DNA of 64,000 nucleotides from contig JAEPNO010000007.1 of NCBI GenBank assembly GCA_017643365.1, forward strand, positions 62,001-126,000, written 5' to 3'. A program made the translations under genes and the position numbers. Positions 1 to 64,000 of the stretch are shown here, piece after piece. Every line of letters starts with the position of its first letter. Positions within the stretch are counted from its first letter, which is position 1. Under the pieces are notes generated by a model. It saw nothing but the letters and a program-made list of their open reading frames with translations. It was not told where the DNA came from and searched no databases. The DNA is from Balneolaceae bacterium (GTDB taxonomy: Bacteria; Bacteroidota; Rhodothermia; Balneolales; Balneolaceae).

Positions 1-389
1 AATGGAAGCGAACCATCTGCTTTTTCAACCGTTTCGTAGGCAATAGCAATACATTTGGAGTCAACCACCGCTTTGGTAAGCGCTTCATCAGCAGCAAAGT
101 GAAAATAAGTGAACAGAACTTGTCCTTCTCGCATCCGCGGATATTCCACAGCAATCGGCTCTTTCACTTTCATAATCATATCAGCACGTTGCCACAATTC
201 GTCAACATCGCTTAAAATCTCAGCACCGGCATCGGTGTACAAATCATCTGTGAAACCGCTTCCAAGTCCGGCTCCTTTTTCTACAATTACAGTGTGTCCA
301 TGCTTAATAAGTTGCAAGGCACCACCTGGCTGCAAGGCTACTCGATTTTCTTGTGGTTTAATTTCTTTGGGAACTCCAATTATCATCAT
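1..389 (-). CDS. ald: Alanine dehydrogenase (partial, 5' end only)
   Basis: NAD-dependent alanine dehydrogenase, which oxidatively deaminates L-alanine to pyruvate and ammonium in the cytoplasm. Only the first 129 codons are present; the gene leaves the window at the left edge. From the ATG at 387-389 (or the ATG just before it) the protein opens with GVPKEIKPQENRVAL, the classic start of the family with the pyruvate-contacting Arg. It continues with the conserved AGLGSGF, the AGAEIL stretch, MKVKEP and FTYFHFAAD. The gene is divergent from the metalloprotease at 569, with about 180 bp between them. The related transhydrogenase alpha subunit shares this N-terminal fold, but the FTYFHFAAD..LT pattern favours Ald. 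Confidence 0.93.
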   Translation of the reverse strand, partial: MMIIGVPKEIKPQENRVALQPGGALQLIKHGHTVIVEKGAGLGSGFTDDLYTDAGAEILSDVDELWQRADMIMKVKEPIAVEYPRMREGQVLFTYFHFAADEALTKAVVDSKCIAIAYETVEKADGSLP

Positions 390-568
390 TCACTCGTTTA
401 CGTTCGGATTTATTTTAGCCCACAAAGGTAAAAAAATATCTTCAAAAAGGTTGCCTGCACCCTTCACAAACCTTCAAATATTTTACCCTTCTTGTTATTT
501 GTTGTTAAATAGATTTATTCTGTATTTAGATGGCTGTATCTACCCTATTTACCAACGCAAACTTTACT

Positions 569-3013
569 ATGAGAATACTCCGATTACCCACGCTTTTATT
601 GTTGATGGTGGTGCTGGCAAGTGCCTGTTCATCATCGAAACAAGCAACCACTTCCACTCCCGCCAATAACCGACCCGCACGCCCTGCCGAAGGCATTAAA
701 GCTTTTGATGAGGTTATAAAAGCAAAAGCCGAAAAAGACGAAGGACTTTTCACTATATATCAACAAGAGGAAAAACTTTATTACGCTATCCCCGATTCTC
801 TGCTTAGTCGCGATATGTTGTTAGTTAGCCGCGTGGCGGATGTACCCACCGATTATTTTGGATTCTTCTCAGCCGGTGCAAAAACAGCCGAGCAGGTGAT
901 CCGTTTTGAGCGGCAAAGAGATCGCATTTTGATTCGGAAATATTCCTTCGAAAACATCGCCGATGAAGAGCTTCCCGTCTACAAATCGGTGCAGGCGAAT
1001 AACTTCGCTCCTATTCTAGCCTCGTTTGATATCGAAGCACTTACCGAAGATTCGAATGGCGTGGTGATTGAAATGACCGATTTCTTTGAGTCGGATATTG
1101 AAGCCATTAGTGGTGTCATCAGCTTTTTACGCCGCGAATATCAGGTTCGCCGATTAGATGGTGATCGCAGTTACATTGAATCAGCAAAAAGCTTCCCTCA
1201 AAATATTGAAGTACGCCACGTTATGACGTATCAGGCACAAAATCCGCCTTCTGATGGAAACACAGCTACTCTTTCGCTGCGTATGAGCCAATCGATGGTA
1301 TTATTACCAAAAGAACCCATGCAAAAAAGGGAATTCGATTATCGAGTGGGCTGGTTTACCATTCAACAAATCGATTTCGGTTTGGATGAGCAAAAAGCAG
1401 CGTCAAAACGCTTTATTCGTCGATGGAGACTCGAACCAAAAGATCCTGAAGCTTATTTCAGAGGTGAATTAGTGGAACCGGTAAAGCCTATTGTTTACTA
1501 TTTGGATCCTGCTACCCCGGAAAAATACCGTTCTTATATCATTCAAGGGATTTTGGATTGGAACGAAGCTTTCGAAGCCGCAGGATTTAAAAACGCCGTT
1601 CAAGCGAAGTTACCGCCAAGCCCCGAAGAAGATCCCGATTGGAGCCCCGAAGACATTCGATATTCTACCGTTCGTTGGGTAGCCAACACCATTCGAAATG
1701 CCGTTGGACCTAGTGTGTCTGATCCACGTTCGGGGGAAATTATCGAAAGTGATATCGTTTGGTATCATAATCATATGCGCTCTTATCGTAATCGCTTAAT
1801 GATTGAAACCGGTGCAGCAAATCCCGCAGCCAGAGGTTTAAAACTAGACGACGACTTAATTGGCGAAACCATGCGTAGAGTAATTTCACACGAGATTGGG
1901 CATGCAATCGGACTTCCACATAATATGCAGTCAAGTTCGGCCTATCCGGTAGATTCGCTTCGGAGCGGAAGTTTTACCCAGAAATATGGAATTGCGACCA
2001 CCATCATGGAATACGCGCGACAGAATTATGTGGCGCAGCCCGGTGATGAAGGAATCAGTTTCATTCGAAAAATCGGACCTTATGATTTGTATTCGGTGAA
2101 TTGGGGCTATCGAGTGATCGAAGGCGCGGAATCGCCCGACGATGAAAATGCAATTCTGGATAACTGGATCGAAGAAAAAGCCGGTGATCCGATCTACCGT
2201 TTTGCTTCTTCTACCGGATATGATCCATCAGCCCAAACCGAAGATTTATCCAACGATCCCATCAAAGCCAGCACTTATGGATTGATGAACTTAAAACGAG
2301 TGGTTCCAAACTTAGTTGAATGGACCTCTACCGACGGAAAAGGCTACGACGATCTGGAAGAAATTTATAACGAGCTGATTTTCCAATGGTCGCGATATGC
2401 ACGCCATGTTTCCACAAATGTGGGTGGTGTTTATCAAAACCGATTGGCTTCCGACCAAGAAGGAATGGTTTACACTCCGGTGGATGCTTCTTATCAAAAA
2501 AATGCACTAGCTTTCTTAAACGAGCATGCTTTTACTACACCAGATTGGTTGTTGGATGAAAATATCCTGCGAAGAATTGAACATGCAGGTGCCGTTGAGT
2601 CGGTTAAAAATTTACAGGCACGAATTTTAACCGCAACGATGAATCCCGGTTCAATGACCCGATTGGTCGAACAAGAAGCCATCGACAAAAATGCTTATAC
2701 CCTACTCGAAATGCTTGCGGATATCAGAAAGGGAATCTGGAGTGAGGTATATGAAAATGATAACATTGATGCTTTCCGCCGAGCTTTACAACGCGAGTAC
2801 ATTAGTTATGTGCATTCGATGTTCGAGACCGATATCCAACGCTCACGTTCGGGATCTATCGACATTAAAGACTCAGACATCCGGGCAGCTCTCCGATCTG
2901 AGCTAAAAAGCCTGCAAAGTGATATCAACAAAGCACGGATATCTGATCCAATGACAAAAGCGCATCTCGAAGATATTGAGGCACGTATAACTCAAATATT
3001 AGATAACGAATAG
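569..3013 (+). CDS. Zinc-dependent metalloprotease lipoprotein (DUF5117/DUF4953-like)
   Basis: Predicted secreted or outer-membrane-anchored zinc metalloprotease of 814 residues. The ATG at 569 is preferred over an upstream in-frame ATG at 530 because it begins directly with a lipoprotein signal peptide, hydrophobic residues 8-17 followed by a lipobox ending at Cys20. The extended zinc motif HEIGHAIGLPH is at residues 441-451: His441, His445 and His451 bind the metal and Glu442 is the catalytic base. A downstream IMEYAR could supply the Met-turn. The length and the N-terminal beta-rich region preceding the HExxH match the large DUF5117/DUF5118-type metalloproteases common in Bacteroidota. Substrate unknown. 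It is monocistronic, with a strong terminator directly after the stop. Confidence 0.85.
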   Translation: MRILRLPTLLLLMVVLASACSSSKQATTSTPANNRPARPAEGIKAFDEVIKAKAEKDEGLFTIYQQEEKLYYAIPDSLLSRDMLLVSRVADVPTDYFGFFSAGAKTAEQVIRFERQRDRILIRKYSFENIADEELPVYKSVQANNFAPILASFDIEALTEDSNGVVIEMTDFFESDIEAISGVISFLRREYQVRRLDGDRSYIESAKSFPQNIEVRHVMTYQAQNPPSDGNTATLSLRMSQSMVLLPKEPMQKREFDYRVGWFTIQQIDFGLDEQKAASKRFIRRWRLEPKDPEAYFRGELVEPVKPIVYYLDPATPEKYRSYIIQGILDWNEAFEAAGFKNAVQAKLPPSPEEDPDWSPEDIRYSTVRWVANTIRNAVGPSVSDPRSGEIIESDIVWYHNHMRSYRNRLMIETGAANPAARGLKLDDDLIGETMRRVISHEIGHAIGLPHNMQSSSAYPVDSLRSGSFTQKYGIATTIMEYARQNYVAQPGDEGISFIRKIGPYDLYSVNWGYRVIEGAESPDDENAILDNWIEEKAGDPIYRFASSTGYDPSAQTEDLSNDPIKASTYGLMNLKRVVPNLVEWTSTDGKGYDDLEEIYNELIFQWSRYARHVSTNVGGVYQNRLASDQEGMVYTPVDASYQKNALAFLNEHAFTTPDWLLDENILRRIEHAGAVESVKNLQARILTATMNPGSMTRLVEQEAIDKNAYTLLEMLADIRKGIWSEVYENDNIDAFRRALQREYISYVHSMFETDIQRSRSGSIDIKDSDIRAALRSELKSLQSDINKARISDPMTKAHLEDIEARITQILDNE

Positions 3014-3020
3014 AATATTA

Positions 3021-3050
3021 AGGAGCTTTTTTTAAAGGCTCCTTTTTTTT
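3021..3050 (+). terminator. Rho-independent terminator
   Basis: AGGAGC and GCTCCT pair across a T/A-rich loop and are followed by a run of eight T. It starts 8 nt after the metalloprotease stop codon and separates that gene from the kinase operon. Confidence 0.88.
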
Positions 3051-3265
3051 GTGCTTTAGTTAAATTAAAAATAGCCGATTCATAAATAATAGTGTTTGCA
3101 AATAGTTCAAAGAATGTCCGAAAATTCCAGCTTTATTGATTACATTAGGTGCTTTCTTGATTTACTTAACTTGCAAAAGGGTACACTACGTAAGAAACGA
3201 AAAATTAAGACGATTCTAATCGTATTTAACTAAGGATAGCCTCAAATTTGGCTATTCTAAAAGCT

Positions 3266-5404
3266 ATGTATAAAGACCTCACACTTAGGAACAGAATTTT
3301 TGTCATCTCTACCGCCCTGGTAGTGGTCTCTTTTGTGTTATTGTGGATTTTTATACGCCCTGAATACAAAAAAGCAATCATCAACGAACGCACCACTATT
3401 GTATCTCAGCTTCAAGAATACTCGTTGATGCGCGCCGATGAAACCATTCGTGATTGGTTGAATGCCACCAGCTTTCTAGCAGAAGACGTCATTCAAAATC
3501 CCGGACAGGTTGAGGCAATTGCTCGCCGAGCTATCAACTATACTCCGGGATTAATTCGTATAAGCATAAACGAAATTGGGGCAACACAATCGGTAGAGTT
3601 CACTCGAAGTATTTTCGAAAACCTCACCTACCCTGACGAAATTTCAAATTGGTACGAATCCCGGCTCGATCCACGCACTAATGTTTCGTGGGTATCGGAC
3701 ACCACTCAAGATTTTAGCTTTTTCACGGCGCAGCGAGCACTTCAAATTGATTCATTTGATGAAAGTGGTAACACCGTAACCGTTCTATTAAACCTAACGA
3801 TGTTTTTTAATGGAACAGGAATTGCAACCGAACTGCGCGACATCCCACTTGGTGGCAACTATTCTGCAAATATTGTTACCGAAACGGGCGAAAATTTATT
3901 CCCAAACCAACAGCTGGAATTTCCACAAGAGTTAGTTGGTGATGCAAGCTATTCCGAAGAAACAGTAATTCGCTTAAATGGTGACGACTGGTTTGTGATG
4001 TCGTCGAGATTTCAAACGCTACCCTATTGGCATTTGATTGCCGTAGAAGACAATTTTATTCTCGAGCCGGTTAACAACCTTGTATTGTATTCACTGTTTA
4101 CGGCTCTAGGTATTCTCTTGCTGTTAGTTGTATTTAGCTTTTATGTAAGCTTACGAATTAACCGACCTATTGAGAATATACTTCGGGATGTGGATTACAT
4201 CAGTAATTTAGACTTCGATCACGCAATACGAGAAGTGGAGTTACCCGAATTTAAAAACATGCGAGAAACGCTCGAAAACATTCGAATTACGCTGCATCGC
4301 TATCAAAAAATTAATGTCGAAAAAATCATCCTCGAAGAGTGGAAAAACCGCTATATAATGACGTATTCGGAGGATTTGATTGGTATTTTAGATAATTCCG
4401 GGAAATTCCGTTTTGCTAACAATCACTTTGTAGAGTTTATCGAAGGTTTCGGTAAAAACCCGCATGATGTTGCTTTTCAAGAATTGTTAGACAGCCCGAA
4501 AGTTGAACTTACCAAATCAAATCAGACCGTTCATTTTCCAAATCCATATTCCATCAAAATAAACCGGGCAGAACTTGCTCACTTTGTAGATGAGGAAACC
4601 ACCTATTTCTACGACTATCAATACGTTTCTTTCGAAGATGAAGAACAGAATCCGCAAGGGGCTTTGGTAATTCTCCACGATAAAACGAAGGATCGCTTAG
4701 TTGATATGAAGCGTACGGATATGATTAATATCATTGTCCATGAGCTGAAAAACCCGATTACAGGGGTTGTGGGCTTGTCTAAATTGATGATCGATAACTC
4801 AAGCATGAGCGCTGATGAGCAACGCGATCTGCTAAAGGAAATTTATCTCTCAGGCGAACGTATGAACGATTTAGTAAATCGTTTCTTAGATGTTCAAAGG
4901 CTTGAACATGGTCGCATTCCGGTTGAGTTTGCTCAAATCGATTTATTCCAGATTGTAAACGATGTGAAATCAGTTACAAACTCACTGCTTACTCAAAAGA
5001 ATCTCAAAATCGAAATTATTGCTAAAGGCACTAACTTTGTAACTAAAGGCAGTAAAGATCTTCTTTTTGATGCAATACAGAATCTTGTAAGTAATGCTAT
5101 TAAATACGGCGACAAAGACCGTACCATTGAAGTTGAACTCGAAGAAAGTGAAAAAACGATCGAGATCAGTGTTACCGACTTCGGATACGGAATTAGCTTA
5201 GAAGATCAGAAAAAAGTATTCGATAAATTCTTTAGAGTACGCTCTAACATTAAAGCAGCTCGCGAAAAAGGTACCGGGCTAGGTTTAGCGTATGTTAAAG
5301 AGATTGTAAACCGCCATGAAGGTGACGTTTTACTAGAATCTAACGATAAAATTGGTAGTAGATTTACCATCGTACTGCCTAAATTAGGTGCCGATACCGA
5401 TTGA
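3266..5404 (+). CDS. Orphan membrane sensor histidine kinase (sensor-HAMP-PAS-HisKA-HATPase)
   Basis: Hybrid-free sensor kinase of 712 residues. Two transmembrane helices, at about 12-30 and 272-295, bracket a periplasmic sensor domain of about 235 residues. HAMP (RINRPIENIL) and a PAS-like region (about 355-470) follow. The HisKA H-box is HELKNP with the phospho-acceptor at His492. The ATPase core has an N-box (QNLVSNAIKYGD), a G1 box (DFGYG) and a G2 box (GTGLGLAYVKEIV). The ATG at 3266 is preferred to a TTG at 3248. No response regulator lies nearby, so the output partner is unknown. The stop overlaps the next ATG by one base (TGATG), so it is translationally coupled to the FecR-domain gene. 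The coupling suggests the kinase senses or controls the surface proteins downstream. Confidence 0.9.
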   Translation: MYKDLTLRNRIFVISTALVVVSFVLLWIFIRPEYKKAIINERTTIVSQLQEYSLMRADETIRDWLNATSFLAEDVIQNPGQVEAIARRAINYTPGLIRISINEIGATQSVEFTRSIFENLTYPDEISNWYESRLDPRTNVSWVSDTTQDFSFFTAQRALQIDSFDESGNTVTVLLNLTMFFNGTGIATELRDIPLGGNYSANIVTETGENLFPNQQLEFPQELVGDASYSEETVIRLNGDDWFVMSSRFQTLPYWHLIAVEDNFILEPVNNLVLYSLFTALGILLLLVVFSFYVSLRINRPIENILRDVDYISNLDFDHAIREVELPEFKNMRETLENIRITLHRYQKINVEKIILEEWKNRYIMTYSEDLIGILDNSGKFRFANNHFVEFIEGFGKNPHDVAFQELLDSPKVELTKSNQTVHFPNPYSIKINRAELAHFVDEETTYFYDYQYVSFEDEEQNPQGALVILHDKTKDRLVDMKRTDMINIIVHELKNPITGVVGLSKLMIDNSSMSADEQRDLLKEIYLSGERMNDLVNRFLDVQRLEHGRIPVEFAQIDLFQIVNDVKSVTNSLLTQKNLKIEIIAKGTNFVTKGSKDLLFDAIQNLVSNAIKYGDKDRTIEVELEESEKTIEISVTDFGYGISLEDQKKVFDKFFRVRSNIKAAREKGTGLGLAYVKEIVNRHEGDVLLESNDKIGSRFTIVLPKLGADTD

Positions 5405-7170
5405 TGAAACATTATTTTTCACTGTTATTTTTTATTAGCTGCAGTCTAACTGCTTCGGCTCAAAATAATGAGCTCACTTTTCTTGCAGCCGAGCTTCAAG
5501 ACGTTGCACTTCGCTACACCGGCGACACACTCACCTGGCCGATAATTGTTTCATTAGCAGAACGTGATATTCAAAACAACTCGTTTACCTTATCCCCTGC
5601 CGATTTACAGCAACTCGAAACGCTATCTAATGTAACTGCCCGAGTGTTAGAGCAACGAAATCGCATGAAAACTTTGATTGGCGATGGCGCCTCTGTATTT
5701 GCTAAAGACCAGCTTATTGAAGCCGCGCTTGTAATCAGTAATTACAACGAAGCTGTAAAACAGGGAAATATCAACGAGGCAATTAGTTACGGAAATAGCG
5801 TAAAAGAAAAAGTGGATTTGGTTGAGGAAACCCTGCTTGAAAACCGAATGGTGGAAGTTCAAGCGTTACTTGAAGCCAAAAAAGGAGACGTTGACAAAAG
5901 ACTTGGGATATTAGGTAGCTGGAATGAAGCCATCGTTGGCGATCTTTTTAAAGAAGCCGATGGTTTAAGAACAGGTCGCGAAAGTTATGCCAATCTTGGC
6001 TTTACCGATGGAAGTAAAATCATCGTAGATCCTAACACAACGGCAATTATTCGTAAAGCTCGAATCGACCGATTAAGTGAATCTGCCGATACTGAAATCA
6101 CTCTTGAAGAAGGTGGTTTATTAGCCAAATTATCTGCCGTTGCAAGCGAACGTAGCAACTATATATTAAATGCCGGTAGTTCACAGTCTGAATTAAGAAC
6201 CACCAACTTTTATGCCGAATCGGATGGCGATGAGACGGTAAAACTTACCAATTATGATGGCATCGCGAATGTAAGTGCCAACGATGTGTCGGTTACCATC
6301 AGAGAAAATGAAGGAACCATTGTTAAAGAAGGTGAACCGCCATCTCCCCCAATTCAATTATTGCCAAGCCCCGAAATGATATGGGCGAGCAACGATACCA
6401 TCGTTTATACCGAACAAATCATCTTTCCATTTCAGTTTGTTGATGGCGCCGATTCTTACATCGTTCAGCGAAGTACCAGTTCAAATTTTGATGCAAATAT
6501 TGAAGCAATTAAAGTGAGCACCAATACTGCTCTCCTTTCATATTTGCCCTTAGGTAATACCTATGTTCGTGTACAATCGGTTGATGCACTCGGACTTCGC
6601 GGACCTTATTCTGAATCAACACGAATTGTTAGAAATATCGATAATCAGCCTCCTCCAGCTTTTATTGATAACCTAAACGGAAATATTTTATTCACCCTTA
6701 CCCCAACGGTTACCATTACGGGTGCTACGCAGCCGGATGCAAAGGTTCTAATTAATAACGAACGCGTAGATGTTGACGCCTCCGGTAGATTCACAAAAAC
6801 TATCGAAGAGCTTAGTGCAGATCAGATGGTTTCTATCTTAGCTACCGATAATTCGGGTAACAACACAGTTCGTGGCGTAAGAGTTGTTTATCTTACCGAA
6901 GATATCTTATTCAACTTTGCACTAAGCGGTGCAAGAGGAATGAATCCAATTCGGATTAACCAACCAACGGTAACTCTTTCTTCTAGAGCCTATCCCGGCT
7001 TAGAAGTTATTATTAATAATGGAGGTACTACACGTCGAGTTCAAACCGACTCGCAAGGACGTTGGGGGATCACAATGAATATGCAACAAGGCGAACTTTC
7101 TATTACATTTAAGGATGTTCGCACTGGTGAAATTTATCGAACAAAATCATTTACAGTAGAAGCTAACTAA
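5404..7170 (+). CDS. Secreted FecR-domain protein with Ig-like C-terminal modules
   Basis: Exported protein of 588 residues. The N-terminal signal peptide ends SLTASAQ at about residue 20. Residues about 25-185 are helical and charged (tetratricopeptide-like in look, not assigned). Residues about 190-310 form a FecR-type beta domain (DGSKIIVDPNTTAIIRKARI, then LEEGGLLAKL). A fibronectin-III-like region follows, and then two Ig-like beta-sandwich modules to the end. Unlike true FecR anti-sigma factors it has no N-terminal cytoplasmic segment or membrane helix and no ECF sigma gene beside it, so it is unlikely to regulate a sigma factor. The TTG three bases upstream is ignored in favour of the ATG, which overlaps the kinase stop. 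The next gene starts 7 bp downstream. Confidence 0.75.
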   Translation: MKHYFSLLFFISCSLTASAQNNELTFLAAELQDVALRYTGDTLTWPIIVSLAERDIQNNSFTLSPADLQQLETLSNVTARVLEQRNRMKTLIGDGASVFAKDQLIEAALVISNYNEAVKQGNINEAISYGNSVKEKVDLVEETLLENRMVEVQALLEAKKGDVDKRLGILGSWNEAIVGDLFKEADGLRTGRESYANLGFTDGSKIIVDPNTTAIIRKARIDRLSESADTEITLEEGGLLAKLSAVASERSNYILNAGSSQSELRTTNFYAESDGDETVKLTNYDGIANVSANDVSVTIRENEGTIVKEGEPPSPPIQLLPSPEMIWASNDTIVYTEQIIFPFQFVDGADSYIVQRSTSSNFDANIEAIKVSTNTALLSYLPLGNTYVRVQSVDALGLRGPYSESTRIVRNIDNQPPPAFIDNLNGNILFTLTPTVTITGATQPDAKVLINNERVDVDASGRFTKTIEELSADQMVSILATDNSGNNTVRGVRVVYLTEDILFNFALSGARGMNPIRINQPTVTLSSRAYPGLEVIINNGGTTRRVQTDSQGRWGITMNMQQGELSITFKDVRTGEIYRTKSFTVEAN

Positions 7171-7177
7171 CTATTCT

Positions 7178-10100
7178 ATGCTCAAAAAAATCGTACTAGT
7201 TGCGGTATTTATAGCCTCTTCAATCTCTGGGTTTGCACAGGAAATGTATTTTTCTATTTCCGGCACTAATGTAGAAGTTGCAAGTGGTGATGAACGAAAT
7301 CAATACGACATTTGGATTAAGCCAATTGCCGGCTCTGAAGCTGGTAGCATTCAAATTTTCGATGCCGGTTTAGGTGGCGCAGTAGATTTAATCACCCAAG
7401 AAAGTGCCAATACTTCTACTAACTTCGCGCTCTTTAATTTTGATGACGTCTACACCATCAGCGGAAATACGGTAGTTCCAAAAAACAGCGATGCTACCGC
7501 CCTAAATAACTTGGTTACAACCGACGAAGAGCGATTCAAAAACCGTTGGGTTCCGCTTTCAAGTGTTCAAAGCACAGGTAACGGATACATTATCAGAGTA
7601 AGTGCCGACGACGGTGACGACGTAAACAGTTTCAATTTCAGAGTGGTTAGCAGCACCGGGCAAATACTAGGTCCTGATGCATGGAAAATTATAGCCATCG
7701 ACCTTTCTATTGGCGTTTACCGATCAACAAAAAATACGGTCTACCAACTGAAGCCCTACTTTGCTGCAAACGATTACTCATCCCCTGCATTGCGAGTAAA
7801 TGGCGAAGAAGACTCAGAAGTTCGTAAAATTGATTCCTTTGGAAATATCTATGCCTTGAATGAAACTGAGTTACCATTCTCAAAATTTGGAATTACCAAT
7901 ACATGGGGCATTCAGTTTACAGGCTCCGATCAATGGTTGAACACCTTAACAGTTTATGGCGTTGATAATCCGGTTCTATGGGAATTTGAACCTATTGCTT
8001 TAAGCGGATTCTCAAATCCCGAGCTTTCGATTAGCGAGGTTGAAGCAACTACAGCGTGTACGGATAAAACCTTTGAATTATCCGGAGTTGATTTCTCAAA
8101 CTCTGATTTAAACCGAGCACTTTGGGTTTTAAACGACGCCCAGTTAACCACCGGTGGACGACCAACCATCAGTTTTGAAGATCGTGGCCAAATCCCTTTA
8201 GAAATTCTTATTCCAAACGATCGTTCTTACTACCCTGAATATTGGGCGTACCAACAAATTGTGTTTGTGAACACGCCTCCTATCGCAGAATTATCGGCAC
8301 CAAAACAGATTTTATCCCCATCCGAAGAATTAATTCTAGATGCCTCAGAATCCTATGATCTTGAAGGACAAGAAATAGAATTTACTTGGCTTGTAAACGG
8401 TACTCGTCGTGGTTCCGGGCCAACCTTCAGGTTCTTAAATACCGTTTCAGGCCGATATACCATCACCGTTCAGGTTTCTGACGGCGGTTCCTCAGTAAAC
8501 TGTAGTATCTCAGAAAAATCGGTAGATATTCGAGTCAACACACAGCCCTACGCTGAAATTATAGTTCCTGCAGTTTCGGGCACCGACGAGCCGATCACTA
8601 TTACGGTTCAAAACGCATCTGATTCCGACAGCGATAATCTAACCTACAATTGGGCCGGTTTAGGTGTTCCTCCAAACTCTTCCGGAACATCAATTACCGT
8701 ACAACATGCGCAACCGGGCGTTTATCCTGTTCGATTAACCATCGATGATAACACCGGTTCACAAAATGCTACCTATACTGTAAATCGTGTTTATGAGATC
8801 AATGCTGCTCCCGAGCCAAGTTTCTCTATCCCTGAAAATATTGCTCCCGGCGATATTGTTACCTTAAATGCCATGGAATCCAGCGATCCAAACATGGATG
8901 ACTTAGCATACTCTTGGAGCCTTGATGGGCAGATAATTGCGAGTTCAGAAATTACAACGCTAAGTTTGGATGAACCTGGCGATTTTAATGTCACCTTAAC
9001 GGTTGATGACCAACGAGGAGCTTCAAATTCTTCTCAATCGTTAACTCAGGTGATTCATGTAAACGCGCCTCCTACTCCTGTAATATCTGCAGTGCCGATT
9101 ACTTCTAAAGCCAACGTTGAATTTGCTGCCAACCAAAGCACCGATGTAGAAAGCGAAATTCAATCTTACCTCTGGGATTTTGGAGATGGAAATCGAGCTT
9201 CAGGACCTCAGGTTAGCCACACCTATCAAAATACAGGTACGTACACCGTTAAACTAACCGTAGATGACGGCGCAAGTTTAGCAAACAGTGTACAATCGTC
9301 GGAACATGTAATTGTAGTAAACAGCTACCCGAAAGCTTCGTTTTTTGCCCCTACCGTTGTTGGTCCGGGCGAGCCATTTACAGTTGACGGAACCGCAAGT
9401 ACCGATGCCGAAGGTGAAATTTCGCGCTACGATTGGATAGTGAACGGCGCCCCAACTACTTCCGGTCCACAAGCCACTTTACAGCTAGATTCTCCGGGAT
9501 TACACACCGTTGGACTTTCCGTTTCTGATAATTCCGGTTTTGAGGAAGCAAAAGGATTTTCAGCACAGCAAATTAGAGTGAATGAGTCACCGGTTGCTCG
9601 CTGGAGAACCGAGCCGGTTGATCTTGTACCAAACACAGAAATTAAATTCATCGCCGATCTTTCTTTTGATAATGATGGCGAAATCGATCGCTATATCTGG
9701 CGCTTTGATGACGGAACTGAAATCCGTGGCGAAACCATTCAACGCTTCTTCGAAGAAGGCGGACAAAAAGGATTTACGCTTACCGTTGTTGATAACGATG
9801 GCGTGGGTAATTCTTCCTCCACTGTCTCCGGGACGGTTAATGTAAACCACCAACCCTACATCGTAACTGAATCGATGGTTCGTTCAAATTCTTTGGATGT
9901 TCGTCTCGATGCCTCTGAAAGCTATGATCTTGATAACGATGCCCTCATCTTCGAATGGACACTTCCGGATGGATCTAAACGTCGCGAATCGGCCTTTACC
10001 TGGAAAGCTCCTCAACCGGGTGTTCACCTCATAGGACTAACAGTTTCAGATGGATTGTCGCTTGGTAATTCTTCGGTTTCAGAATCGATTACCGTGATGG

Positions 10101-11896
10101 TTAATCGCCCAGTTGAAGCTGTGGTTGATTCCGTAATCACCAATTGTACTGGTCAACGTGTGTTGTTTAACAGTAGCCAAAGTTTCGATCCTGATGGGGA
10201 TGCATTCCGCGTGCAGTGGGATTTTGGAAATGGAAAAACTTCTGAAGAAGCAAACCCAACCCATGTGTATGAAACTCCCGGAGTTTACGAAGCTCGCTTA
10301 ACACTCGACGACGGCTTTTCAGGCATGCCATCTATCGCAAAAATTCCGGTGATTATTGAAGGCTCTCCGGTTGCAAAATTCTCGCTAGATGAAACCACCG
10401 TTTGTGTGAATTCCGCCATTCAGCTGGATGGAACTCAAAGTACCGATCCATCAGGCTCTCTCCCCTCTTTCAGTTGGGATTTAGGCGATGGCAACTCAGC
10501 CACAGGAGCGAAATATCAGCATGTATTTACTGAACCGGGCACCTATACTATCACACTTACCGTTGAAGGTTCGGGTTCCGGACAATGTGGTAATACCTCA
10601 CAAACTACTGCTGAAATAACCGTTATTGAAGGTCCTGAAGCCACATTTGAGCTCCCTGAATGGGTTGCACCGGGCGAGCCGGTTATCTTAGACGGCTCAG
10701 GCAGTTTTACCGAAGGTGGATTTAAAAATGCAACCTGGGTAATTGATACAGAAAGTGGTTCTCAGGAATTATCTGGCTTAACAGCTACGCACATATTTAA
10801 CGAACCGGGCGAATACTTTGTAACGCTGAATTTGGAAACCAATGCCGAAACAGATTGCAACACGGTTAGTCTTACCAAATCCATCAATGTAAATGCACCG
10901 CCGGTAATTAATTGGGATTTAGCAGAAAACGTCCCTGCCGGTAGCGATGTATTACTCGATGCCTTAAACAGCACCGATCCCGACGGCTTTATCAAAAAGT
11001 ACAAGTGGTACGTAGATGACGGCTTTGTGAGCTACAACGCAAGCGAACTCATTAAAGCGATCACCCCCGGTCGCCATAAAGTGACATTAGAAGTAACCGA
11101 CAACTCTAACGCTTCAAACAATTTCAAAACCATTGAGAAATACTTCTTCGCAAACAGCAGCCCGAAACCAACCATCGAAGCTCCGGCTACCGTTTTCCAA
11201 AATCAGACGGTAAACTTACGCTCAGGCTTGGCTCAGGATGCCGATGGCGATATCCTCACCACACGATGGAAATTGGACGGTGAATATCTGCCAACACCAA
11301 CTTTTGTAGCAAGTGATGCTCGAACTTACAAAGTTACGTTGATTCAGGACGACGGGCGTGGACTGGAAAACTCCGTGGATTCAACCATATTGGCTATTTC
11401 TCCGGTTAAAGCTCCAACCATCAATCCGTACTATCCTTCTAAAATTGCATTGGGTGGTGCCCTTTCGGTTGCTGAAATGAATATTGGCCAAAACTGGGCA
11501 TTTAAGAATCAAACTTTCTTTGAAGCTTCGTGGAGACCAACTACTGCCGGGGAAACTACTTTCACCTTAGCCTGGACTCCACAAGGTCAGTCTTTGGCTG
11601 AGCAAACCTTCCCAATCACCGTTGTTGAACCGTTGCAATTTACCCAACAGGCTACTCCGTTGATTCTGGAATGGAACCCGACCAACCCTACAGCCATATT
11701 AACGGCTCCATCGGTAAACCGTCCTGTTTCGGATGTTAAAATCGAATGGAAGCGCAATGGAGAGGTTATTGGGCAAGGAATGCAGATCAGCCCGGAATTG
11801 ATCAGAGGTCAAAACAGATTTACAATTGAAGTAACCGACCTGAAGGTTGCACAATCACGTCCTGTAAGAGTTGATCTTATTGTAACAACGCAGTAA
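7178..11896 (+). CDS. Giant secreted PKD-repeat protein
   Basis: Exported protein of 1572 residues, with a signal peptide MLKKIVLVAVFIASSISGFAQ-like in composition that ends around residue 21. After a unique N-terminal region of about 360 residues come about twelve tandem PKD-type beta-sandwich modules of roughly 80-90 residues, each opening with a Pro-x-Ala-like strand and carrying D(A/G)S.S.D.(D/E)G. Only a few keep the canonical signature: LWDFGDG, WDFGNG, WDLGDG and WRFDDG. The rest are diverged (for example FTWLVNG, YDWIVNG). No catalytic domain, lipobox or type IX sorting domain is recognised. PKD proteins usually act as surface adhesins or scaffolds. It is the last gene of the kinase-FecR-PKD operon, and a hairpin follows the stop. 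Confidence 0.82.
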   Translation: MLKKIVLVAVFIASSISGFAQEMYFSISGTNVEVASGDERNQYDIWIKPIAGSEAGSIQIFDAGLGGAVDLITQESANTSTNFALFNFDDVYTISGNTVVPKNSDATALNNLVTTDEERFKNRWVPLSSVQSTGNGYIIRVSADDGDDVNSFNFRVVSSTGQILGPDAWKIIAIDLSIGVYRSTKNTVYQLKPYFAANDYSSPALRVNGEEDSEVRKIDSFGNIYALNETELPFSKFGITNTWGIQFTGSDQWLNTLTVYGVDNPVLWEFEPIALSGFSNPELSISEVEATTACTDKTFELSGVDFSNSDLNRALWVLNDAQLTTGGRPTISFEDRGQIPLEILIPNDRSYYPEYWAYQQIVFVNTPPIAELSAPKQILSPSEELILDASESYDLEGQEIEFTWLVNGTRRGSGPTFRFLNTVSGRYTITVQVSDGGSSVNCSISEKSVDIRVNTQPYAEIIVPAVSGTDEPITITVQNASDSDSDNLTYNWAGLGVPPNSSGTSITVQHAQPGVYPVRLTIDDNTGSQNATYTVNRVYEINAAPEPSFSIPENIAPGDIVTLNAMESSDPNMDDLAYSWSLDGQIIASSEITTLSLDEPGDFNVTLTVDDQRGASNSSQSLTQVIHVNAPPTPVISAVPITSKANVEFAANQSTDVESEIQSYLWDFGDGNRASGPQVSHTYQNTGTYTVKLTVDDGASLANSVQSSEHVIVVNSYPKASFFAPTVVGPGEPFTVDGTASTDAEGEISRYDWIVNGAPTTSGPQATLQLDSPGLHTVGLSVSDNSGFEEAKGFSAQQIRVNESPVARWRTEPVDLVPNTEIKFIADLSFDNDGEIDRYIWRFDDGTEIRGETIQRFFEEGGQKGFTLTVVDNDGVGNSSSTVSGTVNVNHQPYIVTESMVRSNSLDVRLDASESYDLDNDALIFEWTLPDGSKRRESAFTWKAPQPGVHLIGLTVSDGLSLGNSSVSESITVMVNRPVEAVVDSVITNCTGQRVLFNSSQSFDPDGDAFRVQWDFGNGKTSEEANPTHVYETPGVYEARLTLDDGFSGMPSIAKIPVIIEGSPVAKFSLDETTVCVNSAIQLDGTQSTDPSGSLPSFSWDLGDGNSATGAKYQHVFTEPGTYTITLTVEGSGSGQCGNTSQTTAEITVIEGPEATFELPEWVAPGEPVILDGSGSFTEGGFKNATWVIDTESGSQELSGLTATHIFNEPGEYFVTLNLETNAETDCNTVSLTKSINVNAPPVINWDLAENVPAGSDVLLDALNSTDPDGFIKKYKWYVDDGFVSYNASELIKAITPGRHKVTLEVTDNSNASNNFKTIEKYFFANSSPKPTIEAPATVFQNQTVNLRSGLAQDADGDILTTRWKLDGEYLPTPTFVASDARTYKVTLIQDDGRGLENSVDSTILAISPVKAPTINPYYPSKIALGGALSVAEMNIGQNWAFKNQTFFEASWRPTTAGETTFTLAWTPQGQSLAEQTFPITVVEPLQFTQQATPLILEWNPTNPTAILTAPSVNRPVSDVKIEWKRNGEVIGQGMQISPELIRGQNRFTIEVTDLKVAQSRPVRVDLIVTTQ

Positions 11897-11920
11897 GATC
11901 AACCACTTGTAGGTCAACTG

Positions 11921-11957
11921 CCACCTTTCATATGAAATGAAAAGGTGGTAATTTTTG
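11921..11957 (+). terminator. Probable Rho-independent terminator
   Basis: CCACCTTTCAT pairs with ATGAAAAGGTGG (one bulged A), followed by TAATTTTT. It sits 24 bp after the PKD gene stop and before trkA, closing the kinase-FecR-PKD operon. Confidence 0.7.
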
Positions 11958-11985
11958 GATTGTTTTCTAACCTAGATCTAATCAT

Positions 11986-13338
11986 TTGAAGATTGTCATA
12001 ATCGGTGCCGGCGAAATTGGATACGACCTCGCAAGCGTATTATCCAAAGAAAAACACGACGTCACCGTAGTAGATCACCACAAAGAATGCCTCTCCAAAG
12101 CCGGTGACACCCTCGACGTTTTAACCGTTGTTGGTAATGCGACTTCGGGCAAAGATTTGGTGCGAGCCGGAGTTAAAAATGCCGATATCCTTATCTCGGT
12201 TACCAGTGTGGATGAAGTGAACATCATCACCGCGATGATGGGCAAACGCCTCGGGGCTAAAATGGTGATTGCCAGAGTGAGAAGCGATGAATTCTCCCAT
12301 AAAAATGCTCCACTCACCCCTAAAGATCTTGGAATAGATGTGATGATTCATCCGGAGCTTTCTGCAGCCAGTGAGATCGCCCATTTGTTAAAGCGATCGG
12401 CCGCTTCCGATGTCATTAATCTGGCAGAAAACCGTATGCAGTTGATTGGCATCCGATTAGATAAAAACTCGCCGCTGATCGGGAAATCACTGATTGAATA
12501 CGCTTCAGAATACTCCAATTTTACCTTTCGGGTAGTAGCAATCGGTCGGCGCGGACTTACTCTTATCCCAAAAGGTCCGGTTAAATTACAGGCTTTCGAT
12601 CAGATTTTTGTGCTGGCTAAAACCGAGGATATTCCGAAAATTGTTGAAACTACCGGAAAAAAAGAAACGGAACTCAATCGAATTATGATTGCAGGCGGCT
12701 CAGCCATTGGATCGATGATCGCTCGTATTTTATGTGGCGATACTACTAAAAACTGGTCGATTAAACTCATAGAGCCCGATTACGAAACGGCAGAAGAACT
12801 CGCTATCGAGCTTAAAAACGCCATGATTTTGCACGGCAATCCTACCGATCCCGATTTGCTGGCCACCGAAGGCATCACCGACATGGACGCCTTTATCGCC
12901 GTAACCGACGACGAGGAATCGAACATCATTTCGTGCCTGATGGCTAAACATCTGGACGTTAAAAAGACCGTGGCTTTGGTTTCCAAACCGGATTTCATCC
13001 CGCTAAGCCAAACCATCGGTTTAGATGCCGTCATCAACAAGAAAGTGGCTGCATCCAACGAAATTCACCGTTACGTTCGCCAGGGAAATGTGATCTCCGT
13101 AACCGAGTTGAGAGGCATAAATGCGGAAGTGATCGAATTAAAAGCCGGAGCAAAATCGAAAGTAGTAGGCAAGCCGGTTAAGAAATTGAAGTTGCCCGAA
13201 GCCTGCGTGATTGGCGGGGTTTTGTGCAACGGAGATGTAGAAATTGCCACCGGAGACACCGTTATTAAAGCCAACGACCGCGTGATGGTGTTCTGCCTGC
13301 CAAATGCGGTCGACAAAGTAACCCAGCTTTTTAAATAA
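11986..13338 (+). CDS. trkA: Trk potassium transport regulatory NAD-binding protein TrkA
   Basis: Peripheral cytoplasmic subunit that gates TrkH-type K+ uptake by binding NAD(H) or ATP. Its 450 residues hold two tandem RCK_N/RCK_C units. The first Rossmann motif is IIGAGEIGYDLA at the very N-terminus with the acidic VVDHH strand end. The second is IAGGSAIGSMIA at about residue 230, with LIEPD. The start is TTG at 11986: the Rossmann strand begins at codon 2 and no in-frame ATG or GTG lies close upstream, so the rare start is well supported. The stop overlaps the trkH ATG (TAATG), giving translational coupling with the channel subunit. Confidence 0.95.
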   Translation: MKIVIIGAGEIGYDLASVLSKEKHDVTVVDHHKECLSKAGDTLDVLTVVGNATSGKDLVRAGVKNADILISVTSVDEVNIITAMMGKRLGAKMVIARVRSDEFSHKNAPLTPKDLGIDVMIHPELSAASEIAHLLKRSAASDVINLAENRMQLIGIRLDKNSPLIGKSLIEYASEYSNFTFRVVAIGRRGLTLIPKGPVKLQAFDQIFVLAKTEDIPKIVETTGKKETELNRIMIAGGSAIGSMIARILCGDTTKNWSIKLIEPDYETAEELAIELKNAMILHGNPTDPDLLATEGITDMDAFIAVTDDEESNIISCLMAKHLDVKKTVALVSKPDFIPLSQTIGLDAVINKKVAASNEIHRYVRQGNVISVTELRGINAEVIELKAGAKSKVVGKPVKKLKLPEACVIGGVLCNGDVEIATGDTVIKANDRVMVFCLPNAVDKVTQLFK

Positions 13339-14852
13339 TGCTGAAAAGCCCTATAAGTTCGCTCAATCGCCCAAAAATAGACTTCCCCATTGTTTTAGGG
13401 ATACTGGGAGCATTTATCTTTTTTATGGGCTTTGCGCTCATCCTGCCCCTCATTATCGATCTGGTGTACAGCGAACATCACTGGGATTCGTGGCTGATTT
13501 CTGCCGGCATTTCTTTTGGATTGGGAGGCACACTTTGGTATTTCTTCAAACCCAAACATGAGTTACGCATCCGTGAAGGCTTTCTGGTGGTAAGCGGCAC
13601 CTGGCTAATGCTTTCTTTAGTTGGAGCGTTACCTTTCATAATTGCCGGAATCCTTCCCTCCTACACCGACGCCGTGTTCGAAACCATGAGCGGACTCACA
13701 ACCACGGGCTCCACCATCATGGGCGGAACTACTTCCGATGGCTTCCAAAACCCGATGATCGAAGATCTGCCCAAAAGTTTTTTATTCTGGCGATCGCTGG
13801 CCCATTGGCTGGGCGGAATGGGAATTATCGTGCTTTCGCTGGCTATTTTGCCTTTGCTGGGCATTGGCGGGATGCAGCTTTTTCAGGCCGAATCGCCCGG
13901 ACCAACCACCGATAAACTTACGCCTCGCGTTCAGGAAACGGCCAAATTATTGTGGGTGGTGTACTTCGCTTTTACTATGGCCGAGTTTCTTTTGCTGTGG
14001 GTGCATCCTTCTATGGATTGGTTCGATGCCCTCAACCACGCTTTTGCCACTTTAGCCACCGGCGGTTTTTCTACCAAAAACGCCAGTGTGCAGGGCTTCG
14101 ATTCTGCCTATATCGATGCGATCATTACTTTATTTATGTTTTTGGCAGGGATTAACTTTGCCATGCATTTCCGACTGATTAACGGCGACCGCGAATCCTT
14201 TTTTAATAACCGGGAAACTCGTTTCTACACCTTAATCACCTTCATCGGTATTGTGGGGATCACTTTTTCTTTGTGGTTTTTTGATGGTCGTTCGATTCTT
14301 GATGCCATCCGATACGGTTCTTTTCAGGTGGTAGCCATTGTAACCACCACAGGTTTTGGCACCGACGATTACGAACTCTGGTACAGCTTTGGGGCCTTCT
14401 TTCTGTTTCTGCTCTTTTTTACCGGCGGAAGTTCCGGCTCAACCGGCGGTGGGATTAAAATGATTCGCTGGATGATTTTGATCCGGAATACCGGTCGCGA
14501 GATTAAACAAATTATCCACCCGAAAGCCATTCTTCCCGTGCGCATTGGCGAGCGCGCCATCGATGCCAACATCCAACGCACAGTGCTTAGCTTCTTTATT
14601 CTCTACATGTTTATTTTCGGATTGGGGGCTTTCATTATTTCCTTGTTTGGCTATGATATGATGAGCTCCATCGGGGCAAGCATCGCCGCACTGGGCAACG
14701 TTGGTCCTGGCTGGGGCGAATTCGGTCCCACCGATAGCTTCGCACAAATGCCTTATCTGGCAAAATGGGTACTCATTTCTTTAATGATGATCGGCCGACT
14801 CGAAATCTTCACCGTGCTCATTATCTTCTCCCCTGCTTTTTGGAAACAGTAG
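13338..14852 (+). CDS. trkH: TrkH-family potassium uptake channel
   Basis: Integral membrane subunit of the Trk K+ uptake system, 504 residues, with four repeated M1-P-M2 pore units. Selectivity-filter-like segments are visible: SGLTTTGSTI, ATGGFST, TTTGFGTDD and ALGNVGPGWG. The GGSSGSTGGGIKMIRW loop between the third and fourth units is typical of the family and controls gating. The start ATG overlaps the trkA stop by one base, so the two subunits are made together. The gene is G+C-richer than the accessory region that begins right after its stop. Confidence 0.96.
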   Translation: MLKSPISSLNRPKIDFPIVLGILGAFIFFMGFALILPLIIDLVYSEHHWDSWLISAGISFGLGGTLWYFFKPKHELRIREGFLVVSGTWLMLSLVGALPFIIAGILPSYTDAVFETMSGLTTTGSTIMGGTTSDGFQNPMIEDLPKSFLFWRSLAHWLGGMGIIVLSLAILPLLGIGGMQLFQAESPGPTTDKLTPRVQETAKLLWVVYFAFTMAEFLLLWVHPSMDWFDALNHAFATLATGGFSTKNASVQGFDSAYIDAIITLFMFLAGINFAMHFRLINGDRESFFNNRETRFYTLITFIGIVGITFSLWFFDGRSILDAIRYGSFQVVAIVTTTGFGTDDYELWYSFGAFFLFLLFFTGGSSGSTGGGIKMIRWMILIRNTGREIKQIIHPKAILPVRIGERAIDANIQRTVLSFFILYMFIFGLGAFIISLFGYDMMSSIGASIAALGNVGPGWGEFGPTDSFAQMPYLAKWVLISLMMIGRLEIFTVLIIFSPAFWKQ

Positions 14853-15304
14853 GGTTAGTTTTGAGTGATGAGTTTTGAGTTTTTAGTTGTGATCAACTAC
14901 GCACATATGCGCTTCGTTGATTAAAAGCGGTGAGCAAGATAATTGCATGCCTTTCTATATTTCTAACTCATTTATTCTTTAGCAAGATCAGATTTTCGCC
15001 ATACTTCTTAAGCATATGCTGAGTTTCCCATTTTGATATTAAATCAATTTTATTCACTTTATCCCCAACTAGTAGTACTAAATAAAAAACCACTTACCGA
15101 AGAAATAGGGATAAACTGAACTTAGTTCATTTCACACTGCTATTTTACATATTTCAAGCCAAGCACTAAATCAGCGAATTTATTTTTTCAAAATGTTTCA
15201 TCCAAAGCCTAAAAAATAAGAGAGCTATTTAATTCCAACGTTTGCATATACCAAAGTAATTTTTATATTTTGTCAAATAATGACAAGTATAAATTTGCAA
15301 GTCA
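14853..15304. other. A+T-rich intergenic stretch at the left edge of the accessory region
   Basis: No convincing gene. Just after trkH there is a low-complexity run with TTTTGAGT repeated twice (14867-14883). On the minus strand a short open frame of 41 codons (14968-15093, GTG start) encodes a peptide ending YGENLILLKNK; it may be a decayed gene fragment but has no recognisable homology. Base composition turns sharply A+T-rich here, marking the left boundary of the acquired restriction-modification segment. The last 40 bases hold the promoter described separately. Confidence 0.5.
15268..15300 (+). promoter_or_regulatory. Promoter of the restriction-modification operon with an embedded palindromic operator
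   Basis: A TTG (15270-15272) and TAAATTTG (15290-15297) are 17 nt apart, an exact match to the Bacteroidota -33/-7 pattern TTG and TAnnTTTG. Between them is the perfect inverted repeat TTGTCA-AATAA-TGACAA (15270-15286), which overlaps the -33 element. Transcription predicted 5-7 nt after the -7 box would begin at or next to the ATG at 15305, giving a leaderless or near-leaderless mRNA. The palindrome is the likely operator for the XRE protein encoded immediately downstream. Confidence 0.6.
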
Positions 15305-15646
15305 ATGAAAGAAAGCTTTGGAAAATATATTCGCAGACTTAGAAATGAAATGGGCTTGACCCTAACTCAATTAGGAGCAGAATTAAGTCTCGATTCTGCT
15401 AATCTCAGCAAGATTGAAAATGGAAAAAGAGAATTTGACGAGAAAAGGCTTGTCAAATTAGCAGAGGTTTTCGATTTAGATTTAGAAAAACTGAAAACAG
15501 AATTTTTTAGCGATTTATTTGCAAAAAAACTTTACGAAAGCAATTGTTCAATTGAAGCGCTAATGGTAGCAGAGGAAAAGATCAAATATCTCATCCAGAA
15601 TAATGCAAAACAAGGAACTCTAAAATTAGACAAAGAAAATGATTGA
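15305..15646 (+). CDS. XRE-family helix-turn-helix regulator of the restriction-modification operon
   Basis: DNA-binding protein of 113 residues. Residues about 7-62 form a classic XRE/Cro helix-turn-helix (LRNEMGLTLTQLGAELSL, then SANLSKIENGKR, where SKIENG is the end of the recognition helix). The C-terminal 50 residues are helical and may mediate dimerisation. By position it resembles controller proteins of type II systems, although those are usually about 80 residues. It probably binds the TTGTCA-N5-TGACAA palindrome in its own promoter. The gene overlaps the first methyltransferase by 8 bp (ATGATTGA), so regulator and methylase levels are coupled. Confidence 0.85.
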   Translation: MKESFGKYIRRLRNEMGLTLTQLGAELSLDSANLSKIENGKREFDEKRLVKLAEVFDLDLEKLKTEFFSDLFAKKLYESNCSIEALMVAEEKIKYLIQNNAKQGTLKLDKEND

Positions 15647-17024
15647 GTTTTACAGAAAGCATTTTGAAACAAACTATAGAGCTAAAGTAAAACAGTTGAT
15701 TTTAGACATTGAGAGACTTCTGGAATTAGAGAATATTTATATATCACAATATGACGACCCAATTTTGTTTAATGAATTCAAGCATAACTTATCCGACAAA
15801 CAATGGCAACGGATTAATCAACTCTACAATACTCTATATCAAAATAAAAATAAAATCTCAAAGACCTTAAATAAGTTTATCAACAAAACAGAAAGTTTCC
15901 AAAAGTGCCAACTAACATTCATTGACACCTTTGCAGGTTGTGGTGGGTTAAGTTTGGGTCTTATGAAAAATGGGTTTAAACCTGTTTTAATAAACGAAAT
16001 AGAACCTAAGTTTTTAGAGACTTATTATTTTAATCACGATATAAAATTAGAAGATTACCATTGTGGCGATATTAAAGATATTGCCGATAGCGATAAACTG
16101 CCAAAAGTAGATTTAGTAGTTGGCGGTCCACCTTGTCAAGGTTTTTCTATGGCAAATCGCCAGCGAATTCTTGATGACCCAAGAAACAGACTCTACAAAT
16201 ACTTCTTGAAGTTGCTATCAAATGCAAGACCAAAGTTTTTCATCATGGAAAACGTTAAAGGAATGATGAACAAATCTGACGAAATTTTAGAAAATTTCAA
16301 GGCCACTATTGGCGATGACTATTCAATTGATATAGTATTGCTTAATGCTAAAGAATTCGGAATTCCACAAAATCGGGAAAGGGTTTTTGTAATTGGAAGT
16401 AGAATAAAATCTGTAGATGCAAAGCGGATAGTAGAGGATATCTTAAAATCAAAGATTAATTATACTGAGAAACCAATCAAAGATGCATTATTTGGACTTC
16501 CAACTTTAGAACCTAAACGTATAAAAAATAAAAGAGGAATCGAAAACGATAAAGTCGGCTATAAATTTCGCCTAAATGGTTTTCCTCAAAACGATTTCCT
16601 CAAAGATATAAATAATGAGCAACACATTGACTATTTGGCAAATCACACTAATAGATACAACAATGATAGAGACATAGAAATCTTTAACAAATTACCTCAA
16701 GGTGCCAATTCCCTTCACAGCTCGATAAAAGATATAATGCCATACAGTAATCGGAACCATATGTTTAAGGATAAGTACTTTAAACTCGAAGAAAATAAAG
16801 TTTCTAAAACAATTACATCACATATGCGACTTGACTGTAATATGTACATCCACCCAAATCAGCCAAGAGGTCTAAGTCCAAGAGAAGCGTCAAGAATACA
16901 AACATTCCCAGACGATTACATTTTTATGGGGGCTAACAATACTTGGTACGCTCAAATTGGAAATGCAGTTCCAGTAAAACTTGCAGAAATCATTGGCAAA
17001 CACATTATAAAACATATAAACTAA
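15639..17024 (+). CDS. DNA cytosine-5 methyltransferase (first of pair)
   Basis: Type II m5C methyltransferase of 461 residues that transfers methyl from S-adenosylmethionine to cytosine C5. Motif I is DTFAGCGGLSLG at about residue 96. Motif IV is GGPPCQGFS with the catalytic Cys166. Motif VI is MENVKGM and motif VIII is PQNRERVFVIG. Motif X is QIGNAVPVKLAEIIGKHI. The first 90 residues are an extra, mostly helical N-terminal segment before motif I, unusual for a minimal methylase and perhaps involved in target recognition or partner contacts. It begins inside the XRE gene and is followed 5 bp later by a second, different m5C methyltransferase. Confidence 0.95.
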   Translation: MIEFYRKHFETNYRAKVKQLILDIERLLELENIYISQYDDPILFNEFKHNLSDKQWQRINQLYNTLYQNKNKISKTLNKFINKTESFQKCQLTFIDTFAGCGGLSLGLMKNGFKPVLINEIEPKFLETYYFNHDIKLEDYHCGDIKDIADSDKLPKVDLVVGGPPCQGFSMANRQRILDDPRNRLYKYFLKLLSNARPKFFIMENVKGMMNKSDEILENFKATIGDDYSIDIVLLNAKEFGIPQNRERVFVIGSRIKSVDAKRIVEDILKSKINYTEKPIKDALFGLPTLEPKRIKNKRGIENDKVGYKFRLNGFPQNDFLKDINNEQHIDYLANHTNRYNNDRDIEIFNKLPQGANSLHSSIKDIMPYSNRNHMFKDKYFKLEENKVSKTITSHMRLDCNMYIHPNQPRGLSPREASRIQTFPDDYIFMGANNTWYAQIGNAVPVKLAEIIGKHIIKHIN

Positions 17025-17029
17025 GACTT

Positions 17030-18127
17030 ATGAACCCAACTCTTAAACATTTAGAATTATTTGCTGGAATCGGTGGTTTTAGAAAAGCAATTGATCTTTT
17101 TTGCGAAGACAATAATATAAAGGCTGATTGTGTTGGCTTTTCGGAGAAAGACAAATATGCTAACTTAACTTACAAGTCAAACTTTAATACCTCAGGCGAA
17201 ATTGAAATTGGCGATATTTCAGAGTTTGCTACTGACAGAACTAAGATTGAAAACCTTCCAGATTTTGACCTTTTGACTGGTGGTTTTCCCTGTCAAGCGT
17301 TCAGTATGATGGGAAAGAAAAAAGGGTTTGAAGATGCAAGAGGTAATTTGTTTTATTCAATCATAAATATTTTGGAAATTAAAAAACCAAAATATGTACT
17401 TCTTGAAAATGTGCGGAACCTTAAAACACACGATAGTGGTAAAACATTTGCGGAAATTGTCCGGTCATTGGAAAAAGATGCAGGATATAATGTAACATCA
17501 GATATTTTCAATACAGCAGAATTTGGATTACCTCAAAATCGCAGACGCATCTTCATTTTTGCCGTTAGAAAAGATCTTCAACCTAACTTTATGAAAGTTA
17601 AAATGCCTAAAGATTTGGTTGTGCAAAAAGCAAGCAAACTAAATGGGTCAACAAGTCTTTATAAATATCAAAATGTTTTAGATGGGTTGTTAGAAAAAGA
17701 AGTTGATGAAAAATATTACTTATCAGAAAGAATAAAACCTACAATATTGGCAAACGGAAGCAAAAACTTCAAATCGAATTCTGAAATAAATCAACTTATA
17801 GCTCGTCCACTTACTGCCACAATGGTAAAAATGCACAGAGCCTGTCAAGACAATTATTACTCAGACGAATTTCTAAATAGCGATAATCCATTAGATTACT
17901 TAAACCTCAATTTTACAAAAGAAGAACAAGCACGTCATAAAATTCGTAAATTGACACCTCTTGAGGCATTAAAACTTCAAGGTTTTGATGAAGACTTTTT
18001 TTACAATGCTAAAAAAGCAGGAGTAAGTAATCATCAACTTTACAAACAAGCTGGAAATGCAGTAAGTGTTAACACGGTATACTCAATTATTGACTTTCTA
18101 TTTGGAAAAAAACTAATGAAACTATAG
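17030..18127 (+). CDS. DNA cytosine-5 methyltransferase (second of pair)
   Basis: Second m5C methyltransferase, 365 residues from the ATG at 17030, which starts 6 nt after the previous stop; longer upstream readings overlap the first gene and are rejected. Motif I is LFAGIGGFRKA. Motif IV is GGFPCQAFS with Cys88. Motif VI is LENVRNL, motif VIII is PQNRRRIFIFA and motif X is QAGNAVSVNTVYSII. It is clearly not a duplicate of the preceding enzyme: there is no N-terminal extension and motifs I and VIII differ. Two m5C methylases beside one nuclease usually mean an asymmetric or strand-specific recognition site, each enzyme protecting one strand. The nuclease gene starts 3 bp downstream. Confidence 0.95.
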   Translation: MNPTLKHLELFAGIGGFRKAIDLFCEDNNIKADCVGFSEKDKYANLTYKSNFNTSGEIEIGDISEFATDRTKIENLPDFDLLTGGFPCQAFSMMGKKKGFEDARGNLFYSIINILEIKKPKYVLLENVRNLKTHDSGKTFAEIVRSLEKDAGYNVTSDIFNTAEFGLPQNRRRIFIFAVRKDLQPNFMKVKMPKDLVVQKASKLNGSTSLYKYQNVLDGLLEKEVDEKYYLSERIKPTILANGSKNFKSNSEINQLIARPLTATMVKMHRACQDNYYSDEFLNSDNPLDYLNLNFTKEEQARHKIRKLTPLEALKLQGFDEDFFYNAKKAGVSNHQLYKQAGNAVSVNTVYSIIDFLFGKKLMKL

Positions 18128-18130
18128 CAA

Positions 18131-19234
18131 ATGGTGAATCAAGTACAATCTAACAGTACAATAGGAATAAAAAGATTATCTCAAGCTGATTTAGGTACAA
18201 GTGATACAAGTAATTTGACGCACATAGGACTTTTTGACGGTACTTTAAACTTTCTTGAATCAAGACCACAAATTTTATCTTCTCAGTTGATTTATCAAAA
18301 TCAAACTATAGATTTGCTTGCGATACTTGACTTTATTCAAAATCCAGATGGAACTTTTAGAAGTCCAAAAATTAGATTGGGTCACGAATGGGAATTAAAT
18401 CAAACCGGAGTGAGAGTTAACTCTGTTGTGAGAGCAATTAGAGAAATTGCTCAAACTTCTCAATCAGAATGGTATTTGCTATGGTTTGGTTTAGACACAA
18501 ACGAATTGATTTTTTTTCTGTTCAACCGAGACTCGCAAGAATATAATGATGTTCGAGCTATAACTGGTACAATTGAAACTCGTAAGCAAATTTCGAACGT
18601 GTCCACTGAATTTACCCAGCTTATTACATATCTTAATGATAAAGTTGAGAGAGTTAATCTCGAATATTATCAAGAACTTGAGATAGTATCACAAACAAGT
18701 ACCGAACAAATTACGAGAAGAATAATTCCGAGAATAAGGGATTTAGAAAAAGCTAATAAAATTTTTAAAGAGACAGGACGAAAAGGCGAACAATTGCTGT
18801 TTCAACATTTTGAACTTCAAAAAGAAAATGGCTTCATAAAAGACTTCAAATGGTTAAATCAAAGTAAAGAATCTGGAATGCCCTACGATTTTGAAATCAC
18901 TGAGTTTAATAACACAGTAAAATTCTCCGATTCAAAGGCAACTAAATATATGTTCGAGCAACCAATTATTTTAAGCTCAAGTGAACTTCACTTTATTCAT
19001 CAAAATAAAACAGATTATCTAATACATAGAGTTTACAACTTGGATAATGAGCCAAAGTTGCGAGTTTGTAGGAACATCTCAACTATTTCAGATATTTTTA
19101 TACCAAACTTTCAGCTATTTAATGGTTCATTAACGCCTAATAGATTAAGCATAAAAAGCTTAAATATTGCAGTACCAACAGACTTGAATAATCTTACATT
19201 TGAAAATGAAATTGATTTAAATTTCAACAAATAG
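18131..19234 (+). CDS. Putative restriction endonuclease, NOV/DUF3883-like PD-(D/E)XK C-terminal domain
   Basis: A 367-residue protein of no family I recognise over its N-terminal half, encoded 3 bp after two cytosine methylases. Residues about 215-320 resemble the DUF3883/NO-VEIN C-terminal nuclease fold. GRKGEQLLFQ is the opening helix and MPYDFEI carries the first acid (Asp253). FSDSKATK puts Asp267-Ser-Lys269 where the family has Glu-Val-Lys. SSSELHF and YLIHRVYNL correspond to the later S..E and Y.IYRV signatures. A conserved (D/E)xK supports an active metal-dependent nuclease. The N-terminal 200 residues would then recognise the target. Restriction function is inferred from context and this motif. 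Confidence 0.68.
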   Translation: MVNQVQSNSTIGIKRLSQADLGTSDTSNLTHIGLFDGTLNFLESRPQILSSQLIYQNQTIDLLAILDFIQNPDGTFRSPKIRLGHEWELNQTGVRVNSVVRAIREIAQTSQSEWYLLWFGLDTNELIFFLFNRDSQEYNDVRAITGTIETRKQISNVSTEFTQLITYLNDKVERVNLEYYQELEIVSQTSTEQITRRIIPRIRDLEKANKIFKETGRKGEQLLFQHFELQKENGFIKDFKWLNQSKESGMPYDFEITEFNNTVKFSDSKATKYMFEQPIILSSSELHFIHQNKTDYLIHRVYNLDNEPKLRVCRNISTISDIFIPNFQLFNGSLTPNRLSIKSLNIAVPTDLNNLTFENEIDLNFNK

Positions 19235-19327
19235 GGGCATACACAATCGCTAAAGCTAAAGCGCATCCAAAACTGGTGATAGTATGTCTCAGCCAACACT
19301 ACAAACTGAACTTAACCCAGCTCTTCT

Positions 19328-19386
19328 GCATCAAATAATTGAGGCAATGTGAACGAACCTTCCATTCTGATTTTGGGCGCCAGAGC
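19328..19386 (+). repeat. 59-bp direct repeat, copy 1 (truncated duplicate of the ATP-grasp gene start)
   Basis: It matches 22576-22634 at 57 of 59 positions. It carries the GTG start and the first 12 or so codons of the ATP-grasp gene (NEPSILILGARA), after which an in-frame TAG stops it. The two copies flank the segment with the hydrolase, HNH protein and HigBA. One substitution changes Phe to Ser, the other lies upstream of the start. Confidence 0.9.
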
Positions 19387-19390
19387 GTAG

Positions 19391-19490
19391 TAGCATGGAC
19401 AAAGACATGGACATAGTGTCCATGCTAATGGTGGTGATTGTAGATGAAAAGCTAAGCATGGACATAAACTTGGACATGATGTCCAAGCTA
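19391..19490. repeat. Two tandem palindromic units with compensatory changes
   Basis: Unit 1 (19391-19427) begins TAGCATGGACA and ends TGTCCATGCTA; unit 2 (19453-19490) begins TAAGCATGGACAT and ends ATGTCCAAGCTA. Each contains an inner palindrome: CATGGACA-TAG-TGTCCATG in unit 1 and CTTGGACAT-G-ATGTCCAAG in unit 2. Between units the inner arms change A to T on the left and T to A on the right, so pairing is kept. They lie 5 bp beyond repeat copy 1. They could be a protein-binding operator or a REP-like hairpin element. Confidence 0.75.
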
Positions 19491-19666
19491 ACGATCATTA
19501 TGGAATAAATTGATCCATTCATAGTAAATCAGGTTTTGAAGAACAAATACTATTCAACAGAAAAAAGAAATAATAGCCGGTACACAACAATACTTATACG
19601 CAATACCTTTTTAGGACACTGCGCATAATCAATCCAATTAATTGTTGCATTGTAATCCCCACCCCC

Positions 19667-20623
19667 ATGAAAACCCTTATCAACTCAGCTAAGATCGTAG
19701 GTATTGGTATTGGGGTTTTGGCTGTCCTCGTTACTGCGTTTTTTGGGCATCGGAATATTCCATTGGATGAACTGAAGGCGAAGTATGCGACGGAAGAAGC
19801 CTCTTCTTTTGTGTCGGTGAATGGCATGGAGGTTCATCTTCGCGATGAGGGCCCTTCCACCGATTCCATCCCCATTGTGCTCATTCACGGCACGGGTTCA
19901 AGTCTGCACACCTTTGATGATTGGGCAGCGCGACTTAGAAGTGACTACCGTGTGATACGCATGGATCTTCCGGGCTATGGGCTCACCGGTCCCTTTCCCC
20001 ATCGCGATTATTCCTTAGAACGCTATGTGGAGTTTCTGCATGATTTTTTGGCTGAACTGGGCGTTGAGCAATGCGTTCTGGCGGGCAACTCGCTGGGCGG
20101 TGGTATCGCGTGGAGGTTTACGGTTGATCACCCCGAAATGGTGGATAAACTGATCTTAATTGATGCATCCGGCTATCCATCCAAAGAAGAAAGCACTCCC
20201 CTTGCTTTTAAAATTGCACGGCTGCCCGTAGTTAAGCACCTGTTCACTTTTATCACACCTCGGGCTGTCGTGCAGTCTAGCGTTGAGAATGTGTACGCCG
20301 ACAAAGCCAAAGTGTCCGATGCCCTGGTGGATCGTTATTTTGAGCTATCGCTCAGAGAAGGCAACCGTAAGGCTTTTATCGATAAATTTGAAGCTGAAAA
20401 TGACACCGCTGCCTATCATACCATAAAACAGATCCGGCAGAACACGCTGGTGCTGTGGGGCGATCAGGATCAACTGATTCCGTCCGAACGAGCGTACCAA
20501 TTCCACCACGACCTCCCCAACGACACTCTGGTAATTTTAAAAAATGTCGGACACGTACCGATGGAAGAAAGCCCCGATCAAAGTGTAGAGGTGGTCCTTT
20601 CGTTTCTACAGAAAAGCATGTAG
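19667..20623 (+). CDS. Membrane-anchored alpha/beta hydrolase
   Basis: Alpha/beta-hydrolase-fold enzyme of 318 residues. An N-terminal hydrophobic helix (about residues 9-27) probably anchors it in the membrane. The oxyanion segment is LIHGTGSS. The nucleophile elbow is GNSLGG with Ser142. The acid is probably the Asp in WGDQDQLIP, and the catalytic His is in VGHVPMEE. The complete triad indicates an active hydrolase, but the substrate (ester, lactone or C-C bond) cannot be read. Its codon use and base composition resemble the chromosome, unlike its A+T-rich neighbours. It lies between the two 59-bp repeats. Confidence 0.85.
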   Translation: MKTLINSAKIVGIGIGVLAVLVTAFFGHRNIPLDELKAKYATEEASSFVSVNGMEVHLRDEGPSTDSIPIVLIHGTGSSLHTFDDWAARLRSDYRVIRMDLPGYGLTGPFPHRDYSLERYVEFLHDFLAELGVEQCVLAGNSLGGGIAWRFTVDHPEMVDKLILIDASGYPSKEESTPLAFKIARLPVVKHLFTFITPRAVVQSSVENVYADKAKVSDALVDRYFELSLREGNRKAFIDKFEAENDTAAYHTIKQIRQNTLVLWGDQDQLIPSERAYQFHHDLPNDTLVILKNVGHVPMEESPDQSVEVVLSFLQKSM

Positions 20624-20833
20624 AAAATTGGCGGTATCTAAGACACAAATAAAGCGAACGCCATGAATCATATAAACCGGATTCTTCGTCCGACTTCATC
20701 ATTTTCATAAATAAATACGAGGTTGCCAACCTTCGCATGCTCTACTTCTCCTACCTAATTATTTAATTGCTTAGGCAATCTTAAATATTAGTTTTAATGT
20801 TACCTATAATCTATAAACTTATAATTTTATAGC

Positions 20834-21526
20834 ATGGCAAGAATCCATTGCACAATACAAGAATATCATCGTTTTCTTGGACCATTGATTAGAAATAAAG
20901 TTAATTCTTTAACTAGAAAAGAACGCCTATCACGAAATAAGATTTGTGAATTTTGTGGAGATAAAAGTGAATTGGAGTCTGCGCATATTCATGGGAAAGG
21001 AAGAAAAAAAATCATCGAATATGTACTCAATGAATATTTATCTGATAATTATGTTCATGGAAATTTACTCGAAATAGAAAAGAAAATAATCGAAGCTCAT
21101 TTACCGCTTGAAAGTACATTCAAATTTATCTGTAAACCTTGTCATACTCTTTATGATAAAAACAAGCACCCAGATCTTACCATTCAAGAGAAACCTGCAC
21201 CAATTAATAGCAATTTAACAGAATACTCAGATTTCAAAAAACTAAACCGAATTGAACTATGGTCTAAAAGAAAACACCAAACAAACCATAAGATGATTAA
21301 AGCATTTTTGGAATTATCTTTAAAACAAAAAGTCACTTTTGAGCAATTAAAAAATATTTGTACCAATAAGAAATATGAAATTGACGAAAAGAAATTTCTA
21401 GGCAATTATTTGTCTATGAAAACTGACAAAGGTAATTCTCATGGTAAAGTGTTTTTTGAAAATAATGGATATATAGAAATATATCCCGTTGTAATGAATG
21501 AAATAAAAGAATACTTCAATACATAG
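20834..21526 (+). CDS. HNH-type zinc-finger protein, possible nuclease
   Basis: A 230-residue protein with the layout of an HNH endonuclease core. CEFCG (first Cys pair, about residues 38-41) is followed by LESAHIHGKG with the first His, then about 60 residues later by FICKPCHTLYDK (second Cys pair and final His). The remaining C-terminal half is lysine-rich and unassigned. The gene is strongly A+T-rich, as expected for horizontally acquired defence or mobile-element genes. No partner methylase adjoins it; it stands alone between the hydrolase and the HigBA pair. Nuclease activity is inferred only from the HNH pattern. Confidence 0.6.
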   Translation: MARIHCTIQEYHRFLGPLIRNKVNSLTRKERLSRNKICEFCGDKSELESAHIHGKGRKKIIEYVLNEYLSDNYVHGNLLEIEKKIIEAHLPLESTFKFICKPCHTLYDKNKHPDLTIQEKPAPINSNLTEYSDFKKLNRIELWSKRKHQTNHKMIKAFLELSLKQKVTFEQLKNICTNKKYEIDEKKFLGNYLSMKTDKGNSHGKVFFENNGYIEIYPVVMNEIKEYFNT

Positions 21527-21643
21527 TTAATAATAGATTTAAGGCGTCTCGATAGGTTGTAAGTAGTACTAATTGAATATCACAAAGTTTACTTTCAACG
21601 ATACTTTGATTAAATTTGAAAAGTTAACATAACTGTAAACTTG

Positions 21644-21973
21644 ATGACTCAACGATTTGAAGTCGAACTCCTTGAAGAGGCTTACGAATTTCTTAAAAAG
21701 TTAGATCTCAAGCATCGAAAGAAGATTCTACAGAATATGGATCGAGCTAAATTTCATACCGATCCGAAACTGTTTAAGAAACTCGATGGTGAAATATGGG
21801 AATTCCGAACCCTTTATTCCGGTAAACAATATCGTTTTCTTGCCTTCTGGGATAAGACTAAACCAACAAACACAATGGTTATCGCAACTCATGGGTTCAT
21901 CAAGAAAAAAAGTAAGGTTAACAAAAAGGAAATCGACAAAGCTGAACGAATTAGACAGCAATATTTTAATTAA
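21644..21973 (+). CDS. HigB/RelE-superfamily toxin (Gp49-like)
   Basis: Small basic protein of 109 residues in the RelE/ParE fold, Gp49/HigB branch, which cleaves mRNA on ribosomes in studied members. It shows LEEAYEFLKKLD at the start, then KFHTDPKLFKKLDGEIWEFRTLYSGKQYRFLAFWD, given here as three adjoining conserved pieces: FKKLDG, WEFRTLYSG and QYRFLAFW. It ends in THGFIKKKSKVNKKEIDKA, a hallmark of the family. The ATG at 21644 is chosen over a TTG three bases earlier. The antitoxin gene starts 6 bp after the stop, giving the toxin-first order typical of HigBA. Confidence 0.88.
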   Translation: MTQRFEVELLEEAYEFLKKLDLKHRKKILQNMDRAKFHTDPKLFKKLDGEIWEFRTLYSGKQYRFLAFWDKTKPTNTMVIATHGFIKKKSKVNKKEIDKAERIRQQYFN

Positions 21974-21979
21974 GGCGCG

Positions 21980-22270
21980 ATGAAACGATATTCACTTGAC
22001 CAAACGAAAGACGATCTGATTGGTAAGATTGGAACTGAAGAACGAGACCAATATGAGTTCGAACTTAAACTCGAGTTGATTGGCGACATGATTCAACATA
22101 CTAGAAAACAACGCAACTTAACTCAGCAGCAGCTGGGCGAACTTATTGGGGTAAAGAAGTCTCAAATTTCAAGGCTCGAGAACAATACGGGAAACGTAAC
22201 AATAGAAACGGTTCTAAAGGTGTTCAACGCTCTTGAGGCTAGGGTGAGTTTTAATGTCAAAATGATTTAG
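21980..22270 (+). CDS. HigA-type XRE antitoxin
   Basis: Helix-turn-helix protein of 96 residues encoded directly after the toxin. The HTH lies at about residues 37-70: RKQRNLTQQQLGELIGV followed by KKSQISRLENN. The C-terminal FNALEARVSFNVKM is the short strand region seen in HigA-like antitoxins. Such proteins neutralise the toxin by binding it and repress the operon, usually through a palindrome near the toxin start; none is obvious here on inspection. The pair could stabilise the surrounding acquired DNA. Confidence 0.88.
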   Translation: MKRYSLDQTKDDLIGKIGTEERDQYEFELKLELIGDMIQHTRKQRNLTQQQLGELIGVKKSQISRLENNTGNVTIETVLKVFNALEARVSFNVKMI

Positions 22271-22596
22271 GAGTGAGCTTTGAGAGGTGATAGATTATAT
22301 AAACGAGAGAAAGATTTACCTCTATGCTTTAAACAAGGGTAAAAAAATGGAATTTTTACCTTCGAACAACAAGGTGATGAGATCAACTACCAATAATAGT
22401 ACTTCCTTGATTCAAATGGTTTTTGCTCCAAAGCTTTAAATCGCTATTCTCAGGTTTAACACTGTAGATAGATTGAATAAATACCATGTCTCACTTTTAG
22501 GCTTTTACTCTGAAATCTCAAGCACCCATTTCTGTGTTCTTTCACTTTGCTAACTTGCCGTAGTTCTTTATGTTGGCATCAAATAATTGAGACAAT
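22271..22596. other. Intergenic stretch after HigBA
   Basis: No gene seen. It holds a hairpin GGTAAAAA (22338-22345) with TTTTTACC (22353-22360), which may end the toxin-antitoxin transcript although no T-run follows. About 200 bp of A+T-rich sequence without a clear pattern follow. The stretch ends in copy 2 of the 59-bp repeat, which contains the start of the ATP-grasp gene. Confidence 0.5.
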
Positions 22597-22634
22597 GTGA
22601 ACGAACCTTTCATTCTGATTTTGGGCGCCAGAGC
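22576..22634 (+). repeat. 59-bp direct repeat, copy 2 (intact start of the ATP-grasp gene)
   Basis: This is the copy continuous with the functional gene. It begins 21 bp upstream of the GTG start and extends through codon 12. It matches copy 1 (19328-19386) at 57 of 59 positions. The 3.2 kb between the copies carries the alpha/beta hydrolase, HNH protein and HigBA genes. Confidence 0.9.
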
Positions 22635-23685
22635 TCCTATCGCGCTGGAGCTGGCTCGCAGTTTTCATCAACGCGGTTGCACCGTGATTCTGGCTGATTC
22701 CCTTCGGTTTCCGGTGAGTAGGTTTACAAACACCATCCAACGCTACGAGCGACTCCCAAAGGTGCGTCGGGATGCACAAAGCTATATTACCGCAGTTTCT
22801 GCATTGATTGAGCGCTATCAAATCGATCACCTCATCCCCACCTGCGAGGAGGCTTTTTATGTGGCTCAATTCAAAGAACATTGGAAGTGCAAAGTATGGA
22901 CGCCCGATATTGCACTGATGGATGCCCTCCACAACAAAGAAACCTTCGCGTCGGAATTCAGCAAGTTCCTGAATATTCCCGAAACCATATCTGCAGAGAC
23001 TTTTTCGGATTGGTCACACAGCAAAGACTTCGTTTTTAAGCCGAAATATTCGCGCTTTGGCAGTCGCACCATCATCAACAAAAGCATCACTGCTCAACAG
23101 TTTAGCGAACCACAAAAATGGATCGCACAGAAGAAAGTGGTCGGAAAAGAAGTCTGTGTGTATTCCATCTGGAATGACGGAACTCTTACCGGATATTCCT
23201 GCTATTCCCCCACTTTTCGGGCGGGAATGGGATCAGGGATTTTCTTTGAGCCGGTCGATCATCCACAAATAAAAGAACAAGTACAGCGATTTGGGGAAGC
23301 AATTCGTTTTACCGGTCAACTCAGTTTCGATGTGATGGTTTCGGGCGATGCAATCTGGCTTCTCGAATGTAATCCGCGTGGAATGAGCGGTGCGCACCTG
23401 CTGAATGATCAGCTCGCAAACTGCTTTCTGGGTACCGGAGAAAAGGAATCAGATAAATCGGGCTGCTACAAATTATCGAGCGTCATGTGGTTCACACATC
23501 CGCTAAAATGCTTCACCAAAAAAGTGCGCAAAGCAACAGACGTGGTGTTTCGAATCAACGATCCTTTACCGGCACTTTTGCAATGGCTGAGCGTGCTGGA
23601 ACTGGTGTTCATCAAATTTTCGAAGGGAATATCCTTACTGGAAACCACAACTTTTGATATCGAGTGGAATGGCCATGAAGATTAG
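22597..23685 (+). CDS. ATP-grasp carboxylate ligase
   Basis: Cytoplasmic ATP-grasp enzyme of 362 residues that would activate a carboxylate as acyl-phosphate and join it to an amine or thiol. It opens with a Rossmann-like ILGARAPIALELARSF. The ATP-binding region includes FVFKPKYSRFGSR, and WIAQKKVVGKEVCVYS gives the grasp lid. LLECNPRGMSG carries the metal-binding Glu and Asn. It resembles CarB-like or amino-acid ligases but the substrate is not readable. The start is GTG at 22597, since the nearby ATG at 22595 is followed immediately by a stop in its own frame. The stop overlaps the next gene by about 17 bp. First gene of a six-gene cluster. Confidence 0.85.
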   Translation: MNEPFILILGARAPIALELARSFHQRGCTVILADSLRFPVSRFTNTIQRYERLPKVRRDAQSYITAVSALIERYQIDHLIPTCEEAFYVAQFKEHWKCKVWTPDIALMDALHNKETFASEFSKFLNIPETISAETFSDWSHSKDFVFKPKYSRFGSRTIINKSITAQQFSEPQKWIAQKKVVGKEVCVYSIWNDGTLTGYSCYSPTFRAGMGSGIFFEPVDHPQIKEQVQRFGEAIRFTGQLSFDVMVSGDAIWLLECNPRGMSGAHLLNDQLANCFLGTGEKESDKSGCYKLSSVMWFTHPLKCFTKKVRKATDVVFRINDPLPALLQWLSVLELVFIKFSKGISLLETTTFDIEWNGHED

Positions 23686-24787
23686 ATGGGCGGAACCGCA
23701 TGAGATCAAGGGTAAGGTTCGGGCGTTCAGTACCATGTTCGAAGCAGATTCTCATCTTCTTATCGAAAATGTGCACACCCAATACCGCGTGTTGTATATA
23801 AATGAGGAACTGTTTTTTCCGGTCACCATCAACCACACCGAATGGGATAACGCCTTTGTGTGCTCGCCTTATTCGGCCTATGCTGAGTATTCTAAAGAAG
23901 AAGTTCAGTGGACTATCAGCAATCCTGTGCTGCGATTTTTCCTGTTTTTGGTGATTCGATCCATTGCCGGATGGCTGAAGCGGGGCGAGTTCAACAAAAA
24001 CGTGCACGTGAATAATTACCTGCTGTCGACCAACCCGTATCCGGAGTGGAGCGGCAACGAAATTGCAGAAATCACGGACTTCCTGAAGTCTGAATTTCCC
24101 GATCACGCCATCATCTTCCGTTCACTGAATGAATATCAACACAGGCATTTATTATCCGAATTCGAAGCTCATCAGTACGAAAAAGTCGGGAGTCGGCAGG
24201 TGTATATTTTTGATCTGACCAAAGAAGCCTGGCTGAAACATCGGAATAACAAACACGACAATAAGTTGATTCGAAAATCGGGGCTTCGTTTGATCGAGCA
24301 CGACCAAATGAAAGCATATCTGCCGCAAGCTTTGGAATTGTATAGCGCCCTTTACTTAGAAAAATACTCGAAATTGAATCCGCAGTTTACGCTCCGATAT
24401 TTCAACGAATGCTACGATGCCGGACTCATCGAATTTCAGGGCTACATCGACGAAAGCGGGAATCTGAAAGCATTTTCGGGTCAGTTTATAGTGGATAACA
24501 CCATCACTTCTCCCCTTGTCGGCTACGATACAAACGCTCCCCGCGAACAAGGTTTGTACATCCACGCGGCGCAACTGGCGATTTTAAGTAAGTTCAAAAA
24601 AGGATTATTGCTCAATCTGAGTTCAGGCGCGGCCGAATTTAAACGTTTGCGCGGTGGCGAAGCATCCATCGAATATTCCGCGGTTTGCATCCATCATCTT
24701 CCCAAAAAGAGACAACGTCGCTGGAAAGCCATTAAATTTGTTTCGAATAAAATTGGGGTCCCGATCATTAAAAAGTACAAGCTATGA
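23669..24787 (+). CDS. GNAT-like acyltransferase
   Basis: A 372-residue protein starting at ATG 23669 (ATG 23675 is equally possible) inside the end of the ATP-grasp gene. The C-terminal half resembles a GNAT/FemAB acyltransferase fold: HNKHDNKLIRKSG-type basic stretch, then FQGYIDESGNLKAFSGQF, PREQGLYIHAAQLAIL and LLNLSSGAAEFKRLRGG, which match the acceptor and CoA- or tRNA-contacting strands of that superfamily. The N-terminal 150 residues include a hydrophobic segment (LRFFLFLVIRSIAGWL) that could touch the membrane. The assignment is moderate; no exact family is recognised. It may acylate the product or intermediate of the cluster. Confidence 0.55.
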   Translation: MAMKIRWAEPHEIKGKVRAFSTMFEADSHLLIENVHTQYRVLYINEELFFPVTINHTEWDNAFVCSPYSAYAEYSKEEVQWTISNPVLRFFLFLVIRSIAGWLKRGEFNKNVHVNNYLLSTNPYPEWSGNEIAEITDFLKSEFPDHAIIFRSLNEYQHRHLLSEFEAHQYEKVGSRQVYIFDLTKEAWLKHRNNKHDNKLIRKSGLRLIEHDQMKAYLPQALELYSALYLEKYSKLNPQFTLRYFNECYDAGLIEFQGYIDESGNLKAFSGQFIVDNTITSPLVGYDTNAPREQGLYIHAAQLAILSKFKKGLLLNLSSGAAEFKRLRGGEASIEYSAVCIHHLPKKRQRRWKAIKFVSNKIGVPIIKKYKL

Positions 24788-24866
24788 AACGGGGATCCGA
24801 CTATATTCGGACTTTGTACGATCACCCGAACGACCGTAATCAACATCGAATGATAGCTGGAGTTTT

Positions 24867-25856
24867 ATGAATGTGTTATTAACCGGAGCAACCGGATTTT
24901 TAGGCTGGCGAACGCTGGAGGCATTGGTCAACGATCCTGCGATTGATAACATCGTTGCAACCGGCAGAACGCTAAAACTAACGCACACCGTTGCCCACAA
25001 AAAAGTGACGTATCGGCTGGGCGAGCTGGAAAACAAGGACTTTGTTGAAAGTCTATTCGTGAATATTGATGCGGTGGTAAATGCGGCGGCGCTTTCCTCG
25101 CCGTGGGGAGATCAAGAGGTGTTTGAGACCGCCAACGTGCATACTCAACGCAATTTGATTGAAGCTGCAAAAAGACATGAGATTCAGCGCTTCGTGTATA
25201 TTTCGACTCCCAGTTTGTACTTCAATTTCAGTGATCGTTTTGAGGTGAAAGAAGACGATCCTTTGCCTCAGACGTTGGTGAATCACTATGCCGAAACCAA
25301 GCGAAAAGCCGAGCTTTTACTCATGGAATCGGAGTTGCCGCACATCATTCTACGTCCCCGTGCGATTATCGGTCGCGGCGATACGGTGATCATGCCACGC
25401 CTCATCCGAGCGGTGGATGACGGTCGTTTAAAAATCATCGGCGATGGAAAAAACGTCGTCGATCTAACATCAGTTGCAAATGTAGCCCAGGCCATTTTGC
25501 TTTCGTTGAAGTCCGAAAACGAATCTTCACTCAACGAAATTTATAATATCTCCAATGGCGCTCCGGTGGTGCTTTGGGATGCTATTTCCGAAGTGTTAAC
25601 GCGATTGGGAAGAACAGCACCGAATCGAAAAGTCCCCTATCGATTGGTAAAATGGGTGGCTCAATTTCTAGAGTTTAAATCTAGAATGACCAACAACGAA
25701 GAACCCGTTTTAACGCAATATGGAGTTGGAACACTCGCTTTTTCTCTTACTTTAGATATTTCAAAAGCGAAGAACTTATTGGGCTATCAACCCACGGTGA
25801 GCACCGAAGAAGCCATCGACGAATTTGTAAACTGGTACCAAGATCATGAAGGTTAG
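24867..25856 (+). CDS. Extended SDR oxidoreductase, 3-beta-HSD/OleD-like
   Basis: NAD(P)-dependent extended short-chain dehydrogenase of 329 residues. The cofactor motif is TGATGFLG at residue 6. NAAALSSPW is the adenine-ring region. The catalytic Ser lies in YISTPSLYF, and the Tyr and Lys in HYAETKRKAE (YxxxK). RPRAIIGRGD is the substrate-side loop typical of 3-beta-hydroxysteroid dehydrogenase and of OleD, which reduces 2-alkyl-3-ketoacids in olefin and beta-lactone biosynthesis. A GGAG Shine-Dalgarno lies 9 nt before the ATG. The gene begins 79 bp after the GNAT-like gene and overlaps the metallohydrolase by 11 bp. Confidence 0.85.
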   Translation: MNVLLTGATGFLGWRTLEALVNDPAIDNIVATGRTLKLTHTVAHKKVTYRLGELENKDFVESLFVNIDAVVNAAALSSPWGDQEVFETANVHTQRNLIEAAKRHEIQRFVYISTPSLYFNFSDRFEVKEDDPLPQTLVNHYAETKRKAELLLMESELPHIILRPRAIIGRGDTVIMPRLIRAVDDGRLKIIGDGKNVVDLTSVANVAQAILLSLKSENESSLNEIYNISNGAPVVLWDAISEVLTRLGRTAPNRKVPYRLVKWVAQFLEFKSRMTNNEEPVLTQYGVGTLAFSLTLDISKAKNLLGYQPTVSTEEAIDEFVNWYQDHEG

Positions 25857-26691
25857 TAAGCTTTATCTGGGCTACGCGGGCTTTTGCTATGCGAAAGAAA
25901 ATCATGCGATAACAACGGGCCGAAATCAGGAGGTGAAGTTTAAGGCACTTTGGGGATTAATCGAGCATCCCACCGAAGGATACGTGCTGTTTGATACCGG
26001 CTACACCGAGCGATTTTATGAAGCTACCAGGCAGTATCCGAGTAAGATTTACGCTCAGCTTACAAAGGTGAATATCAAGCCCGAAGAAGAGGTTAAGGCG
26101 CAATTGCTTGCTTATGATATTTCGCCTGAATCCATCAAACATGTGTTCGTTTCGCATTTTCATGCCGATCACGTGGGCGGACTCAAAGACTTTCCCAATG
26201 CCACCATTCATGCTTCGCGAAAGGCGGTGGATCAGCTGAAAAATGTCTCCAGGACTTTCGGCTTTACCAAAGGAATACTCACCGATCTTATCCCCGACGA
26301 TTTGATGAACCGAGTATCTTTTATTGATAAAAAGCCCAGGGTTCAGATTCCCGTTTTTGGTCAGGCTTTCGATGTATTTGGGGATGGTCATCTTATTGCA
26401 GTTCCGCTTCCGGGTCATGCGGCCGGACAAATGGGACTTTTGCTCACGACCAAAAAACACACCTACTTTTTGATTGCCGATGCCTGTTGGTTGAAGGAAT
26501 CATACCAACAAGGAACCCTACCCAATTCTATGGTTCGATTATTTTTCGATTCCTGGCCGGAGTTTAAATCGACTTTGACGAAAGTGATGGAATTCCACAA
26601 ACTCGAGCCTTCCACTCTGATCATTCCCACGCATTGCGCCGAAACCACCGATCCGTTAGTAAGTCCTACCATTGATTTAGATGTACTTTAA
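25846..26691 (+). CDS. Metallo-beta-lactamase-fold hydrolase
   Basis: Zinc hydrolase of 281 residues in the lactonase-like branch of the metallo-beta-lactamase superfamily. Metal ligands are visible: HFHADH in VSHFHADHVGG, the His of LPGHAAGQMG, the Asp in LIADACW and the final His in IPTHCAE. This set resembles N-acyl homoserine lactonases such as AiiA, so the substrate may be a lactone or thioester. It starts 11 bp inside the SDR gene and ends 11 bp inside the adenylate-forming enzyme gene, so the three are translationally coupled. In this cluster it could release or edit the condensation product. Confidence 0.88.
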   Translation: MKVSKLYLGYAGFCYAKENHAITTGRNQEVKFKALWGLIEHPTEGYVLFDTGYTERFYEATRQYPSKIYAQLTKVNIKPEEEVKAQLLAYDISPESIKHVFVSHFHADHVGGLKDFPNATIHASRKAVDQLKNVSRTFGFTKGILTDLIPDDLMNRVSFIDKKPRVQIPVFGQAFDVFGDGHLIAVPLPGHAAGQMGLLLTTKKHTYFLIADACWLKESYQQGTLPNSMVRLFFDSWPEFKSTLTKVMEFHKLEPSTLIIPTHCAETTDPLVSPTIDLDVL

Positions 26692-27964
26692 ACTTCAGAT
26701 TTTACTTGCCCTCATCAAGTTGCGGCTTGCTAAATGGTGGTACAAAAACAAGCTGGATAAGCTTCGCGAAAAACGCTGGAAATCCCTTCAGAAGCAATTA
26801 CTTCACTCCCCTTTTTATCAAAAATTGGTGTTGAATAAAACTCCGTTGGACGATTACCCGATCATGGATAAATCGGCCTTCATGGCTAGTTTCGATAAGA
26901 TAAATACGGTTGGTATCAAACTCTCTGAGGCGCTAAAGGTGGCCGAAAAGGCAGAACAACAACGTGATTTCTCCCCAACGTTGAATGGCATCACCATTGG
27001 GTTGTCGTCAGGCACAAGTGGAAACCGAGGGATATTTATGGCAAGTCAGGCCGAAAGAGCAAACTGGGTGGCATGCATTTTAGATCGGGTAATTGGGATT
27101 TCATTCAAGAAAAGAAGCGTGGCTTTTTTCCTGCGGGCAAACAGCAATCTGTATAGTTCGGTATCGTCCCGATTATTAAAGTTTTCGTTTTTCGATATCC
27201 TACAACCGATGGATCAACACATCGAAGCATTAAACGCATTACAGCCAAGCATTTTGGTGGCACAACCCAGTGTTCTGCTTGAAATTGCTGCTTGTATCGA
27301 GGAAGGAAAAGTCTCAATCTCTCCTGCTAAAATAATTTCTGTCGCTGAGGTGCTCACCCCCGAAGACGCCCGAAATTTAGAAGGCGTTTTCAATCAGACC
27401 ATCCATCAGGTATATCAATGTACCGAAGGATTGCTTGCCACCACTTGTGAACACGGCAAGCTGCATTTCAACGACGACTTTCTGATCATCGAAAAGAAAT
27501 ATCTTGATGAAGAAAAGAAGCGATATCACCCCATCATCACCGATCTGCTTCGCACATCCCAACCGATCATCAGGTACGAATTGAACGATATTATTCATGA
27601 AAAAAATGACTGTCCGTGCAGAAGTACTTTTACGGCCATCGAAATGATCGAAGGTCGTTCGGATGACGTATTGGTTTTTAGATCGAATGAGAACAAGTCC
27701 GTTAAGATTTACCCCGATTTTATCCGGCGGGAGATCATACTCACTCATCCTTCCATTCAGGATTACACCGTGATTCAAAAAAGTGAATCCATAATAGAAT
27801 TATATGTGGGAAAAAGCCAATTTTTTGATAAAGTTAAGCAAAGGCTTCAAAGCTTTCTGAGATCGCAAGGAATTGATACTGTGGAGATCCGACAATCGTT
27901 ATCTCGAAATCATAGACAGGGCAAAAAATTAAGACGGGTACAGAATGAGTCACAAAAAAATTAG
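26681..27964 (+). CDS. Adenylate-forming enzyme, F390-synthetase/phenylacetate-CoA-ligase-like
   Basis: Adenylating enzyme of 427 residues, shorter than standard acyl-CoA ligases but normal for the coenzyme F390 synthetase/phenylacetate-CoA ligase branch. The phosphate-binding loop is GLSSGTSGNRG at about residue 107. YQCTEG is the A5 motif, RYELNDI the A7 region, and EGRSDDVL the hinge motif. The C-terminus is lysine- and arginine-rich (GKKLRRV), where the catalytic Lys of the mobile domain usually sits. It would convert a carboxylate to an acyl-adenylate or thioester. It overlaps both neighbours (11 and 20 bp), placing it firmly in the cluster. Confidence 0.83.
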   Translation: MYFKLQILLALIKLRLAKWWYKNKLDKLREKRWKSLQKQLLHSPFYQKLVLNKTPLDDYPIMDKSAFMASFDKINTVGIKLSEALKVAEKAEQQRDFSPTLNGITIGLSSGTSGNRGIFMASQAERANWVACILDRVIGISFKKRSVAFFLRANSNLYSSVSSRLLKFSFFDILQPMDQHIEALNALQPSILVAQPSVLLEIAACIEEGKVSISPAKIISVAEVLTPEDARNLEGVFNQTIHQVYQCTEGLLATTCEHGKLHFNDDFLIIEKKYLDEEKKRYHPIITDLLRTSQPIIRYELNDIIHEKNDCPCRSTFTAIEMIEGRSDDVLVFRSNENKSVKIYPDFIRREIILTHPSIQDYTVIQKSESIIELYVGKSQFFDKVKQRLQSFLRSQGIDTVEIRQSLSRNHRQGKKLRRVQNESQKN

Positions 27965-28937
27965 CATCGATGGTACCGGAATGTACCTCCCGAAGGCGGT
28001 TTCTTCAGATTCGATTGAAACGAAGTATGGGATACCAAAAGGTTGGAGCAAACGATATTCAGGGGTAAAAAGCAGGCATCACGTAACCGACGAAACCAAC
28101 GGTTTGATGGGCGCCCGAGCCGCTGAAGATGCGCTGAAATCTGCAACCGTAGGACTGGCCGACATCGACATGCTGATATCAGCGAGTGGGAGTTTCGATT
28201 ACCCGATTCCTAATCAAGCCAGCATGATTAAGCATCATTTAACCGACGGCAATTCGTACGATTTCCCTGCCATCGATATTGATGTTACATGTTTAAGTTT
28301 TGTGGCAGCGATGGATATGGCTTCAAGAATTTTAGACGGAATCACCTATTCCCGCATCCTCATTGTGTCGTCAGAAATAGCCTCGAAAGGACTGGATTCC
28401 TCAAATTTTGAAACCACCACTTTATTTGGCGATGGCGCAGCGGCCGTGGTGTTATCTTTCAATCCGGATGGAAATTCAACATTCATAAAAGGTCAATTTA
28501 AAAACCATTCGGAAGGAGCTTTTTATTCTATCATCGAGGGCGGCGGAAATGTGAATCATATCAGCGAGAAACCCTATAATGAAGGGCTCTATTCCTTTAA
28601 AATGGAAGGCAAGAAGTTACTCCGACAGGCTAAAACCATCATACCTACTTTTGTCGATGGCTTCTTCAGCGACATCCCATTTTCACTCGATGAGGTTGAT
28701 GTTATCATACCGCATCAGGCCTCTAGAGCCGGCTTAGAGATGTTTAAACGAATGCATCCAACCAGTGCATCAAAAATCATTGATACCCTCGCAGAAACCG
28801 GAAATTGTATTGCGGCATCCATCCCAATTTCGTTGCATATGGCCATTCAAGAGGGAAAACTAAACAAAGGCGACACCTGCTTGTTGATCGGTACCGGAGC
28901 CGGACTTTCGATTGGGGCATTGCTGTTAGAATATTAG
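27945..28937 (+). CDS. 3-oxoacyl-ACP synthase III-like condensing enzyme
   Basis: Thiolase-superfamily condensing enzyme of 330 residues. The FabH triad is intact: Cys116 in DIDVTCLSF, His257 in IPHQAS and Asn287 in GNCIAASIP. GDGAAAVVLS and GTGAGLSIGALLLE are the structural glycine motifs of ketosynthase III. It is not in a fatty-acid operon, and no acyl carrier protein is present in the cluster, so it probably uses CoA esters or a remote carrier protein. It may act like OleA or other specialised KAS III enzymes. Last gene of the six-gene cluster; it begins 20 bp inside the adenylate-forming enzyme gene. Confidence 0.9.
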   Translation: MSHKKISIDGTGMYLPKAVSSDSIETKYGIPKGWSKRYSGVKSRHHVTDETNGLMGARAAEDALKSATVGLADIDMLISASGSFDYPIPNQASMIKHHLTDGNSYDFPAIDIDVTCLSFVAAMDMASRILDGITYSRILIVSSEIASKGLDSSNFETTTLFGDGAAAVVLSFNPDGNSTFIKGQFKNHSEGAFYSIIEGGGNVNHISEKPYNEGLYSFKMEGKKLLRQAKTIIPTFVDGFFSDIPFSLDEVDVIIPHQASRAGLEMFKRMHPTSASKIIDTLAETGNCIAASIPISLHMAIQEGKLNKGDTCLLIGTGAGLSIGALLLEY

Positions 28938-29057
28938 TTAGCGTTCAATCATCACTTCAATATTTATTGACCGTCTTATTTAAAATTTGTACCGTTTCCT
29001 GCAACTCAAGGTTGTTTAGTTAAACAATTTAGCTCCCTTTTCAAATATTCTCATTGG

Positions 29058-29486
29058 ATGAATCCAACCGATCAACATATCAGAGAGATTGCAGAGTTAC
29101 TTGAATGCGACCTCCTTTGCTTTTTTCATAAGCAAACAGGAGAAATTAAACATTATCCAAATCCTGATAATGCCTTCTTCGAAATTGAATTCTGGCAAGA
29201 AATAATAGATTCTATTGAAGCTGAAAGGTCGAATTATTTTTCTTTTGAAGTGATGTCATCCTATCAAAAATTTCAAGTGATGGAAAACTTCGCTTACTCA
29301 ATATCGAATGAAAACGACCGCCATAACTTGATCAGTGTGCTATCTAATGCAAAGCCATTTCGAAATTTTAAACAAGCAATTAAACGTTCAGTTTATCTTC
29401 AGGATTGGTACAATTTTCAAAAAGAAGCCTACATTCAATGGGTAAAAAAACAATTGTATATCCAAATCTCATTAAATGATGATTAA
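29058..29486 (+). CDS. UPF0158 family protein
   Basis: A 142-residue cytoplasmic protein matching the UPF0158 pattern: an opening helix IREIAELLECD, a tGEIKHYPN strand, a central SYQKFQVMENFAYSI and the late FRNFKQAIKRSVYLQDWYNFQ pieces (conserved pfr.FK and W..F). The function of the family is unknown. It has no operon partner by overlap; the aldo-keto reductase starts 14 bp downstream on the same strand, so cotranscription is possible. Confidence 0.75.
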   Translation: MNPTDQHIREIAELLECDLLCFFHKQTGEIKHYPNPDNAFFEIEFWQEIIDSIEAERSNYFSFEVMSSYQKFQVMENFAYSISNENDRHNLISVLSNAKPFRNFKQAIKRSVYLQDWYNFQKEAYIQWVKKQLYIQISLNDD

Positions 29487-29500
29487 CCACCACACATTCC

Positions 29501-30442
29501 ATGCGCTATAATTCATACATCAAGAACGCAATTCCAATCTCTGAAATCGGTCTTGGTGCCTGGCAACTGGGTATTAATTCCGGTTGGAAAAATCTGAGTG
29601 AATCCGAAGCCATCAACATGGTGCACACCGCTCTGGATTCGGGAATAAATTTTATCGATACCGCTCCTAATTATGGGAATGGAACCAGTGAAACTCGATT
29701 GGGAAAAGCCTTGGCAGGTGTGGATCGGAGTAGCTTTGTGATTAACACAAAATTCGGACATACCGATACCGGAGTCACTAATTATGATGCTAGTTACATT
29801 CGAGAATCGCTGGAAGGTAGTTTAAAGCGACTACGAACCGATTACGTGGATTCGATCATTATTCACAGTCCACCATTCGAGTATCTGGATGGAAATAAGA
29901 ACGATCATTATGAAATTCTGGAGAAATTGAAGGACGAAGGTAAAATCAAAGCCTACGGGGCTTCGCTCGATACCGCCGAAGAAATGAAGCTGTTTATGGA
30001 AACCACCGGTTGCGAAGTGATCGAAGCTTTCTTCAATATTTTGTATCAGGATGCGGTGAATGCATTTGATATGGCTTTGGAAAAAGAAGTGGGAATCATT
30101 GCTAAAATCCCCTTCGATTCAGGCTGGCTGACCGGAAAATATGACGAAGACAGCACATTTGAGGGCATTCGCTCGCGTTGGTCGAAAGATGACATCAAAA
30201 CAAGAGCCAAGTTAGTTCAAAGAATCCAACAGATCATAGGCGATGAACTCAGCATCGCACAAGTCGCTCTATCCTGTTGTCTGGCTTTCGATGCCGTTTC
30301 TACAGTCATACCCGGCAACACAAGTATCGATCAGCTTAACCGAAATATCGAAAGTGTATCGAAGCCAATTCCGAGTAATTTGGTTTCTGAGCTTCGGGAG
30401 TTTTATTCGGCTGAGGTTAGAGATCTTAACTTGCCTTGGTAA
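29501..30442 (+). CDS. Aldo/keto reductase
   Basis: NADPH-dependent aldo-keto reductase of 313 residues with a TIM-barrel layout. The catalytic set is recognisable: Asp and Tyr in FIDTAPNYGNG, Lys in VINTKFGH and His in SIIIHSPP. GVSAL-type features of sugar or xenobiotic aldehyde reductases are present as IKAYGASLDTAEE. The C-terminal nucleotide-binding loop is TVIPGNTSIDQLNRN. It is similar to YajO/YhdN-class oxidoreductases; the substrate cannot be told from sequence. It is on the same strand as the UPF0158 gene and followed by a 104-bp gap. Confidence 0.9.
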   Translation: MRYNSYIKNAIPISEIGLGAWQLGINSGWKNLSESEAINMVHTALDSGINFIDTAPNYGNGTSETRLGKALAGVDRSSFVINTKFGHTDTGVTNYDASYIRESLEGSLKRLRTDYVDSIIIHSPPFEYLDGNKNDHYEILEKLKDEGKIKAYGASLDTAEEMKLFMETTGCEVIEAFFNILYQDAVNAFDMALEKEVGIIAKIPFDSGWLTGKYDEDSTFEGIRSRWSKDDIKTRAKLVQRIQQIIGDELSIAQVALSCCLAFDAVSTVIPGNTSIDQLNRNIESVSKPIPSNLVSELREFYSAEVRDLNLPW

Positions 30443-30546
30443 ATAAGTGCACGTCGGTGTATGCTTACAAATCTCGAGACTTAGTTTAATTTGTGAATTA
30501 AAATTCCATGACGTTTCTTTGTGCAAATTATTAACCCTTTGTACTT

Positions 30547-31860
30547 ATGAAACTACCCAGAATTGCTTTCTTCGCGTTACTTTTAATTTTCTGTTCTTCA
30601 TCTGCTTTTGCACAATCCACTTCACTCATTCATGCCGGTAAATTATTAGCTGTACCGGGAGACGATGTTCAGACCGAAAAAACCATTGTGATAAAACAAG
30701 GAATGATTTCGGCTGTCGAGGATGGATATTTATCTGCTGAGGATCTTTCTTTATCTGACTCAGAAGTTCAAATTATTGACCTTTCTGATAAATTTGTACT
30801 CCCGGGTTTAATTGATATGCACACCCATATCACCAACGAGCGTGATCCTGAAGTAAATCCACATGAATGGTTAACCCTGTATGATGAAGATTTCGCCTAT
30901 GAAGCAATTCCATTTCTGGAGGCAACACTGCAGGCAGGCTTCACCACTGTACGCAATCTTGGCGCAGCTTACACTACGATTAACGCGATCAAAAGAGCCG
31001 TTAATAAAGGACTGATTGAAGGTCCACGGATTATTTCTGCTTCCGGTGGGATTTCAGCTACCGGCGGACATGGAGATTTCCATGGTTATCGTTCGGAAGT
31101 GATTAATGCATTTGAAGAAAGTGTAGGCATTTGTGATGGAGCTGATGACTGTAGCCGTGCTGTTCGGGCAGTCGTAAAACAAGGAGCTGATGTTATCAAA
31201 ATTACAGCAACGGGCGGTGTTTTAAGTAATACTGCCGCTGGTGTTGGTCAACAATTAACCGATGAAGAATTAGAAGCAATAGTTAAAACTGCCAACATGC
31301 TCGGACGAAAAGTAGCGGCTCATGCTCATCAAGCCGGAGGAATAAATGCAGCCTTGGAAGCCGGGGTACATTCCATCGAACACGGCTCTTATTTAGACGA
31401 TCGTTCGGTTGAATTATTTAATGAAACGGGAGCTTATCTAGTTCCAACACTACTTGCCGGAGTAGTATTACTGGAAGAAATGGAAGTAAATGATGACATC
31501 CCTCCTGCCATTGTTGCTAAGATTAAAGAAGTAATTCCTAATGTTGAAGCCGCTTTTAAACGCGCCTTAGACGGAGGCGTAAATATTGCTTTTGGTACCG
31601 ATTCGGGAGTGAGTAAACATGGAACCAACGCCCGCGAGTTTGAACTGATGGTTGCTTACGGCATGAGTAACGAAGAAGCGATCAAATCAGCCACCATTTA
31701 TGCATCCGATCTGTTGGGGATGAGCAACTTCTTAGGAACGTTAGAGGCAGGGAAATTTGCGGATATCATTGCCGTAGATGAAAATCCGTTAGAGGATATC
31801 TCATCACTAAAAGAAGTACAATTTGTTATGAAACAGGGCAAAGTTTACTCTAACAAATAA
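30547..31860 (+). CDS. Secreted amidohydrolase (Xaa-Pro dipeptidase/imidazolonepropionase-like)
   Basis: Metal-dependent amidohydrolase of 437 residues with a signal peptide ending SSAFAQ near residue 23, so it acts in the periplasm or outside. Metal ligands and catalytic residues are in place: HxH in DMHTHI, the bridging Lys in IKITATGG, His in AAHAHQAGG, His in SIEHGSY and Asp in FGTDSG. The C-terminal beta-sandwich residues (LEAGKFADIIAVDENPLED) are typical. Family members hydrolyse Xaa-Pro dipeptides or cyclic amides, so a periplasmic dipeptidase is plausible. It is followed 30 bp later by a serine hydrolase gene on the same strand. Confidence 0.88.
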   Translation: MKLPRIAFFALLLIFCSSSAFAQSTSLIHAGKLLAVPGDDVQTEKTIVIKQGMISAVEDGYLSAEDLSLSDSEVQIIDLSDKFVLPGLIDMHTHITNERDPEVNPHEWLTLYDEDFAYEAIPFLEATLQAGFTTVRNLGAAYTTINAIKRAVNKGLIEGPRIISASGGISATGGHGDFHGYRSEVINAFEESVGICDGADDCSRAVRAVVKQGADVIKITATGGVLSNTAAGVGQQLTDEELEAIVKTANMLGRKVAAHAHQAGGINAALEAGVHSIEHGSYLDDRSVELFNETGAYLVPTLLAGVVLLEEMEVNDDIPPAIVAKIKEVIPNVEAAFKRALDGGVNIAFGTDSGVSKHGTNAREFELMVAYGMSNEEAIKSATIYASDLLGMSNFLGTLEAGKFADIIAVDENPLEDISSLKEVQFVMKQGKVYSNK

Positions 31861-31890
31861 CAGTAACTCATCCATTTTGCTAAATAAATA

Positions 31891-32877
31891 ATGATGTTTC
31901 GTTGTCAAACTTCAATGCTAATTGTTGTTTTAATCCTCTGTAAATCATCCTTGTTGTTTGCTCAAAATCCGACTGCGATTAACCAACAAGTGCTTGAAAG
32001 TTTAATAGCATTTAGCGAAGAAACTTACACCGACGAATTCATGCTTATTCAAAAGAATGAGACTTTGATTCACTGGAAAAACCCATCGTGCGATGCTCCT
32101 CAATTCAATACGGCTTCGATGGTTAAATCGTGGACGGGATTGGTGATTGGTTCACTCGTCGATAAAGGATTCATCGAAAGCGTAGATGATACCGTTTGCA
32201 CGTATTTACCCAATTGGGAAATAGGTTGCCGGGAGGACATCACCATAAAACAATTGCTTACGATGTCGGCCGGTTATAACCGTCGACCCGGTGCCAGCGG
32301 GATTCTTGCCCAACAGGATATGAACGAATATGTTCTAAACACCGAACCGGATACTTTGCAGGATGTGCGTTTCAGCTATTCAAACGAATCGGTTCAATTA
32401 CTTGGACTATTAATTGAAGAAATTACCGGAATGAATGCGAATGAGGCATTCATACAACATTTGTTCGAACCACTGGGGATGGATTCAACCCAATTGGGAA
32501 AAGACGAAGCAGGGAATTATATGGTTTTTGGTGGTGCTAAAACTACCCTTCAAGATGCGTCCAAAGTTGGTTTATTGATGGCGAACAAAGGCATGGTTGA
32601 TGGCAAACAAATGATTTCGCGAGAATGGATTGAACAATCAACATCAACTTCCGACAAAGCCGGTTATTATGGCTACTTGTGGTGGCTGGATAACAATTCA
32701 GAAAATAAAAACTTTGCTGCCATGGGCGATTTCGGTCAACTCACCATCTTATTTCCGGATCTCGATTTAGTGTACCTTCGTCAGCAAACGTGCAATAAAG
32801 AAGTAAGTGGCAATATGCCTTGGATGGGACCCGAACTGCTGAATTTAATTTCGGCTACAATTCAAACTGACGAGTAA
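31891..32877 (+). CDS. Secreted serine hydrolase (class C beta-lactamase family)
   Basis: Serine hydrolase of 328 residues in the beta-lactamase class C/penicillin-binding-like family, exported through an N-terminal hydrophobic signal ending LLFAQ near residue 25. The catalytic SxxK is SMVK (Ser76, Lys79) within NTASMVKSWTG, and the second motif is YSN in RFSYSNES. The third motif is not a clear KTG or HTG. Such proteins are usually esterases or D-aminopeptidases, not true lactamases. It is probably cotranscribed with the amidohydrolase 30 bp upstream. In contrast to the similar protein at 34971-36293, this active site is intact. Confidence 0.87.
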   Translation: MMFRCQTSMLIVVLILCKSSLLFAQNPTAINQQVLESLIAFSEETYTDEFMLIQKNETLIHWKNPSCDAPQFNTASMVKSWTGLVIGSLVDKGFIESVDDTVCTYLPNWEIGCREDITIKQLLTMSAGYNRRPGASGILAQQDMNEYVLNTEPDTLQDVRFSYSNESVQLLGLLIEEITGMNANEAFIQHLFEPLGMDSTQLGKDEAGNYMVFGGAKTTLQDASKVGLLMANKGMVDGKQMISREWIEQSTSTSDKAGYYGYLWWLDNNSENKNFAAMGDFGQLTILFPDLDLVYLRQQTCNKEVSGNMPWMGPELLNLISATIQTDE

Positions 32878-32945
32878 TCTTTCGTTATTTTAAAATTCAA
32901 AAGATTTCACAAGCCGAAACCTTTCATTACCTCTAGCTTTTCAAT

Positions 32946-33722
32946 ATGAATAATATCCTTCTTCAAGGCATCAATTTCGACGCTCATTCTTCCTTTCAAC
33001 AAGGTCCGGCCAAAGCCCCTGCTCTCATTCGAAAGGCATTCCATTCCGATTCGGGAAACAGCTACTCAGAAAGCCTGGACCTGATTGACAACACAGTTTT
33101 TCATGATGTCGGTGATTTCGATATTGATGCGTATTTCGATATCGAGTTCATCACCAGAGACAACCTTAAGCAAGCGGAAAAGCTTTTGACCTTAGGCGGC
33201 GATCATTCTATCACTTACCCCATCATGAAAGCGTATCGGGAAAAATATGAAAGCTTTGATATTCTTCAGATTGATGCCCATAGTGATTTATACCACGATT
33301 TTGAAGGGAATCCATATTCCCATGCTTGTCCATTTGCTCGCATTTTGGAAAACAAACTCGCCGATCGACTTGTACAAATAGGAGTTCGAACCTTGACCCC
33401 GCATCAACAAGAGCAAGCCGAAAAGTATGACGTGGAAGTGATAACTATGCAGGATTTTGATCCTTCAAATCTACCCAAGTTTGAACGACCGGTGTACCTT
33501 TCGTTAGACATGGACGGTTTCGATCCGGCGTTTGCTCCCGGAGTTTCGCATCACGAGCCCGGCGGCTTAAGCACTCGGGAAGTGTTGCGTATCATCCAAA
33601 GTATCAACGTCCCGATTATTGGCGCAGACATCGTGGAATACAATCCTGATCGGGATTTCCAAGAGATGACAGCCTACCTCGGAGCAAAAATGATGAAGGA
33701 AATCCTGGCTAAGATGATTTGA
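32946..33722 (+). CDS. Ureohydrolase (agmatinase/arginase family)
   Basis: Binuclear manganese ureohydrolase of 258 residues. All three metal-binding signatures are visible: LGGDHSI, DAHSDLYHDF and the SLDMDGFDP segment followed by PGVSHHEPGGLS. These place it in the SpeB-like agmatinase/arginase/formiminoglutamase family; the exact substrate is uncertain, and the length is at the short end of the family. It hydrolyses a guanidino group to urea or formamide. It precedes a PaiB-like gene by 42 bp; PaiB proteins are linked to polyamine-related functions elsewhere, which fits an agmatine role but does not prove it. Confidence 0.9.
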   Translation: MNNILLQGINFDAHSSFQQGPAKAPALIRKAFHSDSGNSYSESLDLIDNTVFHDVGDFDIDAYFDIEFITRDNLKQAEKLLTLGGDHSITYPIMKAYREKYESFDILQIDAHSDLYHDFEGNPYSHACPFARILENKLADRLVQIGVRTLTPHQQEQAEKYDVEVITMQDFDPSNLPKFERPVYLSLDMDGFDPAFAPGVSHHEPGGLSTREVLRIIQSINVPIIGADIVEYNPDRDFQEMTAYLGAKMMKEILAKMI

Positions 33723-33764
33723 AAATCGTGTTGATTATTCGGTAAAACCTCAGGTTATTCTGCC

Positions 33765-34394
33765 ATGTACAACATCTCCCATTTTAAAGAGCCGGAAAGA
33801 TCCAGAATCCTGAATTTGATGGCTGATAACCCCTTCGCATTTCTAACCGGAAGTTTCAAGAACGGTCGGCAGGTGGCAACGCAGATTCCATTGTTGATTG
33901 AGCAGCGTGAAGATGAGCTCATTCTGCTAGGACATATCATGCGAAATACCGATCACCACAGAGCTTTCATTGATAACCCAATTGCACTCGCGGTATTTAC
34001 CGGACCGCATACTTATGTTAGCGCGAAATGGTATTCGTCGCCAAATGTGGGCTCCACGTGGAATTATATGAGTGTACATGCTTCGGGTGAAGTGGTTTTT
34101 ATGGACGATGAAGAGCTGATTAACTTTATGAAGAAACTGACCCTCCACTTTGAAGGCGGAGATGCTCACTCCCCTACTTTTTATGATAACTTGTCTCAGG
34201 ATTATGTAGATAAGATGATGGGAGCGATCGTTGGTTTCGAAATCGAAGTAAAAAATCTGAACCATGTTTTTAAACTAAGCCAGAATAAAGACAAGCAAAC
34301 CTATCAGAATATTATCAAACATCTTGAGTTCCAGGAAGGCGATGGCGCAAAAATTGCTGCAGAGATGAAGAAACGGGAAAATGAGTTGTTTTGA
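33765..34394 (+). CDS. PaiB-like FMN-binding split-barrel protein
   Basis: A 209-residue protein of the PaiB/FMN-binding negative-regulator family. Key segments are the opening MYNISHFKEP, NPFAFLTG, LLGHIMRNTDHH, AVFTGPHTYVSAKWY and STWNYMSVHASG, all characteristic of PaiB. In Bacillus, PaiB affects sporulation and degradative enzyme genes; here a flavin-binding or regulatory role is only inferred. It lies downstream of the ureohydrolase on the same strand, and a symmetrical terminator follows. Confidence 0.88.
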   Translation: MYNISHFKEPERSRILNLMADNPFAFLTGSFKNGRQVATQIPLLIEQREDELILLGHIMRNTDHHRAFIDNPIALAVFTGPHTYVSAKWYSSPNVGSTWNYMSVHASGEVVFMDDEELINFMKKLTLHFEGGDAHSPTFYDNLSQDYVDKMMGAIVGFEIEVKNLNHVFKLSQNKDKQTYQNIIKHLEFQEGDGAKIAAEMKKRENELF

Positions 34395-34402
34395 AGGCTA
34401 AA

Positions 34403-34438
34403 ACAAAAAAGCATCCTAATTAATCAGGATGCTTTGCT
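34403..34438. terminator. Bidirectional terminator hairpin
   Basis: AGCATCCT (34410-34417) pairs with AGGATGCT (34426-34433). A-run to the left and T-rich to the right make it usable from both strands, ending the PaiB transcript and the facing gene at 34474-34785. Confidence 0.75.
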
Positions 34439-34473
34439 TCATTGTTTGTGATTGTATTGAAAGACTGTGTCAT

Positions 34474-34785
34474 TTAAGACACTTTCGTAATCGTACATGG
34501 TTCTAGATCAGACAAATTTAGATGTTGTGTGTACAACATGTAGAACCCATTGCCCGAATTACCATCCAATTTGAAAGTATAGACCGAATTCCACCATCCA
34601 TATGGAGTAGGACTTTGAATTACTAGATTTTCCAAAGTATCGTCAATAGCCCAGATACCATTTACAGGTTCAGCAGCACCTACCACATGAATGGTTACTC
34701 CACTTCCTTTATCACCGAAAGTTAAATTCACTTCTCTATTCCATCTTGGTATTACCACCTTACATTTTGTCCCAGAAGGATTCAT
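34474..34785 (-). CDS. Small hypothetical beta-rich protein
   Basis: A 103-residue protein not recognised. A Shine-Dalgarno-like GAGGAT lies 8 nt before the ATG, supporting translation, and facing terminators bound it on both sides. There is no signal peptide. The sequence alternates hydrophobic and polar residues with many Gly, Trp and Tyr (GYGWW-like PTPYGWWNSVYTF), suggesting a small beta-sandwich. It contains two Cys, at about residues 8 and 97. It is monocistronic. No function proposed. Confidence 0.6.
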   Translation of the reverse strand: MNPSGTKCKVVIPRWNREVNLTFGDKGSGVTIHVVGAAEPVNGIWAIDDTLENLVIQSPTPYGWWNSVYTFKLDGNSGNGFYMLYTQHLNLSDLEPCTITKVS

Positions 34786-34908
34786 AATCTTATCCTCAAA
34801 ATTTAGTTAGTTATTGTAACTGCGAATGACTACACCCCTTTTCACAGTATTTTTGATTGTAATTAGTCTCGCTGTAAAATCCAACAGATTATTTTTTAGC
34901 TAGTTAAA

Positions 34909-34940
34909 CAAAAAAAGCACCCTGCTCCCGCAGAGTGCCT
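34909..34940 (-). terminator. Rho-independent terminator (minus strand)
   Basis: Read on the minus strand, GGCACTCTGC-GGGA-GCAGGGTGCT (two G-U pairs) is followed by a T-run. It lies 30 bp beyond the stop of the gene at 34971-36293. Confidence 0.82.
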
Positions 34941-34970
34941 TCCTGTGATTAGAGATCATCGATCAACTTA

Positions 34971-36293
34971 TCACTCCGTCATAAACCGTTCTAATGCCCG
35001 AAATACATCCCGAATTCCTTGTCGATCTGATAATTCATTTAGAAATAAATACAGTTCGGTGTCGTCATTTGGGTAATGAATGCTAAACAATTCGAAGCCA
35101 CGCATACTTCCATCAAGTTGTACCGATTCGCCGCGAAATACGTGCTGATGTTCCTCATCTAACACCTTACCCGAACGTAAATAATCATAGAATTTCCTTA
35201 AATCGCCGAATGTGCTATACATACCACCGCTCCCTTTTATTAGCCAGGATGTTGGTCCCCAATTTGGCGGAATATTTGGTAAACCTATTCGCTGTGGACC
35301 TTTTCCTTCCGCAAAGTCTTCGATACTAAATCCGCGGGTCTCACCATATTCACCGGTTCTGTCCATTCCAGCCGGGTCGAAGAATTTCTCTCTTAAAAAC
35401 TCGTAGTAATCCATCCCACTTACCTGCTCTACGATTATTGCAAGCAAGCCAAATGCTGCATGTGAATGCTGGCGATTGGTTCCGGGCTCGAATATTAAAT
35501 CAATATTCAATAATCTGTGTGTTGCTTCTTCTCTATCAATCCAAGCAAGATCTGCATCCCAATCTTCTTTTGTATCGAAAAAATCAGGTAGACCACTTCT
35601 GCCTGTTAACAAGTGCTGCAGGGTCATATTCTGTTTATCAGAAGGAACGTCCTCAAAATACTCAGTGATCGGATCCTCAATAGAAAGTTCGCCCTGTTGA
35701 TCTAAAAGTTGAATGGCTGCAACGGTGTAATCTATAGGACGAGATCCTGTAGCAAAAATCGTTTCGGTTGTATTCGGAATGCCCATTCCGGGATTTGCCA
35801 TTCCAAAAGCTTGTTCAATTAATCCATCTCCTTTTTTACGAGCATAAAGCAAGCCTGAATATCCGGCATCTTCAAGTGAATCTAATAGTTGAGGTAATAA
35901 ATTGACTGTTAACGTAAATCCAGAGCTTGGGATATCAAGACGCATGCCAGCGATTTGTCCGGAATTGTTAATCATTACTTTTAATACTCGTGCTTCCTCT
36001 TGATTTGAAAAAAAGAAACTTAATCCTTCCGGACCACCTTCGATGCCAACATCACCCAGAAAGGGTTGTAAATCTTCTTTTATCTGCTTCAGTGCGATTT
36101 TACGATCTGCTAATGCATCTCCTTCTGCCGGTCTGAAATAGCCGATTAGTTCATTTAAATCCTCAGCATTATTTCCCGTTATAAACTGCAATACAGAAGC
36201 TTCGATTTCCATCAGCCGAGCTTCGCCATCCATTTGAGCTTTTACTACAAATGGCGCAAATATGAATAGTGTTAATACGACAAGTTTCCTCAT
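34971..36293 (-). CDS. Secreted serine-hydrolase-fold protein with degenerate active site
   Basis: A 440-residue exported protein. The ATG at 36291-36293 is chosen because an AAGGAG Shine-Dalgarno lies 6 nt upstream and a signal peptide (MRKLVVLTLFIFAPFVVKAQ) begins there; a longer reading to 36326 lacks both. Residues about 20-150 are an N-terminal domain. The rest aligns to class C beta-lactamase/serine hydrolases: GSRPIDYTVAAIQLL then LSIEDPITEYF. However, the SxxK motif reads Ser184-Arg-Pro-Ile187, lacking the catalytic Lys, and the YxN position reads His276-Ser-His278. No HxG third motif is visible. It is therefore probably a non-catalytic binding protein or has a different chemistry. 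It is monocistronic. Confidence 0.83.
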   Translation of the reverse strand: MRKLVVLTLFIFAPFVVKAQMDGEARLMEIEASVLQFITGNNAEDLNELIGYFRPAEGDALADRKIALKQIKEDLQPFLGDVGIEGGPEGLSFFFSNQEEARVLKVMINNSGQIAGMRLDIPSSGFTLTVNLLPQLLDSLEDAGYSGLLYARKKGDGLIEQAFGMANPGMGIPNTTETIFATGSRPIDYTVAAIQLLDQQGELSIEDPITEYFEDVPSDKQNMTLQHLLTGRSGLPDFFDTKEDWDADLAWIDREEATHRLLNIDLIFEPGTNRQHSHAAFGLLAIIVEQVSGMDYYEFLREKFFDPAGMDRTGEYGETRGFSIEDFAEGKGPQRIGLPNIPPNWGPTSWLIKGSGGMYSTFGDLRKFYDYLRSGKVLDEEHQHVFRGESVQLDGSMRGFELFSIHYPNDDTELYLFLNELSDRQGIRDVFRALERFMTE

Positions 36294-36456
36294 AGTTCTC
36301 CTTTTTTCCGGTAGATACAAACTCATGATGTAAAGGATGTTAAGAACTCTGTTAAATTGCTTTTACATGCATGAGAAAATTTTTTTAGCAAAACTCGGAA
36401 CAAATTAAAAGTATTGAAGTTAGAAAGAGTAAATAGAAAATAAATTATTGAACAAC

Positions 36457-36663
36457 ATGAGTATTAAAGAAAAGACATTAAACGAAATTGAAAACAGAAT
36501 CGAATCAATTGAAGACGCCATTTCTAGTAAAGGCGTTGGCAGTTCTTACTTGAAAAAAGTAGAGCGTTTGCAACGCGATGTTAATCTTGGATTACTCGCA
36601 GCCGGTGCTGCAACCGTGTTCGGATTAACCGCATATGGTATTTTTAAAGCAACAGAATCATGA
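36457..36663 (+). CDS. Small single-pass membrane protein
   Basis: A 68-residue protein with a helical, charged N-terminus (KTLNEIENRIESIEDAISS) followed by one transmembrane helix near the C-terminus (GLLAAGAATVFGLTAYGIF). The ATG at 36457 is preferred over a TTG 9 bp upstream. Its stop overlaps the ATG of a second small gene (ATGA), the typical sign of a translated pair. No family recognised. Confidence 0.62.
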   Translation: MSIKEKTLNEIENRIESIEDAISSKGVGSSYLKKVERLQRDVNLGLLAAGAATVFGLTAYGIFKATES

Positions 36664-36806
36664 GAAATTCAGAAAAAAAATCACTTTCGAATCTGAGGAT
36701 ATTTTATCCAAACAATCAGGTTCCGAGTGAATACAAAAAATTGAAGATTGGATCTTATCGATTCGCCTACAAATTTGGCGAAAACGCATCGAGCTTACCT
36801 AAGTAG
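36660..36806 (+). CDS. Candidate 48-residue basic protein
   Basis: A short frame coupled to the previous gene by an ATGA overlap. It encodes a lysine-rich peptide opening MRNSEKKSLSNLRIFYPNN and ending YRFAYKFGENASSLPK, with no signal peptide or membrane helix. A strong terminator starts 24 bp after its stop, so the two small genes fill the whole transcript. The start-stop overlap and the terminator position are the evidence for coding; no homologue is recognised. Confidence 0.45.
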   Translation: MRNSEKKSLSNLRIFYPNNQVPSEYKKLKIGSYRFAYKFGENASSLPK

Positions 36807-36829
36807 AAGTAGAGTAGATGACCTAACCC

Positions 36830-36859
36830 AAGCCGGCTTCCCCAGCCGGCTTTTTTTTG
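36830..36859. terminator. Strong terminator hairpin
   Basis: AAGCCGGCT (36830-36838) and AGCCGGCTT (36844-36852) form a perfect 9-bp stem with a 5-nt loop, followed by a T-run on the plus strand. It ends the small-gene pair and lies directly beyond the stop of the minus-strand exporter gene. Confidence 0.9.
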
Positions 36860-36860
36860 T

Positions 36861-39368
36861 TTAAAACCGAATCCAATTTCGGTCTTCCAGCCATTGTATC
36901 AGAGCAGGTAAGAACGTAAGTGAAGTGAGTAATGTCATACCGATGCCAATCACTGCCATGATACCCAAAGATTGTAAGCCGGGATGTGCAGTAAACAATA
37001 AGCCTGCAAAACCAAGCATAGTGGTAAAACTTCCCATCGCTATGTGCTGACCCGTACTTGAAAGCACCGCCCACATACTGTTTTTCCCTTCTTCGCGATA
37101 ACGATGCGCAAGGTGTACTCCACTATCGCATCCAATCCCTAACACAGCCGGAAGTACTACCAGATTATAGAAATTGAATTGAAAACCTGTGAGCATCATT
37201 ATTCCAAACAACCATAATAAACCAACCAGAAGCGGTAACATGGCAATCACTGACCATCGGAACGATCGGAAAGTGAAAATCATGAAAAGATAGATGATAA
37301 TGAAAGTAGCACTTACCATATAAGGACTTTCAGTGCGCATCAAATCGAGCATGCTAGCCGCTACAATACTCGTACTGGCTGCGTGATATTTTTTGCCGTT
37401 TGAGAGCTCTACAACGCCTACATCATTCTTGAAAGCAATAGATTGGCGGCCATCCGACAATCCAACTGAAGGATAGATGATCACAAACCGACCGACTTCC
37501 CCGTCTTTGGTTATGAACCGCGATTTGAGGTAATCTGGAATTTGATCGATGGTAAGCGGTTCGCGACTTTGAGCTGCTTTTCGGAGTTTATCAAGTTCAT
37601 CATCTTCGCGATTTACTAAAAATGGATCCTGAAGCAATTCCCGTACATAGGCAATTTTTTCGAGTTTTTCGTTCGATTCTTCTTCGGTGGATGGGAAACG
37701 TTCTTGGAGCGATTCCACACTTTGAACCGTCGGTGACGATGTGTCGGACTCCACAATTTCGTTCAGTGCTTCGATCAACATCGCTACTTCTTCGTCGTTT
37801 TCGGCGATGATGTACGCAGGATTTCGTTTACTGGAATCGCCTACTTGTCCTGCTACTTTTCTGAATTCCTCGTATTCGGGATAAGTCGGTTCGAGTTCGC
37901 TAAAATCGTATTGAAAACTCAGGTTGTTCGAGTACCCAACTACAAAAGCCGATGCGATTAATCCCAGCACCACAATTGGCCGGGCAAACGGGTAACGATG
38001 AGGTTTAACTTCATGCGCTTGATCATTCTTACTAAACAGAATCAAATTGTACTTTTCGAAAACCACCAACAGTGATGGCAGCACATACAACATGGCAAAT
38101 AAGGCCAACATAATTCCGGTTCCGGAAATGAATCCAAATTCTGAGAAACCACGGAAATCGGCGAACATCAACACATAAAGTGCGCATGCAGTTGTAAAGG
38201 CGCTTACTAAAATGGCCTCGCCGGTTTTACTGTTCGTGGCATAAATGGCTTCCTCAACGGTAAGGCCGGATGATCTAAGTTCGATGTAACGAGCGTAATA
38301 ATGGATCCCATAATCGATGCCTAATCCAAATAGAATTACAGCCAGGACGGAAGTCATCGTGTTGAGCATCCCCAGATAGAAATAGGTTAGCCCGAAAGTC
38401 CATATCAAACTAAAAACTAAAGGTAGACCAATAATCAAAACAGGAATTGGCATACGAATAATGTGGCTCCAAATGCTGTACTTTCGCTCTTTTTCGTCGC
38501 CTTTGCGGTAATGCACATATTTTTTGATGAAGAAATACAGCATCACCAGGAGAATCACACTACTAATTCCGGAAGCAAAACTGCCAAGCACATCATTCAT
38601 GATAGAAGTCAATTCTTCGAGATGTCGTTTTAGCCGTCCACCAAACTGCACTTCCATTTCGGGATGAAAACTACTCGGATCCAATTCAGCGATAAGTTCG
38701 TTGTAAACCGCGAACATATCCTCTAGATATTGGATATCACTTTTCGAGCCGGTTGGGAAGAACTTAATCACCATGATAGTGCTGTCTTCATTTACCGGAT
38801 ATTCTGATGGAACAAGGGTGTTGTAGCTCTCTTTGAAATCCTCAGCTGGATCTTCTTCCTCCAAACTTTCTTCGTCTTCGAAATCGTCTTCAAAATCTAC
38901 AAAAAATGGATTCGCTTCTTCTTTCGCGTAGTAGATTTCATCTTCCAGCCAGAAAATGATGTCGTCTAATTCTTCGTTGCTAGCCAGATATAAGGCATTA
39001 TTTTTTATGACCTCCGTATCTTTTCGATATTCGGCTCCCTTAAAATAGTAGTCGTCGTAGCGCTCATAAAATAATTCCAGACTTTTGGGGATGATGGCTT
39101 CGGCAAAGGCTTTATTGGCTTCAAAACTGGGCGATTTAATAGTCACCTGCATTTCGGTTTCGCCACCCACGGTTTCCTGCAATTGATTTAGCGCAAGCAC
39201 ATTGGGATGATCTTCCGGTAGCAGATTTGCAATATCGGTATCAACTTTAAGCTGAATGGCAAAATAGCCCGATAGTACAGCTACCATCAGACTAACAGTT
39301 ATTACAGCAAAGGGGTGCGAAATATTAAGTGCTAAAAGAGGTTTAAATAACCCCAGAATCTGCTTCAT
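36861..39368 (-). CDS. MMPL/RND-superfamily exporter
   Basis: Inner-membrane transporter of 835 residues in the MMPL/Patched/HpnN group of RND proteins, usually moving lipids or hydrophobic molecules. It has two similar halves, each with a first transmembrane helix, a large periplasmic loop and a block of five helices. The conserved proton-relay-like motifs are GLGIDYGIHYYARY in the first half and GIGCDSGVHLAHRYREEG in the second. LKVDTDIANLLPEDHP near the N-terminus is typical of the family. The first periplasmic loop has a very acidic segment (DFEDDFEDEESLEEEDPAED). No periplasmic adaptor adjoins it; the DUF3047 gene lies just upstream on the same strand. Confidence 0.9.
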   Translation of the reverse strand: MKQILGLFKPLLALNISHPFAVITVSLMVAVLSGYFAIQLKVDTDIANLLPEDHPNVLALNQLQETVGGETEMQVTIKSPSFEANKAFAEAIIPKSLELFYERYDDYYFKGAEYRKDTEVIKNNALYLASNEELDDIIFWLEDEIYYAKEEANPFFVDFEDDFEDEESLEEEDPAEDFKESYNTLVPSEYPVNEDSTIMVIKFFPTGSKSDIQYLEDMFAVYNELIAELDPSSFHPEMEVQFGGRLKRHLEELTSIMNDVLGSFASGISSVILLVMLYFFIKKYVHYRKGDEKERKYSIWSHIIRMPIPVLIIGLPLVFSLIWTFGLTYFYLGMLNTMTSVLAVILFGLGIDYGIHYYARYIELRSSGLTVEEAIYATNSKTGEAILVSAFTTACALYVLMFADFRGFSEFGFISGTGIMLALFAMLYVLPSLLVVFEKYNLILFSKNDQAHEVKPHRYPFARPIVVLGLIASAFVVGYSNNLSFQYDFSELEPTYPEYEEFRKVAGQVGDSSKRNPAYIIAENDEEVAMLIEALNEIVESDTSSPTVQSVESLQERFPSTEEESNEKLEKIAYVRELLQDPFLVNREDDELDKLRKAAQSREPLTIDQIPDYLKSRFITKDGEVGRFVIIYPSVGLSDGRQSIAFKNDVGVVELSNGKKYHAASTSIVAASMLDLMRTESPYMVSATFIIIYLFMIFTFRSFRWSVIAMLPLLVGLLWLFGIMMLTGFQFNFYNLVVLPAVLGIGCDSGVHLAHRYREEGKNSMWAVLSSTGQHIAMGSFTTMLGFAGLLFTAHPGLQSLGIMAVIGIGMTLLTSLTFLPALIQWLEDRNWIRF

Positions 39369-39420
39369 GAAAAGGTGTGATCAAAATTTAAAAATCTGCC
39401 TAAAATAATAATTTTAACGG

Positions 39421-40146
39421 CTAATTAGAACGATCGGAATGTAACATGATGTCATCATAATCGGCCTTAGCAGGCGAATTGGTATTGTTGGCATCACTTA
39501 GAATTAATATTGCAATAGGTTTTGCGGGCGGGTTATCCCCAAACAAGCGCTTATAATCTTCAACAATATTTCTACTGAAGGATTGCCAATCACCATTGGT
39601 ATTATCGCCCTGCCCCATTACTACTATTTTCTGATTGCCGTAAAATTTTGAAAGCTCTGTTCCCTCAGGCAATGTGCTGCTCCAGGTGTATCGAATGGTT
39701 TTTGGTACTTTTTTGAACAACGCTACCCTGCCCATATCGAAAGCGACATAAATACTTGCGGCCACATCGTTTCGGTCGTCGTCATCTTCATTGGCATTTT
39801 TCGGGGCTTGATGAACTCGCCATTTCCACGAAAGCATTGGGGTTTCAAAAATGTCTACGCCGTCTTTATTAATCAGCGGATAACTCATGTGCTTGCCGTA
39901 GGTGCCCTCGAACCTGAGAAACTTATTATTCTGCTCTTCTAAAATCTGATAATTGTAGGTGGGCCGTAGCTCCTCGCTAAAATCTTTGGTGGCTAAATTC
40001 CCTTTTTGATTAAACCAGCCAACGGGTAGACCTCCGATTTCCCCGCTTTCGAAATCTTCGATAGCATACACCTCGTGAAGGCGTTCACTCACCGGAAATG
40101 CGAGTAGTTGTATTAATGACAAGTACAGAATTAAAGCTATGTTCAT
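39421..40146 (-). CDS. DUF3047 family secreted protein
   Basis: A 241-residue exported protein with a short signal peptide (hydrophobic residues 4-17). The body matches DUF3047: IEDFESGEIGGLPVGWF at the start, then MLSWKWRVHQ, DRNDVAASIYVAFD, TIRYTWSSTLPEGT and LSDANNTNSPAKADYDDI. These features suggest a concanavalin-like beta-sandwich that may bind a carbohydrate or lipid. Function unknown. It lies 9 bp downstream of a glycosyltransferase and 52 bp upstream of the MMPL exporter, all on the minus strand, consistent with an envelope operon. Confidence 0.85.
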   Translation of the reverse strand: MNIALILYLSLIQLLAFPVSERLHEVYAIEDFESGEIGGLPVGWFNQKGNLATKDFSEELRPTYNYQILEEQNNKFLRFEGTYGKHMSYPLINKDGVDIFETPMLSWKWRVHQAPKNANEDDDDRNDVAASIYVAFDMGRVALFKKVPKTIRYTWSSTLPEGTELSKFYGNQKIVVMGQGDNTNGDWQSFSRNIVEDYKRLFGDNPPAKPIAILILSDANNTNSPAKADYDDIMLHSDRSN

Positions 40147-40155
40147 TCTGAGGAG

Positions 40156-41295
40156 TTATTTAAGTTGTTGTAGATGATGATATAGTTGTGTTGAAAGAGC
40201 ATCCCAATTCGCTTCTTCTTTTATTCTGAGCAAACCTTGTGTACCGTATTCTTTCGCAAGTTCTTGGTTTTTATATAATCTTAAAATCGCCTGCGATAGT
40301 TCCTTCGGATTATTCTCTTCAACAAGTAAACCCGTTTTTTCGTGGATTATTGCACTTGGAATTCCACCTGAATAAGTTCCGATTACAGGCTTAGCACAAG
40401 CATTTGCTTCCAGAAAAACTATGCCGAAACCTTCTACATCAGGCGTTGCCGTTTTTGATGGCATTACAAAAACATCGCCCAAATTGTAGTACGTGTTTAG
40501 CTCATCGTAAGGCACTTTCCCGCAAAATGTAACTAGCTTGTCGACCTTTTTTGTACGAGCCAATTGCTCAAGCTTTGATCGATCAGGTCCGTCGCCAACG
40601 ACAAGGTATGCGAATTCAGGGATTTGATCTTTTAAAACACTTAAAGCTTCGATCACGGTATCAATCCCTTTCCGTTCCACCATACGCGTTACCGTGAGGA
40701 TCACGAACTTGTTTTCCAACTCCATTGCTTTCTTTTGCTCAGATACATCCAACGGATAAAATTGCGTTGGATCTGTGCCATTTATCAATACTTCGATCTT
40801 GGCTTCGTCTACACCCAAATTTATCAATAAATCTTTTGTATAATCGCTAACCGGTAGAAGTAAATCTGCTTTTGATAGCAACCATCGCATATATTTTTGA
40901 TAAATACCTCCCAAGAAGCTATCTCCGAAAGGATTGAACAATAACTCACGAGCATGGGCAGCAACCACAATTTGATCGATTCTGCCCAGTTTTTTTGCCA
41001 TGATGGACGGCAACATCGTCTGCCATTGGGCATGAACTACAGTGTCGATTTTCATCTTCTTTGCCCAAACCGGAAGTTTGAATAACAAGGGCAGAAACAG
41101 CAACGTGTTCAAAATTGACAATCGTTTTGTGTCGAAATGCTGTTTTGCATCAAATGCCTTTGCCCCGGGTTTATCGGGTGCAATTACGGTAACTTGCTCG
41201 ACATGCTTGGCTAGTCCTTTGGCATGCTCGAACGAATAGGTTTGAATTCCGCCGGTTTCGGGTGGAAAGTCTTGCGTTACAAAAAATAGCCGCAT
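40156..41295 (-). CDS. Family 4 glycosyltransferase
   Basis: GT-B-fold glycosyltransferase of 379 residues. It opens FVTQDFPPETGGIQTYSFE, the glycine-rich acceptor-side loop of GT4 enzymes. The C-terminal donor-binding motifs are VTRMVERKGIDTVIEAL, VVGDGPDRSKLE and the E-x7-E signature in PDVEGFGIVFLEANACAKPV. It probably adds a sugar from a nucleotide donor to a cell-envelope polysaccharide or lipid on the cytoplasmic side. It is divergent from the membrane protein gene at 41355 across about 60 bp. DUF3047 and MMPL genes follow on the same strand. Confidence 0.92.
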   Translation of the reverse strand: MRLFFVTQDFPPETGGIQTYSFEHAKGLAKHVEQVTVIAPDKPGAKAFDAKQHFDTKRLSILNTLLFLPLLFKLPVWAKKMKIDTVVHAQWQTMLPSIMAKKLGRIDQIVVAAHARELLFNPFGDSFLGGIYQKYMRWLLSKADLLLPVSDYTKDLLINLGVDEAKIEVLINGTDPTQFYPLDVSEQKKAMELENKFVILTVTRMVERKGIDTVIEALSVLKDQIPEFAYLVVGDGPDRSKLEQLARTKKVDKLVTFCGKVPYDELNTYYNLGDVFVMPSKTATPDVEGFGIVFLEANACAKPVIGTYSGGIPSAIIHEKTGLLVEENNPKELSQAILRLYKNQELAKEYGTQGLLRIKEEANWDALSTQLYHHLQQLK

Positions 41296-41354
41296 ATGAT
41301 CAAAATCTTAAGTCGATATCCTCGTATATTTTCCGGCTGAAATCATTATCACAT

Positions 41355-42317
41355 ATGCAATTTAAGGATTTAGGTAGCCAATTAACTTCTTTTTTTGAGT
41401 CGCCGGCTGGTAAAACGCTCATAAAGTGGTTTCAGCGAATTTTATTTGTTGGAATCATAATTTGGATGGGCACGGAGCTTACCAAAGTGGGTTGGCTAAA
41501 AGTTTGGCAAGCACTTCCCATCGAGCCATTATTCTACGTTTTCTTCTTGATTGCTTATTTCCAATTACCCTTTTTCGAGGTTTGGATTTATCGCCTTACT
41601 TGGTCGTTTGATGCCATAAAAAGCATCCCAACGTTCATCATAAAACGAGTATATAATAAAGATGTACTCGGCTACTCCGGCGAGGTTTATTTCTTCGTTT
41701 GGGCGAAAAAGCATCTTTCGCTAAAAGACAAAGACATCCTTTTTACCATAAAGGATAACAACATTATATCCTCGATTGCCTCCACATTTGTATCGGTTGG
41801 TTTGCTCTCCATTTTCTTTTTTACCGGTCAGGTTCCCATCGAAGAATGGTTTACTGCCGACCAATTGGTGTACTGGATTTCGGGTACTTTATTCGCTCTA
41901 GTGTTGATTATCGTTCTTTATCGATTCCGCAATTATGTAATTCACATGTCGTGGAGAACTGCATTTTCCATTTTCGGAATTCAGATGCTTCGTTTGTTGG
42001 TTGTACAGGCGCTAAACCTATTGATGTTTTATGTGGTGATGCCGGAAACCCCTATGTACGTTTGGTTCACTTATTTATCGATTGAGATCATCCTTTCCCG
42101 AATTCCATTTTTGCCGAACAAAGATTTCATTTTTGTAAGTCTGAGTATTTCTCTGGCCGGAGATTTGGACGTGAGTGAATCAGCCATAGCCGGTTTGATG
42201 CTAACCCGTAGTGTATTAGGTAAAATCCTGAATTTCATTTTCTTCGCCATTTTCAGCTTCTTCAAACCTAAAGACATCGAAGAAATTGAACAGGAAGAAA
42301 TTCCGTCGATCATCTAA
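41355..42317 (+). CDS. Polytopic membrane protein of unknown function between glycosyltransferases
   Basis: A 320-residue membrane protein from the ATG at 41355; a longer frame to 41262 would overlap the divergent glycosyltransferase and has no hydrophobic start. About seven or eight transmembrane helices are visible, including RILFVGIIIWMG, LFYVFFLIAYFQLPFF and TLFALVLIIVLYRF, ending in an acidic tail (EEIEQEEIPS). It is loosely similar in layout to the lysylphosphatidylglycerol-synthase-type membrane region (YbhN/AglD-like), but I cannot confirm this. It lies 9 bp upstream of a glycosyltransferase, which suggests a role in polysaccharide or glycolipid transfer. Confidence 0.6.
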   Translation: MQFKDLGSQLTSFFESPAGKTLIKWFQRILFVGIIIWMGTELTKVGWLKVWQALPIEPLFYVFFLIAYFQLPFFEVWIYRLTWSFDAIKSIPTFIIKRVYNKDVLGYSGEVYFFVWAKKHLSLKDKDILFTIKDNNIISSIASTFVSVGLLSIFFFTGQVPIEEWFTADQLVYWISGTLFALVLIIVLYRFRNYVIHMSWRTAFSIFGIQMLRLLVVQALNLLMFYVVMPETPMYVWFTYLSIEIILSRIPFLPNKDFIFVSLSISLAGDLDVSESAIAGLMLTRSVLGKILNFIFFAIFSFFKPKDIEEIEQEEIPSII

Positions 42318-42326
42318 GGCATCATT

Positions 42327-43502
42327 TTGACTAACAGAATCATCTTATCGTCGAATTATTCTCCATGGTCGCCGTATTCCGGAGGCGGACAACGATCCAC
42401 TCATCATCTGGCAGAAGCTTTGAGTGATTTGGGATACGATTTGCATGTGATTTTTACCAAAACGAGGTACGAGAGCATCACTCCACCTTCCGACCTGCCC
42501 TATCAACTTCACTGGGCAGAGTTTACGGGATTGAAATCCGATCGTAAAAACTGGTTTCGTAGAAATAGCGGTAAGGCAGTTGCTAAGCTTGTATCACAGT
42601 TACTAGAGCCCGGTGCCGTTTACCATGCGAATGGGGAGGAATCTTCTCACATCGGAAAATTGAAAACTCAGAAAGCATTTCCATTCGTACTTACCCCGCG
42701 ATATCCGCATATCCCTGAAAAAGTTGGGCGCATTAAACCAACCACAAAGAATGCAGTCTTAAATCCATCGCTTTCAAAGTATATTTTGTTGGGAAAATCG
42801 CTGAATGATTGCGATATCTACTGCCCTACTTCAAAGTTTGCGGTTTCATTATATCGCGATGTGTACGCCATTGATGATAAACCTTTCGATGTTGTCCCAA
42901 ACGGAATCCCTGATGAGTTCATTAATCTAGAGGTTGATCAAAAATCACCATCCAAAAACCGAATTATCTTCTTCGGTCGATTATCAAAGGAGAAAGGCGT
43001 AGAAACTTTGCTGGATGCAGCAACTCTGATACCTGAAAGCATCAACGAGCTAGTGTTTATTGGTCGTGGAGAATTAGCTTCAAAGGTTGACGCTGCTCAT
43101 CAAGAGGGACCTCTAACAGGAAAAATTCAACGATTGGATTGGTTGAGCATCTCAGAATTGATCATCGAAATACAACGCTCTACCCTTGCCGTGTTGCCAT
43201 CTTTTGAAGAGAGCTTTGGGAATGCGATTGTTGAAGCCATGGCATGCGGAGTGCCCGTAATAAGCACCAATGCCGGATCAATTCCCGAAATTGTGGATGC
43301 CAACCAAAACGGAATTTTAGTGAATCCCGGTGATCCTAAAGCGCTAAGCGAGCAGATCAAATTGTTAATTCAAGATCCTGAGAAAAGAGCTTTACTTGCA
43401 AAAAACGGGCGACAAAAAGTGATAGAAAACTATAGTTGGAAAGCTACCGCCGAAAAGTACGCTCAAATTTATTCTGATTTACTGGATGGCCATATTCGGT
43501 AA
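42327..43502 (+). CDS. Family 4 glycosyltransferase
   Basis: GT-B glycosyltransferase of 391 residues. SPYSGGGQRSTHHLAEAL is the N-terminal acceptor loop. The donor site shows FFGRLSKEKGVETLLDAA, VFIGRGELASKV and the ESFGNAIVEAMACGVPVI signature. The start is TTG at 42327: no ATG lies between it and the first conserved strand. It follows the membrane protein by 9 bp and its end overlaps the facing Wzi gene by 34 bp, a compact convergent arrangement. It probably works on the same surface polysaccharide as its neighbours. Confidence 0.9.
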   Translation: MTNRIILSSNYSPWSPYSGGGQRSTHHLAEALSDLGYDLHVIFTKTRYESITPPSDLPYQLHWAEFTGLKSDRKNWFRRNSGKAVAKLVSQLLEPGAVYHANGEESSHIGKLKTQKAFPFVLTPRYPHIPEKVGRIKPTTKNAVLNPSLSKYILLGKSLNDCDIYCPTSKFAVSLYRDVYAIDDKPFDVVPNGIPDEFINLEVDQKSPSKNRIIFFGRLSKEKGVETLLDAATLIPESINELVFIGRGELASKVDAAHQEGPLTGKIQRLDWLSISELIIEIQRSTLAVLPSFEESFGNAIVEAMACGVPVISTNAGSIPEIVDANQNGILVNPGDPKALSEQIKLLIQDPEKRALLAKNGRQKVIENYSWKATAEKYAQIYSDLLDGHIR

Positions 43503-44923
43503 TTAAAGCCAAGACCAATTCCCATTCGATTTGGCTCTGCTTCAATGGCATCATAAGCTACGCTAAAATTTGCACTTATATTTTCAGAATACTGATACGA
43601 GATTGCAACATTTGAACTAAAAATGTTCTTCTGTAATGTGTCTCGGGGGTAGGCATCTTCGAGTAAAATCTTAGGTTTACCTAAACATCTCCGGTTCTCA
43701 TCTATCAGAATATCATCGCAAGTACCGTAATTTCTGGAGAAGGTCCCCAATATTTGAATTGCCATTTTATTTGATGGAGATAACTCAAGTCCCACCGATT
43801 GTGCTACCAAAACGTTATTGGTGATTGAATTGGTGGACTCATCATACTTAATCAAGGGTACACCAATAACATAACCTTGGTTCGTCCACCCCGATTGATA
43901 CAAATAATGGTGATAGTAGTCTGCACGTCCATCCGGTTGGCTGATTTTAGAATCCTGCCGAATGGTATACACATAATCGTAGCGTAGTCGGGTTAAAAAC
44001 GGGCGCTTTTTAAGATGAATATCAAAACTCCACTGCCCATCCCAAGCACTTCGGTACGTTGCCCCCGGAATATCTTCGATATAAAACAATCGTGTTATTT
44101 TCATGTCGAGTTTTTCACTATCCCAAAGAATACCGTAATCGTAGGCAGCAATGGTATTCCCCAAAGCATTGATACGTTCTGCATCAACGGTTGAGTTTTC
44201 ACTAGCACCCCTGGCAAAAACTACTCTCAAATAATCGTTAAAACTTTGGGGCATCTTTCCAATATCAGGATTTGTACCTCCCCACATTGCATTATGAATG
44301 ATTCCACCTACCAGTTTCAAAGGCGATAAATCAATTTGGAGATACAGAAACTTAGAATGTAAAAGTGCGTTTTCAACATATCGGTCGTCTTCGAACCAAA
44401 AATGACTAATTCCAACATGATATCGAAAATAGCCTTGTGCCAGTGGAAATGAATTGAATTGTGTAGTTCCGGCTGAAGCACCGACGAGAGCCCCGGCATT
44501 CCTGCTTTTCATCATCGAGCCAACTGCCAGCACTCCGTCATTCAAACCTTGGGTTTCATAAAATCGGCCTATTTTTGCCCCAATTTTCTCATACTGAACA
44601 TCAACATAAAGCTGAGAGATATTCAACGAATGATCAACTCCATTCGATAATGTGAGGTCGGCGCCTGAATTGATTCTGAACTTTCCATAATCAGAAATAT
44701 AGGGGCGATAAACTACATCCTGAATCAGAGATACGCCCTTTTCATTAACTTTCCCACGTTGATTTGCCCACATCCAAAAAGGTAATTTACCCGATGAAAG
44801 TGGGGCGAAAACACGGGATTCAAAAGTTAATCGATCGCGACTTGATTGAGCGAAAAGTTCATTATTAACACTAAATGCGGATATCAGGAATAATACTCCA
44901 ATCGAAATCCGAATACCCATCAT
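43469..44923 (-). CDS. Wzi-family capsule assembly outer-membrane protein
   Basis: Outer-membrane beta-barrel of 484 residues related to Wzi, which attaches capsule polysaccharide to the surface. The signal peptide ends ELFAQ near residue 25. Typical Wzi landmarks are PFWMWANQRG, ISQLYVDVQYEKIGAKIGRF, NSFPLAQGYFRYHV, HNAMWGGTNPDIGK and a barrel-ending aromatic-rich C-terminus. It lies 9 bp downstream of a GT-A-type transferase gene and faces a GT4 gene, overlapping it by 34 bp. It supports the view that this region makes a capsule or exopolysaccharide. Confidence 0.88.
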   Translation of the reverse strand: MMGIRISIGVLFLISAFSVNNELFAQSSRDRLTFESRVFAPLSSGKLPFWMWANQRGKVNEKGVSLIQDVVYRPYISDYGKFRINSGADLTLSNGVDHSLNISQLYVDVQYEKIGAKIGRFYETQGLNDGVLAVGSMMKSRNAGALVGASAGTTQFNSFPLAQGYFRYHVGISHFWFEDDRYVENALLHSKFLYLQIDLSPLKLVGGIIHNAMWGGTNPDIGKMPQSFNDYLRVVFARGASENSTVDAERINALGNTIAAYDYGILWDSEKLDMKITRLFYIEDIPGATYRSAWDGQWSFDIHLKKRPFLTRLRYDYVYTIRQDSKISQPDGRADYYHHYLYQSGWTNQGYVIGVPLIKYDESTNSITNNVLVAQSVGLELSPSNKMAIQILGTFSRNYGTCDDILIDENRRCLGKPKILLEDAYPRDTLQKNIFSSNVAISYQYSENISANFSVAYDAIEAEPNRMGIGLGFNYRIWPSSKSE

Positions 44924-44932
44924 ACGTGAATG

Positions 44933-45955
44933 TTATTTAGCTTCAAAATAGCTCGACTTACCGGCTGATGGTTTGGCTCCATCAACGATAGTAAGGCGTT
45001 TCCAAACGTATTCTGCGAATTTGTAGAACGGTTCTTTTTGGTGATACCATCCAAAATGTAAACAGTAAGGAGTCGTCCACATGTGATCGCCTTTACCGGG
45101 CATTAATCCAAAAATACTGATTAAGAGCGATCGTAATTTCTCTGATTTCAATCCGCGGAAAGAATACACAAAGTCGTTGCAGTAGTATTTACACTTCACA
45201 TATTGATACTCGTCGTCGTGTTCGGTTAAATCTGCGATATAATCCAACTGTGGACTTTCATGCCCTTGCAACCAAGGGTAAATTGGAATATTTAGCTTGC
45301 TCATTGCCATGGCAAGGCTCCATTCGCAGGATTCCATTGTACGGCCATGTTCCATTTTTCGGCTACGGAAATGAGTTTCGTCTTTCCGATCGAGCATCTC
45401 CCCTGCTAATTCACAAACATGCTTTGTGGTTTCGTAATCGGCAGCGTACATAATGCCAGACTGTACTCTGCTTAGATAGGTAAGGCCAAATTTTTTAAGG
45501 GTCTTTTTTCTGCGACCGGTAAATACATCGATCAAAAATGAGATTCCTTTTGGTGCCCCAAAAAAACTATCGGAAACGAGATTTCCCGTAATCGTAAACT
45601 CAAATTTTTCTAACGACGACCACAGTGTTTCCGGATCTTTACACCAAACAATATCGCTGTCGAGATACATATTTTCTTCGAAAAACATGTACTTGTGCAC
45701 GTTGTGCTTAAAACCGACAATCGATGCGTGTTCCTCAGGTAGAGGATGAATTACATCAAAAAGATGAGCCAAACCTTGTTCATCTAAAATCTTTCGTTGC
45801 TTGTCGCTGCAAGCAAGTGCAACGGGTCTGCTCTGATCGTATCTGCGAAGTGTAATTACAGAAGCGATTGTGTGTTTTAGATATTTAGGATGCCCGTAGC
45901 TAACGTAAACGTAGCCCTGCTTTCCTTTCTTTTCTTTAATTAATGATGTAAGCAC
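44933..45955 (-). CDS. GT-A-type glycosyltransferase-like protein
   Basis: A 340-residue protein that looks like a GT-A-fold transferase. Features are a Rossmann-like opening (GYVYVSYGHPKYLKHTIASV), MYLDSDIVW with a DxD-like metal site, and a later SGIMYAADYETTKHV acceptor-side segment. It shares this pattern with GT8-type and related enzymes; the exact family is uncertain. No signal peptide or membrane helix is seen, so it works in the cytoplasm. The Wzi gene follows 9 bp later on the same strand, and it probably belongs to the capsule functions of this region. Confidence 0.7.
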   Translation of the reverse strand: MLTSLIKEKKGKQGYVYVSYGHPKYLKHTIASVITLRRYDQSRPVALACSDKQRKILDEQGLAHLFDVIHPLPEEHASIVGFKHNVHKYMFFEENMYLDSDIVWCKDPETLWSSLEKFEFTITGNLVSDSFFGAPKGISFLIDVFTGRRKKTLKKFGLTYLSRVQSGIMYAADYETTKHVCELAGEMLDRKDETHFRSRKMEHGRTMESCEWSLAMAMSKLNIPIYPWLQGHESPQLDYIADLTEHDDEYQYVKCKYYCNDFVYSFRGLKSEKLRSLLISIFGLMPGKGDHMWTTPYCLHFGWYHQKEPFYKFAEYVWKRLTIVDGAKPSAGKSSYFEAK

Positions 45956-46011
45956 CGTCAGTAATTTTTGCGCTAAAGATACGGTTAATACGGGCGGAAT
46001 AAAAGATTCGC

Positions 46012-46605
46012 TTAAGCTCTGGCCGCTCGTTTACGTAAACTTTCCATCAAAGCATCAAAACCACGACGGGCAATAATTCGCTGAAATTGGCGATGATATG
46101 ACTCCGCTGTGTAAACATCGTCGATGCTCATATCGATAATTACCCATTCACCGTCTTTCCATTTCATCTTGTAGTTAACAGGAGTACGTACATCGTCAAG
46201 TTCTGCCATGGTTTGAACCAAGGCATCTTCACCTTCAATCTCAATTTCGTTGTAGCTAACCTCTGCTCGATAAATATCTAACTTGGTAAGCGAGTTATCG
46301 CGAATAATGGTTGAGAATAAATCAACAAACTCTTTTCGGCTTTCCTCCGAAATCTCTTCGTAAGTATCATCCAGTGCTGTTTTCGACATCGCTTCGAAAT
46401 CAATGATTCCGTTAATTATCGTTTTGAGCGTTTCGCGTTGTTCGTCGCTATATTCGCTGCCCTCAGGGCCTAAAATCTCTTTAATTTCTGCGTCACGTTC
46501 TTCCAAAAGTGATTGGATTCCTGCTGCGTCCGTTTGAGCAGTGACATTCATTGCCATTCCGGCAATCATAAAAGTGAACATAAACAGGGTTATAAATCGT
46601 CTCAT
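46012..46605 (-). CDS. MlaC/Ttg2D-like periplasmic phospholipid-binding protein
   Basis: Periplasmic protein of 197 residues with signal peptide ending NVTAQ near residue 24. It matches MlaC: IINGIIDFEAMSKTAL, then EFVDLFSTIIRDNSLTKL, VNYKMKWKDGEWVIIDMSID and the C-terminal SYHRQFQRIIARRGFDAL. MlaC shuttles phospholipids between outer and inner membranes to keep outer-membrane asymmetry. The MlaEF permease genes are not in the window. It follows a TolC-family gene by 16 bp on the same strand, so they are likely cotranscribed. Confidence 0.88.
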   Translation of the reverse strand: MRRFITLFMFTFMIAGMAMNVTAQTDAAGIQSLLEERDAEIKEILGPEGSEYSDEQRETLKTIINGIIDFEAMSKTALDDTYEEISEESRKEFVDLFSTIIRDNSLTKLDIYRAEVSYNEIEIEGEDALVQTMAELDDVRTPVNYKMKWKDGEWVIIDMSIDDVYTAESYHRQFQRIIARRGFDALMESLRKRAARA

Positions 46606-46621
46606 AAATCCTCTAATTATT

Positions 46622-47995
46622 TTATTGATCTAACCGATGAGTTAACGGGAGTCCTGCCGATTTATTTAGTTTAACCATCGCAGTGTTGAACTCAAAAATA
46701 CTTTGTTTTTCAACCAATCGAAGTTCCAATTCCTGCTTTACTGCATCAATCAAATCCTTTGAGTCTCCAAAACCCAAATCGTAGTCTAATTGTTCGGCTC
46801 GTAGCCATTCTTTTGCAATTTGGAGGGCTTCATCGGTACGTTCAACCTTAGCTTTTGCTACCGCAGCTGTTCTATATGCTTCGTTCAATTCAAGTATGAT
46901 TCCATCAGTTGCAGCATCCTCAAGAAATTCTAATCGACGAACTTCCAGTCTGCTGCGCTTCAAATTTGTTTTAGCCTGGAAGAAGTTCAAGTTTTGTCGG
47001 ATTGTTAATCCAACGGCTGTATTAAATGTGTTTTCCGGGGTTTGAATAAACGGGTTTGGTTGTCTTGGCCGAATTGGAGTACTCGCAAATGTGGTGGTAA
47101 AACCCAAGTACAAACCCGGTAGATTTTGAGCTTTTAGCGATCCTATATACGTTTTGAGTGCATCTCTACCGAAGCTAATAGCTTTCAATTCCGGTCGATT
47201 TACAATTGCAGAGTTTTGATAAAAATCGAGTTCGGATAATTGATCTTCAATAGGATCTAAAAATCGAACGGAAGGCTCATAAATGGTACCGTCCTCATTT
47301 CTTAATGCATACTCCCAAGATTTCTTTACAAATAACAGGCTTTGTTTTACCTCTTCTCGCTGAATACCGAATTGTGCTTTAAACACTCGAAACTTGAACA
47401 TATCCGACTCATCGAGTTCAGCAGGATCGTCTTCCTCTTGCTTTTTCATCGCACGTTCAATCTGATCCATTTTATCTTCGGCATCTTTCAATAATCGCTC
47501 TATCTCAAGCGCTAAGATGTAACTGTAATACAGTTCATTTAACAGAACTTTGGTTTCTTCTTTCGTGGCCTCTGATTGTTGCTGCACTCCTTTGATCGCT
47601 AATTCAGCAGCATTCACAGCTTTACCAACTGCTCCCCAGGTAAAAATCGGTTGCACCCCGGAAATTCTTAATCGTGTAAATAACCCAAAATTCGTCCAAT
47701 CGTTACGTGCTTCCGGGTCTAAATAAATACTCTCTTCCGGTTGTCCGTTTGGAGATGTTACACCGGGCACCAGCGCGTGTTCAGATCGAAAGCTTAAGCT
47801 GGGTAAAAACCGCTGATCTTGGGCAAGCTGTTTACGGTTTTCGGCAAGGCGAACATCAACTTCAGAGACTTTAACCTGTCCGGCGTTTTCAAGTGCCTTA
47901 TTAAGAAATTCTTCTAACGATATGGATAAAGTATCCTGTGCTTGAACAGGAATTAGAAATGCGATGAATAAAAAGAGAGCCAAAAAGTATTTCAT
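46622..47995 (-). CDS. TolC-family outer-membrane efflux protein
   Basis: Outer-membrane factor of 457 residues forming a trimeric barrel and periplasmic alpha-tunnel. The signal peptide ends PVQAQ near residue 20. Two long coiled-coil repeats are visible around IKGVQQQSEATKEETKVLL and NLKRSRLEVRRLEFLED, and the second half ends with ELNEAYRTAAVAKAKVER and QELELRLVEKQ. No adaptor or pump gene is adjacent, so its partners are elsewhere; MlaC follows 16 bp downstream. Confidence 0.88.
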   Translation of the reverse strand: MKYFLALFLFIAFLIPVQAQDTLSISLEEFLNKALENAGQVKVSEVDVRLAENRKQLAQDQRFLPSLSFRSEHALVPGVTSPNGQPEESIYLDPEARNDWTNFGLFTRLRISGVQPIFTWGAVGKAVNAAELAIKGVQQQSEATKEETKVLLNELYYSYILALEIERLLKDAEDKMDQIERAMKKQEEDDPAELDESDMFKFRVFKAQFGIQREEVKQSLLFVKKSWEYALRNEDGTIYEPSVRFLDPIEDQLSELDFYQNSAIVNRPELKAISFGRDALKTYIGSLKAQNLPGLYLGFTTTFASTPIRPRQPNPFIQTPENTFNTAVGLTIRQNLNFFQAKTNLKRSRLEVRRLEFLEDAATDGIILELNEAYRTAAVAKAKVERTDEALQIAKEWLRAEQLDYDLGFGDSKDLIDAVKQELELRLVEKQSIFEFNTAMVKLNKSAGLPLTHRLDQ

Positions 47996-48050
47996 ACTAA
48001 TGATTGGTGAATATCGCAGTGAACGTATAATGTATTGGTTTATTTAAACA

Positions 48051-48076
48051 AAAATAGCCCCAATTGGGGCTATTTT
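48051..48076. terminator. Terminator after tRNA-Ser and the ATP synthase genes
   Basis: AAAATAGCCCC (48051-48061) and GGGGCTATTTT (48066-48076) form a perfect 11-bp stem with a 4-nt loop. It lies 5 bp beyond the 3' end of the tRNA on the minus strand and ends the long minus-strand unit. Confidence 0.85.
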
Positions 48077-48080
48077 AATG

Positions 48081-48167
48081 CGGAGAGTGAGGGATTCGAA
48101 CCCCCGGAGACCGTGAAGCCTCAACGGTTTTCAAGACCGCCGCATTCGACCACTCTGCCAACTCTCC
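48081..48167 (-). tRNA. tRNA-Ser(UGA)
   Basis: An 87-nt class II tRNA. GGAGAGT pairs with ACTCTCC in the acceptor stem, with discriminator G. The anticodon loop CTTGAAA gives anticodon TGA. A long variable arm (CCGTTGAGGCTTCACGG region) and the GGTTCGAATCC T-loop are typical of serine tRNA. CCA is not encoded. It lies 6 bp after the atpG stop on the same strand and is probably processed from the same transcript. Confidence 0.97.
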
Positions 48168-48173
48168 AATAAG

Positions 48174-49058
48174 TTAAGAATCTGAAAGTGCTTGAGCTCC
48201 GGATACAATTTCCGAAATCTCTGTGGTGATAGCACTTTGTCGAGCTTGGTTGTATTTCAATCTGAGTTCGCGTTCTAAATCTTTCGCGTTTTCAGTTGCA
48301 CTGTCCATTGCCGACATTCTTGCGCCTTGTTCTGCAGCGTTTGATTCTAGTACTGCTTTCCATAATTGCATGTTTAAATGCAGTGGTAAAAGCTGATCCA
48401 GAATCGCTGAAGAATCAGGCTCGAAAAGATAATCAATTGTTTCTTTAGAATCATCACCAGAAATCGTTTCTGGGTTGATTGGTAAAACTTTTTCGATTTT
48501 TCTATTCTGAGCAATTACAGAACGGAATTCGTTGAACGCAATAAACACTTCATCATAAGTTCCATCTACAAATTGCTCTGTAGCATTACTCATAATCGCT
48601 GAAGTTTTATCGTACTCAAGTGAGTCGAAAAAACCCGGAAATTTTTCAACAACATTATACTTTCTTTTCGAAAAATAGGCAGTTGCTTTCTTTCCTATCG
48701 TCACCAAACCTAAAGTTCCGTTTTCACGGTGTTCGATTAGATTCTTCTCGATGTATTTTTCTATTTCTTTAAACAGATTGTTATTAAATCCACCGCATAA
48801 TCCACGATCTGAAGCTACAATGATCATCAACACATTGTTTACTTCATCAACCGGACGCATGAGTTTGTTATCAACTGATGAACTGCCAACTAATCGCCCT
48901 ACTACATCCTGAATTTTAGCTGCGTAAGGACGAGTTTGAACCATACGGTCTTGCGCCTTACGTAACTTTGCTGCAGCTACCATCTTCATTGCTTTGGTAA
49001 TCTGCTGCGTATTGTTTACAGAACCTATTCTGTTTCGTATGTCCCGTAAATTAGCCAT
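48174..49058 (-). CDS. atpG: ATP synthase F1 gamma subunit
   Basis: Central rotor stalk of F1 ATP synthase, 294 residues. The two conserved ends are present: RNRIGSVNNTQQITKAMKMV and AAAKLRKAQ at the N-terminus and LRLKYNQARQSAITTEISEIV at the C-terminus, which form the coiled coil turning inside alpha3beta3. LCGGFNN is the conserved mid-domain motif. It is the last structural gene of the operon, 3 bp after atpA, and is followed by tRNA-Ser. Confidence 0.97.
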   Translation of the reverse strand: MANLRDIRNRIGSVNNTQQITKAMKMVAAAKLRKAQDRMVQTRPYAAKIQDVVGRLVGSSSVDNKLMRPVDEVNNVLMIIVASDRGLCGGFNNNLFKEIEKYIEKNLIEHRENGTLGLVTIGKKATAYFSKRKYNVVEKFPGFFDSLEYDKTSAIMSNATEQFVDGTYDEVFIAFNEFRSVIAQNRKIEKVLPINPETISGDDSKETIDYLFEPDSSAILDQLLPLHLNMQLWKAVLESNAAEQGARMSAMDSATENAKDLERELRLKYNQARQSAITTEISEIVSGAQALSDS

Positions 49059-49061
49059 GGA

Positions 49062-50678
49062 TTAAACTTCCTTTGCTGCCAAAAGTTGATCAATTACATG
49101 ATTTGCAGTCTCAACAATCTGTGCTCCAAATTCATCACTTAACACGCCTGAAGATGCAAGTGCTGCCATTTCCTGGCTGTATTTTGCGCCTACCGTTTCA
49201 AGGAACTGAGCTTGGAACTCACCAATACTGGATACCGGAAGTTTATCCAATAATCCAACATTGTTAACTTTTAGAAGCACAATTTCTTGCTCAACCGGTA
49301 GCGGTTGGTACACATCTTGCTTCAATAGCTCTACAGTACGCTCACCTTTTCTAAGTTGAGCTTGTGTAGAAGCATCAAGATCTGAACCGAACTTAGCAAA
49401 AGCTTCTAGTTCTCGGTACTGCGCTAAATCTAGCTTTAGCGTACCGGATAATTTCTTCATTGATTTTACCTGTGCAGAACCACCTACACGAGATACCGAG
49501 GTTCCTACATCAATTGCAGGACGAATACCTTGGTTGAATAAATCGGTATCAAGGAAAATCTGGCCATCCGTAATAGAAATTACGTTGGTTGGAATATATG
49601 CTGACACATCACCAGCTTGAGTTTCGATAATAGGAAGTGCTGTTAAAGATCCACCACCTTTAACCAATGGACGCAATTCATCAGGAATGTTGTTCATTGA
49701 TTGCGCTACGCCGTCATCATCAATAATCTTAGCAGCACGCTCTAATAAACGACTGTGCAAGTAGAATACATCACCAGGATATGCTTCACGTCCCGGAGGG
49801 CGTTTTAGAAGCAGTGAAAGTTCGCGATATGCAACAGCTTGTTTCGATAAATCATCATAAATAACCAAAGCGTGTCGACCTGTATCACGGAAAAATTCAC
49901 CAACTGCGGCACCAGTGAATGGGGCTATGTATTGCATTGGTGCTGCTGCAGAAGCAGGTGCAGTAACAATTACAGAGTACTCCATCGCACCTGTTTGTTC
50001 TAACACTTGCATAATACCGGCAACGGTAGATGCTTTTTGACCTACAGCTACATAAATACAAATAACCGGTTTGTCAGAATTTTGAGTTGCTTTCTGATTG
50101 ATGATAGTATCAATTGCAACCGAAGTCTTACCGGTTTGGCGATCACCAATAATTAACTCACGCTGGCCACGACCAATAGGGATTAACGAATCAATCGCTT
50201 TGATACCGGTTTGAAGTGGTTCTGTTACCGGCTCACGATAAATTACACCTGGTGCTTTCCTTTCAAGAGGAAGACGAACAGTTTTTCCTAGAATCGGACC
50301 TTTACCATCAACAGGATTACCAAGCGGATCGATTACACGACCAAGAAGACCATCACCTACATTAACAGAAGCAATATCTTTGGTTCGTTTTACAGTTTGA
50401 CCTTCCTCTACGGCACTGGCAGAACCAAATAATACGATACCTACATTGTCCTCTTCGAGGTTAAGTACCATACCGGTTACTGGGTTGCCGTCCTCATCTT
50501 TTGAATCGGGTAAAGTTACAAGCTCGCCTGCTTGCACTTTAGAAAGACCATATACGCGTGCGATACCATCTCCTACTTCGAGTACGGTACCCACATCATA
50601 TACATCTGCTTCATTCTCGAAACTTGATAATTGCTTGCGTAAAATGGCTGAAACTTCGTCGGGTCTGACTTGGCTCAT
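49062..50678 (-). CDS. atpA: ATP synthase F1 alpha subunit
   Basis: Non-catalytic nucleotide-binding subunit of F1, 538 residues, slightly longer than the usual 500-525. The Walker A loop is GDRQTGKTS. The conserved VGQKASTVA and the [17 protein letters not shown] Walker B region follow, then [23 protein letters not shown] (in two adjoining blocks) and [13 protein letters not shown], which carries the arginine finger for the beta active site. It starts with [13 protein letters not shown]. The matching beta subunit gene is absent from this window. Confidence 0.98.
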
Positions 50679-50700
50679 TGTATTTATATACTAAGTCGTT

Positions 50701-51255
50701 CTAGTTCAATTCTATTGTATTATCAAGCAATCGTTCTTCTAATTGCTCAATCTTGTGCTTGATAGTTCCGTCGATAACGGTGTCTTCAATTTTAACTAAC
50801 AAACCACCTTTTAAATCTTCCTGCACTGTAGCAGTAAGATTTACAATTTTAGAGGTTGTTGTCTCAAGCACAGTTTTTAACTCTTTAACCTGTTTATCGG
50901 TTAGTTTTTTTGCTGATCGAACTTCTACCTCAATAATTCCGGCGTACTCATTGTACTGGGTAATAAATGATTTAGAAATTTGATGCAAAATAGCAGCACG
51001 TTCTTTAGATGCCACAAGATTAACAAACTGCATAGTAAGAGCAGAAATATGCTCTTTAAACAAAGCAGAAAGTGCTTCTTTCTTTACTGATGGCTTGATG
51101 ATCGGGCTCCTGAGAAATTTTACAAGTTCCTTAGAATCATCGATGGTGCTATCAATAAATTGTACATCACTAAGTGTAGCCTCAACCGACTTTTGCTCTT
51201 TACTAAGTTCAAGCAAAGCGATCGCATATCTTCTGGCTGCTTTAGAAACTAACAT
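50701..51255 (-). CDS. atpH: ATP synthase F1 delta subunit
   Basis: Peripheral stalk subunit that joins F1 alpha to the b subunit, 184 residues. It opens with KAARRYAIALLELSKEQ, the conserved first helix, and ends with the C-terminal strands LKGGLLVKIEDTVIDGTIKHK, given in family form as GG.....I.D..iDgS...+L. It lies between atpF and atpA with short spacers (11 bp and 22 bp), in the standard order. Confidence 0.95.
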   Translation of the reverse strand: MLVSKAARRYAIALLELSKEQKSVEATLSDVQFIDSTIDDSKELVKFLRSPIIKPSVKKEALSALFKEHISALTMQFVNLVASKERAAILHQISKSFITQYNEYAGIIEVEVRSAKKLTDKQVKELKTVLETTTSKIVNLTATVQEDLKGGLLVKIEDTVIDGTIKHKIEQLEERLLDNTIELN

Positions 51256-51266
51256 TCGTTGTTAGG

Positions 51267-51782
51267 TTAGTTGTTTGAGAGGTCGGTAATAAACTTATCG
51301 ACCAGTTTGCTGTTCTTCTTCTCGTCGAGTTCCTCATCCAAAATCATGGAAGCAGACTGAATGGCAAGTCGAGCAACTTCTTCTCTTAATTCAGATAAAG
51401 CTTGTTTCTTATCTTGCTCAATTGTGTTTTTAGCCTGCTCAATGATTTGTGTCGCCTCGTCTTTGGCTTTAGAAATCCGCTCGGTGCGAAGAAGCTCAGC
51501 TTCCTCTAATGCCTCTTTGCGAATTTGCTGCGCCTTAGCTTCGGCTTCTCGTAAAGCTTTCTCATTATCCTTAGAAATTTCTTCAGCACGGGCCAAGGCC
51601 TTTTCTGCTGATTCTAAAGAATCTTTGATTTTTGCTTCACGTTCGTTGAGCGACTTCATGATTGGCGGCACCGCATACTTCATCATTACCAACAAGAATA
51701 TTATCATGGATATAAGTATCCACAAAGCAAATCCCGTGTTAAAAGAAAGTAAGCCGCCTCCGCCTGCTAAAAGGAAAGTCAT
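51267..51782 (-). CDS. atpF: ATP synthase Fo b subunit
   Basis: Peripheral stalk subunit of 171 residues. One transmembrane helix near the N-terminus (FALWILISMIIFLLVMM) is followed by a long charged coiled coil (about residues 45-155), with PPIMKSLNEREAKIKDSLE as the hinge. A glycine-rich stretch at residues 7-10 precedes the membrane helix. Standard position between atpE and atpH. Confidence 0.96.
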   Translation of the reverse strand: MTFLLAGGGGLLSFNTGFALWILISMIIFLLVMMKYAVPPIMKSLNEREAKIKDSLESAEKALARAEEISKDNEKALREAEAKAQQIRKEALEEAELLRTERISKAKDEATQIIEQAKNTIEQDKKQALSELREEVARLAIQSASMILDEELDEKKNSKLVDKFITDLSNN

Positions 51783-51800
51783 TTCAGGGTAATTTTAAAA

Positions 51801-52031
<231 letters not shown>

Positions 52032-52064
52032 TTATTGTTATGGTTATTTAAGTGTTTTAAAATC

Positions 52065-53123
52065 TTATGCTGCGTGATCTGCGGCATGCTCTTCATGATG
52101 GTGCTCTTCAGCGGCCATCCCAATAAATACTGCGGTTAGAAGAGTAAAAATATATGCTTGTAATAAGGCAACAAATGTCTTTAGTGCGTAAAGTACAACC
52201 GTTAATGAAACAGAGAATATACTTACGCTGTATCCGGCAACGGTTCCAAAGAAGTCAGCAAAAATGAAGATCAAACCTAAAATTGAAATGATCATAATTT
52301 TACCTGACAACATGTTGGCAAACAATCGAATTGCCAATGCAAACGGTTTAGTAAATAAACCAAGAATCTCTACCGGAGTTAAAATCAATCGAATTGGTGT
52401 TGGTACGCCAGGGAACCAAAATACATGCTCCCAATGGTCTTTAGTTCCGCTAAACTGTATTACAAAGAAACTAATTACTGCTAACGTGGCTGTTACTGTT
52501 AAATCAGCAGTTGCTGTTGCAGCCCATGGCAACAACCCAAACAAGTTCATAAATGCGATACCCATAAAAACCGTAAACAAATAAGGTACGTATTTATCAG
52601 CCTTATGCCCTTCAATATTCGCACGAACAACTTCATCGCGAATGAATACAAAAAATACTTCAAATAGATTCTGGAATGCGCCTTTTGGCTCAACATCTCT
52701 ACCAAAACCTTTCTTATAACGGTTAGACATGGCAATTGTCAACATCACCGCAAATAGCATCGACATCCAGAAATAAACCAAATGCGAAGTTATAGACATA
52801 TCGAGTTTAATACTTCCACTCACCGGCGTTAAAACATGATCAACATCCTCGAACAAACCAGATTCAATTGCCTTTTTAGAACTTAAGAATGCACTAAACT
52901 GAGAAGCACCTTCTGCATCTTCCCAAAAAATTAAACGTGGCAAATAAATCTTACCACCATTTATAAATTTCGGAACTTTAAAGTAGTCGTGATCGGCTAC
53001 GGTTCCCATTACATCAATTACAGGTTCCTCGCTTTCAGAATTGGCGTCTGCTGCAAATAAATGTGAGGTACTGATTGATAAAAAAAGAAGTGTAAGAAAC
53101 AGGCGACGGATTGTCTGAAACAT
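52065..53123 (-). CDS. atpB: ATP synthase Fo a subunit
   Basis: Membrane stator subunit of 352 residues that forms the proton half-channels. The essential Arg is in ALAIRLFANMLSGK. It is longer than Escherichia coli subunit a because of an N-terminal extension of about 110 residues that begins with a cleavable-looking signal (LFLTLLFLSISTSHLFA), a form seen in Bacteroidota. The C-terminus is His/Glu-rich (EEHHHEEHAADHAA). The start touches the last base of the upstream AtpI-like gene. Confidence 0.95.
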   Translation of the reverse strand: MFQTIRRLFLTLLFLSISTSHLFAADANSESEEPVIDVMGTVADHDYFKVPKFINGGKIYLPRLIFWEDAEGASQFSAFLSSKKAIESGLFEDVDHVLTPVSGSIKLDMSITSHLVYFWMSMLFAVMLTIAMSNRYKKGFGRDVEPKGAFQNLFEVFFVFIRDEVVRANIEGHKADKYVPYLFTVFMGIAFMNLFGLLPWAATATADLTVTATLAVISFFVIQFSGTKDHWEHVFWFPGVPTPIRLILTPVEILGLFTKPFALAIRLFANMLSGKIMIISILGLIFIFADFFGTVAGYSVSIFSVSLTVVLYALKTFVALLQAYIFTLLTAVFIGMAAEEHHHEEHAADHAA

Positions 53124-53494
53124 TATACGGTATTACTTCCCTTTTCGAGGATTTTGTTGATGAAAATAATTTCTGTTATAGAATGACAAAGATAGGAAAT
53201 AATGAAACTAACTGTAAAGTAGATTTCATCAATTTTTGTTGCCCCATAGATAATTATTAAAACGATGATGATGCCCACAAATCGTGCGAACAGAGTGCCC
53301 CAAAATACGTTCATAAATGTATTGTCGTTTAGTTTCCATGTGCGTTCTAACGCAACTACACTTACAAAAACAAATACAAAACTGATTAAATACCCGAAAA
53401 AAATATCTACAACATGTGCGCGTGGGATTAAAAATCCTGCTACACCATAAATAATTAAAAGCGGAATCTGAGCAAGAAAGTAAGATCTGATCAT
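53123..53494 (-). CDS. AtpI-like membrane protein of the ATP synthase operon
   Basis: A 123-residue protein with four hydrophobic helices, in the position usually taken by atpI. Its stop and the atpB start share one base and its start overlaps the AtpZ stop (ATGA), so it is translationally coupled on both sides. The sequence (FLAQIPLLIIYGVAGFLIP and following helices) fits the loose ATP-synthase-I pattern, whose members assist assembly of the c-ring in other bacteria. Family assignment rests mainly on size, topology and position. Confidence 0.65.
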   Translation of the reverse strand: MIRSYFLAQIPLLIIYGVAGFLIPRAHVVDIFFGYLISFVFVFVSVVALERTWKLNDNTFMNVFWGTLFARFVGIIIVLIIIYGATKIDEIYFTVSFIISYLCHSITEIIFINKILEKGSNTV

Positions 53495-53706
53495 TTATCT
53501 TTATCCAGTCGTTTGGTGATCCTGAAAATCACCAGAAAAAATAAAAGCAGTCCAAAAGCAACTCCACAAAGGATGCCAATAGGACTGCTATCTAATTTGG
53601 TATCGATAAATCGGCCAATTAAAATGGGCAAGGATAAAGAAAGGGCTATTTCGGTGCCTAGGCCGAGATATTCTAAATACTTTTTGGGGAGTAGATTGTA
53701 GTTCAA
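53491..53706 (-). CDS. AtpZ/AtpI family protein
   Basis: A 71-residue protein with two transmembrane helices (LGTEIALSLSLPILIGRFID and GILCGVAFGLLLFFLVIFR), joined by a short loop DTKLDSSP, which is the pattern of AtpZ-type proteins at the start of ATP synthase operons. These are thought to assist Fo assembly or magnesium supply. The start overlaps the bactofilin stop by 4 bp (ATGA) and the stop overlaps the AtpI-like start, so it is coupled to both. Confidence 0.8.
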   Translation of the reverse strand: MNYNLLPKKYLEYLGLGTEIALSLSLPILIGRFIDTKLDSSPIGILCGVAFGLLLFFLVIFRITKRLDKDK

Positions 53707-54140
53707 CTACCGGAAGCTTTAAGATGTGTTCCTTTTTCAAACTCCGCATCATTTATTTGCGAGAGTTTGGTTGAGCGCTCCCCCATGCGGCAGGCTCCAT
53801 TAATTGCGGCGCCTTCTTCAACAATCAATGTTTTTGTGTAGATATTTCCATCGATTACCGCACTTTTACGGAGAATCAGCTTGTTACTCACACGCACTTC
53901 ACCTTCCACTTTGCCGGCAATATCAGCGTCGGATGAAGTTACATTTCCATTTACTTTACCAACTTCGGTAACAATGAGCTTACCTTTACTTAGTGCTTCC
54001 CCATCTATGGTTCCGCTAACGCGTATATCAGCGTGTGCATGCACATTTCCAGTTACTTTAGTGCCTTCGCTAACAATATTAACCGAAGGAGAATTATTGA
54101 TCGTGCTCACTTTTTTCTGGGGTTTATTTCTGTTTAACAT
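53703..54140 (-). CDS. Bactofilin
   Basis: Polymer-forming cytoskeletal protein of 145 residues. The central right-handed beta-helix is visible as repeating short strands: VTGNVHAHADIRVSGTIDGE, KVNGNVTSSDADIAGKVEGE and AVIDGNIYTKTLIVEEGAAI. Short disordered ends flank it, as in other bactofilins. They assemble without nucleotide and often position cell-wall enzymes. The preceding gene (6 bp) encodes an M23 peptidase, a pairing known from other bacteria. Its stop overlaps the AtpZ gene start by 4 bp, tying it to the ATP synthase operon. Confidence 0.93.
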   Translation of the reverse strand: MLNRNKPQKKVSTINNSPSVNIVSEGTKVTGNVHAHADIRVSGTIDGEALSKGKLIVTEVGKVNGNVTSSDADIAGKVEGEVRVSNKLILRKSAVIDGNIYTKTLIVEEGAAINGACRMGERSTKLSQINDAEFEKGTHLKASGS

Positions 54141-54146
54141 AAAATA

Positions 54147-55007
54147 TTACTGTATTAAATATAATGCAGGATCTTGCGGAATCCCATCTTTCCAAATTTC
54201 AAGGTGCAAATGAGGTCCCGTGCTGCTTACTCCAACATCACCAGTGGTCCCAACAATATCACCTTTTAAAACTATATCGCCACTTTTTTTTGCGATGGAT
54301 GAACAATGCTTATATACGCTAATAATTCCTGATGCATGTTGAATCGTTAACACGTATCCATCGTTAATAGTCCAACTCGCATTAATTACCGTTCCATCAG
54401 CAATACTTGTTATCGGCACGTTATCCGAAGTAGCTATATCGATACCAAAATGAAACGTTTCCGGATCATATTCGCGCGTAAAGGTGCCATCAACCGGATA
54501 ACTGGAAGGGAAATCATCCATACCATTTAAATTATTCGAAAACACAATGCCTGAAGGATTTACTCTACTTGAAGTACGAACCTGAGATTCTGCATATTCG
54601 GGAAATGCCAAATAGGTTCCACCGCTATTAAAAACTTCACGAAAACGTTCATCGGTAGTTAGTGTAGTATCCAAACTTAAACGGATGATATTTTTCATCT
54701 CTGCCAATTGTTGATCGCGAACGATCAGCGAATCTTGAAGCGATAATACGCGATCAGTAATCGCTTCTATATCTGCACGCATGGCTGCATCTTCTTTTGT
54801 GTATAAAAGCGATCCAAGTGGGGTTATCATAAAAAGGAAAACGGTAACAAGTGATAATACCACAGAGGAAATGATAAATAGACTGAATAATCTGTTCGGT
54901 TTTATATCGAACGAATTGTCCTCTCCCGGCTTAGAATCATCAAGTAAAATTACTGTAATGTCCTTAAAACGCTGTTCGTAAAGTTTTCGTAGAAATTTAA
55001 TCATCAT
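54147..55007 (-). CDS. M23-family peptidoglycan endopeptidase, membrane-anchored
   Basis: LytM/lysostaphin-like zinc endopeptidase of 286 residues. One transmembrane helix lies at about residues 35-57 (LFSLFIISSVVLSLVTVFLF), followed by a coiled-coil stretch and the catalytic domain. The zinc ligands are complete: HFGID (His and Asp) and HLH in GPHLHLEIW, so it should cleave peptide cross-bridges in the periplasm. It lies 6 bp upstream of the bactofilin gene, which fits a cytoskeleton-guided wall-remodelling unit. It starts 30 bp after the glycosyltransferase stop. Confidence 0.92.
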   Translation of the reverse strand: MMIKFLRKLYEQRFKDITVILLDDSKPGEDNSFDIKPNRLFSLFIISSVVLSLVTVFLFMITPLGSLLYTKEDAAMRADIEAITDRVLSLQDSLIVRDQQLAEMKNIIRLSLDTTLTTDERFREVFNSGGTYLAFPEYAESQVRTSSRVNPSGIVFSNNLNGMDDFPSSYPVDGTFTREYDPETFHFGIDIATSDNVPITSIADGTVINASWTINDGYVLTIQHASGIISVYKHCSSIAKKSGDIVLKGDIVGTTGDVGVSSTGPHLHLEIWKDGIPQDPALYLIQ

Positions 55008-55037
55008 AGCTTGGTATCAACAAAGATGTAACAAAAC

Positions 55038-56321
55038 TCAGGAAATTACATTAAAAATTTGTGCCAACTCTTGGGTTAAATTTTTTCTGTTATGCTGATG
55101 TTGATATTCTTCGACTGCATTCGGCAAATTATCAGACTCCCATTGCTCATAAATAGTTTCAAGCACTCTCGAGATTAAACCGATATTATCAGGCGCAGCA
55201 GAAAACCCGGCTCCGTATTTAAGCAGTACTTCTGTTGCTTCCGATGGATGCACTAATCCCAAAATGGGTTTTCCTGTTCCAAGATACTCGAATAATTTAC
55301 CCGATTTTATCTGTTTTAAGTTTCGATCAAAATTCGAAATCATCCAAAGCACATCAGCTTCTTTTAAATGCTGAGCCGCTTTCTTATGAGTCACGTATCC
55401 ATAATCCACAATGATATCATCTATGGATAATTCCTTTGCAAGCTTTTGAATTCGCAGATCAAGCCCGCCTTGAAAATGCAGACGAACTTTATCTTTCATT
55501 TCCGGCCTCACCTTAAAAAGCTCGTGAAATGCTTTAAAAAAAATATCCGGTTGATTGTGCTCGTAGAATAGTCCACTGTAAAGGAAGTTTAAGGCTCCTT
55601 CTTTATACTCAAAATCAGAAGTTTCTTTTTTCTGATCGAAATCTTCGGGATCAAATCCATGTGGCAACACTTGAATTCGTTCTCCAATATCAGGATAGGA
55701 TGCAATCAACTCGCTGCGCATAAAAGCATCTAAACAAATGATTCGGTCGGCGGTAGCAACCACCCCTCTCTCCTGATTTCTAAGGATCGATTTTTGCCAA
55801 TCCCATATGTCTGTTTGAAAATGATTATTCGTCCATGAATCGCGGTAATCAACAACCATTGGCAACCCGGTCATTTCCTTAATACGAGAGGCTAATATAT
55901 GATTACTAAACGGTGGAGCAGTACTGAAAATCAAATCAATTTTTTTCACTTCGATAATTGATAATGCTTTCTTCAAAGCGGGTTTGATCCACCCTTTTTT
56001 ATTATCGGGATAATAGATCAGGCGAGAGATTCGGCGTAAAATTTTTGCGATTCCGTCCGAAACAGACACTTCTTTTTGAGCTTGTTTACCGGCTGCTTTT
56101 TGGAAAATTCCACCTGCTTCAACACGATGAACTTCTAAATCTAACTCGTCTAGTTCTTGCTGAAGGGATTCATCAAACGTATGATACACCCCGGGTTTTG
56201 GGCACAAAATGATTGGATTCCAACCAAACTCACGTAAATACTTTGCGAATTTGAGTGGACGTTGAACCCCACTCCCACCCATCGGAGGAAAATAGTAAAC
56301 GATAAAGAGTACGTTTCTCAT
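55038..56321 (-). CDS. Family 4-like glycosyltransferase
   Basis: GT-B enzyme of 427 residues. It opens VLFIVYYFPPMGGSGVQRPL, a glycine-rich acceptor-side loop common in Bacteroidota glycosyltransferases. The C-terminal donor site includes DYGYVTHKKAAQHLKEADV and KLFEYLGTGKPILGLV, with Glu in the conserved EYLGTGKP position. Cytoplasmic. It lies 16 bp after guaB on the same strand but has no obvious functional link with its neighbours. Confidence 0.85.
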   Translation of the reverse strand: MRNVLFIVYYFPPMGGSGVQRPLKFAKYLREFGWNPIILCPKPGVYHTFDESLQQELDELDLEVHRVEAGGIFQKAAGKQAQKEVSVSDGIAKILRRISRLIYYPDNKKGWIKPALKKALSIIEVKKIDLIFSTAPPFSNHILASRIKEMTGLPMVVDYRDSWTNNHFQTDIWDWQKSILRNQERGVVATADRIICLDAFMRSELIASYPDIGERIQVLPHGFDPEDFDQKKETSDFEYKEGALNFLYSGLFYEHNQPDIFFKAFHELFKVRPEMKDKVRLHFQGGLDLRIQKLAKELSIDDIIVDYGYVTHKKAAQHLKEADVLWMISNFDRNLKQIKSGKLFEYLGTGKPILGLVHPSEATEVLLKYGAGFSAAPDNIGLISRVLETIYEQWESDNLPNAVEEYQHQHNRKNLTQELAQIFNVIS

Positions 56322-56337
56322 AGTTCAAACGTACACA

Positions 56338-57819
56338 TTATACCGAGTAATTGGGCGCTTCTTTTGTGATTTGAACCGTATGTGGATGACTTTCGCGATA
56401 CGAAGCCGAAGAAATCTGAACAAACTCGGCTTTTTTAAGATCATCGATTGAAGATGCTCCACAATAACCCATAGCCGCTCGTAATCCACCATTCATTTGA
56501 TGCACAACTTCACTCAAGAAGCCTTTAAACGGCACACGACCTTCAATTCCTTCCGGTACAAGTTTTCTCAAATCATCTTCAACATCCTGGAAATAGCGAT
56601 CTTTCGAGCCTTTTTTCATCGCGCCAATACTGCCCATTCCGCGGTACGATTTATATTTTCTTGATTCGTAAATAATGGTTTCGCCCGGACTTTCATCCAC
56701 ACCGGCAAACATAGAGCCCATCATTACCACATCGGCTCCACCGGCAATTGCTTTCGGAATATCTCCCGTTTGTTTGATTCCACCATCGGCAACCAATCCT
56801 ATGCCACGCTCGGCACATAATTGCGATACTTCCATAATTGCAGAGAGCTGAGGCACTCCAACACCGGTTACTATACGTGTTGTACAAATGGAACCCGGAC
56901 CAACACCTACTTTTACTACATCAGCACCAGCATCGGCAAGTGCTTCGGCGGCAGCTTTGGTTGCGATGTTGCCACCAATAACATTCAAATCGGGATATTT
57001 TTCTTTTATGGCAGCCACGGTATTTAACACGCCTTGCGAATGACCATGTGCGGTATCAACAGTGATAATATCAACTCCGGCAAAAACTAAAGCATCAACC
57101 CTGTCCATGGTATCGCCGGTAACGCCAACTGCTGCCCCAACACGCAATCTCCCCAAATCATCTTTACATGCATTCGGGAAATTCATTTTCTTTTCGATGT
57201 CTTTAAAAGTAATTAACCCGACCAGCTTATTATTTCCATCAACAATAGGAAGCTTTTCCACCTTATAAGTTTGGAGGATTTCTTCGGCTTGTTTTAAGTT
57301 GGTGCCTTCTTTACCGGTAATCAGGTTTTCTTTGGTCATGATATCGCCCAACTTGCGTTTCATTTCCGATTCAAAGCGTAGATCACGATTCGTTACGATC
57401 CCAATAAGCTGTCCTGCTTTATCAATAATCGGAATTCCACCAATTTTATGCTTTCTCATCAGATTTCGAGCATCCAAGACCGTAGCTTCTGAACCAAGCG
57501 TAACGGGATCAACAATCATCCCACTTTCGCTTCTTTTTACTAACCGAACCTGTTCTGCCTGGTCCTCGATCGACATGTTTTTGTGCAGCATAGCAATACC
57601 ACCTTCTCGCGCTAGCGCAATCGCTAAGCGATACTCCGAAACGGTATCCATCGCAGCGCTTAAAACGGGTATGTTTAACTTAAGTGTGGGTGTTAGTTGA
57701 ACACTTAAATCAACTTCGCGCGGTAAAACATTTGAGTAGTTTGGAACAAGTAGAACGTCGTCGTAGGTGAGCCCTTGTCTTGAGATTCGATCAAAGGGTG
57801 ATTCGCTCGGCTTTTGCAT
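56338..57819 (-). CDS. guaB: IMP dehydrogenase
   Basis: Inosine-5'-monophosphate dehydrogenase of 493 residues, which oxidises IMP to XMP in guanine nucleotide synthesis. The start is the ATG at 57817-57819 ([20 protein letters not shown]); a longer TTG reading is rejected. The fold is a TIM barrel interrupted by a two-CBS domain (KIGGIPIID and [21 protein letters not shown]). The catalytic Cys lies in GPGSICTTR, the phosphate site in [12 protein letters not shown] and [15 protein letters not shown], and the mobile flap in [14 protein letters not shown]. Confidence 0.97.
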
Positions 57820-57936
57820 TAAAATGATGAGATTTTGCTTGCGGTTTTTCAAAGATACACATTATTGAATGCAAGTTTAATGATTTGAACTATTTTTTTA
57901 ATTCTGCGTACCGATTGTAATATTTGGGCAAAAATT

Positions 57937-58680
57937 ATGGCTTACTCACGAAAAGAAATTTCCTCTATTTTATCTAAAGCGGCAGAAATTGAACTATCGA
58001 AAACATTGAATAATTCTGCCGATGAACTTACCGATACCGAATTGTTAGAACTAGCCAAAGAGGTTGGAATCAGTGAATCGAGTATGAAGGCTGCCATCGA
58101 AAGTGCAAAAACTCCTCAATTTGATAATACCTTTAGTTGGCTTAAAGGGACATCCAGGTTACAACATTCCGAGGTGTTTAATGTGCCTTTTCAAAAAGAA
58201 CACATGGCTAAAGTACTGCAGCTATTACAAAACAATTACAATGAACTTGGAGAAACTGAGGTGCATGCTAATTCATTAATTTGGGATACAAGCGGTGAAG
58301 CATCAACCCAGAAATTCACATTGAAAGAAGAAGATGGAAAAACTGCATTAACATTTTCCAGCGATTGGACAACCATCAAATTTATTACCGCATTATTTCC
58401 TTTTTTACTCACATTTATTATCACTTTAATCACTGTTAAAGGCATGGGATATGATAAATTTACTGCCATAGCTTTTGCACCATTAGGCGGATTTGTAGGA
58501 TTAGGAGGAGCTTGGTTGTATTTACGGCACCGATTTAATCAACAAAAAGCGTTGTTAAATAATACGCTTACAAAAATAAGATCTCTGCTGTATTCGAAAA
58601 AAGAACCCACTATCAAATTAAACGATCACGAAGAAGTTCAAGACACAGAAAATTATACATCAAACAGAGCTAAGGGATAA
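57937..58680 (+). CDS. SHOCT-like two-helix membrane protein, copy 1
   Basis: A 247-residue protein of unknown function. The first 50 residues form a short helical domain (YSRKEISSILSKAAEIELSK, then ELLELAKEVGI) resembling SHOCT/DUF1707-type domains. A beta-rich middle region precedes two transmembrane helices at about 150-200 (FLLTFIITLITV and GGFVGLGGAWLYL). A charged C-terminal tail follows. It has a paralogue immediately downstream (58682). The two are 1 bp apart and similar in domain order, so they form a tandem pair. Confidence 0.65.
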   Translation: MAYSRKEISSILSKAAEIELSKTLNNSADELTDTELLELAKEVGISESSMKAAIESAKTPQFDNTFSWLKGTSRLQHSEVFNVPFQKEHMAKVLQLLQNNYNELGETEVHANSLIWDTSGEASTQKFTLKEEDGKTALTFSSDWTTIKFITALFPFLLTFIITLITVKGMGYDKFTAIAFAPLGGFVGLGGAWLYLRHRFNQQKALLNNTLTKIRSLLYSKKEPTIKLNDHEEVQDTENYTSNRAKG

Positions 58681-58681
58681 C

Positions 58682-59443
58682 ATGGGGCACATTTATAGCA
58701 AAAAGGAAGTAAGCGACATTCTTCGAAAAGCATCTGAAATTCAAACTCAAAAAGATTTATATGGTGATCGCGAAGGTCTCACTAAAGAAGAGCTTGAGTT
58801 ACTTGCAAAAGAAGTTGGGATTGATCCCGACTCTCTACACAAAGCCATTCAAAGCAAAGATTCTGTAGAATTTAACGACTCGTTTGACTGGATAAGTGGC
58901 ACTTCGAAAATACAGGAAGTAGCCGTAGTTGAAGGTGAAGTGACTGAAGATAATTGGGACGAAATCATTCGTGAAATCCGAAAAGTTATTGGTGGCATCG
59001 GGAAAGATTCGAACCAAAGAAACTCTTTCGAGTGGGAACAACGGCTTAAAGAGATAGGATATCGGCATATTTCATTAACACCAAAAGATGGACAAACCAC
59101 CATTCAATATGTGTACAGTTGGAGAGGTATTCGTTTTATGAGCAATTTGTTCGGATTTATGATTCCAAGTATGTTTGCTGCCGGTTCATTAGCTGACTCC
59201 GGGTATCCTTTGATTGCTTTTCTTATTGCCGGAGGATTAGCTGGATTGGCCGGTGTGTTAGCAACTCGATTATTTTTGAAACCCTATTTCGAGAAACAAA
59301 AGACGTTGATGAAACAAACCATAGATGTCATTTCGAAAAAATTAATACCATCCACAGCATCAAGCATAGTGATTGAAGAGGGTGCCTACGAAGATTCCGA
59401 CACCCTCTCCTCCCAACCAACAGATAGACTTCAGCAATCATAG
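58682..59443 (+). CDS. SHOCT-like two-helix membrane protein, copy 2
   Basis: A 253-residue paralogue of the preceding protein with the same order: helical N-terminal domain (YSKKEVSDILRKASEIQTQ, then LLAKEVGIDPDSLHKAI), beta region, two membrane helices (GYPLIAFLIAGGLAGLAG) and a charged tail. It starts one base after the previous stop, so the two probably form a hetero-oligomer or act in series. The end overlaps the facing gene at 59438-59779 by 6 bp. Confidence 0.65.
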   Translation: MGHIYSKKEVSDILRKASEIQTQKDLYGDREGLTKEELELLAKEVGIDPDSLHKAIQSKDSVEFNDSFDWISGTSKIQEVAVVEGEVTEDNWDEIIREIRKVIGGIGKDSNQRNSFEWEQRLKEIGYRHISLTPKDGQTTIQYVYSWRGIRFMSNLFGFMIPSMFAAGSLADSGYPLIAFLIAGGLAGLAGVLATRLFLKPYFEKQKTLMKQTIDVISKKLIPSTASSIVIEEGAYEDSDTLSSQPTDRLQQS

Positions 59444-59779
59444 GCTTTTAACTTTTAACGCTTTGATAGCCGTTTCGAGTGAGCAGATTCCGTCTTGAAA
59501 ACTTTGTACCCAAAACAAAACTGATTCTCGACGACGTTGCACATATGGATTGCATGACGAAAACATGCCTTTTAATTCTTGTACCATAATTCGAACGTCG
59601 TCATAAATTTCGATTTTCAATTCGTCCGGTAGATTTCCCCAACTGAGTAAATCAAAAGCTTGCTGCATCTCGGTGTACTCGCGAGCACTTTCTTTTTTGA
59701 TGCGCTTTAATAATGGTGCTACAAAAATGTTGCTAGATTTAAGAGCTTTGTTAGTTGTTGTAGAAGTTGAATGTGTCAT
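59438..59779 (-). CDS. Hypothetical helical protein
   Basis: A 113-residue protein, mostly helical by composition, with no signal peptide or membrane helix. No family recognised. It has two Cys, at about residues 76 and 100, and a segment WGNLPDELKIEIYDD that might be a protein-interaction helix. It is convergent with the paralogous pair, overlapping the end of the second by 6 bp. Confidence 0.5.
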   Translation of the reverse strand: MTHSTSTTTNKALKSSNIFVAPLLKRIKKESAREYTEMQQAFDLLSWGNLPDELKIEIYDDVRIMVQELKGMFSSCNPYVQRRRESVLFWVQSFQDGICSLETAIKALKVKSL

Positions 59780-59919
59780 TGTATTGGGCTTTTTGTTTTT
59801 TTGATTTACTCAAATCTACAGCCAAGGTGTGACAGCATTATGTCACCCTAAAATGAAATTTATTTTACGCTTCTTTTTTCCTATCTAGTGAATCAAAATT
59901 CAATCATTATCTTCTTTAC

Positions 59920-60873
59920 ATGAAAACCTATCGTAATCTTACTATTTGTCTGTTTCTGGCACTTTTTATTTCAATACCAGCAACCGCCCAGCTTCCCGTT
60001 TCGCTTACGCTGCCTCAAGTGAGTCCCCTCGAAGAACGAAGCATTACCATCGGCTTTACCGAGATTAAATTGCAGTACAGTTCGGTTGGAATAAAAGGTA
60101 GAGAGATCTGGGATGGATTGATTCCTTACGGCGAAGTTTGGAGAGCCGGAGCAAATAAAAACACAATTTTTTCTGTTTCTGATGATGTGCTCATCAACGG
60201 GCAACCGCTTCCGGCCGGTTCTTACGGTTTTCATACCATCCCCGGCGAAAAAGAATGGACAATCATTTTTTCAAACAACTCAGACGCCTGGGGAAGTTAC
60301 TTTTACGATGAATCAGAAGATGCGCTTAGAATTACAGTTGATTCACAGGAAATGGATAGTAAGTATGAATGGATGAAATTTTCATTTAGTGAGTATACCG
60401 ACACCAGCCTCAACATTTCATTGAAGTGGGCTCATCGAAGCGTGCCTTTTAATGTTACCATTCCACGCGAAGTAACCTTTGCCCACATCGAAAAGCAATT
60501 TACTTCGCTACCTGCATTTAGCTGGCAAGGTTGGATGCAAGGCGCAGAGTATACCTTGTCTAATAATTATGAAATTGAAAAAGGGTTGGAATGGGCTAAC
60601 CGTGCAGTTGGTAGAGAAGAAAATGTTCGAACTCTGAATATGTTGGCTCGCCTTCAGTTAGTAAACGGAATGACAAGCGAATCGATGAGTACCTTAGAGA
60701 ACTTAATAACTAAATTTGGGGATCAATGGCGTGCGCATGTGTTTGCCGGCGAAGTTCATGCTTTAGCAAACCATAGCGAAGCGGCAATCTCATCGTACGA
60801 GAAGGCTATTTCTATGATCGATAACGAACGATTTATTCAACAATTACAGCAACGCATTCAAGCGCTGAAGTAA
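59920..60873 (+). CDS. Secreted DUF2911 protein with a helical C-terminal domain
   Basis: A 317-residue exported protein with a signal peptide ending PATAQ near residue 23. The middle (about 40-190) matches DUF2911: VGIKGREIWDGLIPYGEVWR, the AGANKNTIFSVSDDV pattern and the YGFHTIPGEKEWTIIFSN block. The last 90 residues look like tetratricopeptide repeats (ALANHSEAAISSYEKAISM). Function unknown, though DUF2911 proteins are common in Bacteroidota. It is convergent with folD, with one base between stops. Confidence 0.82.
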   Translation: MKTYRNLTICLFLALFISIPATAQLPVSLTLPQVSPLEERSITIGFTEIKLQYSSVGIKGREIWDGLIPYGEVWRAGANKNTIFSVSDDVLINGQPLPAGSYGFHTIPGEKEWTIIFSNNSDAWGSYFYDESEDALRITVDSQEMDSKYEWMKFSFSEYTDTSLNISLKWAHRSVPFNVTIPREVTFAHIEKQFTSLPAFSWQGWMQGAEYTLSNNYEIEKGLEWANRAVGREENVRTLNMLARLQLVNGMTSESMSTLENLITKFGDQWRAHVFAGEVHALANHSEAAISSYEKAISMIDNERFIQQLQQRIQALK

Positions 60874-60874
60874 C

Positions 60875-61768
60875 TTAATCGGTTGGATAAATCGATTTCT
60901 TAGCAGCCAACAAGGTATTTTTCATCAACATTGCTACGGTCATCGGGCCAACACCGCCCGGTACCGGAGTGATCCAGCTGGCTTTTTTTCGAACGGCTTC
61001 GAAATCTACATCCCCAACCAGCTTATAGCCCTTTTTGGATTTTTCATCAGCCACACGATTGATTCCCACATCAATCACTACCACGCCTTCTTTTACCATT
61101 TCGGGTTTAATTAAGTGAGGTTGTCCGGCCGCCACAATCAATATATCAGCGTTAATGGTATGCTGAGTTAGATCTTTAGTGTATTTATGGCAAATGGTTG
61201 TAGTTGCTTTTCCTAAAGCATTTTCGCGCGATAACATCACTGCCATCGGCGAGCCAACAATATTACTTGCACCAACTACAACGGCATGCTTCGATTTTAC
61301 CGGGATGCTGTAATGTTTGAATAATTCCATCACCCCTGCCGGAGTACACGATCGAAAACATGGTTGATCTACCGACAATCTTCCAACATTCATCGGATGG
61401 AATCCATCCACATCTTTGCGATGATCGATGCTTTCGATTACATCATATTTTGATAAGTGAGATGGCAATGGCATCTGCACAAGAATGCCGTCAACATTTT
61501 CGTCGTTGTTAAAACCGGTAATCACTTCTTTAAGCTCACGAGCAGAAACTGTATCTTGTAAAATGAGAGTATTCGTTTCGATACCAACTTCTTTACAAGC
61601 TTTGGTTTTGGTTCCCGTATACACTACCGATGCAGGATCATCTCCAACCAAAACCACCTGAAGAAATGGACGCCGATTTCCTTTTTGCACCCATTGTTCA
61701 ACATCGTCGCTCACACTTTCGCGTATGATTGCGGCTACTTTTTTACCATCTATAATTTCTGCACTCAT
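60875..61768 (-). CDS. folD: Bifunctional methylenetetrahydrofolate dehydrogenase/cyclohydrolase
   Basis: FolD of 297 residues interconverts 5,10-methylene-THF and 10-formyl-THF for purine synthesis and initiator formylation. The signatures are intact: YTGTKTKACKEVGIE with the catalytic Lys, DGILVQMPLPSH, the Rossmann loop VGASNIVGSPMA, and TPVPGGVGPMTVAML at the end. It is 2 bp downstream of the NtrC-type regulator gene on the same strand, so possibly cotranscribed. Confidence 0.97.
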   Translation of the reverse strand: MSAEIIDGKKVAAIIRESVSDDVEQWVQKGNRRPFLQVVLVGDDPASVVYTGTKTKACKEVGIETNTLILQDTVSARELKEVITGFNNDENVDGILVQMPLPSHLSKYDVIESIDHRKDVDGFHPMNVGRLSVDQPCFRSCTPAGVMELFKHYSIPVKSKHAVVVGASNIVGSPMAVMLSRENALGKATTTICHKYTKDLTQHTINADILIVAAGQPHLIKPEMVKEGVVVIDVGINRVADEKSKKGYKLVGDVDFEAVRKKASWITPVPGGVGPMTVAMLMKNTLLAAKKSIYPTD

Positions 61769-61770
61769 TG

Positions 61771-63141
61771 TTATCGCTCGATGTTATACTTTTTCATTTT
61801 GTTATACACGTGGCTGCGTTGCAGACCAATAGTTTCGGCAGTTTGGGAGATATTCCAATCATGCTTTTCAAGTTGTTGTTCTAGAAAAATCCGCTCCGCC
61901 GACTCCTTAAACAACTGAAAATCATTCTCAGAATCTGCCAGGTCTTTTAAATCACGCTTTTTGGTCGATTCAGGTTTCATGATTAAATTCACCAGATCAG
62001 CGTCTATTTCGTTTCCGCTCGACATAATCGCCAATCTCTCGATAGAATTCTGAAGCTCACGCACATTCCCGCTCCAACTTCGTTCTTGTAAAGCATTTAA
62101 AGCACCACCTGATATTGTGGCATTTGCAAAACTGATATCATCATTTTGAAGTTTTTCTAGCCAAGCTTTAGCTAGTGCAGGTATGTCTTGCTTGCGCTCA
62201 TCCAGCGGTGGAATTTGAAGCGGGATCACACCAATGCGATGGTATAAATCTTCCCGGAAATTTCCGTTCGCAATTTCTTCTTCCAGATTTTTATTAGTGG
62301 CCGCAATCACTCGCACATCCACATTTATCAATTCTGAGCCACCCACTCTGGTAATCTGTTGCTCTTGGAGCGCACGAAGTAATTTAGCTTGTGCTTCGAG
62401 CGGCATATCCCCTATTTCATCTAAAAATAGAGTCCCACCATCAGCAAGTTCAAACTTTCCTTTTCTTTGTTGATAAGCACCGGTAAAAGCTCCTTTCTCG
62501 TGCCCAAACAATTCGCTTTCAATTAAATCCGGGGGAATGGCAGCACAGTTTACATCTATAAAAGCTTCACCGTATCGAGGACTTTTTTCATGAATCCAAC
62601 GTGCCACTAACTCTTTACCGGTACCGTTTGCTCCGGTTATAAGCACGCGTGATTTTGTGGGGGCTACTTTGTCGATGAGGTTTTTGATGCGTTGGATAGC
62701 GGCACTGTCGCCTAAAATTGGGGGCAATTTAGGTAGCCGAGCCTTCATTTTGGTGATTTTCCGATTCAGCGACTCTTGAGATAATGCGTTTCTAGTGGCT
62801 AACAGTAATCGGTTGAGATCCGGTGGTTTTTCGAGAAAATCGAAGGCTCCATATTTCGTTGCTTCAACAGCAATTTCTATGGTACCGTGACCAGAAATCA
62901 TCACCACAGGAATTTCGCTACCTGATTCTCTAAGCTTCTTCAGTGTTTCGAGCCCATCCATGCCTTTCATCTTAATATCTAAAAACATTAAGTGGATGGT
63001 TTCTTTAGCTATAATCTTTAGTGCTTCGGCTCCACTTTCGGCAGTTGTTACAGTGTAACCCTCGAATTCCAGAATTTCTTTCAGGGTCGATCGGATTGCT
63101 CGTTCGTCGTCGGTAACTAGAATGTGCGCTTTTTTTGCCAT
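61771..63141 (-). CDS. NtrC-family sigma-54-dependent response regulator
   Basis: Response regulator of 456 residues with three domains. The receiver has the acidic DDE near the start, the phospho-acceptor Asp in MFLDIKMKG, and Lys in FLEKPPDL. The AAA+ domain has Walker A GANGTGKE, the sigma-54 contact loop GAFTGA and Walker B TLFLDEIGD. The C-terminal Fis-type helix-turn-helix ends NISQTAETIGLQRSHVYNKM. It activates sigma-54 promoters upon phosphorylation. No cognate kinase adjoins it; the orphan kinase at 3266 is a candidate only by absence of alternatives in the window. Confidence 0.95.
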   Translation of the reverse strand: MAKKAHILVTDDERAIRSTLKEILEFEGYTVTTAESGAEALKIIAKETIHLMFLDIKMKGMDGLETLKKLRESGSEIPVVMISGHGTIEIAVEATKYGAFDFLEKPPDLNRLLLATRNALSQESLNRKITKMKARLPKLPPILGDSAAIQRIKNLIDKVAPTKSRVLITGANGTGKELVARWIHEKSPRYGEAFIDVNCAAIPPDLIESELFGHEKGAFTGAYQQRKGKFELADGGTLFLDEIGDMPLEAQAKLLRALQEQQITRVGGSELINVDVRVIAATNKNLEEEIANGNFREDLYHRIGVIPLQIPPLDERKQDIPALAKAWLEKLQNDDISFANATISGGALNALQERSWSGNVRELQNSIERLAIMSSGNEIDADLVNLIMKPESTKKRDLKDLADSENDFQLFKESAERIFLEQQLEKHDWNISQTAETIGLQRSHVYNKMKKYNIER

Positions 63142-63251
63142 GCTTAAAACTACTCAGATTGCATTGGAAATAAAATGCGAATTGAAAGAAGAATGAGGTA
63201 ATCAATCCGAATTCTCATCGATCTACCCTTTTTAACCGGTTTAGTTCCGCT

Positions 63252-64000
63252 TTAGTAATTTTGGTATAAATACATCAAAATTTCTTCGTGAATGGCATCA
63301 ATGGGTCGAACTTTCCCAATAAAATTATTGGCTGCCAAACTAACGATCAGACGGGTACCATCAGCAGTTTCAAAGTAACCGCTTAGCGTACGCACGCCGC
63401 CAATGTAGCCGGATTTGCCTCGGAAATTATTGTATAGCGGCGTGCCTTTCATGCGATGAGCGATGGTACCATCTATGCCGGCAACCGACATACTTTTGAA
63501 GTAGGTATCAAACTCGGGGTGATTCTGCATCTTAACCAGCATGTGCGATAACACACTTGTTTTGGTGAAATTTCCGCCGGCCATCCCCGATCCGTCTTTC
63601 ATGTTGATCGAGGTTGTATCCACTTCAATGCTTCCTAAAAATTTTCGCACTTCGCTTAGTCCACCATCGAAAGTTGCAGGAACCCCCTTCTTTTCTGCAG
63701 CCAATGCTTTCAGCAACATTTCCGTATAAAAATTGTCGCTTTCCATGTTGGTCCAAATCACCATATCGGCCACAGGAACTGAAGTGTGAGCCGCGACTTC
63801 CTTCCATTCTTCTTTTGTGTGATCAGAATTCGGTTTAATTACATCAAACTCTGAAGTGGTTTTAAAACCTTGGCGCTTCAGATATAAATCGAAACTGTGA
63901 ATGAAATAAAGGTGTGCATCAGAAACCGCAAATGCTTCTTCTTCGATGTAGCCTTGGGGCAAATCGCTGCCCAAATGATATTCGTTTTTTCCCAGGTATT
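63252..64000 (-). CDS. D-alanyl-D-alanine carboxypeptidase/endopeptidase, PBP4-type (S13), C-terminal part
   Basis: The visible 3' part (about 249 codons) of a peptidase family S13 enzyme; the frame stays open to the right edge, so the start and the SxxK active-site serine are missing from the window. The second motif is SDN in NMESDNFYTEML. DGSGMAGGN corresponds to the conserved DGSGL..N loop and KSGYIGGVRTLSGY to the KTG-type third motif. It cleaves or trims peptidoglycan cross-links in the periplasm. It lies upstream of the NtrC-type regulator on the same strand with about 110 bp between. Confidence 0.88.
   Translation of the reverse strand, partial: YLGKNEYHLGSDLPQGYIEEEAFAVSDAHLYFIHSFDLYLKRQGFKTTSEFDVIKPNSDHTKEEWKEVAAHTSVPVADMVIWTNMESDNFYTEMLLKALAAEKKGVPATFDGGLSEVRKFLGSIEVDTTSINMKDGSGMAGGNFTKTSVLSHMLVKMQNHPEFDTYFKSMSVAGIDGTIAHRMKGTPLYNNFRGKSGYIGGVRTLSGYFETADGTRLIVSLAANNFIGKVRPIDAIHEEILMYLYQNY

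Follow-up and report, generated by a model that had tools for sequence, protein, structure and literature searches.

CorB and MxnB, the ketosynthases (KSs) of corallopyronin and myxopyronin, work at the end of polyketide assembly lines. In the Pqs system, PqsA is an adenylate-forming enzyme, PqsD a KAS III enzyme and PqsE an MBL-fold thioesterase. One account (PMC7064751) describes a condensing enzyme, an adenylate-forming enzyme and an SDR together, as OleA, OleC and OleD, and a glutamate in OleA and PpyS serves non-decarboxylative head-to-head condensation (PMC4578411). Here we describe a six-gene cluster with enzymes of these classes in a 64,000-nucleotide stretch of DNA (the window) from a Balneolaceae bacterium. 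An earlier note, made from the letters of the window, had read it as a functional unit of unknown product following an Ole-like logic, and we ask how the locus compares with these systems and with its own relatives.

Results

The window carries six intact ORFs, all on the forward strand, between positions 22597 and 28937 (Table 1). Their coordinates agree with the earlier note, which had reported six one-strand enzymes, four overlaps of 11-20 bp and one 79-bp gap: successive overlaps are 17, 11, 11 and 20 bp, and the single gap separates the GNAT-like gene from the SDR gene. None of the six is a PKS or ACP gene, the lack of an ACP having been noticed before, and the operon contains no regulator or receptor gene. 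A promoter and terminator scan gave fewer sites than in shuffled sequence. The cluster is probably one biosynthetic operon, horizontally acquired, for a small, lipid-like specialised metabolite.

Table 1. Features of the six-gene cluster, in window coordinates
Feature	Position	Strand	Remarks
ATP-grasp ligase, PRK06849-like	22597..23685	+	362 aa, GTG start
FemX/MprF-type double-GNAT transferase ("GNAT-like")	23669..24787	+	372 aa, ATG at 23669
79-bp gap	24788..24866	+	Rieske oxygenase gene at same place in closest Flavobacteriaceae clusters; absent here
OleD-like extended SDR, core gene	24867..25856	+	329 aa
MBL-fold hydrolase, AHL-lactonase type, core gene	25846..26691	+	281 aa
PaaK-like adenylate-forming enzyme, TIGR02304 'F390 synthetase-related protein', core gene	26681..27964	+	427 aa
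KAS III-type ketosynthase, CorB/MxnB side of family, core gene	27945..28937	+	330 aa

The grouping is conserved well beyond this genome. A scan of ligase loci covered 594 stretches among the matches listed, and linkage was counted in the 54 loci with full flanks. SDR, MBL and KS genes lie beside the ligase gene on the same strand in 50 of these 54, and all six genes occur together in 23 (both among the matches listed). The conserved unit spans several phyla, and the four-gene core is present in 672 of 5,426 complete E. coli genomes, about one in eight. Natural carriers of the core include Brevibacillus formosus and the E. coli isolate ABU 83972. The ATP-grasp ligase and the Fem-like transferase are a second co-occurring module beside this core: among the matches listed, the GNAT-like gene is found in 24 of 30 loci with an ATP-grasp gene versus 1 of 24 without. 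Several loci have an ATP-grasp gene and no GNAT gene, or two ATP-grasp genes, and the two steps are therefore separable. With its ligase above the curated TIGR02304 cut-off and KS, SDR and MBL genes adjacent, the window cluster belongs with the TIGR02304-centred neighbourhoods of Bacillota, Proteobacteria and E. coli, which have the same four core genes, adjacent and on one strand, and which public records annotate gene by gene. Those of Paenibacillus and Brevibacillus have ATP-grasp and GNAT genes too, as here. The order is SDR-MBL-ligase-KS here and in most Bacteroidota, whereas the KS comes first in Bacillota and Proteobacteria, and the accessory genes vary between these neighbourhoods and the window cluster.

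The catalytic residues that the earlier note had called intact are all present and conserved among homologues. In the KS, Cys116, His257 and Asn287 are invariant in 77/77 cluster ketosynthases. The best solved relatives in a PDB sequence search are CorB (199.5 bits) and MxnB (197.5 bits), far nearer than chain 3row (about 67 bits), which we take to be Xanthomonas OleA; the PQS biosynthetic enzyme 3h76 is also among the solved-structure matches. The catalytic glutamate of OleA and PpyS (E117 and E105, reaching into the partner active site) is replaced by Ile88, and by isoleucine, leucine or valine in 77/77 homologues. An OleA-like condensing enzyme, as first proposed, is thus not what the cluster encodes. 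CorB and MxnB have the same Cys-His-Asn triad as the cluster KS and, like it, are hydrophobic where OleA has its glutamate (V94 in CorB, I88 here), but they serve polyketide assembly lines, and the window cluster has no PKS or ACP gene. In a tree of the cluster KSs with FabH, CorB and MxnB, the KS is split from FabH, including the FabH-type enzymes of its own genome, with 100/100 support, and its score against the fabH model (181.4 bits) lies under the cut-off of 292.1. It groups instead with CorB and MxnB, a pair that nests among the cluster KSs with modest inner-node support (85/81). The earlier note had named two outcomes that would speak against a functional unit, namely homologues not found together, and a KS grouping with housekeeping FabH while the others group with unrelated operons; because the six homologues are co-located elsewhere (23/54 loci among the matches listed) and the KS stands apart from FabH, neither applies, and the functional unit stands.

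For the other three core enzymes, conservation means at least 95% in 71-84 homologues. The SDR has conserved Y141 and K145 and a glycine motif, GATGFLG, at position 7. Its best curated match is indeed NCBIfam OleD, but at 172.6 bits it falls far under the cut-off of 580, so that the label OleD-like holds as a likeness and not as family membership. The MBL hydrolase has the dinuclear metal motif HxHxDH plus H, D and H, with the ligands H104, H106, D108, H109, H191, D212 and H263 at least 95% conserved in 75 homologues; its scores stay under the AHL-lactonase cut-offs (AttM, 90.1 versus 390 bits; AiiA, 54.7 versus 375). The ligase reaches 448.3 bits against TIGR02304, above the cut-off of 251.9, and matches PaaK-type models as well, with phenylacetate-CoA ligases as its closest PDB relatives. 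Its loop GLSSGTSG (107-114) is conserved at 7 of 8 residues, as are its adenylation motifs and K416. The earlier label of F390-synthetase-like ligase survives, but its place in an Ole-like logic is not supported, the enzyme being PaaK-like.

Structure comparison was informative for the two remaining proteins, whose folds were found in this way and not by sequence search of the PDB. The ATP-grasp protein scores 302.9 bits against NCBIfam NF005315, under the cut-off of 406, and matches Pfam ATP-grasp_3; its sequence gave only one weak short-chain-dehydrogenase match in the PDB. Its AF2 model (pLDDT 92.4) is nearest to 2pn1 (CPS-like, Z 25.2) and PylC (Z 23.1), and is also near PurK, PurD and an L-amino-acid ligase. 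Lys148, Asp245 and E257-C-N-P-R261 are invariant in a 27-row alignment, and PylC and the CPS-like ligases share the ATP-grasp fold with conserved residues at only 12-18% identity. The sequence of the GNAT-like protein found nothing in the PDB, while other members of its family have Acetyltransf_6 or FemAB_like matches. Its AF2 model (pLDDT 90.2) has the double-GNAT fold of the FemX/MprF transferases: FemX (Z 17.9), the aminoacyl-tRNA-dependent peptide synthase Sbb17 (Z 17.6) and MprF (Z 15.3) come before other tandem GNATs and N-myristoyltransferases (Z 12-13). The likeness covers most of the chain (Z 15-18), at just 11-14% identity and in another gene context. An amino- or acyl-adding GNAT had been proposed; the modelled fold keeps the GNAT and points to aminoacyl transfer over simple acylation.

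The cluster lies within an insertion of 18-22 kb, which synteny shows to be absent in close relatives. The nearest relatives of the cluster among the matches listed are Flavobacteriaceae, and these comparisons indicate that the Balneolaceae host received it horizontally. At 41-46% G+C, the cluster does not stand out clearly as an island by base composition. In the closest Flavobacteriaceae clusters (loci L029-L031) a Rieske oxygenase gene (Rieske + VanA_C) occupies exactly the position of the 79-bp gap; elsewhere in this genome the oxygenase has no close homologue, the best being only 28% over 68 aa. We considered the gap as the remnant of a broken gene and dropped the idea, because the complete gene in relatives has about 325 codons and 79 bp is too short for a meaningful remnant.

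Recurrent neighbours in related loci are FA_hydroxylase, FA_desaturase, Sulfotransfer_3, PAP2, DUF3419 and Acyl_transf_3. A sulfotransferase gene and genes resembling cysD and cysN/C lie next to the core in a Balneolaceae relative, and in E. coli it adjoins PAP2, sterol-desaturase-family and acyl-CoA desaturase genes. These neighbours support a lipid scaffold, and scaffolds of this kind probably undergo sulfation, hydroxylation, desaturation, dephosphorylation, glycosylation or Rieske oxidation in related clusters.

Discussion

Our best explanation of the whole, held with slightly more doubt than belief, is that the KS-MBL-SDR-ligase core and the ATP-grasp/Fem-like pair make an aminoacylated acyl product. 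The CorB/MxnB-related KS would condense an acyl thioester with a thioester of the malonyl or beta-ketoacyl type, since an enzyme without the OleA glutamate should depend on a carbon nucleophile that is already acidic. The MBL hydrolase might then free the beta-keto acid from CoA or ACP, as the MBL thioesterase PqsE does, and the OleD-like SDR would reduce the beta-ketone to a hydroxyl, giving a beta-hydroxy (or fused) acyl acid. The PaaK-like enzyme could adenylate the carboxylate and hand it over as an ester or amide. One or two amino acids may be added in this variant by the ATP-grasp ligase and the FemX/MprF-fold transferase, the latter possibly taking its amino acid from an aminoacyl-tRNA. 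The sequence does not fix the order of the steps after condensation. Some observations count against such a pathway: acyl-CoA-dependent transferases share a similar fold with the GNAT-like protein (Z 12-13), an MBL enzyme of this kind might act as a lactonase, and the ATP-grasp and GNAT steps are separable, as several loci show.

Other routes can be built from the same enzymes. That the KS joins two beta-ketoacyl chains, as for myxopyronin and corallopyronin, with the other core enzymes processing a pyrone or fused acid, is an unlikely reading, despite CorB and MxnB being the closest solved relatives, lying within the cluster KSs in the tree and sharing the hydrophobic residue at the glutamate position. 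The cluster has no PKS or ACP gene to provide the chains, the nesting has modest support, and a pyrone would need neither SDR nor hydrolase. We give a still lower probability to an Ole-like beta-lactone route, in which a 2-alkyl-3-keto acid from the KS is reduced by the SDR and closed by the ligase to a beta-lactone, as by OleC, for the MBL enzyme to open or edit. The best curated match of the SDR and the combination of enzyme classes, which fits the OleA/C/D logic of PMC7064751, argue for it, and OleABCD likewise has an OleD-like SDR, an adenylate-forming enzyme and a thiolase-fold condensing enzyme. But the OleA/PpyS glutamate is absent in 77/77 homologues, the KS is much closer to CorB/MxnB and FabH than to OleA, the SDR is far under its cut-off, and the ligase matches TIGR02304 and PaaK-type models; nor do the six genes include an alpha/beta-hydrolase (OleB), while they add MBL, ATP-grasp and Fem-like enzymes.

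A Pqs-like signal, for which the ligase would activate an aromatic or small acid, the KS add malonyl, the MBL thioesterase free the beta-keto acid and the SDR reduce it to a diffusible signal, appears similarly improbable. The enzyme classes are those of PqsA, PqsD and PqsE, 3h76 is among the KS matches, and phenylacetate-CoA ligases are the solved enzymes nearest to the ligase; however, the desaturase, fatty-acid hydroxylase and PAP2 genes of related clusters point to a long acyl chain, and the operon has no regulator or receptor gene. A chance neighbourhood of housekeeping genes could be imagined, as single members of these superfamilies are common, but we rejected it as having virtually no probability: linkage across phyla is 50/54 for the core and 23/54 for all six genes among the matches listed, the cluster is missing from close relatives and the KS is distinct from FabH.

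The literature searched, on F390 synthetases and TIGR02304, on this combination of enzymes, on desaturases in UPEC and on FemXAB natural products, held nothing on the cluster and no product, and the published mentions of 'F390 synthetase' that we checked were confined to gene tables or a different pathway. The core thus spans several phyla and 672/5,426 complete E. coli genomes, yet we found no paper naming its product. To return to the aminoacylated acyl product, we find it possible, though somewhat doubtful, that these clusters represent a widespread and so far undescribed class of aminoacylated lipid-like metabolites in bacteria, made by a KS-MBL-SDR-ligase core with clade-wise decoration, and that a substantial fraction of E. 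coli makes a differently decorated version. The decorations named in that reading are an amino acid from aminoacyl-tRNA, sulfate, hydroxyl, desaturation and sugar. The accessory genes predict testable decorations, and comparing variants could therefore identify the scaffold. Pairing a Fem-like transferase and an ATP-grasp ligase would be a new way of making an aminoacylated acyl metabolite.

Conservation of the gene cluster

As the earlier note had described, the six genes lie on one strand in close packing; in our ORF check, neighbours overlap by 17, 11, 11 and 20 bp, and at one junction they stand 79 bp apart. Only the ligase among them passes an NCBIfam cut-off (448.3 against 251.9 bits).

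Features of the cluster and its left flank (window positions)
Feature	Position	Strand	Family match or content
Locus at left end of insertion	15305-19234		HTH regulator, two adjacent C5-cytosine DNA methylase genes, NOV_C-domain protein
Direct repeat, first copy	19328-19386
Gene pair directly upstream of cluster	21641-22270		Gp49-like (RelE/HigB type) protein, HTH protein
Direct repeat, second copy	22576-22634
ATP-grasp	22597-23685	+	PRK06849-like (family search)
GNAT-like	23669-24787	+	no family match of its own; relatives match Acetyltransf_6, FemAB_like
SDR	24867-25856	+	OleD-like (family search)
MBL	25846-26691	+	AHL-lactonase-type (family search)
Adenylate-forming enzyme (ligase)	26681-27964	+	TIGR02304
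Ketosynthase (KS)	27945-28937	+	KAS III

With the ligase alignment as query, we scanned 84,980 species genomes and kept the best 80 of at least 594 candidate stretches; ORFs were called at the kept loci and compared with the six window proteins. Among the 54 loci with full flanks in these best 80, SDR, MBL and KS genes adjoin the ligase on the same strand in 50 (the core), ATP-grasp is present in 30, the GNAT-like gene in 25, and all six genes together in 23. Because the loci were picked by the ligase alone, this linkage is independent evidence, and it answers the concern that the six homologues might not be found together elsewhere: the six genes are one conserved unit. Within the same 54 loci, 24 of the 30 with ATP-grasp also have the GNAT-like gene, versus 1 of the 24 without ATP-grasp, so the two constitute a second module. 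Two Paenibacillus loci (L082, L101) carry two different ATP-grasp genes, one either side of the SDR-MBL-ligase genes.

The core is also found on plasmid records of Pontibacillus, Paenibacillus, Ketogulonicigenium, Pseudomonas and E. coli. Of 5,426 complete E. coli genomes, 672 have it, LF82 and ABU 83972 among them. Its place in E. coli is between narI and the tRNA-Tyr genes beside purU. The LF82 locus (L129 5001-11882, LF82_RS06520-06550) has seven genes, the core plus a PAP2 phosphatase, a sterol-desaturase-family protein and an acyl-CoA desaturase.

Accessory genes vary with clade. Among the best 80 of at least 594 stretches, these include a fatty-acid hydroxylase and a sulfotransferase (18 loci each), a short-chain dehydrogenase (11), a Rieske oxygenase (10), a fatty-acid desaturase and a cupin (7 each) and, in few loci each, PAP2, DUF3419, acyltransferase and UDP-glycosyltransferase. 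They point to a hydroxylated, lipid-like scaffold. In a Balneolaceae relative (L128 2352-10412), after the core come a sulfotransferase and genes whose translations resemble cysD and cysN/C, which serve sulfate activation; this set suggests a sulfated product. At three loci (L035, L038, L033) a Rieske oxygenase and a DUF3419 protein adjoin the core. BtaA-type 3-amino-3-carboxypropyl transferases belong to DUF3419, hinting at a betaine-like head group.

Origin in the window genome

The window ligase nests within a Flavobacteriaceae group (Aestuariivivens, Aquimarina, Flavivirga; support 100/99), and the KS tree agrees on this flavobacterial placement. The TIGR02304 cut-off is passed in 2 of 98 genomes comprising the window genome and its relatives, and in 5 of 394 in a phylum-wide draw, the window genome being one in each case. 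The window genome itself belongs to the family of G033, a genome with a ligase that matches exactly the one in uncultured Balneola AG-896-M03 (Balneolaceae, Balneolota). Synteny with G002, of the same genus, ends at 14853 and restarts at 32964, a break of about 18 kb (14854-32963), and in G033 the counterparts of window positions 14846 and 36885 are separated by 52 bp; the cluster therefore lies within inserted DNA some 18-22 kb long. In the three flavobacterial clusters nearest to it among the best 80 of at least 594 stretches, a Rieske oxygenase stands between the GNAT-like gene and SDR, where the window has its 79-bp gap. A search for a close homologue of this oxygenase elsewhere in the window genome found none.

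The left end of the insertion looks like a restriction-modification locus, and the gene pair directly upstream of the cluster is toxin-antitoxin-like. A 59-bp direct repeat (97%) copies the ATP-grasp gene's upstream edge together with its first codons, and the core motif of the repeat occurs at these two sites only, genome-wide. The 3.2 kb between the copies may have been inserted, parting the operon from the sequence that originally lay upstream of it.

Enzymes, proposed pathway and rivals

The best solved relatives of the KS are CorB (199.5 bits) and MxnB (197.5), followed by FabH (134) and chain 3row (66.8), which we take to be Xanthomonas OleA. In the KS tree, the cluster KSs together with CorB and MxnB split from FabH (support 100/100), the window genome's own FabH-type enzymes falling on the FabH side; CorB and MxnB are nested among the cluster KSs (85/81). 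The catalytic residues Cys116, His257 and Asn287, which the earlier note had reported as intact, are invariant in 77 of 77 cluster KSs. According to PMC4578411, a glutamate serves in OleA (E117) and in PpyS (E105), and MxnB and CorB have V94 at that position. The window KS likewise has a hydrophobic residue there, Ile88, and all 77 cluster KSs have I, L or V. Since the glutamate is replaced, OleA-type joining of two simple acyl thioesters is unlikely; more probably the nucleophile is a malonyl or beta-ketoacyl group.

Among the other enzymes, the SDR has OleD as its best curated match (172.6 bits, cut-off 580), and the MBL enzyme has a complete, conserved dinuclear motif and scores under the lactonase cut-offs. 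The ligase, whose nearest solved proteins are phenylacetate-CoA ligases, conserves its adenylation motifs and C-terminal Lys416; four further residues that at least 95% of 84 homologues share, C256, H262, C311 and C313, form a possible zinc site. The ATP-grasp AF2 model (pLDDT 92.4) is closest to 2pn1 (Z 25.2), PylC (Z 23.1), PurK and PurD, and its Foldseek matches include an L-amino-acid ligase. The GNAT-like model (pLDDT 90.2) is closest to FemX (Z 17.9), Sbb17 (Z 17.6), an aminoacyl-tRNA-dependent peptide synthase, and MprF (Z 15.3); other tandem GNATs score lower (Z about 12-13).

While these enzyme classes are firm, for substrates, step order and product we infer a pathway in which the KS would make an acyl-derived acid, the MBL enzyme would release it, the SDR would reduce it and the ligase would activate the reduced acid, to which, in the window variant, the ATP-grasp/Fem-like module would attach one or more amino acids. 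One rival is the Ole-like logic of the earlier note, with a beta-lactone product; this analogy is valid for the SDR only, as the KS sits on the CorB/MxnB side with Ile88 and the ligase belongs to TIGR02304. A CorB-like fusion of two chains is another rival, for which the KS relationship to CorB and MxnB speaks, and a Pqs-like signal is a third. Our literature search for a product of the cluster family found no published one. The six-gene unit is real, conserved and transferable between phyla. It is best seen as belonging to a widespread family of orphan biosynthetic clusters, within which it is a member that carries an amino-acid module.
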